Assembly (NCBI RefSeq): GCF_022410465.1
Contig: NZ_JAJSON010000024.1
Location: 62,001-126,000, forward strand
Direction of reading: 5' to 3'
Length of the DNA: 64,000 nt
DNA from: Christiangramia crocea
GTDB taxonomy: Bacteria > Bacteroidota > Bacteroidia > Flavobacteriales > Flavobacteriaceae
In this document: in pieces, positions 1 through 64,000 of the stretch
Numbering within the stretch: the first letter of the stretch is position 1
Layout of the letters: each line of letters opens with the position of its first letter
Translations under genes and position numbers: made by a program
The notes under the pieces: generated by a model
Databases searched by the model: none
The model's input: only the letters and a program-made list of their open reading frames with translations
Told to the model about the DNA's origin: nothing

Positions 1-1
1 C

Positions 2-235
2 TTCGAAACCGACAAACCAATGTCTGACGGTGCTTCAATTGCTCTGGGCCTTCTGGTAGGTTTCTGGGGAAGCACTAATGCTGCTACTCTTAACATGAGT
101 GTTAATGATGGTACCGATGGCGAATTACTATGGAATTATAATAAAAGAGTCGCCGGCAGTCTTGGAAGCAACACCGATCAATTAATCAACAAATTGATGA
201 GAAAAGCTTCAAGAAGACTAGGTTATACCAAATAA
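2..235 (+). CDS. C-terminal part of an uncharacterised protein (5' end outside window)
   Basis: The reading frame is open to the left edge and ends at TAA 233-235, so only the last ~77 residues are visible. An internal ATG at 20 is probably not the start, because the frame continues upstream. The visible part has a Gly/Ala-rich segment (SIALGLLVGFWGS) and ends in a basic stretch (KLMRKASRRLGYTK). It loosely recalls DUF4136-like lipoproteins, but this is a weak impression. No function is assigned. A strong terminator follows directly. Confidence 0.6.
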   Translation, partial: FETDKPMSDGASIALGLLVGFWGSTNAATLNMSVNDGTDGELLWNYNKRVAGSLGSNTDQLINKLMRKASRRLGYTK

Positions 236-247
236 CCCCTTGAAAAT

Positions 248-277
248 AAAAAAAGCTGTCTTTGGACAGCTTTTTTT
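248..277. terminator. bidirectional intrinsic terminator
   Basis: A perfect 13-bp inverted repeat (A7 GCTGTC, loop TTTG, GACAGC T7) lies between two convergent genes. It has an A-tract on one side and a T-tract on the other, so it can end transcription from both strands. Confidence 0.9.
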
Positions 278-281
278 ATTT

Positions 282-1370
282 CTAATTGATCCCGTCCAGT
301 ATCTTTTGCTGATGGTTGATAGACTCCTGGTGAATAGCCTTGAACATTCTTAGCACAAACTCTTCACTAAGCCCTTTTTCTTCTCCTTCCAGCACCATTT
401 TTCCAAGGATCTCATTCCATCTCTTGGTTTGAAGAATGGCCACGTTCTGATCTTTCTTAACCTGCCCGATCTCTTCTGAAATTTTCATCCTTTTTGACAG
501 GATATCAAGAATCTGGCTGTCTGCAATATCGATCTTGGATCTTAAAGTATTCAGCTTATTTTGAAATTCTTCACTTACGGAAACTTCTTTTCTCACCTGT
601 AGATCCTCCATAATTTGAATAAGTGTTTTCGGAGTTATTTGTTGAGCCGCATCACTCCAGGCTTTATCAGGAGTATGATGAGTTTCTACCATGATCCCGT
701 CATAATTAAGGTCTAAGCCAGTCTGGCAAAGATCGAAAATGATATCTCTTCTACCAGCAATATGAGACGGGTCAAGGATAAGCGGGAGATCAGGAAATTT
801 ATTCTGAAGTTCAATGGGAATCTGCCATTCAGGATTATTCCTGTATTTTGTCTTTTCATAGGCCGAAAAACCACGGTGTATCACTCCAAGATTTTTAATG
901 TCGGCCGTATGTAATCTTTCAACCGCTCCAAGCCATAAAGAAAGATCCGGGTTCACCGGGTTTTTTACCAGTACTACCTTATCTGTTCCTTTAAGTGCAT
1001 CTGCAATCTCCTGAACTATGAAAGGAGAAACTGTTGTTCGGGCACCAATCCAAAGTATATCCACATCATGCTTCAAAGCCAGCTCTACATGATTAGGGTT
1101 CGCTACTTCGGTAGTTGTTAGCATTCCTGTTTCTTCCTTGGCCTTTTGCAACCATTTCAATCCAAGAGCTCCTACACCTTCAAAATTTCCAGGTCTTGTT
1201 CTTGGTTTCCATATCCCGGCTCTAAGTACCGTTGCATCACTATCTTTTAGCTGATGAGCGATCGTTAAAACCTGTTCTTCTGTTTCGGCGCTACATGGGC
1301 CGGCAATTACGAGTGGATGGGATAAATTAAAATCATCCAGCCATTTTCTGAGTTCACTGCTATTTTCCAT
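282..1370 (-). CDS. bifunctional DAHP synthase / chorismate mutase
   Basis: This 362-residue protein joins the first step of the shikimate pathway (PEP + erythrose-4-phosphate to DAHP) to chorismate mutase (chorismate to prephenate). Residues ~1-262 are a KDOPS-like DAHP synthase with GPCSAET (24-30), KPRTRPGNFEG (55-65) and a DPSH-type metal/substrate motif. Residues ~268-362 are an AroQ-type all-helical mutase (KLNTLRSKIDIADSQIL, with SKRMKISEEIGQVK). It is the last gene of the aromatic operon, and its start overlaps the tyrA stop by 11 bp, which suggests translational coupling. Fusing the mutase to DAHP synthase fits feedback control by prephenate or Phe/Tyr; that regulation is inferred from the family. 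Confidence 0.95.
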   Translation of the reverse strand: MENSSELRKWLDDFNLSHPLVIAGPCSAETEEQVLTIAHQLKDSDATVLRAGIWKPRTRPGNFEGVGALGLKWLQKAKEETGMLTTTEVANPNHVELALKHDVDILWIGARTTVSPFIVQEIADALKGTDKVVLVKNPVNPDLSLWLGAVERLHTADIKNLGVIHRGFSAYEKTKYRNNPEWQIPIELQNKFPDLPLILDPSHIAGRRDIIFDLCQTGLDLNYDGIMVETHHTPDKAWSDAAQQITPKTLIQIMEDLQVRKEVSVSEEFQNKLNTLRSKIDIADSQILDILSKRMKISEEIGQVKKDQNVAILQTKRWNEILGKMVLEGEEKGLSEEFVLRMFKAIHQESINHQQKILDGIN

Positions 1371-2244
1371 TTTCCAGTATTTTTAAATTTTCATTCTGAG
1401 TTATTCCGTTTAATACATCTTTTATATGATTCGTCTTTTCCATTTCCTGAAAGACCTCTTCAAAATTATCGGCTTCCATAAGCTGCCTGAAGTGCTTCAG
1501 ATTTGAAATATATTCATCCAAAGTTTCCATCACATTTTTCTTATTCTGCCTGAATATGGGCGTCCACATTTCCGGCGAACTTTTTGCCAGTCTTACCGTA
1601 GAAGCAAAACCACTACCCGCCAGGTCAAAAATATCTCTCTCGTTCTTCTCTTTTTCCAGCACAGTCTTCCCAAGCATAAAAGAACTTATATGCGATAAAT
1701 GCGAAACATAAGCGATATGACGATCATGGGAAACAGGATCCATATACCTTATCCTCATTCCAATAGCATTAAATATTTCCAGGGCCTTTTCCTGAAGTTT
1801 AAAAGCTGTCTTTTCTATTTCACAAATTATATTGGTCTTGTATTTAAAAAGGCCGTGAAGTGCGGCTGACGGTCCCGAAAACTCTGTCCCCGCAATGGGA
1901 TGTCCCGCCAGGTAGTTTCGTCGCCTGGGGTGATCGGCCACCTTTAAACAAAGCTGTTCCTTGGTCGAACCGGCATCGGTCACTACACAGTCGTCATTAA
2001 CAATGTCCAGTACTTTAGGCAGAATTTGGAGCGAAGCATCCACGGGAATTGCCAGGTAAACCAGATCGGCCTTCGCCAGATCTTCAAATTCTGCTTTATG
2101 ATCTATTAGACCAGCCTTTAAAGCCTCCTCAAGATGCTGCTCACTTTCATCAATTCCATAGACCTCAACATTGCTTACTTCAGCCTTGAGATCCAACGCA
2201 AAAGATCCACCTATGAGCCCGGTTCCAACTATAAAAACCTTCAT
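1360..2244 (-). CDS. tyrA: prephenate dehydrogenase
   Basis: Oxidatively decarboxylates prephenate to 4-hydroxyphenylpyruvate for tyrosine synthesis, using NAD(P)+. The N-terminus is a Rossmann fold (VFIVGTGLIGGSFALDL, residues ~3-19). Later motifs include VTDAGSTK, GHPIAGTEFSG and HDRHIAYVSHLSH, which are typical of the TyrA catalytic helix region. I chose the ATG at 2244, not the upstream in-frame ATG at 2292. The 2244 start gives the usual MKVFIVGTG N-terminus and a 4-bp ATGA overlap with the aminotransferase stop. About 294 residues. No ACT domain is visible, so allosteric control may be indirect. Confidence 0.93.
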   Translation of the reverse strand: MKVFIVGTGLIGGSFALDLKAEVSNVEVYGIDESEQHLEEALKAGLIDHKAEFEDLAKADLVYLAIPVDASLQILPKVLDIVNDDCVVTDAGSTKEQLCLKVADHPRRRNYLAGHPIAGTEFSGPSAALHGLFKYKTNIICEIEKTAFKLQEKALEIFNAIGMRIRYMDPVSHDRHIAYVSHLSHISSFMLGKTVLEKEKNERDIFDLAGSGFASTVRLAKSSPEMWTPIFRQNKKNVMETLDEYISNLKHFRQLMEADNFEEVFQEMEKTNHIKDVLNGITQNENLKILENGK

Positions 2245-3386
2245 TTTCTTACTCTGTTTAATGCTTTTTTTATCACCTCTTCCGAAGCGCAAATTGAGAA
2301 TCTTACATAGCCTTCTCCCTTCGAACCAAAGATGAAACCTGGGGCAATAAAAACGTCATGTTCGTAAAGAAGTTCATTCACCACATCTTCCGATGTTTTC
2401 GCTTCCGGAACTTTTGCCCAGACAAAGAGCCCTACCTGATCTTCTGCTGCTTCACAGTCAAGTACTTCGATCAGCTCCAAAACCATTTCCTTTCTTCTGG
2501 TGTAGATACTGTTCTGCTCATCAAACCAGGACTGGGAAAGCTTAAGGGCCTCAACGGCTCCGGCCTGTAATGGGTAGAACATCCCGCTGTCCATATTCGA
2601 TTTCACCTTTAAAACAGAATCGATATTCTTCTGGCTTCCCACCAGCATACCGACTCTCCATCCAGCCATATTGAAACTCTTGCTAAGTGAATTCAATTCC
2701 ATCACATAATCGCTCAGTTTGTTTTTATTCAAAATACTTATGGGCTCTTCATTCTGTATAAAACTGTAAGGATTATCATTTACCACCAGGATCTTATGTT
2801 CCTCAGCGAAGGCCGTAATTTCATCAAAGAATGATTCGGGCGCCACCGATCCGGTTGGCATATGAGGATAATTCACCCACATGAGCTTCACCTTGCTTAG
2901 ATCCTCTTTCGATAATTTCTCCAGATCGGGCAGCCAATTATTTTCAGCATTCAGCTCATAATTCCTTTCAGTAGCATCAAGTAGTTTAGAAACAGAACTA
3001 TAGGTTGGATAACCAGGATTTGGTAACAGCACCTCATCACCGGGATCCAGAAATGCCATTGAAATATGCATGATCCCTTCCTTACTACCCATCAGCGGGA
3101 GGATTTCTGTCTCAGCATTCAGAGTGCGGTTATAGAATTCCTGATAAAAATCAGCAATTGCATCCCTCAGATCCTTGATTCCTTTATATGGCTGATACTG
3201 ATGCGCTCCGTTTGAACTAAGCGCCTTATTCAGTGCTTCTATCACCTGCGGCGGTGGAGCAAGATCGGGGCTTCCAATTCCAAGGTTAATAATATCTTTT
3301 CCTTTTGAACGCAGCTCGGCCACCTCCCGAAGTTTTTTCGAAAAGTAGTATTCCTGTACATTATTAAGTCTTTTTGCCGTAATCAT
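2241..3386 (-). CDS. class I/II PLP aminotransferase of the aromatic operon
   Basis: A 381-residue fold-type I aminotransferase. The PLP lysine is in SLSKSFNMAGWRVG and the cofactor-site region reads NPGYPTYSS with NYPHMPTG (the family norm is NYPNNPTG). General family members are annotated as aspartate or LL-diaminopimelate aminotransferases. Lying between pheA and tyrA, with 4-bp overlaps at both ends, it probably transaminates phenylpyruvate, 4-hydroxyphenylpyruvate or prephenate; that substrate is inferred from context, not seen in the sequence. Confidence 0.88.
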   Translation of the reverse strand: MITAKRLNNVQEYYFSKKLREVAELRSKGKDIINLGIGSPDLAPPPQVIEALNKALSSNGAHQYQPYKGIKDLRDAIADFYQEFYNRTLNAETEILPLMGSKEGIMHISMAFLDPGDEVLLPNPGYPTYSSVSKLLDATERNYELNAENNWLPDLEKLSKEDLSKVKLMWVNYPHMPTGSVAPESFFDEITAFAEEHKILVVNDNPYSFIQNEEPISILNKNKLSDYVMELNSLSKSFNMAGWRVGMLVGSQKNIDSVLKVKSNMDSGMFYPLQAGAVEALKLSQSWFDEQNSIYTRRKEMVLELIEVLDCEAAEDQVGLFVWAKVPEAKTSEDVVNELLYEHDVFIAPGFIFGSKGEGYVRFSICASEEVIKKALNRVRK

Positions 3387-4210
3387 GACAAATTGTTTTT
3401 ATAGATCCCAAAAATTCTCAATCCTTCAGTCATTAGTTTCAGTACATCCATGGCTCTTTCAAAGTCTTCCGGTCTTTCGAAGGTTACATCCACAAAGAAT
3501 GAATATTTCCATGGTTCATCTATTATTGGCAAAGACTGAATCTTGGTCATATCCAGATAGCAATCCCTTATAATATTGAGCACTGAAACCAGACTTCCCC
3601 TTTCGCTTTTCAGATCGAATTTGATGGAGGCCTTATCCAGTTTTTCTCCATTAGGTTTTTTCTGTTCGGTTCCAAGAACCAAAAACCTTGTCGCATTGCT
3701 TTTAATGGTATGTATGCTCTCTGCAAGAATTTCAAGCTCATACATTTGGGCAGCTGCAGGACTCGCCACAGCAGCGACTTTTTTAAGTCCTTCGTCATGA
3801 ATGCGTTTAGCAGCTTCCGCAGTATCTACATCCTCGATCAGTTTGATATGTGGATACTGCTTGAAGAACTGTTTGCACTGCAGCAGGGCCATTGGATGTG
3901 AAAACACCTTCTTTATATCCCCGATCTCCTGCCCTTTCAATGCCATCAAATTCATATTTACCGGTGTATAATGTTCTCCCACCACAGTCAGATTATACTC
4001 ATCTATAAGCGCATAATTTGGCAAAATTGAGCCCGCAATACTGTTCTCAATAGCCATTACGGCTTCATCAGATTCCTTAGCGGCCAGTTTTTGGGCGAGC
4101 TCATGAAACGATAAATGCTCCATTACCTCTACTTCTTTGTGATAATAATCCATCGCCACCAGGTGATGAAAAGAGCCTTTTATGCCCTGAATGCCTATTT
4201 TTTTGTTCAT
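3383..4210 (-). CDS. pheA: prephenate dehydratase with C-terminal ACT domain
   Basis: Converts prephenate to phenylpyruvate for phenylalanine synthesis. Residues ~4-185 form the dehydratase domain (GIQGIKGSFHH, AIENSIAGSI, and the catalytic TRF motif in SNATRFLVLG). Residues ~195-275 are an ACT domain, the usual site of Phe feedback inhibition. It is a monofunctional PheA: the mutase is fused to the DAHP synthase three genes downstream. It is the first structural gene after the Phe/Tyr leader peptide, and its ATG lies ~11 nt after the attenuator's T-tract. Its stop overlaps the next start (ATGA). Confidence 0.95.
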   Translation of the reverse strand: MNKKIGIQGIKGSFHHLVAMDYYHKEVEVMEHLSFHELAQKLAAKESDEAVMAIENSIAGSILPNYALIDEYNLTVVGEHYTPVNMNLMALKGQEIGDIKKVFSHPMALLQCKQFFKQYPHIKLIEDVDTAEAAKRIHDEGLKKVAAVASPAAAQMYELEILAESIHTIKSNATRFLVLGTEQKKPNGEKLDKASIKFDLKSERGSLVSVLNIIRDCYLDMTKIQSLPIIDEPWKYSFFVDVTFERPEDFERAMDVLKLMTEGLRIFGIYKNNLS

Positions 4211-4221
4211 ATAGCTATCAA

Positions 4222-4254
4222 AAAAAAGTCCCGATTTCAGATCGAGACTTTTAT
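4222..4254 (-). terminator. attenuator terminator of the aromatic operon
   Basis: Read on the minus strand, AAAAGTC-T-CGAT, loop CTGAA, ATCG-G-GACTTTT gives a 12-bp stem with one U-G pair, followed by eight T. It sits between the Phe/Tyr leader ORF and pheA, where no other gene needs terminating. Its 5' arm segment TCTCGATC (4240-4247) can instead pair with GGTCGGGA (4285-4292) in the leader ORF, 8 nt past the Phe/Tyr codons: 8 bp including two G-U pairs. These are mutually exclusive structures, as in classical attenuation. Confidence 0.85.
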
Positions 4255-4273
4255 ATAATTTTAGTTCAGTTAA

Positions 4274-4351
4274 TCATATAGCATTCCCGACCCTATCTCT
4301 AAAATAGAAATAAAAATAGTAGAATGCGTTCCAGTTAATTAACCTTGTCAT
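4274..4351 (-). CDS. Phe/Tyr-rich attenuator leader peptide (25 aa)
   Basis: A 25-codon ORF begins with ATG at 4351 and ends with TGA at 4274-4276. Codons 10-17 (4301-4324) read FYYFYFYF, eight consecutive codons for Phe or Tyr, and there is one Trp at codon 7. It is followed by the antiterminator segment, the terminator, and then pheA. Stalling of ribosomes on these codons when charged tRNA-Phe or tRNA-Tyr is scarce would favour antitermination. The start lies ~20 nt after a consensus Bacteroidota promoter. I saw no Shine-Dalgarno sequence, which is normal for this phylum. The peptide is expected to be unstable and to have no function of its own. Confidence 0.88.
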   Translation of the reverse strand: MTRLINWNAFYYFYFYFRDRVGNAI

Positions 4352-4370
4352 TTGCAATAATTATGAGCGA

Positions 4371-4400
4371 CTAAAGTAGTGCTTAAAATTCAGTTTCAAA
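4371..4400 (-). promoter_or_regulatory. promoter of the aromatic operon
   Basis: On the minus strand, TTTG (4397-4400), an 18-nt spacer, then TACTTTAG (4371-4378), one base off the Bacteroidota -7 consensus TAnnTTTG. Transcription would start ~10-15 nt before the leader peptide ATG. Confidence 0.75.
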
Positions 4401-4547
4401 ATATTTTAATCTGAAATTTTCCAGTTTTCCCATATTCTGAAAATCCGTGGCTTTTTACTGAGGATTACAATTTTAAGCCTTAAATATTCGTTGGAAGATT
4501 GAAAAGTTTTCAGCGGCCACACTGATAATTATTCCTAATTTTGAGCT

Positions 4548-5465
4548 ATGTCTATCACCGTTACAAACATCTCGAAGCAGTTCGGAAGCCAAAAAGCGCT
4601 AGATGAAGTCAATTTTAGTATTTCAAAAGGTGAAATTGTTGGATTTCTTGGACCAAATGGTGCCGGAAAATCTACATTGATGAAAATCCTAACCGGATAT
4701 CTCTCGTCAGATGAGGGGGAGGCAAAAATCAGCGGAATGGATCTCGAGGAAAATATTTCAGATATCCAGCAACGTATCGGGTATCTACCCGAACACAATC
4801 CTTTATATACCGAAATGTACGTTAGGGAATACCTGAGGTTCTGCGCTTCGGTATATAATATTGATAAGAAACGAGTCGAAGAAGTTATAGGACTCACCGG
4901 GCTAACTCCCGAAGCCAACAAGAAAATCGACCAGCTTTCTAAAGGTTATCGCCAGCGCGTGGGCCTGGCCGCTGCTCTGCTTCATGACCCCGAAGTACTG
5001 ATCCTTGACGAACCAACTACAGGTTTAGACCCTAATCAGTTAGTAGAAATAAGAACCCTTATTAAGAATATTGGAAAAGACCAGCCGGATGGAAAACCGG
5101 GGAAGACGGTTTTTCTATCCACTCATATTATGCAGGAGGTGGAGGCTATTTGTGATCGGGTGATCATTATCAATAATGGTAAGATCGTTGCCGATAAAAA
5201 TATGAAAGAATTAAGGGATGAAAATGAACAGATCATTTTTGTAGAATTCGACTACCGTATTGAAGAGATCGCTTTAAAGAAGATACCGAATCTTGTTTCT
5301 GCAAAAAATACAGGCGGCTTCACCTACGAACTTACTTTTGATACCAATAAGGATATGAGGCCGGAAGTTTTTGATTTCGCTTATGACAACGGCTTGAAAA
5401 CCCTTCAACTGAATCAAAAAACAAAGAATCTGGAGAGCCTCTTTGCAGAATTAACTTCCTCCTAA
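4548..5465 (+). CDS. gldA: gliding-motility ABC transporter ATPase GldA
   Basis: The ATP-binding subunit of the GldAFG ABC transporter, which is required for gliding in many Flavobacteriia. 305 residues: Walker A GPNGAGKST (35-43), signature LSKGYRQR (~130), Walker B VLILDEPTTGLD, and the switch His in FLSTHIMQE. The C-terminal ~90 residues are a DUF4162-like tail. No gldF or gldG is adjacent, as is usual for gldA. It is transcribed divergently from the aromatic operon and shares a ~200-bp upstream region with its promoter. Confidence 0.92.
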   Translation: MSITVTNISKQFGSQKALDEVNFSISKGEIVGFLGPNGAGKSTLMKILTGYLSSDEGEAKISGMDLEENISDIQQRIGYLPEHNPLYTEMYVREYLRFCASVYNIDKKRVEEVIGLTGLTPEANKKIDQLSKGYRQRVGLAAALLHDPEVLILDEPTTGLDPNQLVEIRTLIKNIGKDQPDGKPGKTVFLSTHIMQEVEAICDRVIIINNGKIVADKNMKELRDENEQIIFVEFDYRIEEIALKKIPNLVSAKNTGGFTYELTFDTNKDMRPEVFDFAYDNGLKTLQLNQKTKNLESLFAELTSS

Positions 5466-5503
5466 ATATTATTACGGACAGGAAATAGCGCCCCTTTGGG
5501 GAT

Positions 5504-6259
5504 TCAGGGGGCCTCAAAAATGAGTTTTCCCTTAAAATGCTCAGTCACCTCTACCACTGGTGGCCGGTTTACCGAGATGATATCTCCATAACTATAAATA
5601 TCGCCTCTGAGACTCTGCTGAGGATTCACTATAAGTTTATTCGTTCCCCGATGAAAAATATCATAATGCTGTACTATAAGGTTCCGGGCTTCCAGCCTTC
5701 CATCACCAGCGGCGAAGAAGGCATTGAAATTCTCCACCTTTCCGGTAAGGAAATAATTGGAAATATGATCAGTGGTGATTCGTAGGTTCTGAACATCCAG
5801 ATCAAAAATAAAATCACCATCGGTATGTATATCAGGATCTTTTTCCTGGTTCAGGGATCTAAGCCATAATTCCGGATAACTTAAGGTGCCAATACTTTCT
5901 ATAGCACTCGCAGTGCTTGTCTGGATCCAGGTTAGATTGGGACTGGTCACATACACCGTTGTGATCTCATAATCCCTAAAAAGATTACAGGCATTCTCAT
6001 TTCTCAATATCAGTCTTCCATCCTGAACTCTCAGGCTTACATCGTTGATCAAGTTTTTACCAGTTTCAACAACAACTTTCTGTTCTGGGCCCTGCTCAAT
6101 ATAAAGCTTCACCCTCTCAAATACCATAATTTCCGTAAATGGATCGAGTTCCACTTCCTCCCGGGTAATGCTTCCGGCTGTCTGGAAACAATCGGGTGTC
6201 TTTTCAGAACTGCATCCTGAAATCAAGATTATCACTATAAGCCCTAAAAACCTTTTCAT
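5504..6259 (-). CDS. DUF2807 (GIN-domain) lipoprotein
   Basis: A 251-residue exported lipoprotein: a short hydrophobic signal ends in the lipobox LISGC, with Cys16 as the lipidation site. The rest is beta-rich with repeating short strands typical of the DUF2807 'putative auto-transporter adhesin, head GIN' domain. The function of this domain is unknown. Its start overlaps the stop of the PagL-like gene by 4 bp, so the two are probably co-transcribed, and both products act in the outer membrane or periplasm. Confidence 0.8.
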   Translation of the reverse strand: MKRFLGLIVIILISGCSSEKTPDCFQTAGSITREEVELDPFTEIMVFERVKLYIEQGPEQKVVVETGKNLINDVSLRVQDGRLILRNENACNLFRDYEITTVYVTSPNLTWIQTSTASAIESIGTLSYPELWLRSLNQEKDPDIHTDGDFIFDLDVQNLRITTDHISNYFLTGKVENFNAFFAAGDGRLEARNLIVQHYDIFHRGTNKLIVNPQQSLRGDIYSYGDIISVNRPPVVEVTEHFKGKLIFEAP

Positions 6260-7359
6260 AGCCTGTATCCAATTGAAAATTCCACAGTTTCAGCATTCGC
6301 ACCATGAGACCTTACTGTTGCCGAAGCCCACCAGTCTTTTGTGATCTCCCTTTGCAGCCCTATGCGATTATAGATCTGCTCCACATAACTCTTGTAGGGA
6401 TAGTAGGCATAATATCCAAGCTGAGTGATCAAAGACATTTTATTGAAAGTAAGTTTATGCCCTACAAAAACACCAACTCTTTTCGCATCGGCATCCGGAT
6501 CGTTGTCCTGTTGCGGGAATGCCACTGCCTTATATGCAATAAACTCTTCCAGCGCTCTAGATAGGATAAGCTCTGTTCCTCCCTCCAAGGTACTTTTCCT
6601 GTTTATCACCTTATCAGCATAGGCTGCGATAGTTAAAAACGGCAACTGTGGCGAACCTACAACGCCGGTCGAGTTCACACCGCCCCTAATGGCAAAATTA
6701 TAATGCACCGGTTCCTTATATTTTTCCTTTTCAGCTTTCGGAACATAATCCGGATGATCTTCATGATCAAGCAGATAATTCACTCCCAGATTAAAGGTAA
6801 AGGTATTAGTACTGTTATTGGGTGATTTGAAATCGGCATTGGAATAATGGATGATCGAGATTCCCGCCTGCAGACCGAAACCATCGATAATATCCTGCTT
6901 ATGATAATTCCCCATCAGGTAGGTAGTGCTTAATAAATGAGAGCCAAATGCATTATTAAAATAGTTCGCATCCTGATCATACGGATTGGAATTATAAGCC
7001 AGTCCCTGCCCGATTCTGAACATCATATTCCTGTTGAAAAAATAGAAATTGAAATGGGCATATAATCCAAAAGTATCACCCAGATATTGATTTTTCATAT
7101 CCTGAAAAGTGAAAGAATAACCAAAATCAGGATAATTATACCGGCGCTCCCACTCCTTTAAACCATACGTCTTCTGATTCCAGCTAAGGATCACACCTGT
7201 AGGATGTCCTGTTATCAGGTGACCGATATCAGGATTATGCTCCATAATGCTCCCGTAGAAATAACTGCCATCAAAAGAATAAAATTTGGGAGTTTTTTCT
7301 TTTTGTGCCTGAAGCAACAAGCTAAATAAGAAAAACAGGCATAGGGCAATTTTTTTCAT
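6256..7359 (-). CDS. PagL-like acyloxyacyl hydrolase (lipid A 3-O-deacylase family)
   Basis: A 367-residue predicted outer-membrane beta-barrel with an N-terminal signal peptide (MKKIALCLFFLFSLLLQA). The segment IIHYSNADF matches the PagL catalytic HxSN motif (His-Ser pair). It alternates aromatic and polar residues and ends in a typical barrel C-terminus (EFSIGYRL). It is much longer than proteobacterial PagL (~150-190 residues), as is usual for Bacteroidota members. Substrate specificity for lipid A is inferred from the family. Confidence 0.82.
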   Translation of the reverse strand: MKKIALCLFFLFSLLLQAQKEKTPKFYSFDGSYFYGSIMEHNPDIGHLITGHPTGVILSWNQKTYGLKEWERRYNYPDFGYSFTFQDMKNQYLGDTFGLYAHFNFYFFNRNMMFRIGQGLAYNSNPYDQDANYFNNAFGSHLLSTTYLMGNYHKQDIIDGFGLQAGISIIHYSNADFKSPNNSTNTFTFNLGVNYLLDHEDHPDYVPKAEKEKYKEPVHYNFAIRGGVNSTGVVGSPQLPFLTIAAYADKVINRKSTLEGGTELILSRALEEFIAYKAVAFPQQDNDPDADAKRVGVFVGHKLTFNKMSLITQLGYYAYYPYKSYVEQIYNRIGLQREITKDWWASATVRSHGANAETVEFSIGYRL

Positions 7360-7411
7360 ACGAAAGCAAATCTAACATATTTACGAAAAAAACTCCCTAT
7401 CGGTTGAAATT

Positions 7412-8365
7412 CTAAAATACACCAGCGGCTATCTGCTGGATATTTGAACTTTTCCCCATTGAATAATAATGTACGGTTGGCACCCCGGCATCGACCAGTT
7501 CTTTAGACTGAGCGATACACCATTCTACTCCAACCTGCCTAACCTCAGCATTAGTCTTGCATTTTTCCACCTCCAGGATCAATTCTTCGGGAAGATCTAT
7601 TTTAAAGACCTGAGGCAGAATCTGCAAATGCCTTTTCACTGCTATAGGCTTTATACCTGGAATGATTGGAACATTAATACCCATTTTTCTGGCGTCTTCC
7701 ACAAACTTGAAGAATTTCGAATTATCGAAGAACATTTGAGTCACTATATAATCAGCGCCCGCATCCACCTTTTCCTTTAAACGTTTCAGATCTGATTTCA
7801 GGGAAGGGGCTTCCAGATGTTTTTCAGGGTAGCCGGCCACACCAATACAGAAATCCGATTTATGATCAGCTTCGATCACATCATGAAGATATTTCCCCTG
7901 ATTAAGATTTTTTATCTGCTTTACCAGGTCAGAGGCATAATTATGTCCACCTTCCGATGGCTCAAAATATTTCTGATGATTCATCGCATCTCCGCGCAAA
8001 GCCATAACATTCTCAATACCCAGATAATGGCAGTCCACAAGAAGATATTCCGTTTCTTCCCTGGTAAAACCACCACACAGCACGTGAGGCACGGTATCCA
8101 CATTGTATTTGTGTTTTATAGCAGCACAGATACCAACAGTTCCCGGGCGCATGCGGGTGATCTGCCTGTCAAGTAGTCCTTCTTTTTCAACGTACACATA
8201 TTCTTCCCTTGAAGTGGTAACATCAATAAAAGGCGGCTTGAACTCCATTAATGGGTCTATATTGTCATAAAGTTCCTGAATATTCTTTCCCTTCTTCGGT
8301 GGAATGATCTCGAAGGAAAACAAAGTTTTGCCATTAGCTTTTTTGATGTGTTCGGTAACTTTCAT
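7412..8365 (-). CDS. metF: 5,10-methylenetetrahydrofolate reductase
   Basis: A TIM-barrel flavoprotein (317 residues, normal length) that makes 5-methyl-THF, the methyl donor for MetH. Family motifs include FSFEIIPPKKG (N-terminus, with the catalytic Glu), FIDVTTSR, LALRGD-type ENVMALRGD, DYIVTQMFFD and PIIPGIKP. It is downstream of the split metH and separated from it by a dispersed repeat, so it is likely the last gene of the methionine part of the sulfur block. Confidence 0.95.
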   Translation of the reverse strand: MKVTEHIKKANGKTLFSFEIIPPKKGKNIQELYDNIDPLMEFKPPFIDVTTSREEYVYVEKEGLLDRQITRMRPGTVGICAAIKHKYNVDTVPHVLCGGFTREETEYLLVDCHYLGIENVMALRGDAMNHQKYFEPSEGGHNYASDLVKQIKNLNQGKYLHDVIEADHKSDFCIGVAGYPEKHLEAPSLKSDLKRLKEKVDAGADYIVTQMFFDNSKFFKFVEDARKMGINVPIIPGIKPIAVKRHLQILPQVFKIDLPEELILEVEKCKTNAEVRQVGVEWCIAQSKELVDAGVPTVHYYSMGKSSNIQQIAAGVF

Positions 8366-8387
8366 TAAAAAATAATTATTTGTTTTT

Positions 8388-8488
8388 GGGCGTTGCCCTT
8401 CGGGCCGGGCTTTCCGCTGTATCTTTACCTTATGCTTCGACTAGCTCAGCATGGCAGCAAAAGGATGCCGCTTCAATCCCTAACGCAC
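8388..8488 (-). repeat. dispersed intergenic repeat, copy 1
   Basis: Read on the minus strand it begins GCGTTAGGG-TTGAAGCGG and ends GCGGAAAGCCCGGCC...GGGCAACGCCC. A second copy with the same ends lies at 28656-28758 on the other strand. From general familiarity, this is a common Flavobacteriia intergenic repeat. It lies between metH and metF and has internal dyad symmetry (GGGCGTTGCCC region). Confidence 0.75.
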
Positions 8489-8504
8489 TTATTCTTCTAT
8501 AGGT

Positions 8505-8529
8505 CTCACAGGTTACTCAAACCTGTGAG
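8505..8529. repeat. 10-bp inverted repeat between metH and metF
   Basis: CTCACAGGTT, a 5-nt loop, then AACCTGTGAG. It has no T-tract on either strand, so it is not a typical intrinsic terminator. It may be an mRNA hairpin affecting processing or stability, or part of the adjacent dispersed repeat. Confidence 0.6.
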
Positions 8530-8543
8530 GTCTGCCACTGAAA

Positions 8544-11222
8544 TTAATCAGCTATATTCGGATTTAGCCATTTCTCGGCTTTTTCAAATGATATTCCTTT
8601 TCTTTCAGCAAAATCCTTCACCTGATCTTCTTTAATCTTTCCCACACCAAAATACCTGGCCTCTGGATTTCCAAAATAATATCCGCTTACACTGGCAGCC
8701 GGCCACATCGCAAGGCTTTCAGTCAGTCTCACTCCAATTCTTTCCTCAACTTTTAAAACATCCCAGATCGTAAGTTTTTCCAGGTGATCGGGACAGGCCG
8801 GATATCCAGGTGCGGGCCTTATTCCTTTATAGCTCTCTTTTATTAGTTCTTCGTTGCTTAAATTCTCTTCCGGCACATAGCCCCACTCCTCAGTTCTTAT
8901 CTGCTTATGGATAAATTCGGCAAAGGCCTCGGCCAGCCTGTCGGCCAGCGCCTTGATCATAATTGAATTATAATCATCATGATCTCTTTCAAATTTCGCC
9001 GCAAGCTCTTCAGTTCCAAAACCTGTGGTCACACAGAAACAGCCCATATAATCCTGGATACCGCTTTCCTTTGGAGCCACAAAATCGGCAAGGGCAAAAT
9101 TTGGTTTTCCCCCGTGCTTTTTCAGTTGCTGCCTAAGTGTCCTGAAAATCGCCTGCTTCTCTTCTGAATTATCCTGATACCTAATTTCTATGTCATCATC
9201 GTTTACCGTATTAGCAGGAAAAAACCCGAATACTGCTTTTGCCTTCAAAAGCTTTTCATCCAGGATTTTCTTCAATAGGTTTTGGGCATCATTAAACAGG
9301 CTCTGCGCATGTGGCCCGACTTTCTCATCTTTGAGAATATCAGGATAACGCCCATGCAGATCCCAGCTCCTGAAAAACGGTGACCAGTCTATATAATCTT
9401 TCAGTTTTTTCAGGTCAAAATCCTCTACTACCTGAATGCCTAATTTATTAGGCTTCACAATTGAAGTATTCTGCCAGTCTATCTGATATTTATTCTTCCG
9501 GGCTTCTTCTATACCTAGAAAAGATTTGACCTTACTTCTTTTCTTAAAATTCTTTCTGAATTTATCGTATTCAGCTTTCAGATCACTCTTATATTTCTCA
9601 CGGGTACTTTCCTTTAAAAGATCCCCCACCACGGTCACCGCACGTGAGGCATCATTTACATGAGCTACTGCATATTTGTATTGCGGGTCTATCTTAACCG
9701 CAGTATGAGCCTTGGATGTAGTCGCCCCTCCTATAAGAAGTGGCACCGAAAATTTCTGGCGCTCCATCTCTTTAGCCAGATAGACCATTTCGTCCAGGGA
9801 AGGCGTAATGAGTCCACTGAGTCCAATGGCATCAACATTTTCTTTTTTAGCCGTTTCTATTATCTTTTCCGGTGGGACCATCACCCCAAGATCTATGATC
9901 TCGTAATTATTACAACCAAGGACCACGCTCACGATATTTTTGCCAATATCATGTACATCGCCTTTTACCGTTGCCATTAAAACCCTGCCTGCAGATTGTC
10001 TTTTGTTAGATTTATCAGCTTCGATATATGGGAGTAAATAAGCCACGGCCTTCTTCATCACCCTCGCTGATTTCACCACCTGAGGGAGAAACATTTTACC
10101 ACTTCCAAAAAGATCCCCTACCACATTCATCCCTATCATCAAAGGACCTTCGATCACATCAAGAGGTCTTTCAGCTTCAAGCCTGGCCTGCTCAATATCT
10201 TCCAGGATATAAGCATCTATCCCTTTTACCAGGGCATGGGTAATACGATCCTGTAAAGGATTTTCCCTCCAGGAAAGATCGACCTTACTTTCTTTTTTGG
10301 TTCCAACAACATTTTCTGCAAATTCAAGAAGACGTTCGGTAGCATCATCCCTTCTGTCGAATATCACATCTTCCACATGCTCCAGAAGGTCTTTGGGAAT
10401 TTCGTCATAAACCTCCAGCATAGCTGGGTTCACGATTCCCATATTCATACCAGCCTTTATAGCATGGTATAAAAATACCGAATGCATGGCTTCACGAACT
10501 GGATTATTTCCCCGAAACGAGAATGAAACATTACTTACACCTCCACTAACGCTACAATAAGGAAGATTTTCTTTTACCCAACGGGTTCCTTCGATAAAAT
10601 CGATGGCATTTCTTTTATGTTCATCCATCCCGGTCCCTACCGGAAAAATATTGAGATCAAAAATGATATCCTCGGGAGGAAATTTTACTTTATTGACCAG
10701 AATATCATAGGAACGTTTGGCTATTTCTATACGCCTTTCATAATTATCGGCCTGACCAACTTCATCAAAGGCCATTACAATCACCGCAGCTCCATAACGC
10801 CTGATCTTTGTTGCGTGTTCAATGAATTCCTGCTCTCCCTCTTTAAGGCTGATGGAATTTACCACACATTTCCCCTGGACCACCTGAAGACCAGCCTCAA
10901 TGATTTCCCATTTTGAACTGTCTATCATAATAGGGACCCTGGCTATGTCAGGTTCTGCAACTACCAGATTCAGAAATTTGACCATAGCTTCCTTTCCCTC
11001 GATAAGCCCATCATCCATATTAATATCGATGATCTGGGCTCCACCTTCTACCTGTTCCCGCGCAACATCAAGAGCTTCATCATATTTTTCCTCTTTTATG
11101 AGTCTCAGGAATTTTCTTGAACCTGCGACATTAGTCCTTTCACCTACATTTACGAAATTGCTTTCAGGAGTGATCACAAGAGGTTCCAGTCCCGATAATT
11201 TTAATGGTCTGATTTGTGACAT
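8544..11222 (-). CDS. metH: cobalamin-dependent methionine synthase, folate/B12/activation part
   Basis: The larger half of a split MetH (892 residues). It holds the pterin-binding domain (~10-310, [14 protein letters not shown]), the helical cap and B12-binding domains ([12 protein letters not shown] with the His that ligates cobalt), and the C-terminal AdoMet-activation domain ([12 protein letters not shown]). It transfers the methyl group from 5-methyl-THF via cobalamin to homocysteine held by the partner protein. The ATG at 11222 is preferred over the in-frame ATG at 11294, which lies inside the upstream gene; [15 protein letters not shown] is the expected start. Only 4 nt separate it from metH1. 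Confidence 0.95.
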
Positions 11223-11226
11223 ATAC

Positions 11227-12243
11227 CTAAACGCTTTGAAATTTGAGATTCTTTTTGATCGGCCTGGGCTTATAATCTTTTGCAATTTCTGCAATGGCCT
11301 TTATATGTTCCGGGGTGGTCCCACAACAGCCTCCAAGGATATTGACCAGACCTTTTTCCAGATATTCCTTTATCTGCGAAGCCATTTCCCCAGCATCCTG
11401 ATCATATTCACCAAAGGCATTCGGAAGGCCGGCATTGGGATAGGCTGAAACTCCAAATTCTGTATTTCTTGCTAACGCCTCGAGATGAGGAGTCAACTGT
11501 TTTGCTCCCAAAGCACAATTAAAACCAATACTTAAAAGCGGAATATGCGAAATCGAAATCAGGAATGCCTCTGCGGTTTGTCCCGAAAGTGTTCTTCCTG
11601 AAGCATCTGTGATCGTTCCGCTTACCATGACCGGAATATCAGTATTGAGCTCTTCCTTCAGTTCATCAATTGCAAATAAGGCCGCCTTGGCGTTAAGCGT
11701 ATCAAAAACGGTTTCAACAAGCAATACATCAACACCACCTTCAATCAGGGCTTTTGCCTGCTGTTTATAAGCTTTTTGTAATTCAACGAATGAGATAGCA
11801 CGAAAACCAGGGTCATTCACATCTGGAGACATGCTGGCCGTCTTATTGGTAGGCCCCATGGCTCCGGCAACAAATTTCGGTTTATCGGGATTTTCTTCGG
11901 TTAATTCCAGAGCTACCTTTTTAGCGATCCTTGCCGATTCATAATTCAGTTCATGAACAAGCTCTTCCATCTTATAATCGGCCATGGCAATAGTAGTCCC
12001 TGAGAATGTATTGGTCTCAACGATATCTGCACCGGCCTTAAAATATTTCCTGTGAATTTCAGCGATCGCCTCAGGCTGGGTAAGGGATAACAGATCGTTA
12101 TTACCCTTAAGTGATACGGGCCAGTCGGCAAATCTTTCTCCACGGAAATCTTCTTCAGAGAATTTATATTCCTGAAGCATGGTCCCCATGGCACCATCCA
12201 GAATCAATATTTTTTTAGAGAGTAACTCTTCTATTTTTGACAT
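11227..12243 (-). CDS. methionine synthase homocysteine-binding subunit (split MetH)
   Basis: A 338-residue homocysteine S-methyltransferase domain with the zinc-binding Cys residues in [11 protein letters not shown] and [11 protein letters not shown]. It corresponds to the N-terminal third of E. coli MetH, here a separate gene placed immediately upstream of the remaining domains. It therefore most likely works in trans with that protein. It is the first gene after a canonical SAM-I riboswitch. Confidence 0.93.
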
Positions 12244-12257
12244 ATTTACTTAAATAA

Positions 12258-12297
12258 GGTTATCAAAAAAGAAGACAGAAAAGAAGTCTTTGTTATC
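12258..12297 (-). promoter_or_regulatory. expression platform of the metH SAM riboswitch
   Basis: After the aptamer the minus strand has a short hairpin (AAGAC, 9-nt loop, GTCTT) followed by six T, a weak terminator. A second copy of the P1 3' strand (GATAACC at 12258-12264) follows it. Either copy of GATAAC can pair with GTTATC (12386-12391), which gives a possible switch. The exact alternative fold is inferred by eye. Confidence 0.5.
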
Positions 12298-12391
12298 TAT
12301 CTACGCCGGGCGTAGTAGAATGTAGCACCTTCTCACTCAGGAGGGTTGCTAAGGTTTCTACGGGTCTAATCCCTCAACCTTTCTTGATAAC
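12292..12391 (-). ncRNA. SAM-I riboswitch (S-box) upstream of metH
   Basis: The minus strand shows the canonical core in order: GTTATCAAGA-AAGG(T), GAGGGATTAGACCCG, GAAACCTTAGCAACC, then the P3 stem and GGTGCTACATTCTAC. P1 is closed by GTTATC (12386-12391) with GATAAC (12292-12297). Binding of S-adenosylmethionine should lower expression of the downstream metH genes and probably metF. Confidence 0.93.
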
Positions 12392-12419
12392 GCTGGTATA
12401 AACAATGAACTTATAGGCG

Positions 12420-12450
12420 CAAATATAGGGCGAAGCAGGTGATATGCCAA
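12420..12450 (-). promoter_or_regulatory. promoter of the metH operon
   Basis: Minus strand TTGG (12447-12450), a 19-nt spacer, then TATATTTG (12420-12427), a perfect TAnnTTTG. It places the transcription start ~20 nt before the riboswitch P1 stem. Confidence 0.82.
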
Positions 12451-12541
12451 TAAGTTAAGGAAGAAATAAGTTAAAAAATATAATCAGAAAAGCTCTGACC
12501 TTTACTTTTTAGGTATTTCCTTTATCACCTCTTTCCCTTAT

Positions 12542-12964
12542 TTAGCAAACTTTTTCTCCGTTCAACTGAACAGAATAACTGATACCCGCTGCTTTTTCCA
12601 GCATTTTTGCGACTGAACAGTATTTATCCATCGAAAGTTCTACAGCTCTTTTAGCTTTTGCCGGAGTGACATCTCCTTTCAGGATAAAATCAAGATGGAT
12701 CTTCTTAAACACATTTGGCACTGCACCGTCTTCCCGAAATCCTTCTACATGCACCTGAATATCTTCAAGTTCATGATGTTGTTTTCGAAGAATCATAACC
12801 ACATCTATACTACTGCAACCTGCGATCCCTCGAAGGATCAGGTCCATCGGACTTGAGCCTCTTGGGTCTTCTTCAGATTTATTATCCAGTAATACAATAT
12901 CCCCCCTTTCATTTTTTGTTTCAAAAAGGTAACTATCATTGATTCTTCTTAAACTGATCTTCAT
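12542..12964 (-). CDS. OsmC family protein
   Basis: A 140-residue OsmC/Ohr-fold protein. It carries the two conserved redox cysteines, in GIAGCSSIDVV and MDKYCSVAKML, which reduce organic or fatty acid hydroperoxides in characterised members. I start it at the ATG at 12964 (MKISLRRINDSYLFET); an upstream in-frame ATG at 12991 would add nine hydrophobic residues unlike the family. It may be read from the cys operon or from its own promoter; its stop is ~90 nt upstream of the metH promoter. Confidence 0.88.
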   Translation of the reverse strand: MKISLRRINDSYLFETKNERGDIVLLDNKSEEDPRGSSPMDLILRGIAGCSSIDVVMILRKQHHELEDIQVHVEGFREDGAVPNVFKKIHLDFILKGDVTPAKAKRAVELSMDKYCSVAKMLEKAAGISYSVQLNGEKVC

Positions 12965-13027
12965 TGAAATAATTTTTAACAAAGATAGCATTCCAGAATT
13001 GGAATTTGCAACCCTGAGTCTTAACTA

Positions 13028-13531
13028 TCATTTTCCGGATTTCAATAGCTCATCCAGCTGCAAGAGTCCGGCGGTAAAGCCTTCCTGAAATCCCATCTTC
13101 AGAATAGTTTCAAGTTCACTGGCCGTTGCATAAGTCGTTTCAATTGTAACCAGGGTATGGGCTCCTTCAGGTTCGAATGAAACTTTCCAATGTGATTTTG
13201 GCAATTCTTCATTTACCACCCCTTTCTCATCGCAAAATGCGTCTACTCCTTCAAACCTCTGCTCCGGTATTACCTCGTGATACTCTACCAAAGCATAATG
13301 CTCTTCTCCTTCGGGACTCACCATTGCATAAAACCATCTGCCACCCTCCCTGAATTTCATCAGTTTGGTCTTCGCTTTCCATGGTTTTGGCGCCCACCAT
13401 TTATCAAGGGTTTCAGGAAGCGTCCATGCTGACCAAACCACATCTACAGGAGCAGCAAATTCTTTTTCCACACAAACCGAATTCTCCTCCGTGTCTATTC
13501 TAAAATCCATTTTTAAAGTTTCCATGCTCAT
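13028..13531 (-). CDS. SRPBCC/AHSA1 domain protein
   Basis: A 167-residue START-like domain of the AHSA1 (Aha1 C-terminal-like) family: EFAAPVDVVWSAWTLPETLDKWWAP is the typical first helix-strand region, and the C-terminal helix contains GFQEGFTAGLLQLDELL. These domains bind hydrophobic ligands; the role here is unknown. The ATG at 13531 gives MSMETLKMDF, and a start at the ATG six codons later is also possible. Confidence 0.8.
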   Translation of the reverse strand: MSMETLKMDFRIDTEENSVCVEKEFAAPVDVVWSAWTLPETLDKWWAPKPWKAKTKLMKFREGGRWFYAMVSPEGEEHYALVEYHEVIPEQRFEGVDAFCDEKGVVNEELPKSHWKVSFEPEGAHTLVTIETTYATASELETILKMGFQEGFTAGLLQLDELLKSGK

Positions 13532-13663
13532 CTTTATTTAACTGAAAAGTTCCAGCAATACTGCTTATAGCTAATTTAACTCTTTCAGCCTTAAACTACT
13601 GAAAACATGGAGTTAAAAACAACACAATCTCTAAGACCTCAGGAACGGATTATTATCTAATAA

Positions 13664-14728
13664 TTAAACGCCTATACTCTGTACAACTTCTTTCTTCGCT
13701 TCTTTTTTGCTACCATCAAATCCTTCCACGCCACCAACAGTGGTGTATTTCAGTACAAATTTCTTATCTGGATAGATTCTCTGATAAGCACTCTGACACA
13801 TGATCGCTGCTTCATGGAATCCGGACAGGATAAGTTTGAGTTTTCCTTTATAGGTATTTACATCTCCTATTGCATATACACCGGGAATATTGGTTTGATA
13901 ATCATATGAATTGTCCACCTTGATGGCATTCTTTTCTATTTCAAGCCCCCAGCTTCCAATAGGCCCAAGTTTTGGTGAAAGTCCGAATAACGGAATGAAT
14001 TCATCAACTTCTCTGAATTCTTCTCCGCGAGCTTCATCTTTATGACGAATAACAACCTTTTCAAGTCTTTCTTCTCCTCTTAAACCAACTACCTCAGCAT
14101 TAGTGATCATTTCAATCTTACCAAGTTTTGCCAGTTCCGATACCTGCTCCACAGAATCCAGAGCACCTCTAAACTCCCTTCTCCTATGCACAAGAGCAAC
14201 TTCAGCAGCCACATCAGCCAGGTAGATCGCCCAGTCCAGAGCAGAATCCCCGCCACCGGCGATTACAACTCTCTTATCACGATATACTTCCGGATCTTTT
14301 ATAAAATAAGAGACTCCCTTATCTTCAAAATCGCCAATATTGGTGATCGGGGGTTTTCTAGGCTCAAAAGATCCCAGACCGCCGGCTATGGCTACTACAG
14401 GTGCATGATGTTGTGTTCCCTTATTTGTGGTTACGATAAACGTGCCATCGTCCAGTTTCTCCAGAGTCTCTGCACGTTCACCCAGTGTAAAACCAGGAGA
14501 AAAGGGCTTTATCTGCTCCATCAGGTTGTTAACAAGATCTCCCGCCAGAATTTCCGGAAATGCCGGAATATCATAAATTGGCTTTTTTGGATATATTTCT
14601 GAACACTGTCCTCCTGGTTGCGGTAAAGCATCTATAAGGTGTGTCTTTAACTTTAAAAGTCCTGCTTCAAACACGGTAAACAATCCCGTTGGTCCTGCTC
14701 CTATTATCAGGATGTCTGTTTTAATCAT
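13664..14728 (-). CDS. ferredoxin/flavodoxin-NADP+ reductase, TrxR-like type
   Basis: A 354-residue FAD/NAD(P) two-domain protein: FAD motif IIGAGPTGLFTVFEAG (N-terminus), NADPH motif VIAGGGDSALDWAIY (~165), and a C-terminal FAD-site motif (GVYAIGDVN). It lacks the CxxC of thioredoxin reductase, which places it with the YumC/type-2 FNR group. It overlaps the precorrin-2 dehydrogenase gene by 8 bp and closes the sulfite reductase operon, so it probably supplies electrons (through ferredoxin or flavodoxin) to the reductase. That partnership is inferred. Confidence 0.87.
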   Translation of the reverse strand: MIKTDILIIGAGPTGLFTVFEAGLLKLKTHLIDALPQPGGQCSEIYPKKPIYDIPAFPEILAGDLVNNLMEQIKPFSPGFTLGERAETLEKLDDGTFIVTTNKGTQHHAPVVAIAGGLGSFEPRKPPITNIGDFEDKGVSYFIKDPEVYRDKRVVIAGGGDSALDWAIYLADVAAEVALVHRRREFRGALDSVEQVSELAKLGKIEMITNAEVVGLRGEERLEKVVIRHKDEARGEEFREVDEFIPLFGLSPKLGPIGSWGLEIEKNAIKVDNSYDYQTNIPGVYAIGDVNTYKGKLKLILSGFHEAAIMCQSAYQRIYPDKKFVLKYTTVGGVEGFDGSKKEAKKEVVQSIGV

Positions 14729-15314
14729 CTTTTTCTTTTTTTTCGATTAAGGATTCTGTTAAACTATTCAACTGATTTACTTTGGCTTCAAAGTCGCCTT
14801 TTATTGTTTTTCGGTATTCATTCAGGTTCTCTACCATTTCATTTACATTCTCGGGAATTACCTCCTCAAAGAACTGCCGTAACCTCTTGGCAGTAGTGGG
14901 TGATTTTCCATTGGTGGAGATCGCGATCTTCACATGACCTTTATTTACGATACCGCCCATATAGAAATCGCATAGATCCGGCGTATCTGCAATATTGGCC
15001 AGCAGATAACGTTTCTTTGCATGCCGATAAACTCTTTTATTTAGTTTAGCATCATTCGTTGCGGCAATCACCACATGCCTTTTCTTTAAAAATTTTCGCT
15101 TATACCGGCTTTTGGTCAGCTTCACTCCATGCTTAAGTGCTAATTCTTCAGTTTCTGGTAAAAACCATTTTGCGACAACCTCAACATTTGCATTCGGGCT
15201 GGATTTCAGCAAAAAATGCAATTTCTCATGGCCTACATTCCCTCCGCCAACTACCAGAATATTGAGCTTACTGACCTTTAAAAAAACCGGGTATAATTCA
15301 TTTCTCTCTTCCAT
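14721..15314 (-). CDS. precorrin-2 dehydrogenase (siroheme synthase N-terminal type)
   Basis: A 197-residue protein matching the first domain of CysG: N-terminal NAD-binding fold (LNILVVGGGNVGHEK, ~13-27), VIAATND, and the siroheme synthase central segment (STNGKSPTTAKRLRQFFEEVIP). It oxidises precorrin-2 to sirohydrochlorin and may also insert iron, as yeast Met8p does. With cobA immediately upstream it provides the siroheme needed by the sulfite reductase. Confidence 0.9.
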   Translation of the reverse strand: MEERNELYPVFLKVSKLNILVVGGGNVGHEKLHFLLKSSPNANVEVVAKWFLPETEELALKHGVKLTKSRYKRKFLKKRHVVIAATNDAKLNKRVYRHAKKRYLLANIADTPDLCDFYMGGIVNKGHVKIAISTNGKSPTTAKRLRQFFEEVIPENVNEMVENLNEYRKTIKGDFEAKVNQLNSLTESLIEKKEKDD

Positions 15315-15324
15315 AGCAATTTTT

Positions 15325-15392
15325 CTTTACTTGTCACGCTGAACTTGCTTCAGCTTCTCACAGATCCTGAATTAAATTCAGGATGACAATTC
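15325..15392. repeat. dispersed repeat with inverted repeat between cobA and precorrin-2 dehydrogenase
   Basis: The 83-bp gap between two genes of one operon contains TGTCACGCTGAACTTG...TTCAGC followed by a dyad ATCCTGAAT-TAA-ATTCAGGAT. Segments like this are, from general familiarity, common intergenic repeats in Flavobacteriia. It probably forms an RNA hairpin within the operon transcript. Confidence 0.55.
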
Positions 15393-15397
15393 TGTAA

Positions 15398-16189
15398 TTA
15401 AGTCACTTGAGATTTCAAAAATTCTGATCTCTCTGGAACCGAATTTATATTATGATATACTTTCTGCAAAGCATTCGCTTCCTTCACTACCTCTCCTATA
15501 ACAATTATAGCCGGTGCAGTGAGCTTTTTATCATTCACCACTTCCACAATATTTCTTATTGTTCCGAAGCCCGATTTTTCATTCTCAGTGGTTCCATTTT
15601 GGATGATCCCAACCGGGGTGTCTTCTTTTCCAAACCGACTAAAAACCTCGGCGATCCCAGCAATTTTACCCATTCCCATTAAAATGACCACAGTTGCCGT
15701 TGACTGAGCCGCCAGGTGCACATCATCGGAAAGTTTTCTTTGCGATGTTGTTCCCGTGATTACCCAGAAACTTTCTGAAGTTCCTCTTTGTGTTAGCGGA
15801 ATTCCCACATTCGCCGGAACCGCCACAGAAGAAGTAATGCCTGAAACCACTTCGGTTTCCAAACCTTTGCTTTTAGCATAACTAATCTCCTCTGATCCTC
15901 TTCCAAAAACGAATGGATCTCCTCCCTTAAGTCTTACCACATGTCCCCGTTCCAGGGCATATTTTACTATAAGCTCATTGATCTCATCCTGTGAGTACCG
16001 GTGCTTATCCTTTCTTTTTCCCACAAAAACATGTTCAGCCTGTGGTGCATATTCCAGTAACTCCCTGTTTATTAACGCATCATACAATACGACTTTTGCA
16101 CTCTTAAGAGCATTCACTGCTTTTATGGTTATCAATTCAGGATCTCCCGGCCCTGCTCCTACTACGCTTAATTTTGGTAAATTATACAT
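15398..16189 (-). CDS. cobA: uroporphyrinogen-III C-methyltransferase
   Basis: Methylates uroporphyrinogen III twice with SAM to precorrin-2, the first step to siroheme. About 263 residues with SUMT motifs LSVVGAGPGDPELITIKAV, YDALI, VRLKGGDPFVFGRGSEE and GIPLTQRG. I start it at 16189 (MYNLPKLSVVG) and not at the upstream in-frame ATG (16216), because the overlap with the sulfite reductase stop then falls to 8 bp and the N-terminus matches the family. It consumes SAM in a SAM-regulated sulfur block. Confidence 0.94.
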   Translation of the reverse strand: MYNLPKLSVVGAGPGDPELITIKAVNALKSAKVVLYDALINRELLEYAPQAEHVFVGKRKDKHRYSQDEINELIVKYALERGHVVRLKGGDPFVFGRGSEEISYAKSKGLETEVVSGITSSVAVPANVGIPLTQRGTSESFWVITGTTSQRKLSDDVHLAAQSTATVVILMGMGKIAGIAEVFSRFGKEDTPVGIIQNGTTENEKSGFGTIRNIVEVVNDKKLTAPAIIVIGEVVKEANALQKVYHNINSVPERSEFLKSQVT

Positions 16190-18275
16190 TTTGTACCTCC
16201 CTCGTTCTATAGGCATCTACTCTCTTCAGGAATAAATGCGCATCCTCTAAATATTTCTTTGCAAAAGCCTCTGTAGGCTCATTTTCATTCAATTGATATG
16301 CAAACTCCTTAAATGAAGTTGACAGCTCAAGTTTTCCAGGCTCAACGAATAATTCATCAAACTGTGAAATTATACCAGCCTGTGTATTGGTTTTCACGTC
16401 TTCAGCAAGCAACAATGCTTTGGCCGAATTCACAATGGATGTGTAGGAATGGTAGATACTATCTGCCCAGGCTTTTCTTTCCAGTGCACTTTTAGCATTA
16501 TCTATCTTCTCTTCGCTTTCAAAAAGCAAAGTTGAAATAAGATCAATTACTACACCTGCACATTCCCCAACTCCTACGGCCTTTATGTATGGCTTTTCAT
16601 GTCCCCAGTCCACAAAGTCACTTTCGGTGAGATTGGAAGTATCTGCAAGGTCTTTCAGAAGATCATAGAAATAAGTCTTTTCCTGACGGTCATAGTACTC
16701 CGCATATTTCTCTTCATTTCCTGAATTCGCTTCAAAGTCATCCAGCAGGATCCTTAAAGCTGCCGGGCCTCTTTTACTCGGAATTTTTACAACCTTATCT
16801 GCGAAACGACCTCTTCCGTCACCCAGAGTTCCTCCTCCTAGTAAAACCTGAAGTGCGGGTGCCACCGTCTTTCCAACTTTAATTGACATTCCCTGGAACC
16901 CAATCTCGGCCATGTTGTGCTGGCCGCAGGCATTCATACATCCGCTTATTTTTATAGTGATATCCTTCCCATTCACAAACTGTGGATATTCTTCTTTTAA
17001 AACATCTTCCAGTACGCTGGCTATTCCCGTACTGGAGGCAATCCCCAGATTACAGGTATCTGTACCCGGGCAGGCAGTGATATCAACGGTCTTGTTATAA
17101 CCAGTATCAGCGTAGCCCAGTTTCTTTAACTCGGTGTAAAAGAATGGAAGAAATTCCTCTCTTACATGACGAATCAGGATATCCTGTCTTAAACTCAGCC
17201 TGATCTCATTCCCGGCATATTTCTTAACAAGGTCTGCCAGTTTTCTTGCTCCACCTGTATAAAAATCACCTAGCGGAACACGAATACCTATTGCGAACAA
17301 ACCGTCCTGCTTCTGAGGAATTACATTAGTGCTTTTCCAAAGCTCAAAATCCTTCTGATCTTCGATCTCAACTGCAGGCACCTCAACATCCTGTAATGGA
17401 GGCTCCACCTCGAATTTTTCTATTTGGAACTCAGGCTGTCTTTTAGACAAGGCTGTCTGCTGTTCTTCAACAAGATCCATAAAGGCTTCCTTTCCAATAT
17501 CCTTGATCAGGAATTTCATTCTTGCCTTTAGTCTTTTTGCCCTTTCTCCATGACGATCGAATACCCTGAGAACTCCCTCGATAAGAGGTATGATCTCTTC
17601 TGCCGGAAGAAAATCATATAGTTCATCGGCATGTCTTGGCTGTGAACCAAGTCCGCCGCCAAGCAATACTTTAAAGCCTCTTTTTCCGTCCCTGATCTTT
17701 GCTATAAATCCAAGATCATGTATATAGCTCAATGCTGTATCTTCTTCAGAAGAGGAAAATGATATCTTGAATTTTCTTCCCATCTCCTGGCAAATCGGAT
17801 TCCTGAGGAAAAAACTGAAAGCTGCATGTGCATAAGGCGAAACATCAAAAGGTTCCTTAGGATCTATCCCGGCCGTTTCAGAAGCAGTAATATTTCTCAC
17901 AGTATTTCCGCAAGCCTCCCGAAGGGTAACATCATCCTTTTCCAGCTGTGCCCATAGTTCCGGGGTACGATCCAGACTTACGTGGTGAATCTGTATATCC
18001 TGCCTGGTGGTTATATGTAGTCTCCCCGTGGAATATTCATCAGAAACATCGGCAATTCTGTGTAACTGTTCAGAAGTTACTTTTCCAAATGGCAGTTTTA
18101 TACGAACCATTTGTACGCCAGCCTGTCTCTGCCCGTAAACCCCACGTGCAAGACGAAGGCTACGGAATTTCTCTTCATCAGCTTTTCCTTCACGGAACAG
18201 CCTGATCTTTTTCTCCAAATCCAGAATGTCCTGTTCAACAACTGGGTTTTCAATTTCGGTTCTAAAACTTTGCAT
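16182..18275 (-). CDS. siroheme-[4Fe-4S] sulfite reductase with C-terminal helical extension
   Basis: Six-electron reduction of sulfite to sulfide. Two ferredoxin-like/catalytic repeats of the nitrite/sulfite reductase fold cover residues ~30-560. The cluster/siroheme cysteines are CPGTDTC (402, 408) and CMNAC (446, 450). Residues ~570-697 form an extra mostly helical domain (AKSALERKAWADSIYHSYTS) that is absent from standard Sir and recalls HEPN-type helical domains. It lacks a fused reductase, in keeping with an external FNR. It is preceded by a Met/Cys leader peptide and a 16-bp terminator, so its expression can be set apart from that of cysHDN. Confidence 0.92.
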   Translation of the reverse strand: MQSFRTEIENPVVEQDILDLEKKIRLFREGKADEEKFRSLRLARGVYGQRQAGVQMVRIKLPFGKVTSEQLHRIADVSDEYSTGRLHITTRQDIQIHHVSLDRTPELWAQLEKDDVTLREACGNTVRNITASETAGIDPKEPFDVSPYAHAAFSFFLRNPICQEMGRKFKISFSSSEEDTALSYIHDLGFIAKIRDGKRGFKVLLGGGLGSQPRHADELYDFLPAEEIIPLIEGVLRVFDRHGERAKRLKARMKFLIKDIGKEAFMDLVEEQQTALSKRQPEFQIEKFEVEPPLQDVEVPAVEIEDQKDFELWKSTNVIPQKQDGLFAIGIRVPLGDFYTGGARKLADLVKKYAGNEIRLSLRQDILIRHVREEFLPFFYTELKKLGYADTGYNKTVDITACPGTDTCNLGIASSTGIASVLEDVLKEEYPQFVNGKDITIKISGCMNACGQHNMAEIGFQGMSIKVGKTVAPALQVLLGGGTLGDGRGRFADKVVKIPSKRGPAALRILLDDFEANSGNEEKYAEYYDRQEKTYFYDLLKDLADTSNLTESDFVDWGHEKPYIKAVGVGECAGVVIDLISTLLFESEEKIDNAKSALERKAWADSIYHSYTSIVNSAKALLLAEDVKTNTQAGIISQFDELFVEPGKLELSTSFKEFAYQLNENEPTEAFAKKYLEDAHLFLKRVDAYRTREVQNV

Positions 18276-18382
18276 GGTTACTGATATTTTAATTTTTTAT
18301 TCAGTGCTTTTTTTAAAAGCGATCCCTTGTGGGAATAATTCGATATTTCAAATTTCTGCGCGTGGCTCTAAATTTTGAAATG

Positions 18383-18421
18383 AAAAAAGTCCTTTTAATC
18401 TGCACTTAAAAGGACTTTTTT
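18383..18421 (-). terminator. attenuator terminator between cysN and sulfite reductase
   Basis: A perfect 16-bp inverted repeat: AAAAAAGTCCTTTTAA, 7-nt loop, TTAAAAGGACTTTTTT, with T-tracts on both strands. It lies just after the Met/Cys leader ORF. CTTTTAAGTG (18403-18412), spanning its 5' arm and loop, can pair with CACTTAGAAG (18444-18453) at the end of the leader ORF: 10 bp with one G-U. That pairing would prevent the terminator from forming. Confidence 0.85.
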
Positions 18422-18446
18422 ATAATTGGTTTTATAAATAAGACTT

Positions 18447-18494
18447 CTAAGTGTGAGGCGAATAGCGCATACACATAACTTTCATGATATTCAT
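18447..18494 (-). CDS. Met/Cys leader peptide before sulfite reductase (15 aa)
   Basis: A 15-codon ORF (ATG 18494, stop TAG 18447-18449) beginning 32 nt after the cysN stop. It reads MNIMKVMCMRYSPHT: four Met and one Cys, with the core VMCM. An in-frame GTG five codons upstream would add one more Cys. It overlaps the antiterminator segment and precedes a strong terminator. The layout matches the metY leaders. Stalling at the Met/Cys codons under sulfur amino acid starvation would allow read-through into sulfite reductase. Confidence 0.75.
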   Translation of the reverse strand: MNIMKVMCMRYSPHT

Positions 18495-18526
18495 AATGAG
18501 ACAGTTCACTTCTTTTCTCTTTTTGT

Positions 18527-19771
18527 TTATCTTATAAATCCAACTCCGGCAGTGGTGTTTGTTTGTGTGTCTACCAGAATGAATCTTCCGTTTGCCTTGT
18601 TCTTTTCAAAATTGTCGGCAAAAATCGGCTTGCTTAGTTTGATGCTTACCTTACCAATTTCGTTCAATCTTAAAGAATCGGTCTGGGTTACTCCCCCAAA
18701 ATTAGTTTCCACATGACCCTCGATCCTGTCGATTTTAGCCAGTATTCCATTGGTATTATGTTGTAAAACATATTTATTCCCGGGAAGCAACGCCTTATTG
18801 TCCATCCAGCAAACCGTTGCATCAAGTAATTTTGTTTGCTGCGGGACCTCACCCGACTTCACCAGCATATCTCCACGGGCCACATTGATATCATCTGCCA
18901 GACTAATGGTAACCGAGCTTCCGGCAGGTGCTTCTTCGAAACTCTCATCAAAGAAGTGAATATCCTTGATCGTTGAAGTGGTCAGGGAAGGCAGAACAGT
19001 TACCTCATCACCGACTTTCAGACTGCTTCCACTTATCTTACCGGCATAACCACGGTAATCATGATATTCATCGGTCTTTGGACGGATCACCGTTTGCACT
19101 GCGAATCTTGCCTGACTTTCTTCTTCAAAATCTTCCGCTTTAATTGCTTCAAGATGCTCCAGAACTGTATCGCCTTCATACCATGACATTGCAGAAGACT
19201 TTTCAGCAATATTTTCACCCCAAAGGGCACTTACCGGAATAAAGGTGATGTTCTGATCCTTAAACTCACTTCTGCTTCTCAATTCCTGAAAATCCGCAAC
19301 AATCTCGTTGAAAACGTCTTCCGAATAATTTACGAGATCCATCTTATTTACAGCCACGACCACTTCTTTCACCCTTAAAAGATTATTGATAAAAAAGTGT
19401 CTGTAGGTCTGTTCGATCACACCTTTCCTGGCATCGATAAGAATGATGGATGCCTGGGAAGTCGATGCTCCGGTAACCATATTCCTGGTATATTCCACAT
19501 GGCCAGGAGTATCAGCGATAATATAGCTCTTCTTCCTCGTTGAAAAATATATATGAGCCACATCTATGGTGATTCCCTGCTCCCTTTCAGCTACCAATCC
19601 ATCGGTTGCCAGGGAAAAATCCAGGTAATCAAGCCCCTTCTTACGGCTACTTACTTCTATTGACTCAAGCTTATCTGAAGTTAAAGACCTGGTATCGTAA
19701 AGTAACCTCCCTATAAGGGTACTTTTCCCATCGTCTACACTCCCTGCTGTTGCTATTTTTAAAACTTCCAT
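18527..19771 (-). CDS. cysN: sulfate adenylyltransferase large (GTPase) subunit
   Basis: The EF-Tu-like GTPase subunit that drives ATP sulfurylase with CysD: sulfate + ATP to APS. 414 residues with G1 GSVDDGKS (10-17), G3 DTPGHVEYTRNM and G4 NKMDLV. There is no C-terminal APS kinase (CysC) domain, so it is not a CysNC fusion. It is transcribed after cysD with a 71-bp gap. Confidence 0.95.
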   Translation of the reverse strand: MEVLKIATAGSVDDGKSTLIGRLLYDTRSLTSDKLESIEVSSRKKGLDYLDFSLATDGLVAEREQGITIDVAHIYFSTRKKSYIIADTPGHVEYTRNMVTGASTSQASIILIDARKGVIEQTYRHFFINNLLRVKEVVVAVNKMDLVNYSEDVFNEIVADFQELRSRSEFKDQNITFIPVSALWGENIAEKSSAMSWYEGDTVLEHLEAIKAEDFEEESQARFAVQTVIRPKTDEYHDYRGYAGKISGSSLKVGDEVTVLPSLTTSTIKDIHFFDESFEEAPAGSSVTISLADDINVARGDMLVKSGEVPQQTKLLDATVCWMDNKALLPGNKYVLQHNTNGILAKIDRIEGHVETNFGGVTQTDSLRLNEIGKVSIKLSKPIFADNFEKNKANGRFILVDTQTNTTAGVGFIR

Positions 19772-19842
19772 TTTATTCTTTTCTTGTTAGATCCTGAAAC
19801 AATTCCGATAGTTATTGGAACAGGATGCACTCTTATTATATT

Positions 19843-20742
19843 TTAGAAATATCCCTGTTGTTTTCGGGTTTCCATCGCGGCTTCAGAACGTTTATCATCA
19901 ATTCTTGCCCCTCTCTCAGATATAGCTGATTCTCTTATCTCCTGAACGATCTTGTCTATGCTATCTGCATCTGACTCGACCGCAGCGGTACAGGTCATAT
20001 CTCCTACGGTTCTGAACCTAACTCTCCTTTTCACCGGGATCTCATTCTCTTCCCTGTAAACAAATTCGGAAGCTGACCATAGCAGCCCGTCACGTTCAAA
20101 TATTTCCCTTTCATGAGAATAATAAATAGAAGGAATTTCTATTTTTTCACTGGCTATATAACTCCATACATCCAGTTCGGTCCAGTTGGAAATTGGAAAC
20201 ACCCTTACGTTCTGGCCAATTTCTATCCTTCCATTGAGCATATCAAATACCTCGGGACGCTGATTCTTTTCATCCCATTCCCCAAAATCATTTCTTACTG
20301 AAAAGATCCTCTCCTTGGCGCGGGCTTTTTCCTCATCACGACGGGCTCCTCCAATACAGGCATCGAATTTGAATTCTTCTATGGCATCCAACAACGTATT
20401 GGTTTGCAACGAATTCCTGCTGGAGTATTTCCCGCTTTCTTCGATCGCCTTTCCATTATCAATATCATCCTGCACATGACGAACTATTAGCTGAAGCCCA
20501 AGCTCCTTTACCAGCTTATCCCTGAACTCTATGGTTTCGGGAAAATTATGGCCGGTGTCAATGTGCAGAAGTGGGAAAGGAATCTTAGCCGGAAAGAAGG
20601 CTTTTTGAGCCAGTCTTACCAGGGTGATGGAGTCTTTCCCTCCTGAAAATAACAGCACTGGATTTTCAAACTGTGCTACCACTTCCCGGAAGATATAGAC
20701 TGCTTCGCTTTCTAAGGTATTTTGATTTAATACTGCTCCCAT
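19843..20742 (-). CDS. cysD: sulfate adenylyltransferase small subunit
   Basis: The catalytic ATP pyrophosphatase subunit of ATP sulfurylase (300 residues, usual ~302). It has the PP-loop SGGKDSI (33-39), IDTGHNFPET, GGARRDEEKARAKERIFS and the C-terminal RFRTVGDMTCTAAVES. The ATG at 20742 (MGAVLNQNTLESEAV) is preferred over an in-frame ATG at 20772 that would overlap cysH. Confidence 0.95.
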   Translation of the reverse strand: MGAVLNQNTLESEAVYIFREVVAQFENPVLLFSGGKDSITLVRLAQKAFFPAKIPFPLLHIDTGHNFPETIEFRDKLVKELGLQLIVRHVQDDIDNGKAIEESGKYSSRNSLQTNTLLDAIEEFKFDACIGGARRDEEKARAKERIFSVRNDFGEWDEKNQRPEVFDMLNGRIEIGQNVRVFPISNWTELDVWSYIASEKIEIPSIYYSHEREIFERDGLLWSASEFVYREENEIPVKRRVRFRTVGDMTCTAAVESDADSIDKIVQEIRESAISERGARIDDKRSEAAMETRKQQGYF

Positions 20743-20753
20743 TATATTCTTTT

Positions 20754-21383
20754 TTAAGCGTGTAAACCACACTCTCTGTTTCCTAATACTTTAGTTGGAT
20801 CAAAATATTTAAATTCATTTGGCAATCCTTTTTCTGCCAGGTATACATCCAGTTCTTCATCACTCCAGTGATAGAACGGACTAACTTTTAACAGCCCATC
20901 TCTGCTATAACTAAGGATATCGATACTGTCCCTGAATGAAGTCTGGCCTTTTCTCAAATTGGTAAACCAAAGATCTGGTTGCTGTTGCGCCATGGCTCTC
21001 TGGAAAGGTTCCAGCTTCACCTGACGTGTAAATTCTTCATGCTTCGGGCTGTTCACTTCTGGTATTCCTCCAAAATAGGCATCCCTGTATGCAGCTGTTT
21101 GTTTTGGTATGTAGAGCTTTACATTAAGATGAAGTAAATCTATTACCTCACTGGCATGCCTGTAGGTTTGCGGGGTATTATAACCCGTATCGCACCAGAT
21201 TACCTTAATAGAAGGGTCTTCGCTTACGCAGGCATGAAGTATCGCTGCTTCATAAGGCCTGAAATTAGTGGTCACCACCGGCTTATCGCTGGCAGCTAAG
21301 GCCCATTTTATGATTTCATCAGGCTTTGCTTCCCTGAACTTCTCATTTAAAATCTTTAATTCCTGTTCTGTATACTTTTTCAT
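20754..21383 (-). CDS. cysH: PAPS/APS reductase (CysH family)
   Basis: Reduces activated sulfate to sulfite using thioredoxin. About 209 residues: N-terminal substrate region (TTNFRPYEAAILHACVS), IWCDTGYNTPQTY, and the catalytic C-terminal ECGLH. The CC...CxxC cysteines that bind [4Fe-4S] in bacterial APS reductases are not present (FTNLRKGQTSFRDSI occupies that region), which favours PAPS as substrate. No APS kinase gene is visible in this window. The start at 21383 (MKKYTEQELK) leaves 2 nt after the DUF2061 stop. Confidence 0.92.
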   Translation of the reverse strand: MKKYTEQELKILNEKFREAKPDEIIKWALAASDKPVVTTNFRPYEAAILHACVSEDPSIKVIWCDTGYNTPQTYRHASEVIDLLHLNVKLYIPKQTAAYRDAYFGGIPEVNSPKHEEFTRQVKLEPFQRAMAQQQPDLWFTNLRKGQTSFRDSIDILSYSRDGLLKVSPFYHWSDEELDVYLAEKGLPNEFKYFDPTKVLGNRECGLHA

Positions 21384-21385
21384 AA

Positions 21386-21649
21386 CTAATCCCTCCCAAA
21401 ATTTATCACGTTCCAAACTCTCTCATGAGCAAAATACAAGATCATCTTTGTTACTAATTCCACACCTCCTATGGCTAGTGCCGTTTGGATTTTCCCGGTA
21501 AGAAACCAGGAAATTACTATAGTGTCTATCGTCCCAACGATACGCCAGCTTACTGTTTTGGCTATACTCCTAAGAGGCTTTTCTGAAGCTCTGTCTTTCT
21601 TAAAAGTCGTATCGGCTTTTGACTGGTTTATAAACATTCCTGTTATCAT
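21386..21649 (-). CDS. DUF2061 small membrane protein
   Basis: 87 residues with about two hydrophobic segments in the C-terminal two-thirds (VSWRIVGTIDTIVISWFLTG and a second one ending KMILYFAHERVW). It matches the DUF2061 family. It is the first gene of the cysHDN operon, directly after a strong promoter and 2 nt before cysH, so a role linked to sulfate assimilation is likely but unproven. Start could also be the second Met (21637). Confidence 0.85.
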   Translation of the reverse strand: MITGMFINQSKADTTFKKDRASEKPLRSIAKTVSWRIVGTIDTIVISWFLTGKIQTALAIGGVELVTKMILYFAHERVWNVINFGRD

Positions 21650-21656
21650 TTCTCTA

Positions 21657-21708
21657 TTACCCTATCGGTTTACTAGGTTTTAGACAAAACTATACTTGAA
21701 TTACCTAA
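21657..21708 (-). promoter_or_regulatory. candidate Rrf2 operator over the cys promoter
   Basis: On the plus strand, CCTA-N9-TAGG (21661-21677) forms an inverted repeat just downstream of the -7 element. A further half-site TTACCTAA (21701-21708) lies in the promoter spacer. ACCTA/TAGGT palindromes are typical of CymR-like Rrf2 repressors. The rrf2 gene is directly adjacent. The assignment is inference. Confidence 0.5.
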
Positions 21709-21715
21709 CAACCAA
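21685..21715 (-). promoter_or_regulatory. promoter of the DUF2061-cysHDN operon
   Basis: Minus strand TTGG (21712-21715), a 19-nt spacer, then TAGTTTTG (21685-21692), a perfect Bacteroidota -7 element. It is ~36 nt upstream of the first start codon. Confidence 0.82.
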
Positions 21716-21752
21716 CTATTTCACTAATTAAATTATGACTTTAACATTTGGG

Positions 21753-22169
21753 TTATTGAGAAGTGGCAATATCCCGCAATGTATTTTCGCCAAGTATGTT
21801 CAGTGATGCGTCTCTTACCTGTATCATTAGCTTGTGAACCGCACAGGTATTTTCATCCGGACAATCATCACATTTCTCATAATAATTAAGGCTTACACAG
21901 GGAACCATCGCGATTGGTCCTTCCAATACCCGGATAACAGCGGTCATTTTTATCTCTTCCGGTTCTTTGATGAGATAATAACCTCCTCCTTTACCCTTTT
22001 TGGATCCCAGGAACCCCGATTTTCTTAATTCCAGCAAAATACTTTCCAGGAATTTTTGTGAAATATTCTCACTCTCGGAGATCTCTGAGGTCTGGACCGG
22101 TTTCCTGTCCTTCTTTCTGGCAATGTAAGCCAGTGCCTTAATTCCGTACTTGGTCTTTTTAGAAAGCAT
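21753..22169 (-). CDS. Rrf2 family transcriptional regulator
   Basis: A 138-residue winged-helix regulator of the IscR/CymR group: KYGIKALAYIAR and the recognition region ISQKFLESILLELRKSGFL, GSKKGKGGGYYL. Four Cys lie in the C-terminal half (91, 100, 103, 109) plus His112, close to the IscR-type Fe-S ligand set but with different spacing (C-x8-C-x2-C-x5-C). Lying between metZ and the cys promoter, it is the natural candidate regulator of cysteine synthesis, sensing Fe-S status or sulfur supply. The ligand is inferred. Confidence 0.88.
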   Translation of the reverse strand: MLSKKTKYGIKALAYIARKKDRKPVQTSEISESENISQKFLESILLELRKSGFLGSKKGKGGGYYLIKEPEEIKMTAVIRVLEGPIAMVPCVSLNYYEKCDDCPDENTCAVHKLMIQVRDASLNILGENTLRDIATSQ

Positions 22170-22202
22170 AAGACGAATATAAAAATATTCCTTCTGCTTC
22201 CT

Positions 22203-23366
22203 TTAATTGTTTAATGCGTTTTTTAAATCGTTAATAATATCTTCTATAGATTCCAGCCCCACCGAAACCCTAACCAAACCTTCAGAAATCCCTGCGGCCT
22301 CCAGTTCTTCCTTAGATAATTTGCTGTGAGTGGTAGATGCCGGATGCGTCACTATTGTCCTGGTATCGCCCAGGTTTGCCGATCTGGAACAAAGCTCAAG
22401 TTTATCGATGAACTTTCGCCCGGCTTCAATTCCTCCTTTTATTTCAAATGACACGATATTTCCACCCTGTTTCATTTGCTTTTTCGCGATCTCATATTGC
22501 GGATGCGATTTCAAAAAAGGATATTTTACATTTTCAGCATTATTTTCAGTTTCAAGAAACTCTGCAACTTTCAATGCATTCTCGCAATGCCTGTCCAGTC
22601 TTACCGCCAGGGTTTCCAGGCTTTTTGACAATACCCATGCATTAAATGGCGAAAGTGCAGGCCCGGTATTCCTGCTAAAGAGATAGATCTCTCTTATGAG
22701 TTCTTCCCTTCCCACAGTAACTCCGCCAAGAACCCTCCCCTGGCCATCGATTAATTTGGTTGCCGAATGTATCACCAGGTCCGCTCCAAATTTTATTGGA
22801 TTTTGCAGATATGGAGTTGCAAAACAATTATCTATCACTAATAACAGATCATGCTTCTTGGCGATCCTTCCCAGTTCCTCAAGATCCAGTATATCCACAC
22901 CCGGATTAGTGGGAGTTTCTGCAAAAATGACCTTTGTTTCCGGCTTAATCAGACTTTCAATCTTATCGACTTCATTCACATTAAAATAGCTATGTGAAAT
23001 ATTCCACTTGGGGAAAAATTTGGTGAACAGACTATGGGTAGAACCAAAAACAGCTCTTGCCGAGATTATATGATCGCCACTATCCAACAGTGTTGCCAGG
23101 GTTGAGAAAACCGCCGACATTCCCGTAGCAAACGCATAACCAGTTTCAGCCCCTTCCATCTTCGCGATCTTTTCCACAAATTCAGAAGTATTGGGATTAG
23201 TAAATCTGCTGTAGATATTTCTCTCTTTCTCTTCAGCAAAACTCGCCCTCATATCCTCAGAATCTTCAAAGACATAACTTGAAGTGAGATATAAAGGTGT
23301 TGAATGCTCAAGAAACTGTGTTCTTTCAGTTTGTGTTCTTACTGCTATGGTTTCAAAATTTTCCAT
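22203..23366 (-). CDS. metZ: trans-sulfuration PLP enzyme (cystathionine gamma-synthase / MetZ-like)
   Basis: A 387-residue Cys/Met metabolism PLP enzyme with the PLP lysine in HSATKLIDGQGRVLGG and the substrate motif GDTRTIVTHPASTTHSKL. Members use O-acyl-homoserine with sulfide (MetZ) or cysteine (MetB). Its ATG overlaps the stop of the MetX fusion (TAATG), so it is coupled to O-acetylhomoserine production. Another family member (metY) is the first gene of the same run. Whether this one is a sulfhydrylase or cystathionine synthase cannot be read from sequence. Confidence 0.88.
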   Translation of the reverse strand: MENFETIAVRTQTERTQFLEHSTPLYLTSSYVFEDSEDMRASFAEEKERNIYSRFTNPNTSEFVEKIAKMEGAETGYAFATGMSAVFSTLATLLDSGDHIISARAVFGSTHSLFTKFFPKWNISHSYFNVNEVDKIESLIKPETKVIFAETPTNPGVDILDLEELGRIAKKHDLLLVIDNCFATPYLQNPIKFGADLVIHSATKLIDGQGRVLGGVTVGREELIREIYLFSRNTGPALSPFNAWVLSKSLETLAVRLDRHCENALKVAEFLETENNAENVKYPFLKSHPQYEIAKKQMKQGGNIVSFEIKGGIEAGRKFIDKLELCSRSANLGDTRTIVTHPASTTHSKLSKEELEAAGISEGLVRVSVGLESIEDIINDLKNALNN

Positions 23367-26300
23367 TAAGCTATTTTTTCTGATAATTTTAAAATGTCCC
23401 CAAATACACCTCGCGCGGTAACGGCGGCTCCGGCTCCGGCTCCCTGGATCACGATAGGCCGGTCACCATAAGATTCGGTATAAATTTCAAAAATCGAATC
23501 GGCTCCCTTCACCTGCCCAAGACTGCTATCTGCCGGAACAGAGACCAGCTTGACTTCCAGCTCGCCCTTATCCTGTTGCAAATCCCCGGAGAGGTCCCCT
23601 ATAAATCGCAAAACATGATTGGGTTCTTGTTGATCTTTTATTTTTTGATAGGTTTCATCCAATTTTTCCAGATTGGAAATAAAGGTCTCGGTGTCTCCAC
23701 CTCTTAAATTTTCAGGCACTAAATTCTTAATTTTCACATCCTCAAATTCATTCTGCAAATCAAGTTCCCTTGCCAGAATAAGTAATTTTCTGCCAACATC
23801 ATTTCCATTAAAATCTTCCCGAGGGTCTGGTTCTGTAAAACCTTTTTCGATTGTTTCTTTCACGACGCTGCTAAAAGGCCTGTCTTCCGAAGAAAATGTA
23901 TTGAAAAGATAACTTAATGTTCCGGAAAAGACACCCCTGATTCGAGTAATATTTTCTCCTGAAAGATGCAAGATCCTGATGGTATCTATAAGTGGAAGTC
24001 CCGCCCCTACATTAGTTTCATAAAAATATCGTTTCTGGTTTTTCTCTAAATCCCTTCGCAAATCATTATAGAACTGTATATCTAAAGTATTGGCTATTTT
24101 ATTGGAAGAGATCAAATCATACCCATTTTTAACCAGGTTCGGATAATTCTGAACAAATTCCCCGCTGGCCGTATTATCAATCGCAATAAGATTTTCAAGA
24201 TGATGCAGCCGGGCGTAATCAATAATTTCTGAAACGGAAGATGCTTTTTCTGATGCCTTCAACTGGGCTTTCCAATCTTCGGAAATACCTTCTGAATTCA
24301 ACAGCAATTTTCGGGAATTGGCCACCGCGAAAACATTCAGTCTTATTTTCTTGCGTTCTTCGATCGACTCTGCCGAATCCAAAATCTGCTCGATAAGGGT
24401 TCCACCCACATTCCCATGGCCAAAAATGGCAATATTGATCTTTTTATAAACTTCGAAAATCTCGCCGTGAATCACATTCAGTGCCTTATGTAACTGTGTT
24501 TTTTTCACGACCAGACTCACGTTTTTTCCGGTAACGGTATTATTGAAAAGCAGCGGCACGATCTGATTCCTGATAAGTGCGTTATAAGGTTTGTGAAAAG
24601 TGCTTAGGTCCTGCCCCACAATGGATATTACCGAAACTTCCTCTACGACCGAAATCTTATTGACGTCTTTTGAATAAAAATCACTTTCAAATTCCCTTTC
24701 CAGCGCTTTAACCGCACGATTCGCGTTTTGTGCGTCAACCACGAGCCCAATACCTCTTTCTGAAGAACCTTGTGAAATAATACTAACACTAATTCCGCTG
24801 TCTCCGAGTGCCCTAAAGATTCGGGCATCGACACCTGATTTTCCTAAAAGTCCGCGGCCTTCCAGGTTAAGCAATGAAGTGTGTTCAAGAACCGATAGAG
24901 ACTTGATTCCTTCCTTTGTAGGTTTGGCGGTGATTAAAGTTCCCTGATTGTCATCATTAAACGTATTTAAAATACGCAGCGGAATATTCTTTTCGATTAG
25001 AGGTATAATCGTTTTGGCGTGCAGGATCGTTGTTCCAAAATTAGCCAGTTCGTTAGCTTCACTATAAGAAAGTTCCTCAATACGTTGCGCATTTCTCACC
25101 AGATCCGGGTTCGCCGTATAAATCCCGTCTACATGGGTATAATTCTGAAGTTCTTCAGCATCCAGATAATTGGCGATTAGCGCCGCGGAATAATTGCTTC
25201 CATTTCTACCTAAAGTAGTGGTTTCGCCATTCGATGTTGATCCAATGTAACCAGTGATGATATTTACAGTTTGCCCGTTATGCTTTTCAAAATGTTTCAG
25301 AAAATATTCTTTTGAAAGCGCCTCAAGCGGCTGAGCATTGCCAAATTTATCATCGGTTTTTAAAAGGCTCCGGGAATCGGTAAAATGCGCCTGCCGACCT
25401 CGTTGGCGAAGTACTTCGGTTATGAATTTGGCAGATAAAATTTCTCCCTGAGCCAGTAGTTGATCTTTTACTTTAGGACTATAATCTCCCAGCAATCGCA
25501 CTCCTTCCAGAATATTTTCAATATTTTTAAATTCTTCGGAAAAATCTAAAGCCTCATAACCGCCTGTCTGATATTTCTTGAATTTCTCAAAGGCAACCTT
25601 ATAATCCTGATTTGATGCAGCCAATTCCAGCAGGTCTTCCAGCTGATCGGTTGTTTTTCCTCTCGCGGAAACCACCACACCTATTCGTTCCTGGTTTTCA
25701 ATTTTATTCTCAATAATGTCGAGAACTGCATTGATTCCACGCCCATTAGCCAGGGATTTACCACCAAATTTTACAATTTTCAGCTTACTGCCCTGCTGAA
25801 ATATTCCTGAAATGATATGTTCCACCTGCCTTGCTTCAATAAGAAAAGCATCATGGCCATGCACAGAATGAATTTCACTATAGGTCACTTTATTACTGCT
25901 TTGCGCTAATTGACGATGTGTTTCCCGATTCTCTTCCGCGGTAAAGAATAAATCTGAATCTACCCCAATGATGCAAATATTAGCCTGAATTTGTTCCAGA
26001 ATTTTGTCCAGTTCCGGCCTGCCCCGTGAAACATCAATAGTTTTTAACAACTGATTCATTAATTTATAAGCCCCTATCTGAAAACGTTCCTGGAGTTTAT
26101 TTCCATGATGCAATAACCAGCTTTCCACATTAAATACCTGCAGCTCCTCATTGGTACTACGTTTAAATCGGGATTTAAATGATTCAGGCGTACGATAACA
26201 CAACATCGCATGCATCCTGGCATCATGAACCGGATTTTTTGAATTATTAAGGAACAGTTCCTGTACCTGACAGTTCGCTATCAACCAGTCGGTAGATTTC

Positions 26301-26746
26301 CAGTCGGTAGCTATAGGGATTAAATTCTGAGTGATCGAAGGATTGATCGCAGCCATTTCCCAGGCAATTCCGCCTCCAAGCGAACCACCAATAAGCGCAA
26401 ACAATTGTGTGATCTTTAATTCTTCCAGGCCCAGAAGAAAAATATGCGCGATATCGCGGGCGACAAAATCCTTATAATTTTCAATGATAAAGCCGTCATA
26501 ACCATTTCCGGGAATATTGAAAGCCAGGATGGTGTATCTATTGGTATCGATGCATTTATTCTCACCAACGATTTCCTTCCACCAGCCGTCATCTCCCGCC
26601 ACATTTGAATTTCCGGTAAGGGCGTGATTAATCAGCACTACCGGCGCCGAATGTAAAGGCTGACCAAAGACCTCATACGATAGCTTAATATCCTGAACTG
26701 TTCCGGCAGAATTTTTAAAATCTTTTATGACTAATTCTCCAAGCAT
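23366..26746 (-). CDS. trifunctional MetX-aspartokinase-homoserine dehydrogenase fusion
   Basis: 1126 residues holding three enzymes. Residues 1-~320: an alpha/beta-hydrolase of the homoserine O-acetyltransferase family, with nucleophile Ser122 in GGSLGGG, Asp263 or Asp265 (GVDSD) and a C-terminal His in VHGHDAF (296-298). Residues ~322-765: aspartokinase (KFGGKSLANG, TLGRNGSNYSAA, VDGIYTANP ~539-547) with ACT regulatory domains from ~615. Residues ~768-1126: homoserine dehydrogenase (IFGHGNVGG 774-782, NVGAGLPLIDT ~912). It carries out steps 1, 3 and the first methionine-committed step; aspartate-semialdehyde dehydrogenase is missing. The acetyl-donor preference is inferred from the family. 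Confidence 0.92.
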   Translation of the reverse strand: MLGELVIKDFKNSAGTVQDIKLSYEVFGQPLHSAPVVLINHALTGNSNVAGDDGWWKEIVGENKCIDTNRYTILAFNIPGNGYDGFIIENYKDFVARDIAHIFLLGLEELKITQLFALIGGSLGGGIAWEMAAINPSITQNLIPIATDWKSTDWLIANCQVQELFLNNSKNPVHDARMHAMLCYRTPESFKSRFKRSTNEELQVFNVESWLLHHGNKLQERFQIGAYKLMNQLLKTIDVSRGRPELDKILEQIQANICIIGVDSDLFFTAEENRETHRQLAQSSNKVTYSEIHSVHGHDAFLIEARQVEHIISGIFQQGSKLKIVKFGGKSLANGRGINAVLDIIENKIENQERIGVVVSARGKTTDQLEDLLELAASNQDYKVAFEKFKKYQTGGYEALDFSEEFKNIENILEGVRLLGDYSPKVKDQLLAQGEILSAKFITEVLRQRGRQAHFTDSRSLLKTDDKFGNAQPLEALSKEYFLKHFEKHNGQTVNIITGYIGSTSNGETTTLGRNGSNYSAALIANYLDAEELQNYTHVDGIYTANPDLVRNAQRIEELSYSEANELANFGTTILHAKTIIPLIEKNIPLRILNTFNDDNQGTLITAKPTKEGIKSLSVLEHTSLLNLEGRGLLGKSGVDARIFRALGDSGISVSIISQGSSERGIGLVVDAQNANRAVKALEREFESDFYSKDVNKISVVEEVSVISIVGQDLSTFHKPYNALIRNQIVPLLFNNTVTGKNVSLVVKKTQLHKALNVIHGEIFEVYKKINIAIFGHGNVGGTLIEQILDSAESIEERKKIRLNVFAVANSRKLLLNSEGISEDWKAQLKASEKASSVSEIIDYARLHHLENLIAIDNTASGEFVQNYPNLVKNGYDLISSNKIANTLDIQFYNDLRRDLEKNQKRYFYETNVGAGLPLIDTIRILHLSGENITRIRGVFSGTLSYLFNTFSSEDRPFSSVVKETIEKGFTEPDPREDFNGNDVGRKLLILARELDLQNEFEDVKIKNLVPENLRGGDTETFISNLEKLDETYQKIKDQQEPNHVLRFIGDLSGDLQQDKGELEVKLVSVPADSSLGQVKGADSIFEIYTESYGDRPIVIQGAGAGAAVTARGVFGDILKLSEKIA

Positions 26747-26759
26747 ATGTTTTTAATTT

Positions 26760-26794
26760 AATCCGGGAAGAGCCTCCTGTTCCCTTCCCGGATT
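26760..26794 (-). other. hairpin between metY and the MetX fusion
   Basis: An 11-bp perfect inverted repeat (AATCCGGGAAG / CTTCCCGGATT) fills most of the 67-bp gap. No T-tract follows on the minus strand, so it is unlikely to be an intrinsic terminator. It may protect or process the transcript between the two cistrons. Confidence 0.6.
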
Positions 26795-26813
26795 GACTAA
26801 CCAAACCAACAAT

Positions 26814-28106
26814 TTAAACCAGTGTTCTTTTTTTAATTTTTGAGAAGGCTTCCTTCAGGTCATTTTGAAGGTCTTCTATATCCTCCAGCCCAACAGAAAG
26901 TCTTATAAGGTCCGCAGTAACTCCGGTAGACTCCTGTTCTTCTTCAGTTAACTGCTGATGGGTAGTGCTTGCCGGATGGATTATCAGTGATTTTGTATCT
27001 CCGATATTTGCCAGAAGTGAGAAGATCTCAGTCTCATCAACAACCGTTTTAGCGGCTTCATAGCCACCCTTTACTCCGAAAGTTACTATTCCGCTTTGTC
27101 CTTTACTGAGGTATTCCTTAGCCAGCTCATGATATTTGCTGCTTTCAAGACCCGGATAATTCACCCATTCCACTTCTTCCTGATCTTCCAGCCATTTAGC
27201 AAGCTTAAGAGCATTACTACTATGCTCCTTTATTCTCACCTTCAGGGTTTCCAGGCTTTGAAGTATCTGAAATGCATTGAACGGGCTTAGCGCTGCACCA
27301 TGATCCCTCAAACCTTCAATACGAGCCTTGGCAATAAATGCCGCTTCTTCAAGTACCTCATGATAGATTATGCCGTGATAACCCGGAGAAGGCTCAGTAA
27401 ATTCAGGGAACTTCCCGTTTGCCCAATTGAACTTTCCGGCATCAATGATCACTCCACCCAGTGAAGTCCCGTTTCCACCAATATATTTGGTGAGGGAATG
27501 AATCACGATATCGGCCCCATGCTCTATAGGGTTCAACAAATAAGGGGTAGCCACCGTATTATCAACAATAAAAGGAACATTAAAAGCCTTTGCTTCCTTT
27601 GAAATGCCTTTAAGATCCAAAACATCAAGTTTTGGATTCCCTACAGATTCTGCAAAGAATACCCTTGTATTCTCTTTTGCCGCTTTAGTGAAATTTGAAG
27701 GATCTGACGGGTCTACGAAAGTTGTAGTGATCCCCAGACGTGGAAGCGTATTTTTAAACAGATTATAAGTTCCGCCATAAAGGCTGTTAGAGGAGACTAT
27801 ATGATCTCCGGCCTTTAATAAAGTTAGCAGAGCTGTGTTGGTTGCGGCAGTTCCCGAAGCGGTTACTACCGCAGCAATCCCACCTTCCAGTGCTGCCAGC
27901 CTTTGCTCAAGAACATCGTTAGTCGGGTTATTGATCCTCGTATAAATATACCCGGGCTCGGCAAGGGAAAAAAGATCGGCTGCATGATCTGAATTCTTAA
28001 ATACATAAGATGTAGACTGGTAAATAGGAACTGCCCGCGTGTCACCGTTAGCTTTTACATCGTGTCCTGCATGAAGGGCTGCTGTTGAAAATTTTTGTGT
28101 ACTCAT
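26814..28106 (-). CDS. metY: O-acetylhomoserine sulfhydrylase
   Basis: 430 residues, the size typical of MetY rather than of MetB/MetC (~380-390). PLP lysine in HSLTKYIGGNGTSLGG; other motifs are PIYQSTSYVF, TRINNPTND and GDTKSLIIHPASTTHQQL. It makes homocysteine directly from O-acetylhomoserine and sulfide, joining the sulfate reduction genes to methionine synthesis. It is the first structural gene after two tandem Met/Cys leader peptides with terminators. Confidence 0.92.
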   Translation of the reverse strand: MSTQKFSTAALHAGHDVKANGDTRAVPIYQSTSYVFKNSDHAADLFSLAEPGYIYTRINNPTNDVLEQRLAALEGGIAAVVTASGTAATNTALLTLLKAGDHIVSSNSLYGGTYNLFKNTLPRLGITTTFVDPSDPSNFTKAAKENTRVFFAESVGNPKLDVLDLKGISKEAKAFNVPFIVDNTVATPYLLNPIEHGADIVIHSLTKYIGGNGTSLGGVIIDAGKFNWANGKFPEFTEPSPGYHGIIYHEVLEEAAFIAKARIEGLRDHGAALSPFNAFQILQSLETLKVRIKEHSSNALKLAKWLEDQEEVEWVNYPGLESSKYHELAKEYLSKGQSGIVTFGVKGGYEAAKTVVDETEIFSLLANIGDTKSLIIHPASTTHQQLTEEEQESTGVTADLIRLSVGLEDIEDLQNDLKEAFSKIKKRTLV

Positions 28107-28146
28107 GATTAGAATAATTTAATATTGTTATAAAAAAATGCTGTTA

Positions 28147-28187
28147 TAAAAAAGTCCCCCTGATCAGCTATTACCAAGGGGACTGTT
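28147..28187 (-). terminator. attenuator terminator 2 before metY
   Basis: Minus strand AGTCCCCTTGGT, 8-nt loop, ATCAGGGGGACT, then TTTTTT: a 12-bp stem with two G-U pairs. It sits ~45 nt before metY and 20-30 nt after leader ORF 2. The segment TTGGTAATAGCT (plus-strand 28166-28177 complement) in its 5' arm and loop is a perfect 12-nt complement of AGCTATTACCAA in leader ORF 2, so the two folds exclude each other. Confidence 0.9.
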
Positions 28188-28209
28188 TAATTGAACTATA
28201 TAACTAATA

Positions 28210-28311
28210 TTAAATTCTCCAGTTTTGGTAATAGCTTTCCATGTGACACATACACATGTGCATCATCATGCGACACATCATCATATTTTGAATTTTAGCT
28301 GTTACCATCAT
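28210..28311 (-). CDS. Met/Cys-rich leader peptide 2 before metY (33 aa)
   Basis: A 33-codon ORF (ATG 28311, TAA 28210-28212). Eleven of its residues are Met and three are Cys, with the core NMMMCRMMMHMCMCHM followed by ESYYQNW. The codons right after the Met/Cys run contain AGCTATTACCAA (plus-strand complement at 28225-28236), which pairs perfectly over 12 bp with the 5' side of the next terminator. Ribosomes stalled for charged Met or Cys tRNA would leave that segment free and antiterminate; ribosomes reaching the stop codon would cover it and allow termination. Confidence 0.92.
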   Translation of the reverse strand: MMVTAKIQNMMMCRMMMHMCMCHMESYYQNWRI

Positions 28312-28375
28312 TTTAAATTTTCAGGCCTTCCGGCAGATTTCTAATTTTTCTTTTTCAGTATTCTTTAAACTAAGG

Positions 28376-28411
28376 CTATAAAAAAACCGCTGCGGTTGGC
28401 AGCGGCTTTTT
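28376..28411 (-). terminator. attenuator terminator 1 before metY
   Basis: Minus strand AAAAGCCGCTGC, loop CAACC, GCAGCGGTTTTTTT: a GC-rich 7-8-bp stem extended by A-T pairs, with a T-tract. It follows leader ORF 1. CGCTGC in its 5' arm can pair with GCAGCG in leader ORF 1, giving a six-GC-pair competitor. Confidence 0.88.
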
Positions 28412-28432
28412 ACAATATTATCTATTTCAGAT

Positions 28433-28504
28433 TCATGTAATAGGATACGCTGCGGATCTTGTCCCCATCATGCACATCATCATATTACAAATTATTCTGA
28501 CCAT
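28433..28504 (-). CDS. Met/Cys-rich leader peptide 1 before metY (23 aa)
   Basis: A 23-codon ORF (ATG 28504, TGA 28433-28435) with core CNMMMCMM, six Met and two Cys in the first thirteen codons. Downstream codons include GCAGCG (within TCC GCA GCG), matching the 3' arm of the next terminator and so able to pair with its 5' arm. It starts ~20 nt after a strong promoter. It forms the first of two attenuation units in series. Confidence 0.88.
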   Translation of the reverse strand: MVRIICNMMMCMMGTRSAAYPIT

Positions 28505-28525
28505 TATTTCACTTATTTGTGTTCA

Positions 28526-28557
28526 CAAAGATAACAACACACATTTTTAATTTCCAA
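28526..28557 (-). promoter_or_regulatory. promoter of the metY operon and its leaders
   Basis: Minus strand TTGG (28554-28557), a 20-nt spacer, then TATCTTTG (28526-28533), a perfect TAnnTTTG. Both leader ORFs and metY lie downstream on the same strand. Confidence 0.8.
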
Positions 28558-28655
28558 GCGATTACAGAAGAATTATTGAAATTTAATTATTTGATCGATA
28601 TTTCAAGAATATCGGAATTTACTCCTGAGTTTTTTAATTTTCTTCGAAAAAGACT

Positions 28656-28758
28656 GCGTTAGGGTTTGAGCGAAATGTTTAAGCTCTCCCGATTTTTTTA
28701 TCGGGAAGCGAGTCGCGAAAGCCCGGCCTGAGCCCAAAAAGGGCGAAGCGCAACGCCC
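28656..28758 (+). repeat. dispersed intergenic repeat, copy 2
   Basis: Starts GCGTTAGGG-TTTGAGCG and ends GCGAAAGCCCGGCC...GGGC...GCAACGCCC, the same ends as copy 1 (8388-8488, opposite strand). The middle differs and contains its own dyad CCCGAT-T5-ATCGGG. It lies in the spacer between the divergent metY and metK promoters. Confidence 0.75.
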
Positions 28759-28840
28759 GGATGCATACTAAAATAATAATACCCTATATTTTATATGTTA
28801 TCGCAATGACAGAAATTAGGATAAAATGACGTTAAATCAA

Positions 28841-28870
28841 TTTGCCGTCATACTAATTTTCATACATTTG
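28841..28870 (+). promoter_or_regulatory. metK promoter
   Basis: TTTG (28841-28844), an 18-nt spacer, then TACATTTG (28863-28870): a perfect match to the Bacteroidota promoter consensus. Transcription would start just before the riboswitch-like element. Confidence 0.85.
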
Positions 28871-28882
28871 TAACCGAATTAT

Positions 28883-28989
28883 TGAAAGGGACAGATTTGA
28901 CTGATTGCAACCCTAAAATGTACCACATGTTTTGTAGTACATATTAAAATGCTAAAGCAGTAGTTTTTCACACTCCTATTAGCCTTTCA
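28883..28989 (+). ncRNA. probable SAM riboswitch (variant SAM-I type) upstream of metK
   Basis: A closing stem TGAAAGG (28883-28889) / CCTTTCA (28983-28989) encloses, in order, a GGGACAGATTTGACTGATT segment, GCAACCCT, a P3-like hairpin (TGTACCACATG...GTAGTACA) and AATGCTAAAGCAG. This order parallels the SAM-I core (GGGACTGG, GCAACC, P3, GGTGCTAA). The element is between the metK promoter and its start codon. Class assignment is by eye and needs a covariance-model check. Confidence 0.58.
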
Positions 28990-29031
28990 CGTCAAATTTT
29001 TCCATTCGTATAAACTTAAAAAAGGAATTGA

Positions 29032-30294
29032 ATGGCTTATTTATTTACTTCAGAAAGTGTATCTGAAGGGCATCCGGATAAAATCGCAGATCAGATCAGC
29101 GACACCTTATTAGATAATTTCCTGGCTTTTGACGAAGAGTCAAAGGTAGCCTGTGAAACTTTGGTAACAACGGGCCAGGTGGTTCTCGCAGGTGAAGTGA
29201 GAAGCAATACTTATCTGGATGTTCAGAATATTGCCCGGGATGTGATCAATGATATTGGTTATACCAAAGGAGCCTATAAATTCAGTGGTGATTCCTGTGG
29301 TGTGATCTCCTTGATCCATGAACAATCCCAGGAGATTTACCAGGGAGTAGATCGAGGCAAAAAAGAAGAACAGGGTGCTGGCGACCAGGGAATGATGTTC
29401 GGTTACGCCACCAATGAAACAGAAAATTATATGCCCCTGGCCCTGGATATCTCTCATAAGATCCTTATTGAACTGGCCAAGTTGAGAAGAGAAGGAAAAG
29501 ATATAGATTATCTACGTCCCGATTCCAAAAGTCAGGTAACCATAGAATACAGCGACGATAATGTGCCAGAAAGAATCGTAGCCATAGTGGTTTCTACTCA
29601 GCACGATGAATTCGATAAGGACGATGAGGCCATGTTGAAAAAAATCAAGAAAGATATCATCGAGATCCTTATTCCACGGGTGAAGAAACATTTACCTGAA
29701 TATGTTCAGAAATTGTTCAATGACGATATTGTTTATCACATCAACCCGACCGGTAAATTTGTGATTGGCGGACCTCATGGGGATGCCGGACTTACCGGAA
29801 GAAAGATCATTGTAGATACCTACGGGGGTAAGGGAGCTCACGGCGGTGGTGCTTTTTCAGGAAAGGATCCTTCCAAGGTAGACCGTTCGGCCGCTTATGC
29901 CTCAAGACATATTGCCAAAAACCTGGTGGCTGCGGGAGTTGCTCCTGAAGTCCTTGTTCAGGTTTCCTATGCGATCGGGGTGGTTGAGCCCACTTCAATT
30001 TCAGTATACACCTACGGGAAAAAGAACACCGATCTAACCGATGGACAGATCGCCGAGAAAGTCAAACAGATCTTTGATATGCGGCCAGCCGCTATAGAAG
30101 ATCGTTTAAAACTCAGGAGTCCTATCTACCGGGAAACTGCTGCTTATGGACATATGGGTAAGGAACCCAAAAAAGTGACCAAGGTCTTTGAAAGTCCATA
30201 CAACGGAAAGATCACCAAAGAAGTGGAATTATTTACCTGGGAGAAGCTGGATTATGTAGACCAGGTGAAGGAAGCTATTCCGATAAACAATTAA
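29032..30294 (+). CDS. metK: S-adenosylmethionine synthetase
   Basis: Makes SAM from methionine and ATP. 420 residues with family signatures [12 protein letters not shown] (N-terminus), [12 protein letters not shown] (~125) and [19 protein letters not shown]. The insert-containing length fits Bacteroidota MetK. It is divergent from metY and probably controlled by the SAM-responsive leader described at 28883-28989. A strong terminator follows. Confidence 0.97.
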
Positions 30295-30305
30295 TAAAAA
30301 TTCTT

Positions 30306-30332
30306 AAGGCCGCCACTGAGCGGCCTTTTTTT
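30306..30332 (+). terminator. metK terminator
   Basis: AAGGCCGC, 6-nt loop, GCGGCCTT followed by T5 gives an 8-bp GC-rich stem and a T-tract starting 11 nt after the metK stop. Confidence 0.93.
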
Positions 30333-30409
30333 ATCATTTCTTCGGAAAACCTTAACAGCTGTGAGCTTTATTTATTTCTACTTTTAAAACTCACCAAGAG
30401 GATTTTCCT

Positions 30410-31774
30410 ATGTCTTTATTCAAAAAAGTAAAAAACACCATCCGCCTTTTAAAGTCGGTAGATATGGATCAACTGGCGAAGATCAATGAAAAAATTGATC
30501 TGGCCGATGCCATGAAAAGTCTAGGAGAATTAGATGAGCGCCAGCTGGCCGGTTTGATGAAAATGTTAAAAACAAAACGCAGAAAAGGCCAGCATGACCT
30601 GCCTCCCATCGATGGTGATTTTTATAATCTGGACCTGAAATTAACTGAGCAACAAAGAGAAATCCAGATGAAAGTGCGTAATTTCATGGAAGAAGAAATT
30701 CGGCCACTTGTAAACGAATACTGGAAAAAAGACCAGTTCCCATTCGAGATCATTGAAAAGTTCAAAAAAATAGATATAGTAGGAGTACCATATGAAGGTT
30801 ATGGCTGTCCTAATCTTCCTTTTCTAATGGAAGGGATCATCGCCCAGGAACTGGCCAGGGTAGATGTTTCTGTTTCCACGTTTTTCGGAGTACATAGTGG
30901 GCTTGCGATGGGCTCAATATATCTCTGCGGAAGTGAAGAACAGAAACAGGAATGGCTTCCCAAAATGCAGAAGCTTGAAAAGATTGGTGCCTTTGGGCTT
31001 ACCGAACCTAATGTAGGTTCAGGAGTAGCCGGAGGCCTGGAGACCACCTGTAAATTTGATGGGGAAAACTGGATTTTGAATGGTCAGAAAAAATGGATAG
31101 GGAATGCCACTTTTGCTGATGTGACCATTATCTGGGCAAGGGACCTGGATTCGAACAGAGTAAAAGGATTCCTGGTAAAAAAAGAAAATCCGGGATTCAA
31201 AACAGAGAAGATTAAGGATAAAATGGCATTGAGAATAGTTCAGAATGCCATCATCACCTTAAAGGATTGTAAAGTACCGGAGAGTGACCGGCTGCAGAAT
31301 GCCAATTCGTTTAAAGATACCGCCAATGTGCTTCGAATGACGAGGGCTGCGGTGGCCTGGCAGGCAGTAGGCTGTTCCCGCGGAGCTTATGAAAGCGCCC
31401 TGAAATACACCAAAAAAAGGGAACAATTTGGACGTCCTATCGCTTCTTTTCAGCTGATACAGGACCATCTTGTGGAAATGCTTTCCAACCTCACCTCCAT
31501 GCAAACCCTATGCTTCAGGCTTTCAGAAATGCAGGACCAGGGAATGCTCACCGATGAACATGCCAGCCTCGCCAAGGTATATTGCAGCATGAGAATGAGA
31601 GATATAGTTAGCCGGGCCAGAGAGGTTATGGGAGGTAATGGAATTTTACTTGAATATGATGTAGCAAGGTTTGTTGCAGACGCTGAGGCGATCTACAGTT
31701 ATGAAGGAACGAAAGAGATAAACTCACTAATTGTAGGGCGAGCCATCACCGGCTACAGCGCCTTTATAAGTTAA
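30410..31774 (+). CDS. acyl-CoA dehydrogenase (glutaryl-CoA dehydrogenase-like)
   Basis: A flavoprotein of 454 residues. The first ~75 residues are an extra basic, helical segment; then the acyl-CoA dehydrogenase N-terminal, middle (FGLTEPNVGSGVAGGLETT) and C-terminal domains follow. The catalytic Glu lies in AIYSYEGTKEINSLIVGRAITG, the position used by short-chain and glutaryl-CoA dehydrogenases. Substrate is uncertain. It is transcribed in the same direction as the next three genes. Confidence 0.85.
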   Translation: MSLFKKVKNTIRLLKSVDMDQLAKINEKIDLADAMKSLGELDERQLAGLMKMLKTKRRKGQHDLPPIDGDFYNLDLKLTEQQREIQMKVRNFMEEEIRPLVNEYWKKDQFPFEIIEKFKKIDIVGVPYEGYGCPNLPFLMEGIIAQELARVDVSVSTFFGVHSGLAMGSIYLCGSEEQKQEWLPKMQKLEKIGAFGLTEPNVGSGVAGGLETTCKFDGENWILNGQKKWIGNATFADVTIIWARDLDSNRVKGFLVKKENPGFKTEKIKDKMALRIVQNAIITLKDCKVPESDRLQNANSFKDTANVLRMTRAAVAWQAVGCSRGAYESALKYTKKREQFGRPIASFQLIQDHLVEMLSNLTSMQTLCFRLSEMQDQGMLTDEHASLAKVYCSMRMRDIVSRAREVMGGNGILLEYDVARFVADAEAIYSYEGTKEINSLIVGRAITGYSAFIS

Positions 31775-31797
31775 AAAATGAAAACGAAAGAAAATTT

Positions 31798-32727
31798 ATG
31801 TCAGTATTAATTGTATGCCCCGGGAAGGATCCGGAGAATTGGGTAAATGAATTGAAGAATCAGCATCCGGGAATGAATATATATGTTTATCCTGAAGATC
31901 ATGATAATGAGGAAGTGGAATTCGCTCTCTGCTGGAATCATCCACGTGGGCTTTTCAAAAATTATCCGAACCTTAAAGTCATCGCAAGTATGGGTGCAGG
32001 GGTAGATCACATCTTAAGCGATACCGGCCTGCCTGAAGGCATTAAGGTAACCAAGGTGGTAGATGAAAGACTTACCGAGGATATGAGCGATTTTGTACTC
32101 AGCCAGGTAATGAATCATATTCGCGGTCTGCACTATTACACAAAAGCACAAAAACAAAAGAAATGGGATCGTTTTCAATATCAGAGACCCAAAGATACAA
32201 AGATTGGGATCATGGGAATGGGAGTTCTTGGGAATGCGGTTGCCGATAAACTACATAAAAATGGTTTCCATATCTATGGATGGTCCAGGACTGAGAAAGA
32301 TTGTGAAAATGTAACCAGCTTCCACGGTAAGGAACAACTGGAAGAGTTTCTTCAGAATTCGGAAATTCTCGTATGTCTGCTTCCTCTCACCAAGGATACC
32401 GAAAACATACTCAATGCCGACCTGTTTGATATGCTTCCTGAAGGAGCATACATAATAAACGTAGCCCGCGGCCAGCATCTCGTTGAACACGACCTGATGA
32501 AAATGATAGATAACGGTCATCTTTCCGGAGCCTCTCTGGATGTTTTCAGGGAAGAACCCCTTCCGGATGAACACCCTTTCTGGGAACATGAAAAAATAAA
32601 CATAACGCCTCATATTGCCAGCCTTACCAATCCTAATTCTGTGGTGCCTCAAATCGTTGAAAATTACGAAAGGATGAAAGAGGACGAACCCTTGAAAAAC
32701 AGGGTAGAAATAGACAAAGGATACTGA
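31798..32727 (+). CDS. D-2-hydroxyacid dehydrogenase (GhrA-like glyoxylate/hydroxypyruvate reductase)
   Basis: 309 residues with the NAD(P)-binding motif IGIMGMGVLGNAVAD (~139), the catalytic Arg in INVARGQHLVE, the Glu in DVFREEPLP and the His in ITPHIASLT. These define the D-isomer-specific family, and overall it resembles GhrA. Start at the ATG at 31798, 23 nt after the previous stop. Confidence 0.87.
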   Translation: MSVLIVCPGKDPENWVNELKNQHPGMNIYVYPEDHDNEEVEFALCWNHPRGLFKNYPNLKVIASMGAGVDHILSDTGLPEGIKVTKVVDERLTEDMSDFVLSQVMNHIRGLHYYTKAQKQKKWDRFQYQRPKDTKIGIMGMGVLGNAVADKLHKNGFHIYGWSRTEKDCENVTSFHGKEQLEEFLQNSEILVCLLPLTKDTENILNADLFDMLPEGAYIINVARGQHLVEHDLMKMIDNGHLSGASLDVFREEPLPDEHPFWEHEKINITPHIASLTNPNSVVPQIVENYERMKEDEPLKNRVEIDKGY

Positions 32728-32745
32728 TAACTAAAACTTATAAGG

Positions 32746-33195
32746 ATGGATACATTAAAGAATATCATGGTAGCTATTGATTTTAATGACAGTATAGGCG
32801 AATTGATGGTTTATGCTGAAGGCCTGGCCGAAAAATTCAATTCCAAGATCTGGGTTTTGCACGTGGCAGAACCTGAACCCGATTTTGTGGGCTACGAACC
32901 TGGACCGCAATATATCAGGGATATCAAAGCTGAAGAATATCGCGAGGAACATCATAATCTGCAGGAGGTATGCAAGAATTTTATCAGTGCAGATATTGAA
33001 TCTGAAGCACTTCTGATCCAGGGATCTACGGTAGAGACCGTACTGGACGAGGCCAAAAAACTGAATATTGATCTGCTGATCGTGGGTACTCACAAGCACA
33101 GTTTTCTTCATAACCTGCTTCAGGAGAATGTCTCATTGGAGCTGATTAAAAAGGCTGAAATTCCCATGCTGACTATTCCGATAGATGAAGGTTAA
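32746..33195 (+). CDS. universal stress protein (UspA family)
   Basis: 149 residues; starts NIMVAIDFND, and carries the nucleotide-binding GTHKHS/FLHNLLQENVSLELIKKAEIPMLTIP C-terminus of the ATP-binding Usp fold (usual motif G-x2-G-x9-G-S/T is only partly kept). The gene begins 18 nt after the dehydrogenase and is likely co-transcribed with it. Confidence 0.85.
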   Translation: MDTLKNIMVAIDFNDSIGELMVYAEGLAEKFNSKIWVLHVAEPEPDFVGYEPGPQYIRDIKAEEYREEHHNLQEVCKNFISADIESEALLIQGSTVETVLDEAKKLNIDLLIVGTHKHSFLHNLLQENVSLELIKKAEIPMLTIPIDEG

Positions 33196-33250
33196 AAAAT
33201 AGTACTCGGAAATTCAGCGGATTTTTTAACTTCATCCAAACTTTAGAATT

Positions 33251-34192
33251 TTGGAAATAACAAAGCTTCAGCTACAAAAAGTACAGGAGAGAATTGAACC
33301 CTATATTCACCGTACTCCTGTAATGAAATCACGACTTTTAAATGAAATTACCGGGACTGAGCTTTGGTTCAAATGCGAAAATTTTCAGAGAATGGGGGCA
33401 TTCAAGATGAGGGGTGCCGCCAATGCGATCATGAGCCTGAATGAGGCACAAAGAAAAAAAGGAGTGGTGACCCATTCATCAGGGAATTTTGCCCAGGCAC
33501 TTTCGCTAGCTGCAAAAAGTCTGAATGTACCCGCTTATATCGTAATGCCCGAAAGTGCCCCCGAAGTAAAAAAAGCTGCGGTGAGAACTTATGGCGGCCA
33601 GATCACAGAATGCCCTTCAACGCTCAAAGACCGTGAAGAAACGGCCTCCGGAATTGAGGAAAAAACAGGGGCCACTTTTATCCATCCTTCCAACGATCTG
33701 GATGTGATACTCGGGCAGGGAACTGCAGCCATTGAACTATTACAGGACCACCCCAACCTTGATTATGTGATCACTCCCGTAGGTGGTGGTGGCCTGATCG
33801 CCGGAAGTGCTCTTGCCGCAAAATATTTTGGAAATAATTGTAGATGTATAGGAGCAGAACCTATGGAGGCTGATGACGCCTGGAGGTCTATGCAAAGTGG
33901 AAGAATTGAAACTAATGAGTCTGCAAATACTATAGCTGATGGCCTAAAGACCAATCTTGGAGATATCAACTTTCCTATCATCCTGGAAAATATTGACAGG
34001 ATCATCAGGGTTTCAGAAGAAGAAATAAAGTCAGCTTTAAGACTTATATGGGAACGAATGAAAATCATCGTAGAACCATCCAGTGCAGTGGCTCTCGCAG
34101 CAATAATCAGGGAAAAAGAACAATTCAGTAATAAAAAGATCGGCATTGTAATTTCCGGCGGAAATGTAGACCTTGAACGACTTCCTTTCTAG
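33251..34192 (+). CDS. threonine/serine dehydratase or serine racemase-like PLP protein
   Basis: A fold-type II PLP enzyme, 313 residues. PLP lysine in MGAFKMRGAANAI; SSGNFAQA and VGGGGLIAGSALA bind the cofactor's ring and phosphate. There is no C-terminal ACT regulatory domain, so it is a catabolic-type dehydratase or a serine racemase rather than biosynthetic IlvA. It begins with TTG at 33251: no ATG lies upstream in frame and the next ATG would cut off conserved residues. Confidence 0.85.
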   Translation: MEITKLQLQKVQERIEPYIHRTPVMKSRLLNEITGTELWFKCENFQRMGAFKMRGAANAIMSLNEAQRKKGVVTHSSGNFAQALSLAAKSLNVPAYIVMPESAPEVKKAAVRTYGGQITECPSTLKDREETASGIEEKTGATFIHPSNDLDVILGQGTAAIELLQDHPNLDYVITPVGGGGLIAGSALAAKYFGNNCRCIGAEPMEADDAWRSMQSGRIETNESANTIADGLKTNLGDINFPIILENIDRIIRVSEEEIKSALRLIWERMKIIVEPSSAVALAAIIREKEQFSNKKIGIVISGGNVDLERLPF

Positions 34193-34280
34193 CTTAACTG
34201 TCTAATTTTTAGGTCCATTTGAGTTTTAGCCCTTTTATTGGATAGAAACTTACTGTATATTTAAACTAAACTTGGTTTAA

Positions 34281-36086
34281 ATGGAGCTCTATCTAACCGT
34301 CGCGATAATTATCATTGGCATCATTCTCTTTGTCCGCGATTATTTTTCGATAGATACCACCTCCATCATCATCATGGCTCTTTTTATAGTCTCCGGTGTT
34401 TTAAGTCCGGAAGAGGGCTTTTCCGGTTTCAATCACCCGGCAACCATCACTCTTGGCTGTATGTTTGTTGTGAGTGCCGCGGTATTTAAATCGGGGATCA
34501 TTGATGGATTAAGTGCCAAGCTTATCCAGATCGCACGTATTAATTATTTCCTGGCACTTGTCTCCCTTTGTAGTACTGCAGCGGTTCTTTCGGCTTTCAT
34601 CAACGATTCTGCAGTGGTAGCGATATTCATTCCCGTGGCTTTACTGGTATGTCGCGAAGCTGGGATTAGTCCCTCAAGATTACTGATTCCTATTTCCTTT
34701 TCAGCATTATTTGGAGGCACCTGTACCCTGGTGGGAACCTCCACAAATATCCTGGTAAGCAGTTATGCAGAGAAATTAGGTTCCGATGGTTTTGGGATGT
34801 TCGAATTTTCGCTGGCTGCACTTTGTTTGCTGACTATTGGAATGACTTATATTTTTATCGTAGGGCCTATAATGCTTCCCAAAAGAAGTCTTCCGGAAGA
34901 AGCAGGATTGAAAAAGGAAGCAGAGAAATACATGGCAGAGATCAAACTGCATCAGGAGAGTGATGATGTAAACAGATCTATAGCACAGTCAAAACTGGTG
35001 AACGATTATAAGGTTCAGATCCTGCGAATCAAAAGAAAGCATTACAGGGTTTATGAGATCAACGGGGAGACTGTACTCAGGGAAAATGATCTGGTTCGCA
35101 TTCTTGTAGATCCCGTTAATATGGCGAAACTAAAAGTTAAAAGAGGAGTTTCAGTAATTGGGGACAAAGAAAACATAAGGAATGTTACACCAAATGATAG
35201 AATTCCTTCTAATGACTCCCCCCCGAATGAAGAAAAAAAGGTTTACGAAGTGATGATCCCTTATGGTTCGGAACTTGCGGGCAGATCCATAAAGCAGCTT
35301 AATTTCAGAAGCACCTATTATGCTTCGGTCCTGGCGATACGGCATCGAAAGGAAACTATTACGGAAGATGTTTCAAATGTGGTTCTCAAAGAGGGAGATA
35401 TGATGCTGCTTTTCGCATCCGAAAAGGCCATTTCATTATTAACTTCAGAAAAACTGATCGTAACCCTTTCCGAATATCAGGGAAGAAGAGTGAACTATAA
35501 AAAGGCAATTCCTGCGATTCTTATTGTAATTGGCGTTGTAAGTGCCGCTGCATTTAACATTACTTCAATTCTGATAAGTGCGATGATTGGAAGTCTCCTC
35601 CTGGTTACTTTAACAATACTCAAACCACAGGAAGCCTATGAGGCCATAGAATGGAAGGTGATCTTTATGGTTGCCGGGGTACTCTCTATGGGAAAAGCCC
35701 TGGAAAAGACCGGTGGCTCTGATATTATTTCCCAATATATCTATGAGTCTTTAGGAGATATGGATCCGCGGTGGACTTTAAGTCTTATTTTCCTGTTCAC
35801 CTTTTTGTCTACTAATGTACTTTCTAGCAAAGCCGCTGCTGCGTTAATGACACCCATAGTAATTAGCCTGGCCGCTGCGATGCAGGTTAGTGAGAAACCA
35901 TTTCTCATAGGGGTTATGTTCGCATGTTCGCTTACCTTTATGACCCCGGTTAGCTATCCGGTGAATACGATGGTTTATGCACCAGGAAATTACAGGTTCC
36001 GGGATTTTTTAAAGTTCGGCACACCCCTTAACTTTATCATCTGGATTGCGGCATCATTTTTAATACCAATATTTTTTCCTTTTTAG
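34281..36086 (+). CDS. SLC13-family permease with two TrkA-C domains
   Basis: A 601-residue membrane transporter. Residues ~1-205 hold N-terminal transmembrane helices and the hairpin motif (FINDSAVVAIFIPVAL, GTSTNILVSS). The central ~210-400 region holds two RCK_C/TrkA-C regulatory domains, and ~410-601 the second transmembrane half (FLSTNVLSSKAAAALMTP). Relatives carry dicarboxylates, sulfate or other anions with Na+. It sits outside the sulfur block, and the substrate cannot be inferred. Confidence 0.85.
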   Translation: MELYLTVAIIIIGIILFVRDYFSIDTTSIIIMALFIVSGVLSPEEGFSGFNHPATITLGCMFVVSAAVFKSGIIDGLSAKLIQIARINYFLALVSLCSTAAVLSAFINDSAVVAIFIPVALLVCREAGISPSRLLIPISFSALFGGTCTLVGTSTNILVSSYAEKLGSDGFGMFEFSLAALCLLTIGMTYIFIVGPIMLPKRSLPEEAGLKKEAEKYMAEIKLHQESDDVNRSIAQSKLVNDYKVQILRIKRKHYRVYEINGETVLRENDLVRILVDPVNMAKLKVKRGVSVIGDKENIRNVTPNDRIPSNDSPPNEEKKVYEVMIPYGSELAGRSIKQLNFRSTYYASVLAIRHRKETITEDVSNVVLKEGDMMLLFASEKAISLLTSEKLIVTLSEYQGRRVNYKKAIPAILIVIGVVSAAAFNITSILISAMIGSLLLVTLTILKPQEAYEAIEWKVIFMVAGVLSMGKALEKTGGSDIISQYIYESLGDMDPRWTLSLIFLFTFLSTNVLSSKAAAALMTPIVISLAAAMQVSEKPFLIGVMFACSLTFMTPVSYPVNTMVYAPGNYRFRDFLKFGTPLNFIIWIAASFLIPIFFPF

Positions 36087-36088
36087 CT

Positions 36089-36421
36089 ATGAGAAAAGTA
36101 AAATTACACAACCCATTTAAAACAAGACTGATCGATGAAAAACTGATAAGGGAACATCTTGCGCTGGAACGTACAAAACTGGCCAATGAACGTACCTTGT
36201 TATCATACATCAGAGCTTCCATCTATCTTCTCATAAGCGGACTGGCGTTGCTTCAGATCAAGGAATATCAGGGCATCAGTCTGATGTGGGTAGGTTATCT
36301 GGCTTTATTTATTTGTCTGCTTTTTTTATTAGTGGGAGTTTCCAGATATATTGCACTTGAAAGAAAACTTATGAAATTACTACGTGAGGATAATGATAAT
36401 GACGATTCACATAAAAATTAA
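36089..36421 (+). CDS. DUF202 (YidH-type) membrane protein
   Basis: 110 residues with the DUF202 signature LALERTKLANERTLLSYIRAS followed by two transmembrane segments (SIYLLISGLALL and a second at ~65-88). It starts 2 nt after the permease stop, so the two are probably co-translated. Function unknown. Confidence 0.87.
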   Translation: MRKVKLHNPFKTRLIDEKLIREHLALERTKLANERTLLSYIRASIYLLISGLALLQIKEYQGISLMWVGYLALFICLLFLLVGVSRYIALERKLMKLLREDNDNDDSHKN

Positions 36422-36433
36422 AGGCTAGTTCAG

Positions 36434-36784
36434 GTGCAGCAAATCGTTCATTACTCCCTACATTTTCTGGTTATTGGAATTATCGCCTACCTTTATGATA
36501 AAGAAAACTGGCTGAAATACTGGCTGATTCTGGCTGCTACTATGCTGGTTGATCTGGATCACCTTATGGCCACCCCTATTTTTGACCCTGAAAGATGCGG
36601 AATTGGCTTCCATCCCTTACATTCTGAACTGGCAATTACCGCTTATGTACTTGGAATGATATTCATTAACCACAAAGTGATAAGACTGATCTTTATTGGG
36701 CTATTCTTTCATATGTTAACCGATTTTGTTGACTGTATCTGGACGTACGCCCGTTGCGCACCCTGTCTTCAGGATATATTTTAA
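36434..36784 (+). CDS. DUF6122-like integral membrane protein
   Basis: 116 residues, mostly hydrophobic with about four membrane segments and a conserved acidic/His set (DLDHLM, FHPLHSE, FHMLTDFVDC). The His/Asp pattern recalls small LexA-binding/metal-dependent inner-membrane hydrolase-like proteins (DUF6122). GTG start at 36434, 12 nt after the DUF202 stop. Function unknown. Confidence 0.75.
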   Translation: MQQIVHYSLHFLVIGIIAYLYDKENWLKYWLILAATMLVDLDHLMATPIFDPERCGIGFHPLHSELAITAYVLGMIFINHKVIRLIFIGLFFHMLTDFVDCIWTYARCAPCLQDIF

Positions 36785-36943
36785 GTGGTTGAACCTGCTA
36801 ATTTATAGCATAAAAAATAACTTTTTTTAACTATTCTGTCTCTTGCTTAAACCCCGGTTTTATCTTAAATCTATTATCTTTACTCCCTTGAAAAATTGAG
36901 AATACAATCAACCTAATCTAACCAGGGCAGTAAAATATTTATT

Positions 36944-37558
36944 ATGCATGTAGCCATCGCAGGAAACATTGGTGCAGGAAAAACCACTCTAACTAAATTA
37001 TTAGCAAAACATTATAAATGGGAACCCCATTTTGAGGATGTTCTTGAAAACCCCTATCTGGAGGATTTTTATAACAAAATGGAGCGATGGTCGTTTAACC
37101 TTCAAATCTACTTTCTTAACAGCAGGTTCCGGCAGATCCTTCAAATAAGAGAGAGCGGAAAAAAGATTGTTCAGGACAGAACCATATATGAAGACGCGTA
37201 TATTTTTGCTCCTAACCTTCATGCCATGGGCTTAATGACCAACAGGGATTTTGAGAATTACAAATCTCTATTTGACCTTATGGAAAGCGTGGTTCAGGGA
37301 CCTGATCTTCTTATCTATCTAAGAAGTACTATCCCCAACCTTGTTTCCCAGATTCACAGTCGTGGCAGGGAATATGAAAACTCCATTTCCATAGACTATT
37401 TAAGTCGTTTGAATGAGAGATATGAAGCATGGGTACATACCTATGACAAAGGAAATCTACTAATTATTGACGTTGATAATATTAACTTTGTAAATAATCC
37501 TGAAGATCTGGGGGGTATCATAAACCGGATCGATGGAGAACTACACGGACTTTTTTAA
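36944..37558 (+). CDS. deoxynucleoside kinase
   Basis: 204 residues. P-loop AGNIGAGKTTL (~5-15), the ERS/DRT motif (VQDRTIYEDA) and a C-terminal LID-like Arg region (SRGREYENSI). It phosphorylates deoxynucleosides for salvage; the specificity (dAdo/dGuo/dCyd) cannot be read from sequence. Confidence 0.9.
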   Translation: MHVAIAGNIGAGKTTLTKLLAKHYKWEPHFEDVLENPYLEDFYNKMERWSFNLQIYFLNSRFRQILQIRESGKKIVQDRTIYEDAYIFAPNLHAMGLMTNRDFENYKSLFDLMESVVQGPDLLIYLRSTIPNLVSQIHSRGREYENSISIDYLSRLNERYEAWVHTYDKGNLLIIDVDNINFVNNPEDLGGIINRIDGELHGLF

Positions 37559-37571
37559 CAGTATTGAAATT

Positions 37572-38240
37572 ATGGAATCTACAAAACTAAAAAGACCAAA
37601 ACATAAAGGATCACCAAAGTTGTTTAATAATCCGATCCTTGAGAAACTAACACATACTCACATCTCGATCCCCCTGATAATTTTTGGAATCATTGCCGCA
37701 GCCCTGATCTATTACGGGATCATTGAGAAAGGATTTGAAGTGCCGGAAATGGTCCTGTTATTTTTTGCAGGTCTCTTCTTTTTCACCCTGGTGGAGTATC
37801 TAATGCACAGGTATCTATACCACATCCCGGCAACCACACCTAGAAGACAAAAAATCTCCTATACTATGCACGGGGTTCATCATGATTACCCAAAAGATAA
37901 ATCAAGACTGGCCATGCCGCCCGTTCTAAGCCTTATTATTGCTACGGTATTATTCATTATTTACCGTGCCGTGCTTGGAGATTATGTTTTTGGGTTCTTA
38001 GCAGGATTTCTTATAGGCTATGCTGGTTATCTCGCGGTCCACTATTCGGTACATGCATTCAAGGTGCCTAATAATTTCCTGAAGACTCTCTGGCACCATC
38101 ATAGTATTCATCATTATCGTGAGCCGGACAGGGCATTTGGAGTATCTTCTCCATTATGGGATCATATTTTCAGAACAATGCCCAGACAATCACCTAAGAG
38201 TGAACGTGCAAAGGTAGGCACCAGTATCGATCCCAGTTAG
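37572..38240 (+). CDS. fatty acid hydroxylase superfamily protein
   Basis: 222 residues, a diiron membrane hydroxylase with four transmembrane segments and the His clusters EYLMHRYLYH, HGVHHDYP, HYSVHAF and WHHHSIHHY. It resembles fatty acid 2-hydroxylase, consistent with 2-hydroxylated lipids of Bacteroidota. I take the ATG at 37572, 13 nt after the kinase stop, over an in-frame ATG at 37533 inside the kinase gene. Confidence 0.85.
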   Translation: MESTKLKRPKHKGSPKLFNNPILEKLTHTHISIPLIIFGIIAAALIYYGIIEKGFEVPEMVLLFFAGLFFFTLVEYLMHRYLYHIPATTPRRQKISYTMHGVHHDYPKDKSRLAMPPVLSLIIATVLFIIYRAVLGDYVFGFLAGFLIGYAGYLAVHYSVHAFKVPNNFLKTLWHHHSIHHYREPDRAFGVSSPLWDHIFRTMPRQSPKSERAKVGTSIDPS

Positions 38241-38274
38241 CACATTTCGACGGCTTTCAATGGTACAAGATTAA

Positions 38275-38300
38275 ATATCCCGGACTTCCGGGATCTTTTT
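38275..38300. terminator. terminator between the hydroxylase gene and the App1-like gene
   Basis: ATCCCGG, ACTT, CCGGGAT followed by CTTTTT on the plus strand. It lies between convergent genes. Confidence 0.85.
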
Positions 38301-38311
38301 ATATCAAAACG

Positions 38312-39349
38312 TTACTGAATAAAGCCGTTCTCACGGGCATGCTTTTCGGCTTCATTGGAGTTTTCAGCTAAAAGCACTGGCACAGTATCAAAATTATCGA
38401 TCAGACTCTTTACCCGTTCCATTCTCCTTTTATGCTTTACACTTCTGAGGTATATTGCAAGTATCCTGTCTGAATACTGGGCGGCAATATCGGTATAGAT
38501 ACTTGCATCATGTTCCCCGCTATCACCAATCAGGATAAATTTCAAGTCAGGATAAGTTTTCAGGATATTGGTAATTTCCTTCTGTTTATGAGGCTTTTCG
38601 GGTTTGAGAGTACTTTCAAACGGTGTTCTAAAATCCCTGAGCAGAATTGGTCCTTTGGGGAATTTGTTATAATCCAGGAACAATCTCAGGTACTCATATA
38701 AATTCCACGGACTGTTACTCAAATAAAACATTGGATTCTTATTCTTTCCACTCTTCCCCTTATGAAGCTTTTGATAGAGATCTGGCGCATCCTTTAAGGG
38801 AATACGTTTGTAGGCATTGGTTAAAAGTGAGTTCTTAAGCAGCCGCCATTTTAGAAAAGAAGTGACTCCTGTGTGCAGAATAGTATCATCAATATCGCTT
38901 ATCACTCCAAATTCAGCATCCACCTGTGGCACCAGGAATTCTCCACGGAATGGATTGGCCAGGAGTTCGGTCCTCTCCCCTAACTCATTGCGATAATAAA
39001 TCTCATATTCTACCCAGCCTTCCTCATTAGCATGTTCTGAAAGGTTTTTGTCAATGGTCTTTTTAAAAAGGAAGTAGCCCTCATCGTTAGTCATTTCCCT
39101 TAGGTTTATCTTATCCGGAATTACAAGCTCCATAAGGGCATCAGGAATCTCAAAACTATCGAACTGCTTGTAGGTGTTTTTAATGGTTTTAAAAAAGGAT
39201 TGGTCCTTTACAATTTTAAGCGGCTCATTATCTAAGACTCTTCCTTTTACATATAAATGGGAATAGGTTCCATAACTTCGGTATGGCAGCACATAAACCT
39301 GTTCCAGATTCCGGTAACGGCCAATGATTTTCTTAAAACGTTTGATCAT
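38312..39349 (-). CDS. App1-family (DUF2183) phosphatase-like protein
   Basis: 345 residues. The DxDxT phosphatase motif is in VISDIDDTILHTGVTSF (~160), followed by later haloacid-dehalogenase-like motifs (YLSNSPWN and LIGDSGEHDASIY). Yeast App1 is a phosphatidate phosphatase; the bacterial substrate is unknown. It is a single gene, with the NHEJ operon upstream. Confidence 0.85.
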   Translation of the reverse strand: MIKRFKKIIGRYRNLEQVYVLPYRSYGTYSHLYVKGRVLDNEPLKIVKDQSFFKTIKNTYKQFDSFEIPDALMELVIPDKINLREMTNDEGYFLFKKTIDKNLSEHANEEGWVEYEIYYRNELGERTELLANPFRGEFLVPQVDAEFGVISDIDDTILHTGVTSFLKWRLLKNSLLTNAYKRIPLKDAPDLYQKLHKGKSGKNKNPMFYLSNSPWNLYEYLRLFLDYNKFPKGPILLRDFRTPFESTLKPEKPHKQKEITNILKTYPDLKFILIGDSGEHDASIYTDIAAQYSDRILAIYLRSVKHKRRMERVKSLIDNFDTVPVLLAENSNEAEKHARENGFIQ

Positions 39350-39432
39350 TAAAGTTGACGCTTTGCTTTCAAGTTAGTTCTTATTGTCAAAAGCCTTTGT
39401 TTTAATGCCTAGTTTTATAAAATATTTAATAT

Positions 39433-41850
39433 CTAGAGCTGTTCCAGGCGATACAAGGCTTTTTCCATTTCTATGCTCTCAGAAAGTACTCCTTTAAAAA
39501 TATCTCCTTTTTTATCCAGTCTTGAAGGCATATTCTTAAGAGTAAAATCGGTGATCTTCAATCCCCGTTTCAGTTCCTTCCATTCGACAGGAGCAGAAAC
39601 CGGCGCCGACTTTTTAGGCCTGACACAATAGGGAGCAGCCAACGTCTGACCCCTTCGGTTTTGAAGATAATCCAAATAGATCTTTCCCTTTCTATTCCTC
39701 ACAGTCCTTTCCATACTGGTCAATTTTTTTGTTCTCTCCAAAATGAAATAACAGATAATTTTTGTAAAATCTCTGGCTTCTTCATAAGTGTAATTTGCTC
39801 CAAGGGGCATGTAGATATGAATCCCTCTGGAACCCGTTGTCTTACAATAAGCTTTAATATGAGCCTGGTCCAGGATTTCTTTGGCAACCTTAGCTACTTC
39901 TATCACTTCATCAAAATTATTTTGCTCTGAAGGGTCCAGATCAATAACAGCATAGTCGGGTCTTTCTAAATTCTGGATGCGGGAGTTCCACGGATTTATC
40001 TCGATACATCCTAAATTCGCCATATAAAGCAAGGTAGCTTCATCCTGGCAAAGCATATACTCAATATCCCGATCGCTAGATTTTGAATATATTTTTGTCG
40101 TGTTTATCCATTTTTCAAGTAGGCCCTCATTATCTTTTTGATAAAAACCTTTCTTATTAATCCCGTTCGGATGTCTGTGCAGGTTTTGGGGACGATCTTT
40201 GAGATATGGCAGGATACAATCGGCTACTTTTATATAATAATCTATCAGGTCATATTTTTGCAAACCTGAATCGGGCCAGTAGATCTTATCAAGGTTTGTA
40301 AAATTAATTAACCGGCCGTCGACCTCAAGAGCGTTGGATTTTGATGGCGCTTTTCCCCGACTATTTAGTCCTGTATTTTCGCTTTCTTTTTGAATTTCTA
40401 CAGGAATTTTGTCTTCCCTGAGGCCTTTATAAACAGGATGCCTCATCCGGCCCTTTTTTGTCCATTCTGAAAAAACCACTTCACAAATGAGGTCTGGCTT
40501 TATCCAATTAGCTGCTCTTCCCTTCAGATTAAGTCGACCCTGGAAAGGACTTTCATTGACCTTTAATTTTTCCATTTTTTTCAGCAGAGATCGCTTTTGG
40601 TCAAAAGAAAAACCTGTACCGCAATTCCCCACATAGACCAGTATAGCTTCCTTAAAAACTCCCAGTATCAGAGAGCCAAAAGGAGAGCCTTCAGAATCTG
40701 TGTAACCACAGATCAAAGCTTCCTGACTCTCATGAGCCTTTATTTTCAGCCAGTTCTCACTTCGATAACCCGGAGTATAAACAGAATCGGCCTTTTTGGC
40801 GATCACTCCTTCCATGCCCGCTTCCACGGCCTTATCAAAAAAAGTAGTTCCCATTCCTTCCACATGATCGCAGTAAACCGAAAGGACAGTATCTTCCAGA
40901 ACTTCAGGAATAAGGCTCTTTCTCTCCAGTAACGGGAGTTCCAGCATACTGTGACCATTAAGGAAAAGCATATCAAAAACATAAAACCTCAGACTTCCAC
41001 TGGTGGAAGAATCATAGTTCTGTAATTCCTGAAAAATAGGTATTCCAGTTTCGTCAAGCACTACTACTTCACCATCTAAAATTACATTATGAGGAATGCG
41101 CTCCAGATCTTTTACAAGGTTTGGAAATCTGGAATTATAAGTAATACCATTCCGGGAATGTATAGATACCTTTCCATCCTCAATATTTGCTATCATCCGG
41201 TAGCCATCCCATTTCAACTCATATATCCAGCCTGGTTTGTTGAAAATTTTCTTATGCAGAGTGGCAAGCATTGGCTTTACCGGATCTCCTGAATCCAGTT
41301 CCCGTACTTTAATTTCCTGGGAAAGGTTTTCAGGAATATACAGCTCGGAATCGTAGTCCAGATCTGTAGAATACCTGTCCTTCTTTTTTATTAGTAACCA
41401 TTGGTTCTTTCCTTCTCCCCTGTTAGTAATTATCAGTGAAAACTCTCCTTTTAGCTTCTTTCCGAAGAACTCAATTTTCAGATTTCCATTTTCAAGTTGA
41501 TCTATAAGTTCTCTATTATCCTGTACCGATTTATATATACCTTCATCCCAGATAAACATTTCCCCGGCCCCATAATTCCCCTTCGGTATAGTTCCTTCAA
41601 AATTTAAATATTTAACCGGATGGTCTTCGGTCTGGATAGCCAATCTCTTATCGCCGGGATTCATAGAAGGCCCTTTGGGGACGGCCCAGCTTTTCAGGAC
41701 GCCTTCCATTTCGAGCCGCAGATCATAATGAAGGCGGGTGGCTTTGTGCCGCTGTATCACGAAACGTCCTTTATTTTCGTTGTTTAATTCTGCAGATGGT
41801 TCGGGAGTTTTATTAAAATCCCTTTTTCGCCTGTAGTCTTCAAGTCCCAT
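39433..41850 (-). CDS. ligD: DNA ligase D (PE-ligase-polymerase)
   Basis: About 805 residues in the order 3'-phosphoesterase (~25-180, HYDLRLEMEGVLKSWAVPKG), ATP-dependent ligase (~200-490, lysine motif YELKWDGYRM) and primase-polymerase (~520-805, DLDPSEQN metal site). It repairs double-strand breaks by non-homologous end joining with Ku. The start at 41850 (MGLEDYRRKRDF) matches the family and leaves 4 nt after the Ku stop; an upstream ATG at 41886 overlaps Ku. Confidence 0.95.
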   Translation of the reverse strand: MGLEDYRRKRDFNKTPEPSAELNNENKGRFVIQRHKATRLHYDLRLEMEGVLKSWAVPKGPSMNPGDKRLAIQTEDHPVKYLNFEGTIPKGNYGAGEMFIWDEGIYKSVQDNRELIDQLENGNLKIEFFGKKLKGEFSLIITNRGEGKNQWLLIKKKDRYSTDLDYDSELYIPENLSQEIKVRELDSGDPVKPMLATLHKKIFNKPGWIYELKWDGYRMIANIEDGKVSIHSRNGITYNSRFPNLVKDLERIPHNVILDGEVVVLDETGIPIFQELQNYDSSTSGSLRFYVFDMLFLNGHSMLELPLLERKSLIPEVLEDTVLSVYCDHVEGMGTTFFDKAVEAGMEGVIAKKADSVYTPGYRSENWLKIKAHESQEALICGYTDSEGSPFGSLILGVFKEAILVYVGNCGTGFSFDQKRSLLKKMEKLKVNESPFQGRLNLKGRAANWIKPDLICEVVFSEWTKKGRMRHPVYKGLREDKIPVEIQKESENTGLNSRGKAPSKSNALEVDGRLINFTNLDKIYWPDSGLQKYDLIDYYIKVADCILPYLKDRPQNLHRHPNGINKKGFYQKDNEGLLEKWINTTKIYSKSSDRDIEYMLCQDEATLLYMANLGCIEINPWNSRIQNLERPDYAVIDLDPSEQNNFDEVIEVAKVAKEILDQAHIKAYCKTTGSRGIHIYMPLGANYTYEEARDFTKIICYFILERTKKLTSMERTVRNRKGKIYLDYLQNRRGQTLAAPYCVRPKKSAPVSAPVEWKELKRGLKITDFTLKNMPSRLDKKGDIFKGVLSESIEMEKALYRLEQL

Positions 41851-41854
41851 CGTT

Positions 41855-42631
41855 TCAGGATGCTTTTTTCTTATTCTTTTTTTCAAGACTGGCCTTTAGC
41901 TGGGACATGAGATCTTTTGCGGGAGTAGGTTTGTTTTCAAAGTCATCGGCTTCAGGTTTCTTCCCAGTAGCCTTAGAGTTAATGATCTTCATTAGCTGAT
42001 CGTTATAGATATCCTTGTATTTTTTGAAATCGAAATCGGAAGTATACTGTTCTATCAGGGAGATAGCCATATCAACTTCTTTCTTTTTGATTTTAGTTGT
42101 AGAAAGTTTCAGATCAGATGGATTTCTAATCTCATCGGCAAATCTAATAGTGTGCAGGACCAGTGCGTTCTTGTAAACACCTATCAAACTTAAATGTTCC
42201 TTTTGTCTCATCACAAAAGTGGCCACCCCTTGCTTTCCGGTCTTCTTTAATGCATCTCTCAGGAGATTATAAGATTTACCGCCTTCCTTTTGAGGTTCCA
42301 GGAAATAGGGTTTCTTGAACAAAACATCTGCCACCTGCGATTCATCAATAAACTCTTCAATATCGATGGTCTTACTTTTCTTCATATTAGCCTTTTCGAA
42401 ATCCTCCTTTTCCAGAACTACATAACCATCATCCTTTTTAAATCCCTTTACTATATCTTTCCATTCCACTTCTTTTCCTGTATCCTCGTTCACCCTTTTA
42501 TAGCGAATACGGGCATTGTCCCTTCGGTCCAGCATATCCAGTTCCAGGCGTCTTTCTTCTGAGCCTGAGTATAATTTTACAGGAATAGAAACCAAACCAA
42601 AACTTATAGAACCATTCCAGATAGATCTCAT
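41855..42631 (-). CDS. ku: Ku protein (NHEJ)
   Basis: 258 residues of the bacterial Ku core (MRSIWNGSISFGLVSIPVKLYSG, the standard N-terminus), with a lysine-rich C-terminal tail (KASLEKKNKKKAS). Ku homodimers bind broken DNA ends and recruit LigD, the next gene. Confidence 0.96.
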   Translation of the reverse strand: MRSIWNGSISFGLVSIPVKLYSGSEERRLELDMLDRRDNARIRYKRVNEDTGKEVEWKDIVKGFKKDDGYVVLEKEDFEKANMKKSKTIDIEEFIDESQVADVLFKKPYFLEPQKEGGKSYNLLRDALKKTGKQGVATFVMRQKEHLSLIGVYKNALVLHTIRFADEIRNPSDLKLSTTKIKKKEVDMAISLIEQYTSDFDFKKYKDIYNDQLMKIINSKATGKKPEADDFENKPTPAKDLMSQLKASLEKKNKKKAS

Positions 42632-42632
42632 A

Positions 42633-42881
42633 CTAACGATTTCTAAGAGCCTTTATAAGCTCCTTTTTAGTCATCTCGCTCCTTCCTTCAATTCCTACTT
42701 CCTTGGCCTTCTTATATAGCTCTTCCTTGGTCCTTTCTTCATACTCATCAGCGTGCCCTCCTTTTTTTCCGGATTTAGGATCATTCGCAATGCGCGCTGC
42801 CTTCTCCTTGCTTACTCCCTTATCCCGCAACTCCTCGTATTGTTCATCATTCTTAATCTGTGGTCCATGATCTTTTGCCAT
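42633..42881 (-). CDS. small Rho-N/SAP-like domain protein of the NHEJ operon
   Basis: 82 residues: a highly charged N-terminal segment (GVSKEKAARIANDPKSGKKGG) and a C-terminal helix-extended-loop-helix (TKEELYKKAKEVGIEGRSEMTKKELIKALR) typical of Rho-N/SAP nucleic-acid-binding modules. It ends 1 nt before Ku starts, so the three genes form one operon. A DNA-binding helper role is inferred. Confidence 0.8.
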   Translation of the reverse strand: MAKDHGPQIKNDEQYEELRDKGVSKEKAARIANDPKSGKKGGHADEYEERTKEELYKKAKEVGIEGRSEMTKKELIKALRNR

Positions 42882-43195
42882 AATATTAGTATTTATAGTT
42901 ACTAATTAAAACTACAACATCAGGAATGTTTATAAACCCCATAAAGACCTGATTAACTAGTTTTTAACAACAATACCCTACATATTAAAAGATTATTAGC
43001 AACTGGACGATATCCGGTAAATCTTTACCTCATTTCCCAGCTTAAAAAACTTTAATACTCTATTTACAAATACCCGCTCTTTATGATAATAAGGGGTTAA
43101 ATAAGTTAAATATCTAGTCATTATCGAAGCTTACTTTTAATTTTAGGCGACCATATTAAAATCCAGTTAAATCAAAAAAAGTAGGGGGAATTTTT
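42882..43195. other. 314-bp intergenic region between divergent genes
   Basis: AT-rich spacer between the Rho-N-like gene (minus) and the DUF2383-like gene (plus). It must hold divergent promoters, but I see no convincing TTTG/TAnnTTTG pair, stable hairpin or ORF. Confidence 0.5.
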
Positions 43196-43663
43196 ATGCG
43201 TTTATGGAAGAAAAAAGAGACAATTGAATTACTAGAGAAATTAAGGGTAATGAATTATAAAAGTGCATTTATTTATAAAATTGCCTTTTCAAATGAGAAG
43301 CGATTAATCCTTAGAAATTTCTACCGGAAATTGTATGCGCAAAAACTGGCATTTTTAAAGGACATAGAAAAAAAGATTGATCAGGTTAAAAAGGAGATTT
43401 CTCCTATAGAAGATCCAAAGCTCCTGGCTTTTTATAAGCGACGACGTTGCGAGTTTTCGCAGTTATATTTAAAATATAAATTGAATTATACTTATGCCAA
43501 GGTCTATAAACGGGAATTTAAAAGCTTCAAAAAATATCAGAAGTATCTGTCAAAAATCAATCATGCCTCTGTAAGAGCAGTTCTCCTGGAACATAAACAT
43601 AAAGTAAAAACCAATATAGGCGAAATGAATAACACAGGAATAATGAAGTTTCCTGTGGCATAA
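43196..43663 (+). CDS. basic helical protein, possibly DUF2383-like
   Basis: 155 residues, very rich in Lys, Tyr and Phe and predicted to be all helical. The first half (TIELLEKLRVMNYKSAFIYK) resembles the four-helix-bundle DUF2383 family of stress-linked ferritin-like proteins, but I am not sure. No signal peptide or membrane segment. Function unknown. A strong terminator follows. Confidence 0.7.
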   Translation: MRLWKKKETIELLEKLRVMNYKSAFIYKIAFSNEKRLILRNFYRKLYAQKLAFLKDIEKKIDQVKKEISPIEDPKLLAFYKRRRCEFSQLYLKYKLNYTYAKVYKREFKSFKKYQKYLSKINHASVRAVLLEHKHKVKTNIGEMNNTGIMKFPVA

Positions 43664-43688
43664 AAAAACCCGCCTAAGGCGGGTTTTT
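43662..43688. terminator. bidirectional terminator (DUF2383-like gene / hppA)
   Basis: A-tract, ACCCGCC, TAA loop, GGCGGGT, T-tract: works in both directions between two convergent genes. Confidence 0.92.
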
Positions 43689-43707
43689 ATTGGTATAAAA
43701 CTGAAAA

Positions 43708-46128
43708 CTAATTAGTTTCTTCTACTTTTTTACGCACTTCAGCTTCAGTCCCTTCAAATTCGAAGGTGTTTGTAATCTCTTCACCATTCTCCATCCGGGT
43801 CACCACCACATTCGCGGTCACATGATCATCTTCCGTGGTCTTTTCCATTTTAACCTCTTTAGAAATTATCTGCGCGTTATTAGCAGGTTGAACAACAGAT
43901 GAAGTTTCTTCGGGTTCACCGTTCACATCTGTTTCTGTATGACCACCAAGTATTGGAGCTATCACAAGACCTATCAAACAGGTAAGCTTGATAAGGATGT
44001 TCATGGAAGGACCGGAAGTATCCTTGAAAGGATCTCCAACCGTATCCCCGGTCACAGCCGCTTTGTGTGCATCAGATCCCTTATAGGTCATTTCACCGTT
44101 GATCATTACCCCGGCCTCAAATGATTTCTTTGCATTATCCCATGCACCACCGGCATTATTCTGAAATATTGCCCATAATACACCGCTAACCGTTACCCCT
44201 GCCATGTAACCACCAAGCATCTCTGCAATAAGTACATTTTCGTATCCGAAAAGCATAGGCAGGAAAGCGATAACAATTGGAAATCCTATAGTAATAACTC
44301 CAGGCAATAACATTTCTTTCAAAGCTGCCTGGGTAGAGATTTCAACACATTTATCGTATTGTGGTTTCCCGGTTCCTTCCATTATTCCCGGAATTTCCTT
44401 GAATTGTCTTCTCACCTCACGCACCATTTGCATGGCCGCTTTACCTACCGAACTCATAGCCAGGGCTGAGAAAACTACAGGCACCATTCCGCCAACAAAA
44501 AGCATTGCAAGTACCGGTGCTTTAAAAATATTAATACCGTCAATTCCGGTGAAGGTCACGTAAGCCGCAAAAAGAGCCAGTGAAGTAAGTGCTGCCGAAG
44601 CAATGGCAAAACCTTTGCCGGTGGCAGCGGTAGTGTTACCCACAGAATCAAGAATATCTGTTCGCTCCCTTACTTCCGGAGGCAGTTCGCTCATTTCGGC
44701 AATACCACCCGCGTTATCAGCAATAGGCCCAAATGCGTCGATGGCCAGCTGCATCGCAGTGGTCGCCATCATGGCTGAGGCTGCCAATGCAACTCCGTAG
44801 AAGCCAGCAAATGCATAAGATGCCCAGATAGCAATCGCAAATAACAGAACAGAAAAGAAAGTGGAGATCATTCCGGTAGAAAGACCGGCAATAATATTGG
44901 TCGCAGCTCCTGTACTTGAATTTTGAACGATACTCAAAACAGGCTTTTTTCCCAGCCCTGTATAGTATTCGGTTACCGCAGAGATCACACCTCCTACGAT
45001 AATACCTACCAAGGTGGCATAAAATACTCTTATGGCCTCAATCTCTTTAAATTCAAAACCAGTTTTACCTCCGGTAAAAAAGCCCATGGTCATTGCTTCT
45101 TTAGGAAGCATCCAGGTTACCAGAAAATAACTTGCTACGGCCACTAAAAATATGGAGAACCAGTTACCTATATTCAGTGCTTTCTGGACCTCAGCTTCTT
45201 TAGCATCATTAGATTTTATGCGAACCAGCAAGGTACCTATAACAGAGATAATAATTCCTGCACCAGCAATGGCCATAGGAAGTAAAATTGGTCCAATTCC
45301 GCCGAATCCTGAAGAAGTGATATCACCTCCCATATCTTCAATAATATAATTCCCAAGTACCATCGCAGCAAGAACGGTCGCTACATAACTACCAAAAAGA
45401 TCGGCTCCCATACCGGCAACATCACCTACATTATCACCTACATTATCAGCAATGGTCGCAGGGTTACGCGGATCATCTTCCGGAATTCCGGCTTCCACCT
45501 TACCAACAAGATCGGCCCCAACATCGGCAGCCTTGGTATAAATTCCTCCACCCACACGGGCAAAAAGAGCGATGGATTCAGCTCCCAGAGAAAATCCGGC
45601 GAGGGTTTCCAGTACAATAGTCATTTGCTGGGTATTGGTCCACTCACCTCCCATGAAATAATTGAAGAAAAGGATAAAGAAACCGGTAAGTCCTAAAACA
45701 GCAAGACCTGCAACACCAAGACCCATTACCGTTCCGCCACCAAAAGAAATATTTAGTGCCTTTGGTAAACTGGTTCTGGCTGCCTGGGTAGTCCTTACAT
45801 TCGACTGGGTTGCGATACGCATCCCCATATTCCCGGCAAGCGCCGAAAAGAATGCTCCAAAAATAAAAGCAACAATAATGAGATAGTGTGTAGTTGGAAC
45901 AAAGTAAGCGATAGCCGCAAGAGCGATACTGGCTCCTATCACAAAAAATGTCAATAATTTATATTCTGCTTTTAAAAAGGCTAATGCGCCTTCATAGATA
46001 TGTGATGAAATATCTTTCATTTTTCCGTCACCGGCATCCTGTTTCATCACCCAGGATCTTTTGACCCACATAAAAATGAGTCCGATTATTGCCAGAATAG
46101 CAGGCATATAAATCATTATTGATTCCAT
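43708..46128 (-). CDS. hppA: membrane-bound ion-pumping pyrophosphatase
   Basis: 806 residues, about 16 transmembrane helices; couples PPi hydrolysis to H+ and/or Na+ export. PPi site motif [36 protein letters not shown] is present (given in part: [18 protein letters not shown]). The K+/Lys switch reads [10 protein letters not shown]; Ala in the position of Lys in GNTTKA marks the K+-dependent group. Residues ~729-806 form a soluble, acidic, C-terminal tail ([18 protein letters not shown]) not needed by the family. The soluble PPase lies just upstream. Confidence 0.95.
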
Positions 46129-46194
46129 ATTAGCTAGGTTAATTATGTTAATTAAATATTAATGCCCGCTAATGTAGTAAAATCGGCTATAATT

Positions 46195-46229
46195 AAAAAA
46201 GCAATAACTTTTTAAGGTTATTGCTTTTA
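46195..46229 (-). terminator. terminator after soluble pyrophosphatase gene
   Basis: GCAATAAC / GTTATTGC stem with an A-tract before and a T-tract after on the minus strand. It lies between ppa and hppA and so separates their transcription, at least partly. Confidence 0.85.
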
Positions 46230-46260
46230 TTATATCAAATTTTAAACGATAAATTTTTGA

Positions 46261-46773
46261 CTATATACCGAATTTGGATTTATCGCCCTCATAGTTGTGA
46301 AAGCGTTCCATACACTGCCTTATAATCTCTTTTGCCTCGCCGGCATCTCCAAAATCTCCGGTATCTACTTTCTTTCTTTCAAGATCTTTATAAACCTTAA
46401 AGAAGTGTTCTATTTCCTTAAGCATATGACCGTTAAGCTCTTTGAGGTCGTTAAGCCTGTTCCAGATAGGATCGGAAACGGGAACACATATTATTTTCTC
46501 ATCAGGTCCCTTTTCATCTGCCATATGGAAAACCCCAATGGGTTTCACCTCCATTACAATACCCGGGAAGGTTGGTTCAGAAACCAGAACAAGCACATCC
46601 AGCGGGTCTTCATCCAGCGCGAGTGTATTTGGAATAAAACCATAATCTGCAGGATACATCATCGAAGAGAAGATCATCCTGTCGTAACGAACTTTCTTTA
46701 GTTTAAAATCGTATTCGTATTTATTTCTACTCCCTTTAGGGATCTCGATCAATACATCAAAAGTCTCAGACAT
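46261..46773 (-). CDS. ppa: soluble inorganic pyrophosphatase (family I)
   Basis: 170 residues with the family I signatures IEIPKGSRNKYEYD, YPADYGFIPNT and the metal-binding DEDPLDVLVL. It hydrolyses PPi in the cytoplasm without conserving energy. Pairing it with an ion-pumping PPase gives two routes for PPi disposal. Confidence 0.95.
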   Translation of the reverse strand: MSETFDVLIEIPKGSRNKYEYDFKLKKVRYDRMIFSSMMYPADYGFIPNTLALDEDPLDVLVLVSEPTFPGIVMEVKPIGVFHMADEKGPDEKIICVPVSDPIWNRLNDLKELNGHMLKEIEHFFKVYKDLERKKVDTGDFGDAGEAKEIIRQCMERFHNYEGDKSKFGI

Positions 46774-46841
46774 TTTTCTTTATTTACAACATTAATTTAA
46801 GGGCTGCAAAGATAGTGAATTCCAGTCTTTAAATTCCTTAA

Positions 46842-49334
46842 CTAAAAGTGAAATCCAAAATCTGCGGTGATAGCAAAGGATCTGGCATCGGGATTCTGAA
46901 AATAATTCCCTCTGAAATGTGCTTCGATCTGAAGAATTTTGAAGATGTTCCCAATCCCGAAACTGTATTCATAATAAGGATCCTTATCGGGAGCACGCAA
47001 TGTTAAACCAGAAGCATCCAGCATTTTACTTTCTTCGGAAATCTCTCCCCACACCATACTAATCCCTACCAGTTCCCTCAGATTCAACTCTCTGAGCAAT
47101 GGAATTCTTGAAAGAAGTCTTCCGTTGAAATTATGATCAAAATGTGCCGAAGCATACGAATCGGTCACAAATTCATAAAAATCCAGTGTTGGAAAACTAT
47201 TGTATATAGCAAAGTAGGTTTGGTTTCCCGGCACCACACTTAAAAGTCCGAGCGGCACTGGATCAAAGGTCTTTCCTGCTTCAATGCTAAAATTAGATCG
47301 GCCTAAACCTCCGATAAGTAAAGGCTGATTATAGAAGAACTGTAGTTTCTTATAATCAAAATCACTATTAAAAACATCTTTCACCCCCAGACTGTAGTTC
47401 AGGAAGAAAGTGGGAAAGTCCTCCTCATTCACAACATTCGGTTCTACCCCATAGCCTGAAACTATTCTCCCTGGAGTATAAGTCAGAATAGTAGATAATT
47501 CGGTCTGGTGGATCTCTGAGTGAACAATGGTCCTGTCTTCATTTACATAATAATCCAGACTGAATTCAGGAGAAGCAGGTCTTATTTCCCTGTAATTCGC
47601 GCCCACCCGAAGACTAAAATTCTTCACCGGTTCAATGGAAAGGGAAAAAGTACTCAGATTAATAGAACTCAGTTTATCATTATCACCCACATTGATAAGT
47701 GAGGAAGAGGCCAGACTCCGGCCCAACACATCGGTAGAATTCGTAAGGCTGGCACCAAGTTGTTCAACATCCCTCCTGTTCCCTCCTGCAAGGATGAGTC
47801 TTGATTTTGGATCTAAGAGAACTTTGCCTGAAATTCCATATTTGAACTTATTGTCTCTAAATCCATAGGCACCATAGGCCTGGATTCTCCAGGGATCATT
47901 CTGACCAAAATAGGTTCTTCCTCCAAACCTTACACGCATACCTTCTACTTCATTGAATCCAAAAGTGGAGTAAACCGGACCATAATCCCATCCATCAAAT
48001 TCCACATAACCAGACTCTGCTATGGTTGCAATATCATAAAGTCTCCTGAAAGCCCTGGTTTTAGTAAGACTGTCCAGCATTACATAGATGCCTTTCTCAT
48101 CTTTATTAAGTTCTTCGAGACGGTTGGCTTCCCAGAACTCATCACTTCGATCATATACCTGAGGCTGGGGATCATATACCTGAGACTGATAAAAAGGTTC
48201 CGGTTTCTCCTTATTGAATTCATATTCATTAAGAAGCAGCGTCCTTTTGGCGTAAACTCCCTTTGAGCCTTTCTTTTTGGTTAGACCAAAATCGGCCATA
48301 AAGAAATCACGGGTGATGATGAATACGGAATCATTCAAAACTTCATAATCCTGTTCTATATACACCTGTTTCACCCAGTTGATATTGGCATCCCTGGAGG
48401 TTTCAAGGTTTATATTCTTTACCGCCCAGGTCGTATCGTTCACCCAGAAATTGCCTCTGAATGTAAGTTCGTTTTCCCGGCGCGGATAATAGATAATATT
48501 ATAACACCATTTGTTATCTACAAAGGCGCTATCTGAAAGTATGTAATTATAGGTATCAATCCCCGTGGTAGAAATGGGACTCACAAAGCTTTTATCGAAG
48601 AATTTTATGTAGTTTTTATAAATATCATAATCGTCATAAATATCTTTGACGGCATTGATCAGGTTACGGTTCTGGCTGAAACCCGAATTCTTGTTTCCCA
48701 GCAAAACTTCTTTTTTCTTTCCCATTTCATTATCGCCATAGACCCAGGAAACCGATTCGTTGATAAACATTGGCAGGTAGGTCTTGCCGGTTACGTTATT
48801 TGTATCGGCATAATCAAAGATGAATTCCATTCCGTTGAAGAGCCGGTTATTAATAACCGTACTGTCTATGGTATTAAGATCGAATTCAAGTTTTTCATAT
48901 TCCTTATATGAATATTGATCGAAGGCTTTCACTCCATTTTTCCTTCGGTTTTTCCAGACTTTTTTCAGGATATCTACAGCGGGATTATTCTTTTTTGACG
49001 TCTTCCCTCTGTAGATCACAACCTCATCCAGACTTGAAGTTTCTTCTTCAAGGTTAATTTTCATATTGAGATTAACCGAAGATTCAAGTGGAACTCTGAG
49101 GGTTTTATACCCAAGAAAAGAAACCACTATTGCTTCATAATCCTTTTCAGACTGCAAATAAAACTCCCCAACTTCATCTGTAGTGGTCCCGGTTGATGAG
49201 TTTTCAAAGATCACATTAGCAAAAGGCACAGTATTTCCGGTATTATCGATAACACGGCCACTTACCTTGGTTTGAGCATGAACAAGGTTGAGACAAAAGA
49301 TCAAAAGAAGAAATAAATAGAGGCCTTTGTTCAT
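46842..49334 (-). CDS. DUF5686 outer-membrane protein with carboxypeptidase-like N-domain
   Basis: About 830 residues. A signal peptide (MNKGLYLFLLLIFCLNLVHA) is followed by a CarboxypepD_reg-like domain (~22-105, SGRVIDNTGNTVPFANVIF), then DUF5686 and a long C-terminal beta-barrel-like region ending ARSFAITADFGFHF. Likely an outer-membrane barrel of unknown function common in Bacteroidota. The start at 49334 gives the signal peptide; an in-frame upstream ATG (49376) lies within the preceding terminator. Confidence 0.85.
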   Translation of the reverse strand: MNKGLYLFLLLIFCLNLVHAQTKVSGRVIDNTGNTVPFANVIFENSSTGTTTDEVGEFYLQSEKDYEAIVVSFLGYKTLRVPLESSVNLNMKINLEEETSSLDEVVIYRGKTSKKNNPAVDILKKVWKNRRKNGVKAFDQYSYKEYEKLEFDLNTIDSTVINNRLFNGMEFIFDYADTNNVTGKTYLPMFINESVSWVYGDNEMGKKKEVLLGNKNSGFSQNRNLINAVKDIYDDYDIYKNYIKFFDKSFVSPISTTGIDTYNYILSDSAFVDNKWCYNIIYYPRRENELTFRGNFWVNDTTWAVKNINLETSRDANINWVKQVYIEQDYEVLNDSVFIITRDFFMADFGLTKKKGSKGVYAKRTLLLNEYEFNKEKPEPFYQSQVYDPQPQVYDRSDEFWEANRLEELNKDEKGIYVMLDSLTKTRAFRRLYDIATIAESGYVEFDGWDYGPVYSTFGFNEVEGMRVRFGGRTYFGQNDPWRIQAYGAYGFRDNKFKYGISGKVLLDPKSRLILAGGNRRDVEQLGASLTNSTDVLGRSLASSSLINVGDNDKLSSINLSTFSLSIEPVKNFSLRVGANYREIRPASPEFSLDYYVNEDRTIVHSEIHQTELSTILTYTPGRIVSGYGVEPNVVNEEDFPTFFLNYSLGVKDVFNSDFDYKKLQFFYNQPLLIGGLGRSNFSIEAGKTFDPVPLGLLSVVPGNQTYFAIYNSFPTLDFYEFVTDSYASAHFDHNFNGRLLSRIPLLRELNLRELVGISMVWGEISEESKMLDASGLTLRAPDKDPYYEYSFGIGNIFKILQIEAHFRGNYFQNPDARSFAITADFGFHF

Positions 49335-49342
49335 ATTTGGAT

Positions 49343-49373
49343 AAAAAAAAACTTCATCTAAAAGATGAAGTTT
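49343..49373 (-). terminator. pdhB terminator abutting the DUF5686 start
   Basis: Minus strand AAACTTCATCT, loop TTT, AGATGAAGTTT followed by a T-tract: an 11-bp perfect stem. Its T-tract ends ~9 nt before the DUF5686 ATG, so expression of that gene needs read-through or a promoter inside the pdhB 3' end. Confidence 0.9.
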
Positions 49374-49393
49374 CAAATATAAGTCGATTAAGC

Positions 49394-50374
49394 TTATTTG
49401 TACATTACCTTTTTAACAGCTTTAACAACATCATCGCTGTTAGGCAACCATTGCTTCAGAAGAACCGGAGAATATGGTGCCGGTGTATCTGCTGTGTTCA
49501 ATTTTACGATCGGTGCATCTAGATAATCAAATGCTTTTGACTGAACCTGATAAGTAATCTCAGTCGCCACATTCCCAAAAGGCCATGCCTCTTCAAGAAT
49601 CACCAGACGATTGGTCTTTTTCACAGATTCTATTATAGCATCATGATCCATAGGACGAACAGTTCTAAGGTCGATGATCTCACAAGAAATATTCTCTTCT
49701 TCAGCTAATTGATCTGCTGCCTTGTATGCTTCTTTGATGATCTTTCCGAACGAGACGATGGTAACATCATCACCTTCTCTTTTAATATCAGCTTTTCCAA
49801 TTTCGATCACATATTCATCTTCAGGAACCTCACCTTTATCTCCATACATCTGCTCGCTTTCCATAAAAATTACCGGATCGTCATCACGAATTGCGGCTTT
49901 AAGAAGTCCTTTAGCATCATATGGATTAGAAGGCACGATAACTTTTAATCCCGGGGTATTGGCAAACCAGCTTTCAAAAGCCTGTGAGTGGGTTGCCCCT
50001 AACTGCCCGGCAGAACCTGTTGGACCACGAAATACAATAGGAATATTGAACTGACCTCCACTCATCTGCCTCATCTTTGCAGCATTATTGATGATCTGAT
50101 CTATCCCTACCAGAGAAAAATTGAAGGTCATGAATTCAATGATTGGCCTGTTACCGTTCATTGCTGAACCTACACCTATTCCGGAGAAACCAAGTTCAGA
50201 GATAGGTGTATCTATAACGCGTTCCGGACCGAATTCGTCTAACATCCCTTTAGAAGCCTTATAGGCACCGTTATACTCGGCTACCTCTTCTCCCATTAAA
50301 TAGATGCTTTCATCACGACGCATTTCTTCGCTCATCGCTTCGGCAACGGCTTCTCTAAATTGAATTGTCCTCAT
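49394..50374 (-). CDS. pdhB: pyruvate dehydrogenase E1 component, beta subunit
   Basis: 326 residues of the thiamine diphosphate-dependent transketolase-like E1-beta family: QFREAVAEAMSEEM N-terminus, GEEVAEYNGAYKASKG, RVIDTPISELGFSGIGVGSA and FRGPTGSAGQLGATHSQAFE. It forms the E1 heterotetramer with PdhA, which is not in the window. Confidence 0.94.
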   Translation of the reverse strand: MRTIQFREAVAEAMSEEMRRDESIYLMGEEVAEYNGAYKASKGMLDEFGPERVIDTPISELGFSGIGVGSAMNGNRPIIEFMTFNFSLVGIDQIINNAAKMRQMSGGQFNIPIVFRGPTGSAGQLGATHSQAFESWFANTPGLKVIVPSNPYDAKGLLKAAIRDDDPVIFMESEQMYGDKGEVPEDEYVIEIGKADIKREGDDVTIVSFGKIIKEAYKAADQLAEEENISCEIIDLRTVRPMDHDAIIESVKKTNRLVILEEAWPFGNVATEITYQVQSKAFDYLDAPIVKLNTADTPAPYSPVLLKQWLPNSDDVVKAVKKVMYK

Positions 50375-50678
50375 TATATAATATCTTATTTTTTATTCCT
50401 GCAAGGCAAAAATAGTAATTCAATAAGGTAAATACCATATTTGCCGATTAAAATTTTCCCAACTGCCAACTAAGGAAAGTACTCACGCCGTCTAAAGCAG
50501 TGCCATGGCTTTTTATGTCTATTATTCCCATGCATATTTGAAGAGGAAATCGATTAAAGATCACCAGGAACATAATTTCTTTTTTTAAGTAAATTTTATT
50601 ATGCATGCATAGCATTTTTTGACTAAAATTACTTACCTTCGTCTGCGAAATCGTTTTATTAAAAAAAGAACTTTATAT
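50375..50678. other. 304-bp intergenic region between pdhB and etfB
   Basis: The minus strand has a perfect -7-like TATTTTTG at 50407-50414, ~35 nt before pdhB, but no clear TTTG partner. On the plus side, TACCTTCG (50634-50641) lies before etfB with only a 12-nt spacing to TTTG, which is too short. No other structure or ORF seen. Confidence 0.5.
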
Positions 50679-51425
50679 ATGAAAATCTTAGTATGTATTA
50701 GTCATGTGCCTGACACTACATCAAAAATCAATTTCACAGAGGGAGATACCAAATTTGACACTAATGGTGTCCAGTTTGTAATCAACCCTAATGATGAGTT
50801 TGGTCTTACACGGGCTATGTGGTTCAAGGAAAAACAAGGCGCAAGTGTAGATGTGGTAAATGTTGGTGGAGCTGAAACCGAGCCTACCCTTAGAAAGGCC
50901 CTGGCCATTGGTGCCGATAGTGCTATTCGCGTAAATAGGCAGGCCACAGATGGTTTCGAGGTCGCAAAAGAACTTGCAAAGGTGGTGAAAGATGGGGAAT
51001 ACGACCTGGTTATAGCCGGCAGGGAATCTATCGATTATAACGGCGGTATGGTTCCGGGAATGCTTGCACAGCTAACAAATGCTAATTTTGTAAATAACTG
51101 TATAAGCCTTGAAGTGGAAGGTGACAAGGCAACGGCCGTTCGTGAAATCGATGGCGGTAAAGAAACCCTTACTGCTTCCCTTCCGCTGGTAATTGGCGGA
51201 CAAAAAGGCCTTGTGGAAGAGAGCGACCTTCGTATTCCAAATATGAGAGGGATCATGCAGGCGCGTAAAAAGCCATTGAACGTGGTAGAGCCATCTGAAA
51301 CTTCTGCCAGAACCGAAGTCGTGAAATTTGAAAAACCTGCTCCTAAAGGAGAGGTTAAACTGGTTGATCCTGAAAATCTTGACGAATTGATAGACCTGCT
51401 TCATAATGAAGCCAAGGCAATCTAA
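50679..51425 (+). CDS. etfB: electron transfer flavoprotein beta subunit
   Basis: 248 residues. Typical ETF-beta N-terminus MKILVCISHVPDT and AMP/FAD-site motif (AGRESIDYNGGMVPGMLA). It carries electrons from acyl-CoA dehydrogenases to the respiratory chain. The start at 50679 gives the family N-terminus; an in-frame ATG at 50619 would add 20 unrelated residues. Confidence 0.94.
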   Translation: MKILVCISHVPDTTSKINFTEGDTKFDTNGVQFVINPNDEFGLTRAMWFKEKQGASVDVVNVGGAETEPTLRKALAIGADSAIRVNRQATDGFEVAKELAKVVKDGEYDLVIAGRESIDYNGGMVPGMLAQLTNANFVNNCISLEVEGDKATAVREIDGGKETLTASLPLVIGGQKGLVEESDLRIPNMRGIMQARKKPLNVVEPSETSARTEVVKFEKPAPKGEVKLVDPENLDELIDLLHNEAKAI

Positions 51426-51474
51426 TAAGATTCAGCAGATCAAAAAGAATTTCAAAATTTAAAATCAGAAGAAA

Positions 51475-52443
51475 ATGTCAGTTTTAGTATATATAGAATC
51501 AGAACAAGGAAAGTTCAAAAAAGCCTCTTATGAAGTAGCTTCCTATGCAAAGGAAGTTGCGGGAATGATGGACACCAGTGTTACTGCAATAACTTTCAAT
51601 GCGGAAGACACAGGAGAATTAGGAACTTACGGAGTAGACAAAGTGCTTAAAGTGAGCAATGAAAAGCTTTCAAATTTTAATGCTGAAGCTTATGCAGATG
51701 CCATTAAGCAGGCAGCCAAAAAAGAGGGAAGCAAAGTTGTGGTATTAAGCCAAAGTGCCGACAGCAAATATCTGGCACCCCTTTTGGCAGTTCACCTGGA
51801 AGCAGGTTACGCTTCAAATGCAGTAGCTCTGCCTGAAAGCACAGAACCTTTTACTGTAAAAAGAAATTCATTTACCAATAAAGCCTTTAATTTCACAAAG
51901 ATCACTACAGATGTGAAGATTGTGGGATTGGCCAAGAATTCCTTCGGACTTAAAGAGGCCGGTGGAGATGCGACGGCTGAAGAATTTAGTCCGAATCTTA
52001 CAGATGAGGACTTCTCAGTAAATGTGGAATCTGTTGACAAAGCCACTAACAAGGTGACCATTGCAGATGCTGAAATAGTGGTTTCTGGAGGTCGCGGACT
52101 TAAAGGTCCTGAGAACTGGGGAATGATAGAAGAAATGGCCGATATCCTTGGTGCCGCTACAGCCTGTTCCAAGCCTGTAAGTGATATGGGATGGAGACCT
52201 CACAGCGAACACGTAGGCCAGACGGGTAAACCGGTTGCCTCAAATCTTTATATTGCAATTGGTATTTCAGGAGCTATCCAGCACCTGGCAGGTATCAATG
52301 CAGCGAAAACAAAAGTTGTCATCAACAACGACCCGGAAGCCCCGTTTTTTAAGGCGGCAGACTACGGCGTGGTTGGAGATGCATTTGAGGTGGTACCGAA
52401 ACTGAACGAAAAATTGAGGGAATTTAAAGAGAAAAACGCATAA
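51475..52443 (+). CDS. etfA: electron transfer flavoprotein alpha subunit
   Basis: 322 residues. The C-terminal FAD-binding signature is [35 protein letters not shown] (core [15 protein letters not shown]), the ETF-alpha hallmark. It lies 49 nt after etfB. It works with the acyl-CoA dehydrogenase type enzymes, one of which is encoded at 30.4 kb. Confidence 0.95.
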
Positions 52444-52464
52444 TTTTCATAAATTGTGCCCCAT

Positions 52465-52514
52465 AAAAGGGCTGTCTAAATCTGGCGAATTGTCCTTATT
52501 TAGACAGCCTTTTT
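52465..52514 (+). terminator. etfA terminator
   Basis: GGCTGTCTAAAT and ATTTAGACAGCC form a 12-bp stem around a 16-nt loop, followed by T5. Confidence 0.9.
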
Positions 52515-52527
52515 AACTTATTGTAGT

Positions 52528-53154
52528 ATGAGTTTAGTGCGACTGAATATTAAAGGAATTTCTTATAGTCAAACACAAAACGGAGCTTACGCCCTAATAC
52601 TTAACGAAGTAGGAGGCGAAAGAAAACTTCCGATTGTGATAGGCGCATTTGAAGCACAATCTATTGCCATTGCTCTGGAAAAAGAGATAAAACCACCTAG
52701 ACCACTTACTCACGACCTGTTCAAGAACTTTTCAGACAGGTTTGAGATCGTGGTAAAACAGGTTATTATACATAAACTGGTAGATGGTGTTTTCTATTCC
52801 AGCCTTATTTGCGAAAGGGATGGGATTGAAGAGATCATAGATGCCAGAACCAGTGATGCCATTGCACTGGCCCTGAGATTCAATGCACCAATATTCACCT
52901 ATAAAAATATTCTTGACAAGGCCGGTATCTACCTGAAGGCCGAGGAAAAGCAGCGAGAAGAAGAGGAGAAAGAAGAAGAAGATATTATTGAAGAAGAACT
53001 CCTGAAAGAAGAGATCGAAATGAAATCTGAAGACACCACAGATTATAAAAAGATGTCGCTCGAGGAATTAAAAGAGTTACTTTCGCAGGCTGTTAGTCAG
53101 GAAGATTATGAAAAAGCGGCCCGTATCAGGGACGAAATTTCTAAAAGAAAATAA
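52528..53154 (+). CDS. bifunctional nuclease (DUF151) with UVR motif
   Basis: 208 residues. Residues ~1-135 are the BFN/DUF151 domain (LPIVIGAFEAQSIAIAL, DARTSDAIALALRFNAPIF). A Glu/Lys-rich linker (~140-175) follows, then a UvrB/UvrC-type UVR coiled motif (SQEDYEKAARIRDEI). Relatives show DNase/RNase activity; the role here is unproven. Confidence 0.88.
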   Translation: MSLVRLNIKGISYSQTQNGAYALILNEVGGERKLPIVIGAFEAQSIAIALEKEIKPPRPLTHDLFKNFSDRFEIVVKQVIIHKLVDGVFYSSLICERDGIEEIIDARTSDAIALALRFNAPIFTYKNILDKAGIYLKAEEKQREEEEKEEEDIIEEELLKEEIEMKSEDTTDYKKMSLEELKELLSQAVSQEDYEKAARIRDEISKRK

Positions 53155-53160
53155 CCCGAA

Positions 53161-54867
53161 ATGAACAAAATCTGGTGTTGCCTGCTTCTGATCGTATTTT
53201 CTATTACATCAGTCTTCTCCCAAACTATTTCAAAAAACTGGCAACTTGAACCTCAGACAGACAGTCTGAGTCAACAAACTGTTTTTGGCGATGCCAATGA
53301 GATCAATTTCAAGGAAGGAAGGTTTCATTTTTTAAAGGATTCCGCTAAGGATACCATCTCTTCGGGAGATTACCTTTACCAGAACAAACTGCTGGTATTA
53401 TTCTATAATACTCCAAAGGACACCATACAAAACCTGCGTATCCACGAGCTTAGCGATTCCACCATGGCGATCGCCTCAAACAACACAATATTTAATCTGA
53501 AAGTAAAGGATCAAAGCGCTACGGAAGTAATACCGGCAAAAACTGCCAAGACATTGATCCCGAGCCAGGGAATAAGCACTTCAAGTATTTTACGAGGTGT
53601 TTTAGGCATGATGCTTTTGATTGTAATAGCTTTTCTTTTCAGTAGCAACCGTAAGGCAATCAACTGGAAAACTGTGGGATTGGGGCTGGCTGCCCAGTTA
53701 CTGCTGGCCATCGGGGTCTTAAAGATCACTGTTGTTCAGAAAGTATTTGAATTTGTGGGAGGTATCTTTGTGCTCATCCTCGATTTTACTGCTGCCGGTA
53801 GTGAGTTCTTACTAGGTGGAATGATGGATGTGGATAGTTTTGGATTCATATTCCTTTTCCAGGTATTACCAACTATAATCTTCTTTTCAGCACTTACTTC
53901 AGTCCTGTTTTATATTGGAGTGATCCAGATCGTGGTAAAGGGAATGGCCTGGGTGCTGACCAAGTTATTAGGTATTTCAGGTCCTGAAAGTCTGAGTGTC
54001 GCAGGAAATATTTTCCTGGGACAAACCGAAGCTCCCCTTATGATCAAAGCTTACCTCGAAAGAATGACTAGGTCTGAAATCCTTCTGGTAATGGTGGGCG
54101 GAATGGCTACCGTTGCGGGAGGTGTTCTTGCTGCATATATCGGCTTCCTTGGGGGTGATGATCCCGAATTGAGATTACAGTTCGCAAAACACCTTTTGGC
54201 GGCTTCGGTAATGGCGGCCCCTGGAGCTATTGTTGTTTCAAAAATTTTATATCCGCAGCAGAAGGATGTAAATACAGATGTTGAAGTTTCTTCAGAAAAA
54301 ATAGGATCGAACATTCTTGATGCCATAGCCAACGGAACCACAGAGGGTTTAAAGCTTGCCGCAAATGTTGCTGCAATGCTTCTTGTATTCATAGCCTTCA
54401 TCGCTATGATCAATTATATCCTTGGCTGGATAGGAGGCTGGACAACCTTAAATTCCTTAATGGCTGAACATACTCCCTACGCTCAATTCTCCCTGGAATC
54501 TATTCTTGGACTCATTTTCGCTCCTTTAATGTGGGTGATAGGAGTGGCAAAAGAAGATATGATGCTAATGGGACAATTATTAGGGATAAAACTCGCGGCA
54601 AGTGAATTTGTTGGATATGTACAGCTGGCAGATTTGAAGAACCCCGCGAATGCCTTAAGCCTTTCCTATGAAAAATCGGTGATCATGGCAACCTATATGC
54701 TTTGCGGATTTGCCAATTTTGCTTCCATAGGAATCCAGATCGGTGGAATTGGTTCGCTAGCACCCGGCCAGAGAAAGACACTTTCTGAGTTTGGAATGAA
54801 GGCACTTATCGGTGGTACCCTGGCTTCATTACTATCTGCTACTATCGCAGGGATGATCATAGGATAA
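53161..54867 (+). CDS. NupC-family concentrative nucleoside transporter with extra N-terminal domain
   Basis: 568 residues. Residues 1-20 resemble a signal peptide (LLLIVFSITSVFS), ~21-135 form a soluble, probably periplasmic domain, and from ~142 the CNT transporter core begins (NIFLGQTEAPLMIKAYL, GGMATVAGGVLAAYIGFLG). CNT proteins import nucleosides with Na+ or H+. The start is 6 nt after the BFN stop. Confidence 0.9.
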   Translation: MNKIWCCLLLIVFSITSVFSQTISKNWQLEPQTDSLSQQTVFGDANEINFKEGRFHFLKDSAKDTISSGDYLYQNKLLVLFYNTPKDTIQNLRIHELSDSTMAIASNNTIFNLKVKDQSATEVIPAKTAKTLIPSQGISTSSILRGVLGMMLLIVIAFLFSSNRKAINWKTVGLGLAAQLLLAIGVLKITVVQKVFEFVGGIFVLILDFTAAGSEFLLGGMMDVDSFGFIFLFQVLPTIIFFSALTSVLFYIGVIQIVVKGMAWVLTKLLGISGPESLSVAGNIFLGQTEAPLMIKAYLERMTRSEILLVMVGGMATVAGGVLAAYIGFLGGDDPELRLQFAKHLLAASVMAAPGAIVVSKILYPQQKDVNTDVEVSSEKIGSNILDAIANGTTEGLKLAANVAAMLLVFIAFIAMINYILGWIGGWTTLNSLMAEHTPYAQFSLESILGLIFAPLMWVIGVAKEDMMLMGQLLGIKLAASEFVGYVQLADLKNPANALSLSYEKSVIMATYMLCGFANFASIGIQIGGIGSLAPGQRKTLSEFGMKALIGGTLASLLSATIAGMIIG

Positions 54868-54892
54868 ACTCAATTTCAGCTTAAGTTTTTAG

Positions 54893-54909
54893 AAAACTTT
54901 CTAATTTGA
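54893..54909 (+). terminator. weak terminator after nucleoside transporter
   Basis: AAGTTTT, TAG, AAAACTT followed by a T-rich run. The stem is 7 A-T-rich pairs, so it is probably inefficient. Confidence 0.5.
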
Positions 54910-54910
54910 T

Positions 54911-54999
54911 TTTCTTTAAGGGAGCAGATAAACTTTAAATTGCTCTTAGCTCTTTTCATTAAAATTGAATGAAGAGCAAGAATTTATTCCCTTAAGAAA
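54911..54999 (+). promoter_or_regulatory. long hairpin enclosing the yihY translation start
   Basis: TTTCT(T)TAAGGGA (54911-54923) is the inverted complement of TCCCTTAAGAAA (54988-54999), whose last A is the A of the ATG. Within it TTGCTCTT (54940-54947) pairs with AAGAGCAA (54972-54979), and a further GCTCTT...CATT/AATG pairing competes inside. The 89-nt element would hide the start codon region. Confidence 0.6.
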
Positions 55000-55976
55000 T
55001 GAATGAAAACAGTAAAAATTCGGCATATCGTGGTGAGGACGCTCAGTGGCCGTACCAGATCCCACTCAGAGGCTGGATAGATATCGGCAAACGTGTATGG
55101 CATGAAATGAAGGCCGATCATGTTCAAATTGTTTCTGCAGGGGTTGGTTTTTATTTCTTCCTGGCCATTTTCCCTACCATCGTTGCCGCAATTTCAATCT
55201 ATAGCCTGGTAATAGAGCCTTCCCAGATCGAAGAACAGATCTCCAGACTAAACCTTCTTTTACCGGAAAGGGCATTCGGAATGATATCCGACTTTCTTCA
55301 TCCTGTTATTCAACAATCTAGAAAAGAGATTGGCTGGGGGCTGGTTGTGAGTATTCTGGTAAGTATCTGGAGTGCAAATAAGGGCACCAATGCCCTGTTC
55401 CAGGGAATTAATATCGCATACGACGAAATAGAAACACGGAATATCTTCAAAAAGAACCTTATCACCCTTCTTTTTACCTTATGCGGGCTAGTACTCGGCC
55501 TGATAAGTTTACTTATTGTGATCTTCTTCCCGCTATTAATCGATAAGCTGGGACTTCCACAGCTAATGGAAAAAACCCTAACCTGGCTTCGCTGGGTCAT
55601 TCTTGGTTTAATCCTGATTTCCTCTCTAAGTATGGTCTACAAGATCGCCCCTAATAGGAGAAATCCCAGATTCAGATGGGTGAGCGGCGGAGCAATTCTG
55701 GGAACCATACTATGGCTTGCAGGTTCCATGCTGTTTTCCTGGTACGTAAGTAATTTTGGCAGCTATGATGATCTTTACGGAAGTTTTGCTGCTGTGGCCA
55801 TTTTAATGCTCTGGTTATTTCTTACCGCTTTTATCGTACTGATGGGAGCCGAGATTAATTCTGAAATGGAACACCAGACCAGACACGATACAACCATCGG
55901 AGAACATAGACCAATGGGAGAGCGCAGAGCCTATCATGCAGACAGATGTGCGGTTAAAGAAGATTCTGAGAATTAA
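54999..55976 (+). CDS. YihY/BrkB-family inner-membrane protein
   Basis: 325 residues with six predicted transmembrane segments and the family's typical elements (SAGVGFYFFLAIFPTIVAAISIYSL, SGGAILGTILWLAGSMLFSWYV and ILMLWLFLTAFIVLMGAEINSE, each quoted only as a landmark: GVGFYFFLAIFP, GAILGTILWL, LTAFIVLMGAEIN). Function is not established for the family. A second ATG two codons on is also possible. Confidence 0.87.
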   Translation: MNENSKNSAYRGEDAQWPYQIPLRGWIDIGKRVWHEMKADHVQIVSAGVGFYFFLAIFPTIVAAISIYSLVIEPSQIEEQISRLNLLLPERAFGMISDFLHPVIQQSRKEIGWGLVVSILVSIWSANKGTNALFQGINIAYDEIETRNIFKKNLITLLFTLCGLVLGLISLLIVIFFPLLIDKLGLPQLMEKTLTWLRWVILGLILISSLSMVYKIAPNRRNPRFRWVSGGAILGTILWLAGSMLFSWYVSNFGSYDDLYGSFAAVAILMLWLFLTAFIVLMGAEINSEMEHQTRHDTTIGEHRPMGERRAYHADRCAVKEDSEN

Positions 55977-56104
55977 ACTTTTCGTTAATACAAAGTTGAT
56001 AACTATTCCCTATTCCATTCAAATTGAGCCTTCATATTTTTCATGTTTTATTATTTTTATTGGAATTTAATTTTTGATTTTTTCATAGCAAAAAAGGCCT
56101 TCCA

Positions 56105-56929
56105 ATGAAACAATATCACGATTTACTGAAGCATGTACTGGAGAATGGAGCACAGAAAGGAGACCGAACCGGCACCGGAACAAAAAGTGTCTTCGGCTAC
56201 CAGATGCGGTTCGACCTGAGCGAAGGTTTTCCCATGGTAACCACCAAAAAACTGCATTTAAAATCTATTATATACGAATTGCTCTGGTTTCTGAAGGGAG
56301 ATACGAATATTGAATATCTAAAGGAAAACGGAGTTCGTATCTGGAACGAGTGGGCCGATGAGAATGGAGACCTGGGTCCTGTATATGGCCATCAGTGGAG
56401 AAACTGGAACAGCGAAGGTATAGACCAGATAAAAGAAGTTGTGGAAACGCTAAAGAACAACCCGAATAGCCGCAGAATGTTGGTCTCTGCATGGAACCCT
56501 TCGGTATTACCGGATACTTCGGTCTCATTTTCAGAGAATGTGGCCAATGGCAAGGCCGCTCTTCCCCCCTGCCATGCCTTTTTCCAGTTCTATGTGGCCG
56601 ATGGTAAATTATCATGCCAGCTGTACCAGCGAAGCGCTGATATCTTCCTGGGAGTACCTTTCAATATTGCATCTTATGCCCTTCTTACCATGATGATGGC
56701 ACAGGTTTGCGGTTACCAGCCCGGAGATTTTATCCACAGCTTTGGTGATGCCCACATTTACAGCAACCATATGGAACAGGTGAAACTCCAGTTAAGCAGG
56801 CAGCCAAAACCGCTTCCTACAATGAAAATCAACCCCAAAATAAAAGATATTTTTGGATTTAAGTTTGAAGATTTTATTTTAGAGGATTATGATCCGTATC
56901 CAGGTATCAAAGCCAGGGTTGCGGTATAG
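56105..56929 (+). CDS. thyA: thymidylate synthase
   Basis: 274 residues. Converts dUMP to dTMP with methylene-THF. Motifs: [13 protein letters not shown], catalytic Cys in [32 protein letters not shown] and [11 protein letters not shown]. The product dihydrofolate is regenerated by folA at 62.5 kb; methylene-THF is also the substrate of metF. Confidence 0.97.
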
Positions 56930-56956
56930 TTTAACCTTTAAAAATTTTCAAAGATT

Positions 56957-57334
56957 ATGAAGAAGTTATTAGTTATCACATGCTTTTTACTTGCCGGTAT
57001 GGGCTTTGCCAATGCACAACAAACCTCTCCGGTTTGGCCTGGATGTGAGGATGCCGACGATGTAAAAAAGTGTTTTAACCAGAAACTTTCAAAGCACGTA
57101 CAGCAAAATTATGTCTATCCAAAAAATGAAGCAGGCGAATATGTTCGCGGAAAAGTGACAATTTCATTCCAAATAGACGAGAATGGAAAGGTTGTTGTTA
57201 ATTCCGTGGAAGGAGCGAAGCCGAAAGTGAATCAGGCAGCCAAAGAAATGATCCTGAAAATCCCTGAAATGGAACCAGGTACGTTGAATGGTGAGCCAGA
57301 CGCAAGGAATTTTACGGTTCCGTTCAATTTTTAA
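56957..57334 (+). CDS. secreted TonB C-terminal-domain protein, copy 1
   Basis: 125 residues: a signal peptide (MKKLLVITCFLLAGMGFANA) leads directly into a TonB-C-like domain (KVTISFQIDENGKVVVNSVEG). There is no transmembrane anchor or proline-rich linker, so it is not a classical TonB. Two Cys (30 and 39, WPGCEDADDVKKCF) could form a disulfide. The next gene is a close paralog. Confidence 0.85.
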   Translation: MKKLLVITCFLLAGMGFANAQQTSPVWPGCEDADDVKKCFNQKLSKHVQQNYVYPKNEAGEYVRGKVTISFQIDENGKVVVNSVEGAKPKVNQAAKEMILKIPEMEPGTLNGEPDARNFTVPFNF

Positions 57335-57351
57335 ACCATAAGAAAATTGTT

Positions 57352-57762
57352 ATGAAAAAGTTTTTGATTATTGCCTTAATGCTTGCCGGCATCACGGGAT
57401 TTTCACAGGAAGACGTAGAAGTCAAAGGAAATACCGTAACCATTAAAGAAACAGCTCCTGTATGGCCGGGATGTGAAGACAGTGACGATAAAAAAGCCTG
57501 TTTTAATAAGATGCTTATGCAGCATATTAAGGAGAACTACAAATATCCAAAGAACGATAAAGGTGAATATATTAGAGGAAAAGCTACTGTATCCCTGGAA
57601 GTTACTGAAAAAGGAAATGTAGTGGTTACCAAGGTCGAGGGCGATAATCCAAAAGTGAATGCAGCGGCAAAAAAGATGATCATGGCAATCCCAAAAATGA
57701 CCCCAGGTCATGCCGGGGGTAAACCACGTTCTATCAAATACACAATTCCGCTAACTTTTTAG
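57352..57762 (+). CDS. secreted TonB C-terminal-domain protein, copy 2
   Basis: 136 residues, same build as the preceding gene: signal peptide (MKKFLIIALMLAGITGFS), the paired Cys in VWPGCEDSDDKKACF, and a TonB-C-like domain (KATVSLEVTEKGNVVVTKVEG). The two genes are 17 nt apart and clearly arose by tandem duplication. Role unknown. Confidence 0.85.
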   Translation: MKKFLIIALMLAGITGFSQEDVEVKGNTVTIKETAPVWPGCEDSDDKKACFNKMLMQHIKENYKYPKNDKGEYIRGKATVSLEVTEKGNVVVTKVEGDNPKVNAAAKKMIMAIPKMTPGHAGGKPRSIKYTIPLTF

Positions 57763-57780
57763 GCATAAATACATTTAACT

Positions 57781-57813
57781 TGACCTTAACTACTGATTAG
57801 GAAGGTCATTTTT
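57781..57813 (+). terminator. terminator after TonB-C pair
   Basis: TGACCTT, 14-nt loop, AAGGTCA followed by TTTTT: a 7-bp stem. Confidence 0.75.
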
Positions 57814-57829
57814 AAAAAATTGTAAATTT

Positions 57830-57860
57830 GAGTGATACCCAAAAGTATCACTCTTTTTTT
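57830..57860 (+). promoter_or_regulatory. hairpin and T7 run touching the egtB start; overlapping -7 element
   Basis: GAGTGATAC, 6-nt loop, GTATCACTC, then seven T ending exactly at the egtB ATG (57861). A perfect -7-like TAAATTTG (57823-57830) overlaps its left edge, without a clear -33 partner. It may be a terminator, an attenuator or a DNA operator. Confidence 0.6.
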
Positions 57861-59024
57861 ATGCTTTCACAACAAAAATTAATTCAGCTTTTTAAAGAGA
57901 CCAGAACCAATTCGGAACAGATATGTTCTTTTTTGGAAACCGAAGATTATGTAGTACAGCCTATAGTTGATGTCTCACCTCCAAAGTGGCATCTTGGCCA
58001 TACCACCTGGTTCTTTGAGGAATTCGTCCTTAAGGAATATGCAGATTCACATAAGCTTTTTGACAATAACACGGCTTACGTCTTTAACAGTTACTATGAG
58101 AGTGTTGGAGACAAAGTAATTCGCACCAACCGGGGAAATCTTTCAAGGCCCACCGTAGCCTGGATCTATGACTTCAGAAAATACGTTACCAATGCCATGC
58201 TGGAGCTTATGAATTCAAAGGAGCTTGATGAAGAGACTCTGCGGGTTATAGAAATTGGCTGTCATCATGAAAAACAGCACCAGGAACTACTTTATACAGA
58301 CATCAAATATATCCTGGGGAACAATCCGCTTTTTCCTGAATACAATGAACAATTCCAGGAGAACCCCATCCAGGATTTTGAAAGGCAATGGATAAAAATC
58401 GGTGAAGGAGTATATGAAATTGGTCATAAAACTGATGATTTCTGTTATGACAATGAGAAAGGAGTACATAAAACTTACCTGTGTGACTTCGAGATATCGA
58501 ATAAACTGGTTACCAATGCCGAATTCATGGAATTCATCGAATCTGGCGGTTATGGAGACGTTCTGTTATGGCATGCCGAAGCCTGGGACTGGGTGAATGA
58601 GAACAATATAAGCTCCCCGTTTTACTGGCATAAAATAGATGGAGAATGGCACCAATATACATTGAGCGGGCTCATAAAGCTTATCCCCGATGCTCCTGTT
58701 ACTCATATTTCATATTATGAAGCCTTTGCTTATGCACAATGGAAGGGAATGCGCCTGCCTACTGAACAGGAGTGGGAAACCGCCCAGCAGTATTTTGACT
58801 GGGGAAGCCGATGGGAATGGACTGAAAGTGCCTACTCCCCTTACCCCGATTATAAAAAACCTGAAGGAGCCCTTGGTGAATACAATGGGAAATTCATGGT
58901 AAACCAAAAGGTTTTACGAGGCGGTTCAGTGGCAACTTCTGTAAATCACACCAGGTATACCTATAGAAATTTCTTCCACCCGCAGCTAAGATGGCAGTTC
59001 ACAGGCTTCAGGCTCGTAAAATAA
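57861..59024 (+). CDS. egtB: ergothioneine biosynthesis sulfoxide synthase EgtB
   Basis: 387 residues. The N-terminal DinB-like helical domain carries the iron ligands (KWHLGHTTWFFEE and the HxE-type GCHHEKQHQEL); the C-terminal FGE-sulfatase-like domain ends with FHPQLRWQFTGFRLVK. It joins a thiol donor to hercynine. I start at ATG 57861 (MLSQQKLIQLF); the upstream TTG at 57828 would place the hairpin in the coding region. egtD follows 12 nt later. Confidence 0.9.
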   Translation: MLSQQKLIQLFKETRTNSEQICSFLETEDYVVQPIVDVSPPKWHLGHTTWFFEEFVLKEYADSHKLFDNNTAYVFNSYYESVGDKVIRTNRGNLSRPTVAWIYDFRKYVTNAMLELMNSKELDEETLRVIEIGCHHEKQHQELLYTDIKYILGNNPLFPEYNEQFQENPIQDFERQWIKIGEGVYEIGHKTDDFCYDNEKGVHKTYLCDFEISNKLVTNAEFMEFIESGGYGDVLLWHAEAWDWVNENNISSPFYWHKIDGEWHQYTLSGLIKLIPDAPVTHISYYEAFAYAQWKGMRLPTEQEWETAQQYFDWGSRWEWTESAYSPYPDYKKPEGALGEYNGKFMVNQKVLRGGSVATSVNHTRYTYRNFFHPQLRWQFTGFRLVK

Positions 59025-59036
59025 CTTCAATATCAA

Positions 59037-60005
59037 ATGAAAAACCCACCAAAAACTATGTTTGAGTCGGCCTTCGCTGAGGACACCTATAAAGGGCTTA
59101 CCAGTTATCCTAAATTCCTTTTATCTAAGTATATCTACGATGAAAAAGGAGATAAGCTTTTCCAGAAGATCATGCAAATGCCTGAATATTACCTCACCGC
59201 ATGCGAGTTTGATATACTTAAGATGAATTCTTCGGCCATCGCCGATTACTTTAGCAGTGAAAAAGGATTCGACCTTATAGAACTAGGAGCGGGAGATGGT
59301 AAAAAGACCAAAATACTCCTTCAGGAACTGGTGAACAAAAATCTCAAATTCGATTATCTGCCGGTGGACATTAGTCAGCATGCTCTTGATGAACTGGAGC
59401 TATCTTTAAAAAAGGAAATTCCGGAAGTTAATGTAAACGTCCAGCAGGGCACATATTTCGAGACACTGGAGAAACTCTCGGAATATAACTCCCGTAAAAA
59501 AGTAATCCTGGTTTTAGGAAGTAATATTGGCAACCTTTTACATGAAAAAGCAGTAGACTTCCTGGCCAATATTGGAAAAGCCATGAGCAGGGAAGATATG
59601 CTTTTTATGGGTTTTGACCAGAAAAAACATCCACAGGCCATCCTTGATGCTTATAACGATCCTGCGGGAATTACCGAAGAGTTCAATAAGAACCTATTGG
59701 TAAGGATCAATAACGAATTGGAAGGAGACTTCGATCCTGAAAAGTTCCTCCACTGGGAATCCTATAATCCGGAAACGGGTACTGCCAGAAGTTTCCTTGT
59801 AAGTAAAATTCAGCAGAAGGTAACGATCAATAAACTGAGATTGGAAGTGAATTTTGATGCCTGGGAAAGCATTCATACCGAGATCTCCCAAAAATACGAT
59901 GACTCAATCGTTAATTGGCTGGCCAGTGAAGCTGGGTTAAGTGTGGAGCATTCCTTTAGCGATAAGGATAACTGCTTCAAAAATTATATCTTTAGAAGAA
60001 AGTAA
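59037..60005 (+). CDS. egtD: L-histidine N-alpha-methyltransferase EgtD
   Basis: 322 residues. SAM-binding motif LIELGAGDGKKT (~80-90) and family motifs (MPEYYLTACEFDIL, LVLGSNIGNL). It trimethylates histidine to hercynine, the EgtB substrate, using three SAM. It links ergothioneine production to the SAM cycle genes in this window. Confidence 0.93.
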   Translation: MKNPPKTMFESAFAEDTYKGLTSYPKFLLSKYIYDEKGDKLFQKIMQMPEYYLTACEFDILKMNSSAIADYFSSEKGFDLIELGAGDGKKTKILLQELVNKNLKFDYLPVDISQHALDELELSLKKEIPEVNVNVQQGTYFETLEKLSEYNSRKKVILVLGSNIGNLLHEKAVDFLANIGKAMSREDMLFMGFDQKKHPQAILDAYNDPAGITEEFNKNLLVRINNELEGDFDPEKFLHWESYNPETGTARSFLVSKIQQKVTINKLRLEVNFDAWESIHTEISQKYDDSIVNWLASEAGLSVEHSFSDKDNCFKNYIFRRK

Positions 60006-60021
60006 CTTCTAAACCCAAATC

Positions 60022-60303
60022 ATGAAAGCCATCTGGAATGATACGGTGATCGCCAAAAGCGACGATACCCGTATAGTCGAGAACAACCATTATTTCCCTA
60101 TGAAAGATATCGAGGAAGCATATTTCACAGGGAGTGATCACAGCACACGCTGCGCCTGGAAAGGTAAAGCTTCTTATTTCCACATTGAAGTGGACGGCAA
60201 ACTTAACCGAAATGCAGCATGGTACTACCCGCAAACCAGTTATGCTGCAAGACCTATAGAGAATTATGTGGCATTTTGTAATGGAGTAAAAGTCACCGAA
60301 TAA
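60022..60303 (+). CDS. DUF427 domain protein
   Basis: 93 residues: KAIWNDTVIAKSDDTRIVENNHYFP, and AAWYYPQTSYAARPIENYVAF, both hallmarks of the small beta-rich DUF427 domain (landmarks WNDTVIA and AAWYYP). It begins 16 nt after egtD, so it may belong to the ergothioneine operon; no function is known. Confidence 0.87.
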   Translation: MKAIWNDTVIAKSDDTRIVENNHYFPMKDIEEAYFTGSDHSTRCAWKGKASYFHIEVDGKLNRNAAWYYPQTSYAARPIENYVAFCNGVKVTE

Positions 60304-60366
60304 AAAATCCGGCAACCTTTACTCTTTTTTGAGTATGATCGGCCCTTCTCCGATCATCCCCCTTAA

Positions 60367-60657
60367 CTAAACCACTAAGACAGAATTTTCTGAGGCAGCA
60401 TAATCATTCCACTGATATTTATCAGCTTCTGAGTCATTTACCCACTCACCGTCTACTATATATTTGAACTGATATTCTTTATCTACAGGAAGATTGAACT
60501 GGGCCTTAAAATTCCCATTCTTATATTTCTTTAGTGCAGACGAGCTCCATCCGTTAAAATCTCCGGCTACTTCAACTTTTTCTGCATATTTTGCTGGAAC
60601 GCAAAAAGTGATTTTACACTCAGGCTTGGATTTAAGATATTGTTTTGTAATTGACAT
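60367..60657 (-). CDS. glycogen-binding (CBM48/AMPK-type) domain protein
   Basis: 96 residues: a single isoamylase early-set/CBM48 domain (KVEVAGDFNGWSSSALKKY, YQFKYIVDGEWVNDSEADKY). The conserved Trp and Gly residues that bind alpha-glucans are present. It is a stand-alone module, convergent with DUF427. Confidence 0.87.
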   Translation of the reverse strand: MSITKQYLKSKPECKITFCVPAKYAEKVEVAGDFNGWSSSALKKYKNGNFKAQFNLPVDKEYQFKYIVDGEWVNDSEADKYQWNDYAASENSVLVV

Positions 60658-60858
60658 GGCATATTTTTTTTAGAAATTCTAAGTTCCAAATTAAAATAAT
60701 CTTAGTTTATAAAACAATAAAAATCAGATAGTTATGCTCATTTTTTCGAATATCGAAACAAATAAGCCAATTATTGGAAGACTTTAAAATACGCAAACGT
60801 TATCAGGGCTTAAATTTTCAGATTTCAGCAATAAACAACCTGATTTTAAAACTGATAA

Positions 60859-61935
60859 TCAAGCTTTTAATACCTTAAAAAGATGATCCAGATCTCCTTC
60901 GGAGTTAAAATAATGCATGCTTACCCTGATTCCATTTCCTCTTTGTGAAGTAATAATATCCTTTTCCCTCAACCTATTAAATAATTTATCATCGCCCTTA
61001 ATATTAAAAATAGGGGCGAAATCATTTCGATTAGCGGTCCATTCTTCAAGCAGCCCTGCAGACAGGAATCTTTCCCTTGCAATATTTTTCAGGTGAATGA
61101 TTTTGTTCTCGATGGCATCCATTCCTTTTTCTTTTATAAGATCTATTGCCACCTTCAGACTTCCAAAGTTAAGTGTATCGTAATGCCCGGGTTCGAATTT
61201 TCCAATAAAATTTCCTTCGTGAGCCTTATACTTCCCCTGCAGGGAACCAAACCCCAGATGTTTGGGAAAAATCTTTCCCTGGATAGATTCATTGAATAGC
61301 ATAAAAGCATTTCCATAACCAGCATTCATCCATTTATAACAGCTGCTTATGGCAATATCTATTTTAGAACTATCAAAATGAAAATCTTCCGTACCAAAAT
61401 ACTGGGTCCCATCTGCAATGAGAATGAGATCAGGAAACTTTTCTTTCAGTTCCTTTAAAAAATCGATGCTTAACTTTACTCCATTTATATACTGAACTAT
61501 GCTGAAGGCAAAGAAATCTGGTTTTCCTTTCTCCACCTGCCTAAGGATATTGTCTTCAAGATTCTCATCAATTTCGGCATATACTATCTCAAAGTCACGG
61601 GATTCCACCGCCCAGTTGATCGAAGGATAATCGTTCTTTAATAAAAGGAATCTTGACGGTTTATCTATACTCTCCAGTACAGAATTGAAGCCATATGAGA
61701 AATTGGGAACCAGCCCCACACGGTTAGGAGCACAATTAAAGAAATCTCCAACACTCTCCCGTACTCCGGTAAGAACCTCTCCCATCTTCTCCTTTAAAAG
61801 ACTTGCCTTGATCAGGAAATCCAGGTCGTGTTCCTGACGAAACTCCCAAACTTTTTCAGGTAGAAGACCCGAAGCAGCCGTATTCAAATAGGTATACTGT
61901 TCAAGGACAGGAAAGCCTTTTCTTAAATTATCCAT
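60859..61935 (-). CDS. class V aminotransferase family protein
   Basis: About 358 residues, a cysteine desulfurase-like fold. PLP lysine probably in ISSCYKWMNAGYGNAF and phosphate/cofactor motif LIADGTQYFGT. It lacks an obvious active-site Cys loop like NifS/IscS, so another substrate is likely. Start at 61935 (MDNLRKGFPVLEQY); an in-frame ATG at 62043 would overlap the divergent gene. Confidence 0.85.
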   Translation of the reverse strand: MDNLRKGFPVLEQYTYLNTAASGLLPEKVWEFRQEHDLDFLIKASLLKEKMGEVLTGVRESVGDFFNCAPNRVGLVPNFSYGFNSVLESIDKPSRFLLLKNDYPSINWAVESRDFEIVYAEIDENLEDNILRQVEKGKPDFFAFSIVQYINGVKLSIDFLKELKEKFPDLILIADGTQYFGTEDFHFDSSKIDIAISSCYKWMNAGYGNAFMLFNESIQGKIFPKHLGFGSLQGKYKAHEGNFIGKFEPGHYDTLNFGSLKVAIDLIKEKGMDAIENKIIHLKNIARERFLSAGLLEEWTANRNDFAPIFNIKGDDKLFNRLREKDIITSQRGNGIRVSMHYFNSEGDLDHLFKVLKA

Positions 61936-61998
61936 AAGCTTTAGGGAGTTCTTTTTATAAAATGTAAATTTGATATATACACTAATGTAATTGTTATT

Positions 61999-62457
61999 AT
62001 GTTTTCTAAAAAGAAAAACACTTCTAAAATAGATTACGAACAACGCGAACTATACGAGAATGCAAGGAAAAGGACCAAAGAAAAAAAGAGGCTTTTCCAG
62101 CATTTTGTGATCTTCCTTATTGGAGCCGTTTTTCTAATCATACTCAATGTAGTAATAGGCTACAAAGAAGATTTTCAACCCCTGGGTTACAACTGGTTCG
62201 TATGGGCAGTACTCCTCTGGGCACTTATTTTGCTGGTACATTTTTTCAATGTTTTTATAGTTAACAGTTTTATGGGAAAGGACTGGGAAGCAAAGCAGGT
62301 AGACCGGCTGGTGAAGAAACAGAAAGAGAAAATCGCAAGTTTACAGGAAAAGGTTGAGAGAGAGGATCCGGCACCCATAAAAAAAGAACCTCAAAAACCA
62401 ATAGATCCTTCAAAAAGAATTAAGCCGGACGATCCGGACACACCTATAAATAGTTAA
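61999..62457 (+). CDS. 2TM domain-containing protein
   Basis: 152 residues: basic N-terminus, two transmembrane helices (~33-55 and ~66-90) of the '2TM domain' type, a coiled-coil-like segment (LVKKQKEKIASLQEKVERED) and a Pro/Lys-rich tail. Function unknown. It lies 7 nt upstream of folA. Confidence 0.82.
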   Translation: MFSKKKNTSKIDYEQRELYENARKRTKEKKRLFQHFVIFLIGAVFLIILNVVIGYKEDFQPLGYNWFVWAVLLWALILLVHFFNVFIVNSFMGKDWEAKQVDRLVKKQKEKIASLQEKVEREDPAPIKKEPQKPIDPSKRIKPDDPDTPINS

Positions 62458-62464
62458 ATATTAA

Positions 62465-62947
62465 ATGCTCACAATAATCGCTGCAGCGGCAGAGAACAAT
62501 GCTTTGGGAAAGGATAACGACCTGGTCTGGCATCTTCCTGACGATTTTAAAAGATTTAAAAGGCTTACATCCGGTCATCATATCATAATGGGAAGAAAGA
62601 CCTTCGAATCTTTTCCGAAATTACTTCCTGACCGCACACATGTCATCATCACGCGAAAAAAAGATTATAAGCCGCAAGGTACAATCGTAGTTCACTCTCT
62701 TGAAGAAGCCATAAGGGTTTCGAAACTGGATGAACAAGCTTTTATTATTGGCGGAGGGGAAATCTACAAAATGGCTATGAATACAGCCGATAAAATTGAA
62801 CTGACCCGCGTTCATGGTGAATTTGATGCAGACACCTTCTTTCCTGAAGTTGATAAAAGCAAATGGGAACTCGTAAAAGAACAGTACCATGAAAAAGACG
62901 AAAGACATAAATATGCCTTTACTTATCTAACCTATGAACGGAAATAG
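62465..62947 (+). CDS. folA: dihydrofolate reductase
   Basis: 160 residues: MLTIIAAAAENNALGKDNDLVWHLPDDFKRFKRLT (landmark LVWHLPDDFKRFK), GRKTFESFPKLLPDR and IIGGGEIYKMAM. It regenerates THF after thyA. It overlaps the next gene by 14 bp. Confidence 0.95.
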   Translation: MLTIIAAAAENNALGKDNDLVWHLPDDFKRFKRLTSGHHIIMGRKTFESFPKLLPDRTHVIITRKKDYKPQGTIVVHSLEEAIRVSKLDEQAFIIGGGEIYKMAMNTADKIELTRVHGEFDADTFFPEVDKSKWELVKEQYHEKDERHKYAFTYLTYERK

Positions 62948-63794
62948 AAGGGAAGAGTTCTTAAGACAAATAGCAGAAGAAAACGGAATAAATTATAAAA
63001 GTTCCTCTCCCTTAAGTGGGGGGGATATTAATGAGGTATACCTTTTAGAAGGCCAATCAGAGAAATTTGTTGTTAAAATTAACAGTGCTTATCGTTTCCC
63101 TGGAATGTTTGAAGCTGAAAAATCTGGGCTTGAAAAACTGGCAGAACCTAAGATAATTGACGTTCCCAAGGCGGTAGCAGTAGGCAAGGCCGGTGAAAGA
63201 GCCTATCTGATCCTTGAATATAAAAGTGAAGGCCGGAAAATTTCCAGTTTCTGGAAGAGCTTTGGAGAACAAATGGCTGCTTTACATAAAACCACTTCAG
63301 ATAATTTCGGGCTGGAGAAGGATAATTTTATTGGAAGTCTTCCGCAGTATAATGACAAAAAAGCCAGGGCAGCGGAATTCTACATCAGCATGCGGCTTCA
63401 TCCACAGATAAAAATGGCTGAAGAAAAAGGCTTTCAACTGAATGTCTCAGACAATTTTTATAAGACCTGTGAACAACTTATCCCATCAGAAAGACCTTCA
63501 CTTATTCACGGTGATCTCTGGAACGGGAATTACCTGGTGAATTCAGATGGTCTCCCCTGTCTCATCGATCCTGCAGTTGCATTCGCTCCCCGGGAAATGG
63601 ACCTTGGAATGATGAAATTATTTGGAGGTTTTGATGATCAACTATTCCAGATTTACAACGAAACTTTTCCTCTTGAACCCGGCTGGAAAAAAAGGATTCC
63701 GCTATGGCAACTATATTATTTACTGGTTCACCTCAACATTTTTGGCGCAGGTTACAGATCCCAGGTCACTTCGATTATTAAAAGCTTCAGCTGA
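62934..63794 (+). CDS. fructosamine kinase family protein
   Basis: 286 residues of the fructosamine/ketosamine-3-kinase (aminoglycoside phosphotransferase-like) fold: SPLSGGDINEVYLLE, catalytic region LIHGDLWNGNYLV and metal-binding LIDPAVAFAPREMDLGMMKLFGGF (landmark IDPAVAFAPREMDL). It phosphorylates protein-bound or low-molecular-weight ketosamines for repair. Confidence 0.9.
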   Translation: MNGNRREEFLRQIAEENGINYKSSSPLSGGDINEVYLLEGQSEKFVVKINSAYRFPGMFEAEKSGLEKLAEPKIIDVPKAVAVGKAGERAYLILEYKSEGRKISSFWKSFGEQMAALHKTTSDNFGLEKDNFIGSLPQYNDKKARAAEFYISMRLHPQIKMAEEKGFQLNVSDNFYKTCEQLIPSERPSLIHGDLWNGNYLVNSDGLPCLIDPAVAFAPREMDLGMMKLFGGFDDQLFQIYNETFPLEPGWKKRIPLWQLYYLLVHLNIFGAGYRSQVTSIIKSFS

Positions 63795-63890
63795 TTTTAC
63801 AATTCTTAACACCGCTACTTCTTTTTTTAGGAGTTCCTTAGCGCAAAAGCCAGTCTTCCTAAAGTATATTAATAACAAATAAAATTGATT

Positions 63891-64000
63891 ATGAGTACGA
63901 AAAATTTATATGACAAGGAAGCAAGAGAAAAGATCAAATCTTTGGTCGAGGATATCAAAACGGGAATTCTCGTGACAGATATGCTCTCTAAACCTTTAAG
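63891..64000 (+). CDS. start of a probable pyridoxamine-5'-phosphate-oxidase-like protein (3' end outside window)
   Basis: The frame from ATG 63891 is open to the window edge (36 codons). DKEAREKIKSLVEDIKTGIL resembles the N-terminus of the general-stress PPOX-like flavoproteins (usual form: ...KIKELAKDIDIAML.). Too short for certainty. Confidence 0.6.
   Translation, partial: MSTKNLYDKEAREKIKSLVEDIKTGILVTDMLSKPL

Follow-up and report, generated by a model that had tools for sequence, protein, structure and literature searches.

The 64,000-nucleotide stretch of DNA analysed here (the window) carries metY, the gene for O-acetylhomoserine sulfhydrylase, on the minus strand at 26814–28106 (TIGR01326, 646.9 bits against a cut-off of 495.1). 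The gene is 96% identical to metY of Gramella jeungdoensis, and the window is of the Christiangramia (Gramella) type of Flavobacteriaceae. The rest of a likely operon lies behind it at 13664–26746 (minus strand), co-transcription being inferred from gene order and strand. Its first part encodes a fusion of a MetX-like protein with aspartate kinase and homoserine dehydrogenase, a MetZ-like enzyme, an Rrf2 regulator, a CysH-like protein, CysD and CysN. The later genes encode a sulfite/nitrite-reductase-like protein, uroporphyrinogen-III methyltransferase, a CysG N-terminal domain and a thioredoxin-reductase-like enzyme. In the names ending in "-like", several of the matches fell under the family cut-off. 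The fusion is one protein of 1126 amino acids (23366–26746, minus strand), in which the MetX-like part is an acetyltransferase. The Rrf2-family regulator inside the sulfur operon (21753–22169, minus strand) is possibly an additional cysteine sensor; once the superfamily model is set aside, the named family that it matches best is CymR, with 85.4 bits against a cut-off of 195.

Two short ORFs precede metY on the minus strand. The nearer, leader ORF 2 (28210–28311), encodes 33 amino acids, 11 of them Met and 3 Cys, as an earlier sequence-only reading of the locus had stated, and the core of the peptide is MMMCRMMMHMCMCHM. It is followed by an intrinsic terminator with a 12-pair stem (28153–28184, minus strand; U tract to 28147) that ends 46 nt upstream of metY. 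Region 2, the antiterminator strand within the ORF (AGCTATTACCAA, codons 26–29, 28225–28236, minus strand), and region 3, the antiterminator strand over the terminator arm and loop (TTGGTAATAGCT, 28166–28177, minus strand), are perfect complements over 12 nt. A 12-nt complement between ORF 2 and the 5′ arm plus loop of the terminator was obtained in only 2 of 20000 dinucleotide shuffles of both. The earlier claim that late codons of the ORF perfectly complement the 12-bp terminator held with a refinement: just 5 nt of region 3 (TTGGT, 28177–28173) lie in the 5′ arm, and the other 7 are in the loop. The claim of mutually exclusive folds held with a similar limit: antiterminator and terminator are predicted to be incompatible only at the top of the stem, and not along its full length.

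The fold of leader 2 has z = −2.77, and 3 of 200 shuffles were equally stable. Region 1 (GGTAACAGCT, which spans ORF 2 from the third base of codon 2 through codon 5, 28297–28306, minus strand) resembles region 3, is able to pair with region 2, and is paired in the full-length fold. Upstream of the Met run, 22 of 33 loci have a stretch whose pairing with region 2 reaches p ≤ 0.05 relative to shuffles; the pairing is non-significant in the remaining 11, one of which (L012) is a truncated contig. This 1:2 pairing, overlooked in the sequence-only reading, would supply the third, competing helix of a classical attenuator and in that sense favours attenuation, its effect in an untranslated leader being uncertain.

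The leader 1 unit, from ORF to terminator, spans 28504–28386 on the minus strand, upstream of leader 2. It comprises leader ORF 1 (MVRIICNMMMCMMGTRSAAYPIT, 28433–28504), an antiterminator strand inside that ORF (GCAGCG, 28448–28453) with its partner CGCTGC (28404–28399), an inner antiterminator helix (TTACA, 28440–28436, with TGTAA, 28414–28410), and an intrinsic terminator (28386–28406) followed by a U tract. Further upstream are a promoter −7 box of the type TAnnTTTG (TATCTTTG, 28526–28533, minus strand) and a TTGG (28557–28554, minus strand). TAnnTTTG is the Flavobacterium sigma-A consensus (PMC9723704). It was found ahead of leader 1 in all 31 loci examined (2.5 expected from a mononucleotide shuffle) and between the leaders in none of these 31 (1.2 expected). 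The count covers 31 of the 38 rows of the leader-1 alignment (A3); L112, L114, L115, L118, L135, L136 and L156 were not included. Because the box precedes the pair and none lies between, the leaders appear to act in series, and a single promoter is likely to serve both, an inference from sequence alone. The name "leader 2" given earlier is thus apt: leader 1 is real, lies upstream and stands behind the same promoter box.

Both leaders are conserved. Leader 2 is present in all 24 genus-level genomes, that of the window included; it is weak in L021 and cut by the contig end in L012. Leader 1 is present in 23 of the 24, the exception being L012, whose contig extends only 167 nt upstream. Both leaders also occur in nine named relatives (L033 and L042–L049: a further Gramella, Salinimicrobium, Gillisia, Salegentibacter and a Flavobacteriaceae MAG). 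In the aligned core of leader 2 all 32 indels are multiples of three, as is 1 of 58 just past the stop codon. The corresponding counts for leader 1 are 25 of 25, all of 3 nt, and 2 of 55. Indels were counted per row against the window's row, not per event, and within aligned cores only (columns 61–137 of the leader-2 alignment, A1, and 4–66 of A3), with the ORF ends left out. A1 omits 11 loci taken as repeats of the same species or of the window (L001, L032, L034–L041 and L050); A3 omits L012 (contig too short) and L025 and is also without the leader-1 units of L113, L121 and L159. Since core indels keep the frame, both ORFs look like selected reading frames; actual translation is inferred.

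Covariation was scored in the same alignments. In the leader 2 terminator 94.2% of cells were paired and six pairs changed on both sides, and the covariation score was reached by none of 500 shuffles; L006, L020, L021 and L049, whose terminator is shifted by one base in A1, were scored as broken. The leader 2 antiterminator was paired in 90.4% of cells, compared with 13 to 55% when slid, and had three pairs changed on both sides. Its paired percentage was reached by 35 of 500 shuffles and its covariation score by 6. The end pair is broken in 17 of 33 rows and the neighbouring pair in 9. With so few double-changed pairs, this covariation offers modest support. Lack of pairing covariation, which would have refuted attenuation according to the sequence-only reading, was checked for and did not occur. 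For leader 1 (38 rows), all cells of the outer antiterminator helix and 82.3% of those of the inner helix were paired; four pairs in all changed on both sides, as many as in none of 500 shuffles, and in L135 and L156 the GCAGCG strand and its partner are altered together. The leader 1 terminator was paired in 100% of cells (38 rows), and three of its pairs had both sides altered, a number matched by 1 of 500 shuffles. Combining the genus region 2 with region 3 of L042–L048 gave −6.7 kcal/mol, compared with −15.4 for the own pair. The reverse swap gave −14.0 kcal/mol, better than the own pair at −9.5, and the swap is for that reason only half a test.

Leader 2 was also folded with a ribosome at defined positions. 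With arm 4 of the window's transcript still to be made, a ribosome at each of the eight codons tested from 11 to 21 left the 12-pair antiterminator in place; at codon 24 four antiterminator pairs remained, and at codon 26 or later none. Across 33 loci, this partial transcript formed the antiterminator in 32 (all except L043) with the ribosome in the Met/Cys run and in none with the ribosome at the stop codon. Full-length leader 2 without a ribosome folded the terminator in 29 of 33, the other four being L006, L020, L021 and L049, whose arms are shifted in A1. The equilibrium picture is less sharp in other respects. As isolated hairpins, antiterminator (−20.7 kcal/mol) and terminator (−18.8 kcal/mol) are similar, and once arm 4 is included in the window's leader 2 the antiterminator wins at three of eight stall positions (codons 15–17) and the terminator at five. 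Without a ribosome the partial transcript gave the antiterminator, not the 1:2 pairing, and the full-length transcript gave the terminator together with 1:2. All folds are equilibrium folds without kinetics, and the real choice would fall during transcription. Such folds separate the states incompletely, so folding order has to play a part, and what happens without translation is uncertain.

Codon content distinguishes the leaders from their surroundings. Pooled leader 2 ORFs contain 26.5% Met (271 of 1023 codons, start codons included) and 10.4% Cys (106 of 1023; TGT 68, TGC 38), as against 2.25% and 0.66% in the long ORFs of the window. Some leaders are free of Cys, such as leader 2 of L114 with 10 Met and no Cys in 15 codons. 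At least six Met plus Cys in 15 codons occurred on the sense strand of 34 of 120 regions and on the antisense strand of none of the 120; antisense Met-run ORFs in the 80 family regions never exceeded three Met in 15 codons. In the genome the pattern ATGATGN{0,9}ATGATG has 38 matches (4 for the backward control). Thirty were inspected, of which three are the two leaders; the other 27, judged by eye from their translations, belong to long genes or are short frames, and none has the Met/Cys mix. Other spacings would be missed and the surroundings of the matches lay outside the check, so a regulon beyond metY is possible and cannot be excluded by a scan of limited matches and spacings. Sulfate assimilation would make sulfide for both amino acids, which is why we regard the likely operon as feeding both. 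Dual sensing of Met and Cys, proposed in the sequence-only reading, is well supported by codon content; it remains an inference without experiment. The rationale offered for it, that the gene uses sulfide to make homocysteine, is better put as an operon reaching into sulfate assimilation and feeding both amino acids.

Relatives were surveyed for what stands at this site. Among 299 Flavobacteriaceae genomes, 201 had a match, and 80 of about 150 listed metY places were fetched, mostly from the top of the list. The SAM-I riboswitch (RF00162) occupied the same site before metY, on the metY strand, in 65 of the 80; a leader that counts as Met-rich (at least 5 Met per 15 codons) was found in 10, both in none and neither in 5 (Fisher p = 1.8e-9, relatedness ignored). 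Lowering the threshold to 4 Met changed the counts to 64 SAM-I, 11 leader, 1 both (L170) and 4 neither. Most of the relatives examined thus seem to use SAM-I for this task. Two Met/Cys ORFs were present in 8 of the 10 family leader loci and one in 2; in L136, with two, the second has no recognised terminator, and in L135 and L156 the one leader found is of the leader-1 type. In the window itself there is no SAM-I or SAM-II aptamer on the metY side, the sole Rfam gathering matches being at 12290–12393 and 28881–28965. No T-box was matched at the gathering score in the window or in 20 further loci. Chance origin of the leaders was considered and rejected on the strength of the complement shuffles and the antisense controls.

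At class level 40 of 69 listed metY places (295 genomes) were fetched, 39 of them from outside the family. SAM-I was present in 22 of the 40. Of these, 18 also have a short ORF with at least six Met plus Cys in 15 codons, mostly Cys, and just 2 of the 18 ORFs have a terminator-like site behind them. Among the 18 loci without SAM-I, 7 have Met/Cys ORFs and 11 have none. Six of the 7 loci have two such ORFs each, which makes 13 in total, and a terminator-like site lies behind 8 of the 13, compared with 54 of 800 random anchors. Met counts were lower where SAM-I is present (18 loci) than where it is absent (7; Mann–Whitney p = 0.003) and Cys counts were higher (p = 0.026), relatedness not being modelled in either comparison. 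Strict exclusion of SAM-I and Met fails in this set: L223, L224 and L259 have SAM-I with 4 or 5 Met. L259, a Flavobacteriaceae locus with a divergent metY, combines SAM-I with an ORF of 5 Met and 2 Cys. Antiterminator pairing reached p ≤ 0.05 in 12 of 19 distant and family leader units with terminators; the non-significant units were the first of L113, both of L118 and of L222, and the second of L227 and of L237. In Melioribacter (L060, L061 and L087) two Met-rich ORFs, each with a terminator, precede metY. Cys runs occur among Met in L113 (MMCCCMMCMCM), L159 (CCCMMMVMCMMCC) and L237 (MMCCCC).

Overall, two serial ribosome-mediated transcription attenuators very likely act on metY, and probably also on the sulfate-assimilation genes downstream of it, although we have no expression, ribosome-profiling or mutational data. 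The sequence evidence covers the ORFs, their kept frames, the terminators, the alternative pairings, their covariation and the single promoter box before both. A short ORF rich in codons of the end product is present (its translation being inferred), as is an intrinsic terminator ahead of the structural gene in both leaders. An antiterminator that overlaps the terminator and is free only on an upstream stall is present as judged by pairing and by equilibrium folds of partial transcripts, not by kinetics. The idea of Met/Cys attenuation of metY, already put forward in the sequence-only reading, is supported by frame keeping, covariation, the ribosome-position folds and the occurrence of SAM-I at this site in most relatives without the leader.

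In the proposed mechanism, RNA polymerase would start about 17 nt upstream of leader ORF 1. A shortage of Met-tRNA or Cys-tRNA would stall the ribosome in the Met/Cys codons of each leader; the strand near the end of the ORF would then be free to pair with the 5′ arm and loop of the terminator, and transcription would go on. When Met and Cys are both plentiful, the ribosome would reach the stop codon and cover that strand, and the terminator would form. If leader 2 were untranslated, the first codons of its ORF could occupy region 2, which would lead to termination. Both terminators would have to be passed to reach metY, so a sharper response is expected. The stalling of the ribosome, the signals behind it, the behaviour of an untranslated leader and the serial action of the two units are all inferred.

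The most resilient rival holds that methionine alone is sensed and that the Cys codons are neutral passengers. In its favour, Met exceeds Cys by 271 to 106 in pooled leader 2, and the leaders of L114 are Met-rich with no Cys in the scored stretch. Against it, Cys in leader 2 is about 16 times background, the leaders of other lineages hold the Cys runs amid Met noted above (L113, L159 and L237), the class-level ORFs beside SAM-I are mainly Cys, and the likely operon provides sulfide for both amino acids. We consider a Met-only sensor unlikely. The next alternative, that one leader works and the other is a relic (leader 1 alone, or the reverse), could draw on the single leader-1-type leader of L135 and L156 and on the second ORF of L136, which has no recognised terminator. 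However, terminators are retained by both units across the genus and also in distant lineages, and there is very little to recommend this alternative. It is also very improbable that the ribosome is stalled by the nascent Met/Cys-rich peptide acting as the sensor of a ligand such as copper. The core MMMCRMMMHMCMCHM does look like a set of soft-metal ligands. However, the start aside, an alignment of 19 leader-2 peptides has just two invariant Met columns, its Cys and His positions are variable, most identified downstream genes belong to sulfur or homoserine metabolism, and SAM-I stands at the metY site in most relatives. An undescribed metabolite-binding riboswitch with an aptamer that is coding-like by accident would suit a gene that has many SAM-I leaders, but it is very hard to sustain when neither leader matches Rfam at the gathering score, core indels are multiples of three and the residues between the Met/Cys codons are variable.

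Several known systems come close to serial Met/Cys attenuation, the reading we prefer. The trp and his attenuators consist of a short ORF with regulatory codons, competing 1:2, 2:3 and 3:4 pairings and an intrinsic terminator. The metY leaders share with this type the regulatory-codon ORF, the competing 2:3 and 3:4 pairings (with a possible 1:2 pairing in leader 2) and a terminator before the first structural gene. They are unlike it in mixing Met and Cys codons, in having two serial units and in belonging to Bacteroidota; in leader 2, moreover, region 3 lies mostly over the terminator loop. The Cys-run leader peptides of actinobacterial cys operons (PMC1262725) also place Cys codons in a small ORF ahead of sulfur genes, but they have no conserved terminator and their Cys runs come close to the stop codon; it is these that the Cys-rich ORFs found with SAM-I in other Bacteroidota resemble more. 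uORFC-8-2 before cysS in Rhodobacterales (PMC8632094) likewise has Cys codons, an intrinsic terminator and predicted ribosome-mediated attenuation. It differs in having two adjacent conserved Cys codons, one unit and a tRNA synthetase gene, and Met codons are unmentioned in the sections of that paper that bear on it. SAM-I senses SAM and not tRNA charging, whereas the metY leaders have no aptamer. The tandem attenuators of Salmonella mgtCBR (PMC3641672) also place two short leader ORFs before one operon, with proposed steering of alternative stem-loops, but belong to a Mg2+/virulence operon and respond to signals other than Met and Cys. The signals of the mgtCBR leader are ATP and proline. In Flavobacterium psychrophilum (PMC9723704) leader peptide attenuation has likewise been proposed before amino-acid operons; the section on structured 5′ elements names pheA and hisG and no Met/Cys leader, although the supplement may list leaders. 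For the Streptococcus fthC uORF it has been suggested that methionine might act via initiator tRNA (PMC11109978). The open-access literature searched, which leaves out most subscription journals, yielded no leader peptide of the Met or Met/Cys type for metY.

The mechanism is thus that of a textbook attenuator; what is new is a methionine-responsive, mixed Met/Cys, doubled leader, its responsiveness being inferred from the sequence. Bacteria are generally held to regulate methionine through SAM riboswitches, T-boxes or repressor proteins. If true, a methionine leader peptide would fill a gap among the known attenuators, and with the doubled leader nature provides a way to ask whether attenuators in series make a response sharper. 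A bolder reading, towards which we lean only slightly, is that tandem Met/Cys leaders are an old, widespread, two-input alternative to SAM-I in Bacteroidota and relatives such as Melioribacter. Evolution would here exchange a small-molecule sensor for a tRNA-charging sensor at one promoter, with the Met/Cys mix tuned to the presence of SAM-I. The exchange, with more Met where SAM-I is absent and more Cys where it is present, would then be a natural experiment on the replacement of RNA sensors.

Several further observations were made. SAM-I loci of the class-level set often have a short ORF behind or overlapping the riboswitch that ends in a Cys run (e.g., CMCMCCCCC), mostly without an intrinsic terminator (L225, L226, L229, L231, L232, L235, L240, L255, L261 and others). 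Judged by sequence only, this ORF could possibly be a separate cysteine control stacked on the SAM-I switch. A MAG titled Oscillospiraceae (L095) has a Met/Cys-rich ORF and a terminator-like site before a metY relative. In the window, SAM-I lies before metH (12290–12393, minus strand) and SAM-II before metK (28881–28965, plus strand), and with the leaders there are three kinds of sensor for the methionine pathway within 17 kb. The metH behind SAM-I is split into two overlapping ORFs (8544–11294 and 11227–12243, minus strand), an N-terminal part and the rest.
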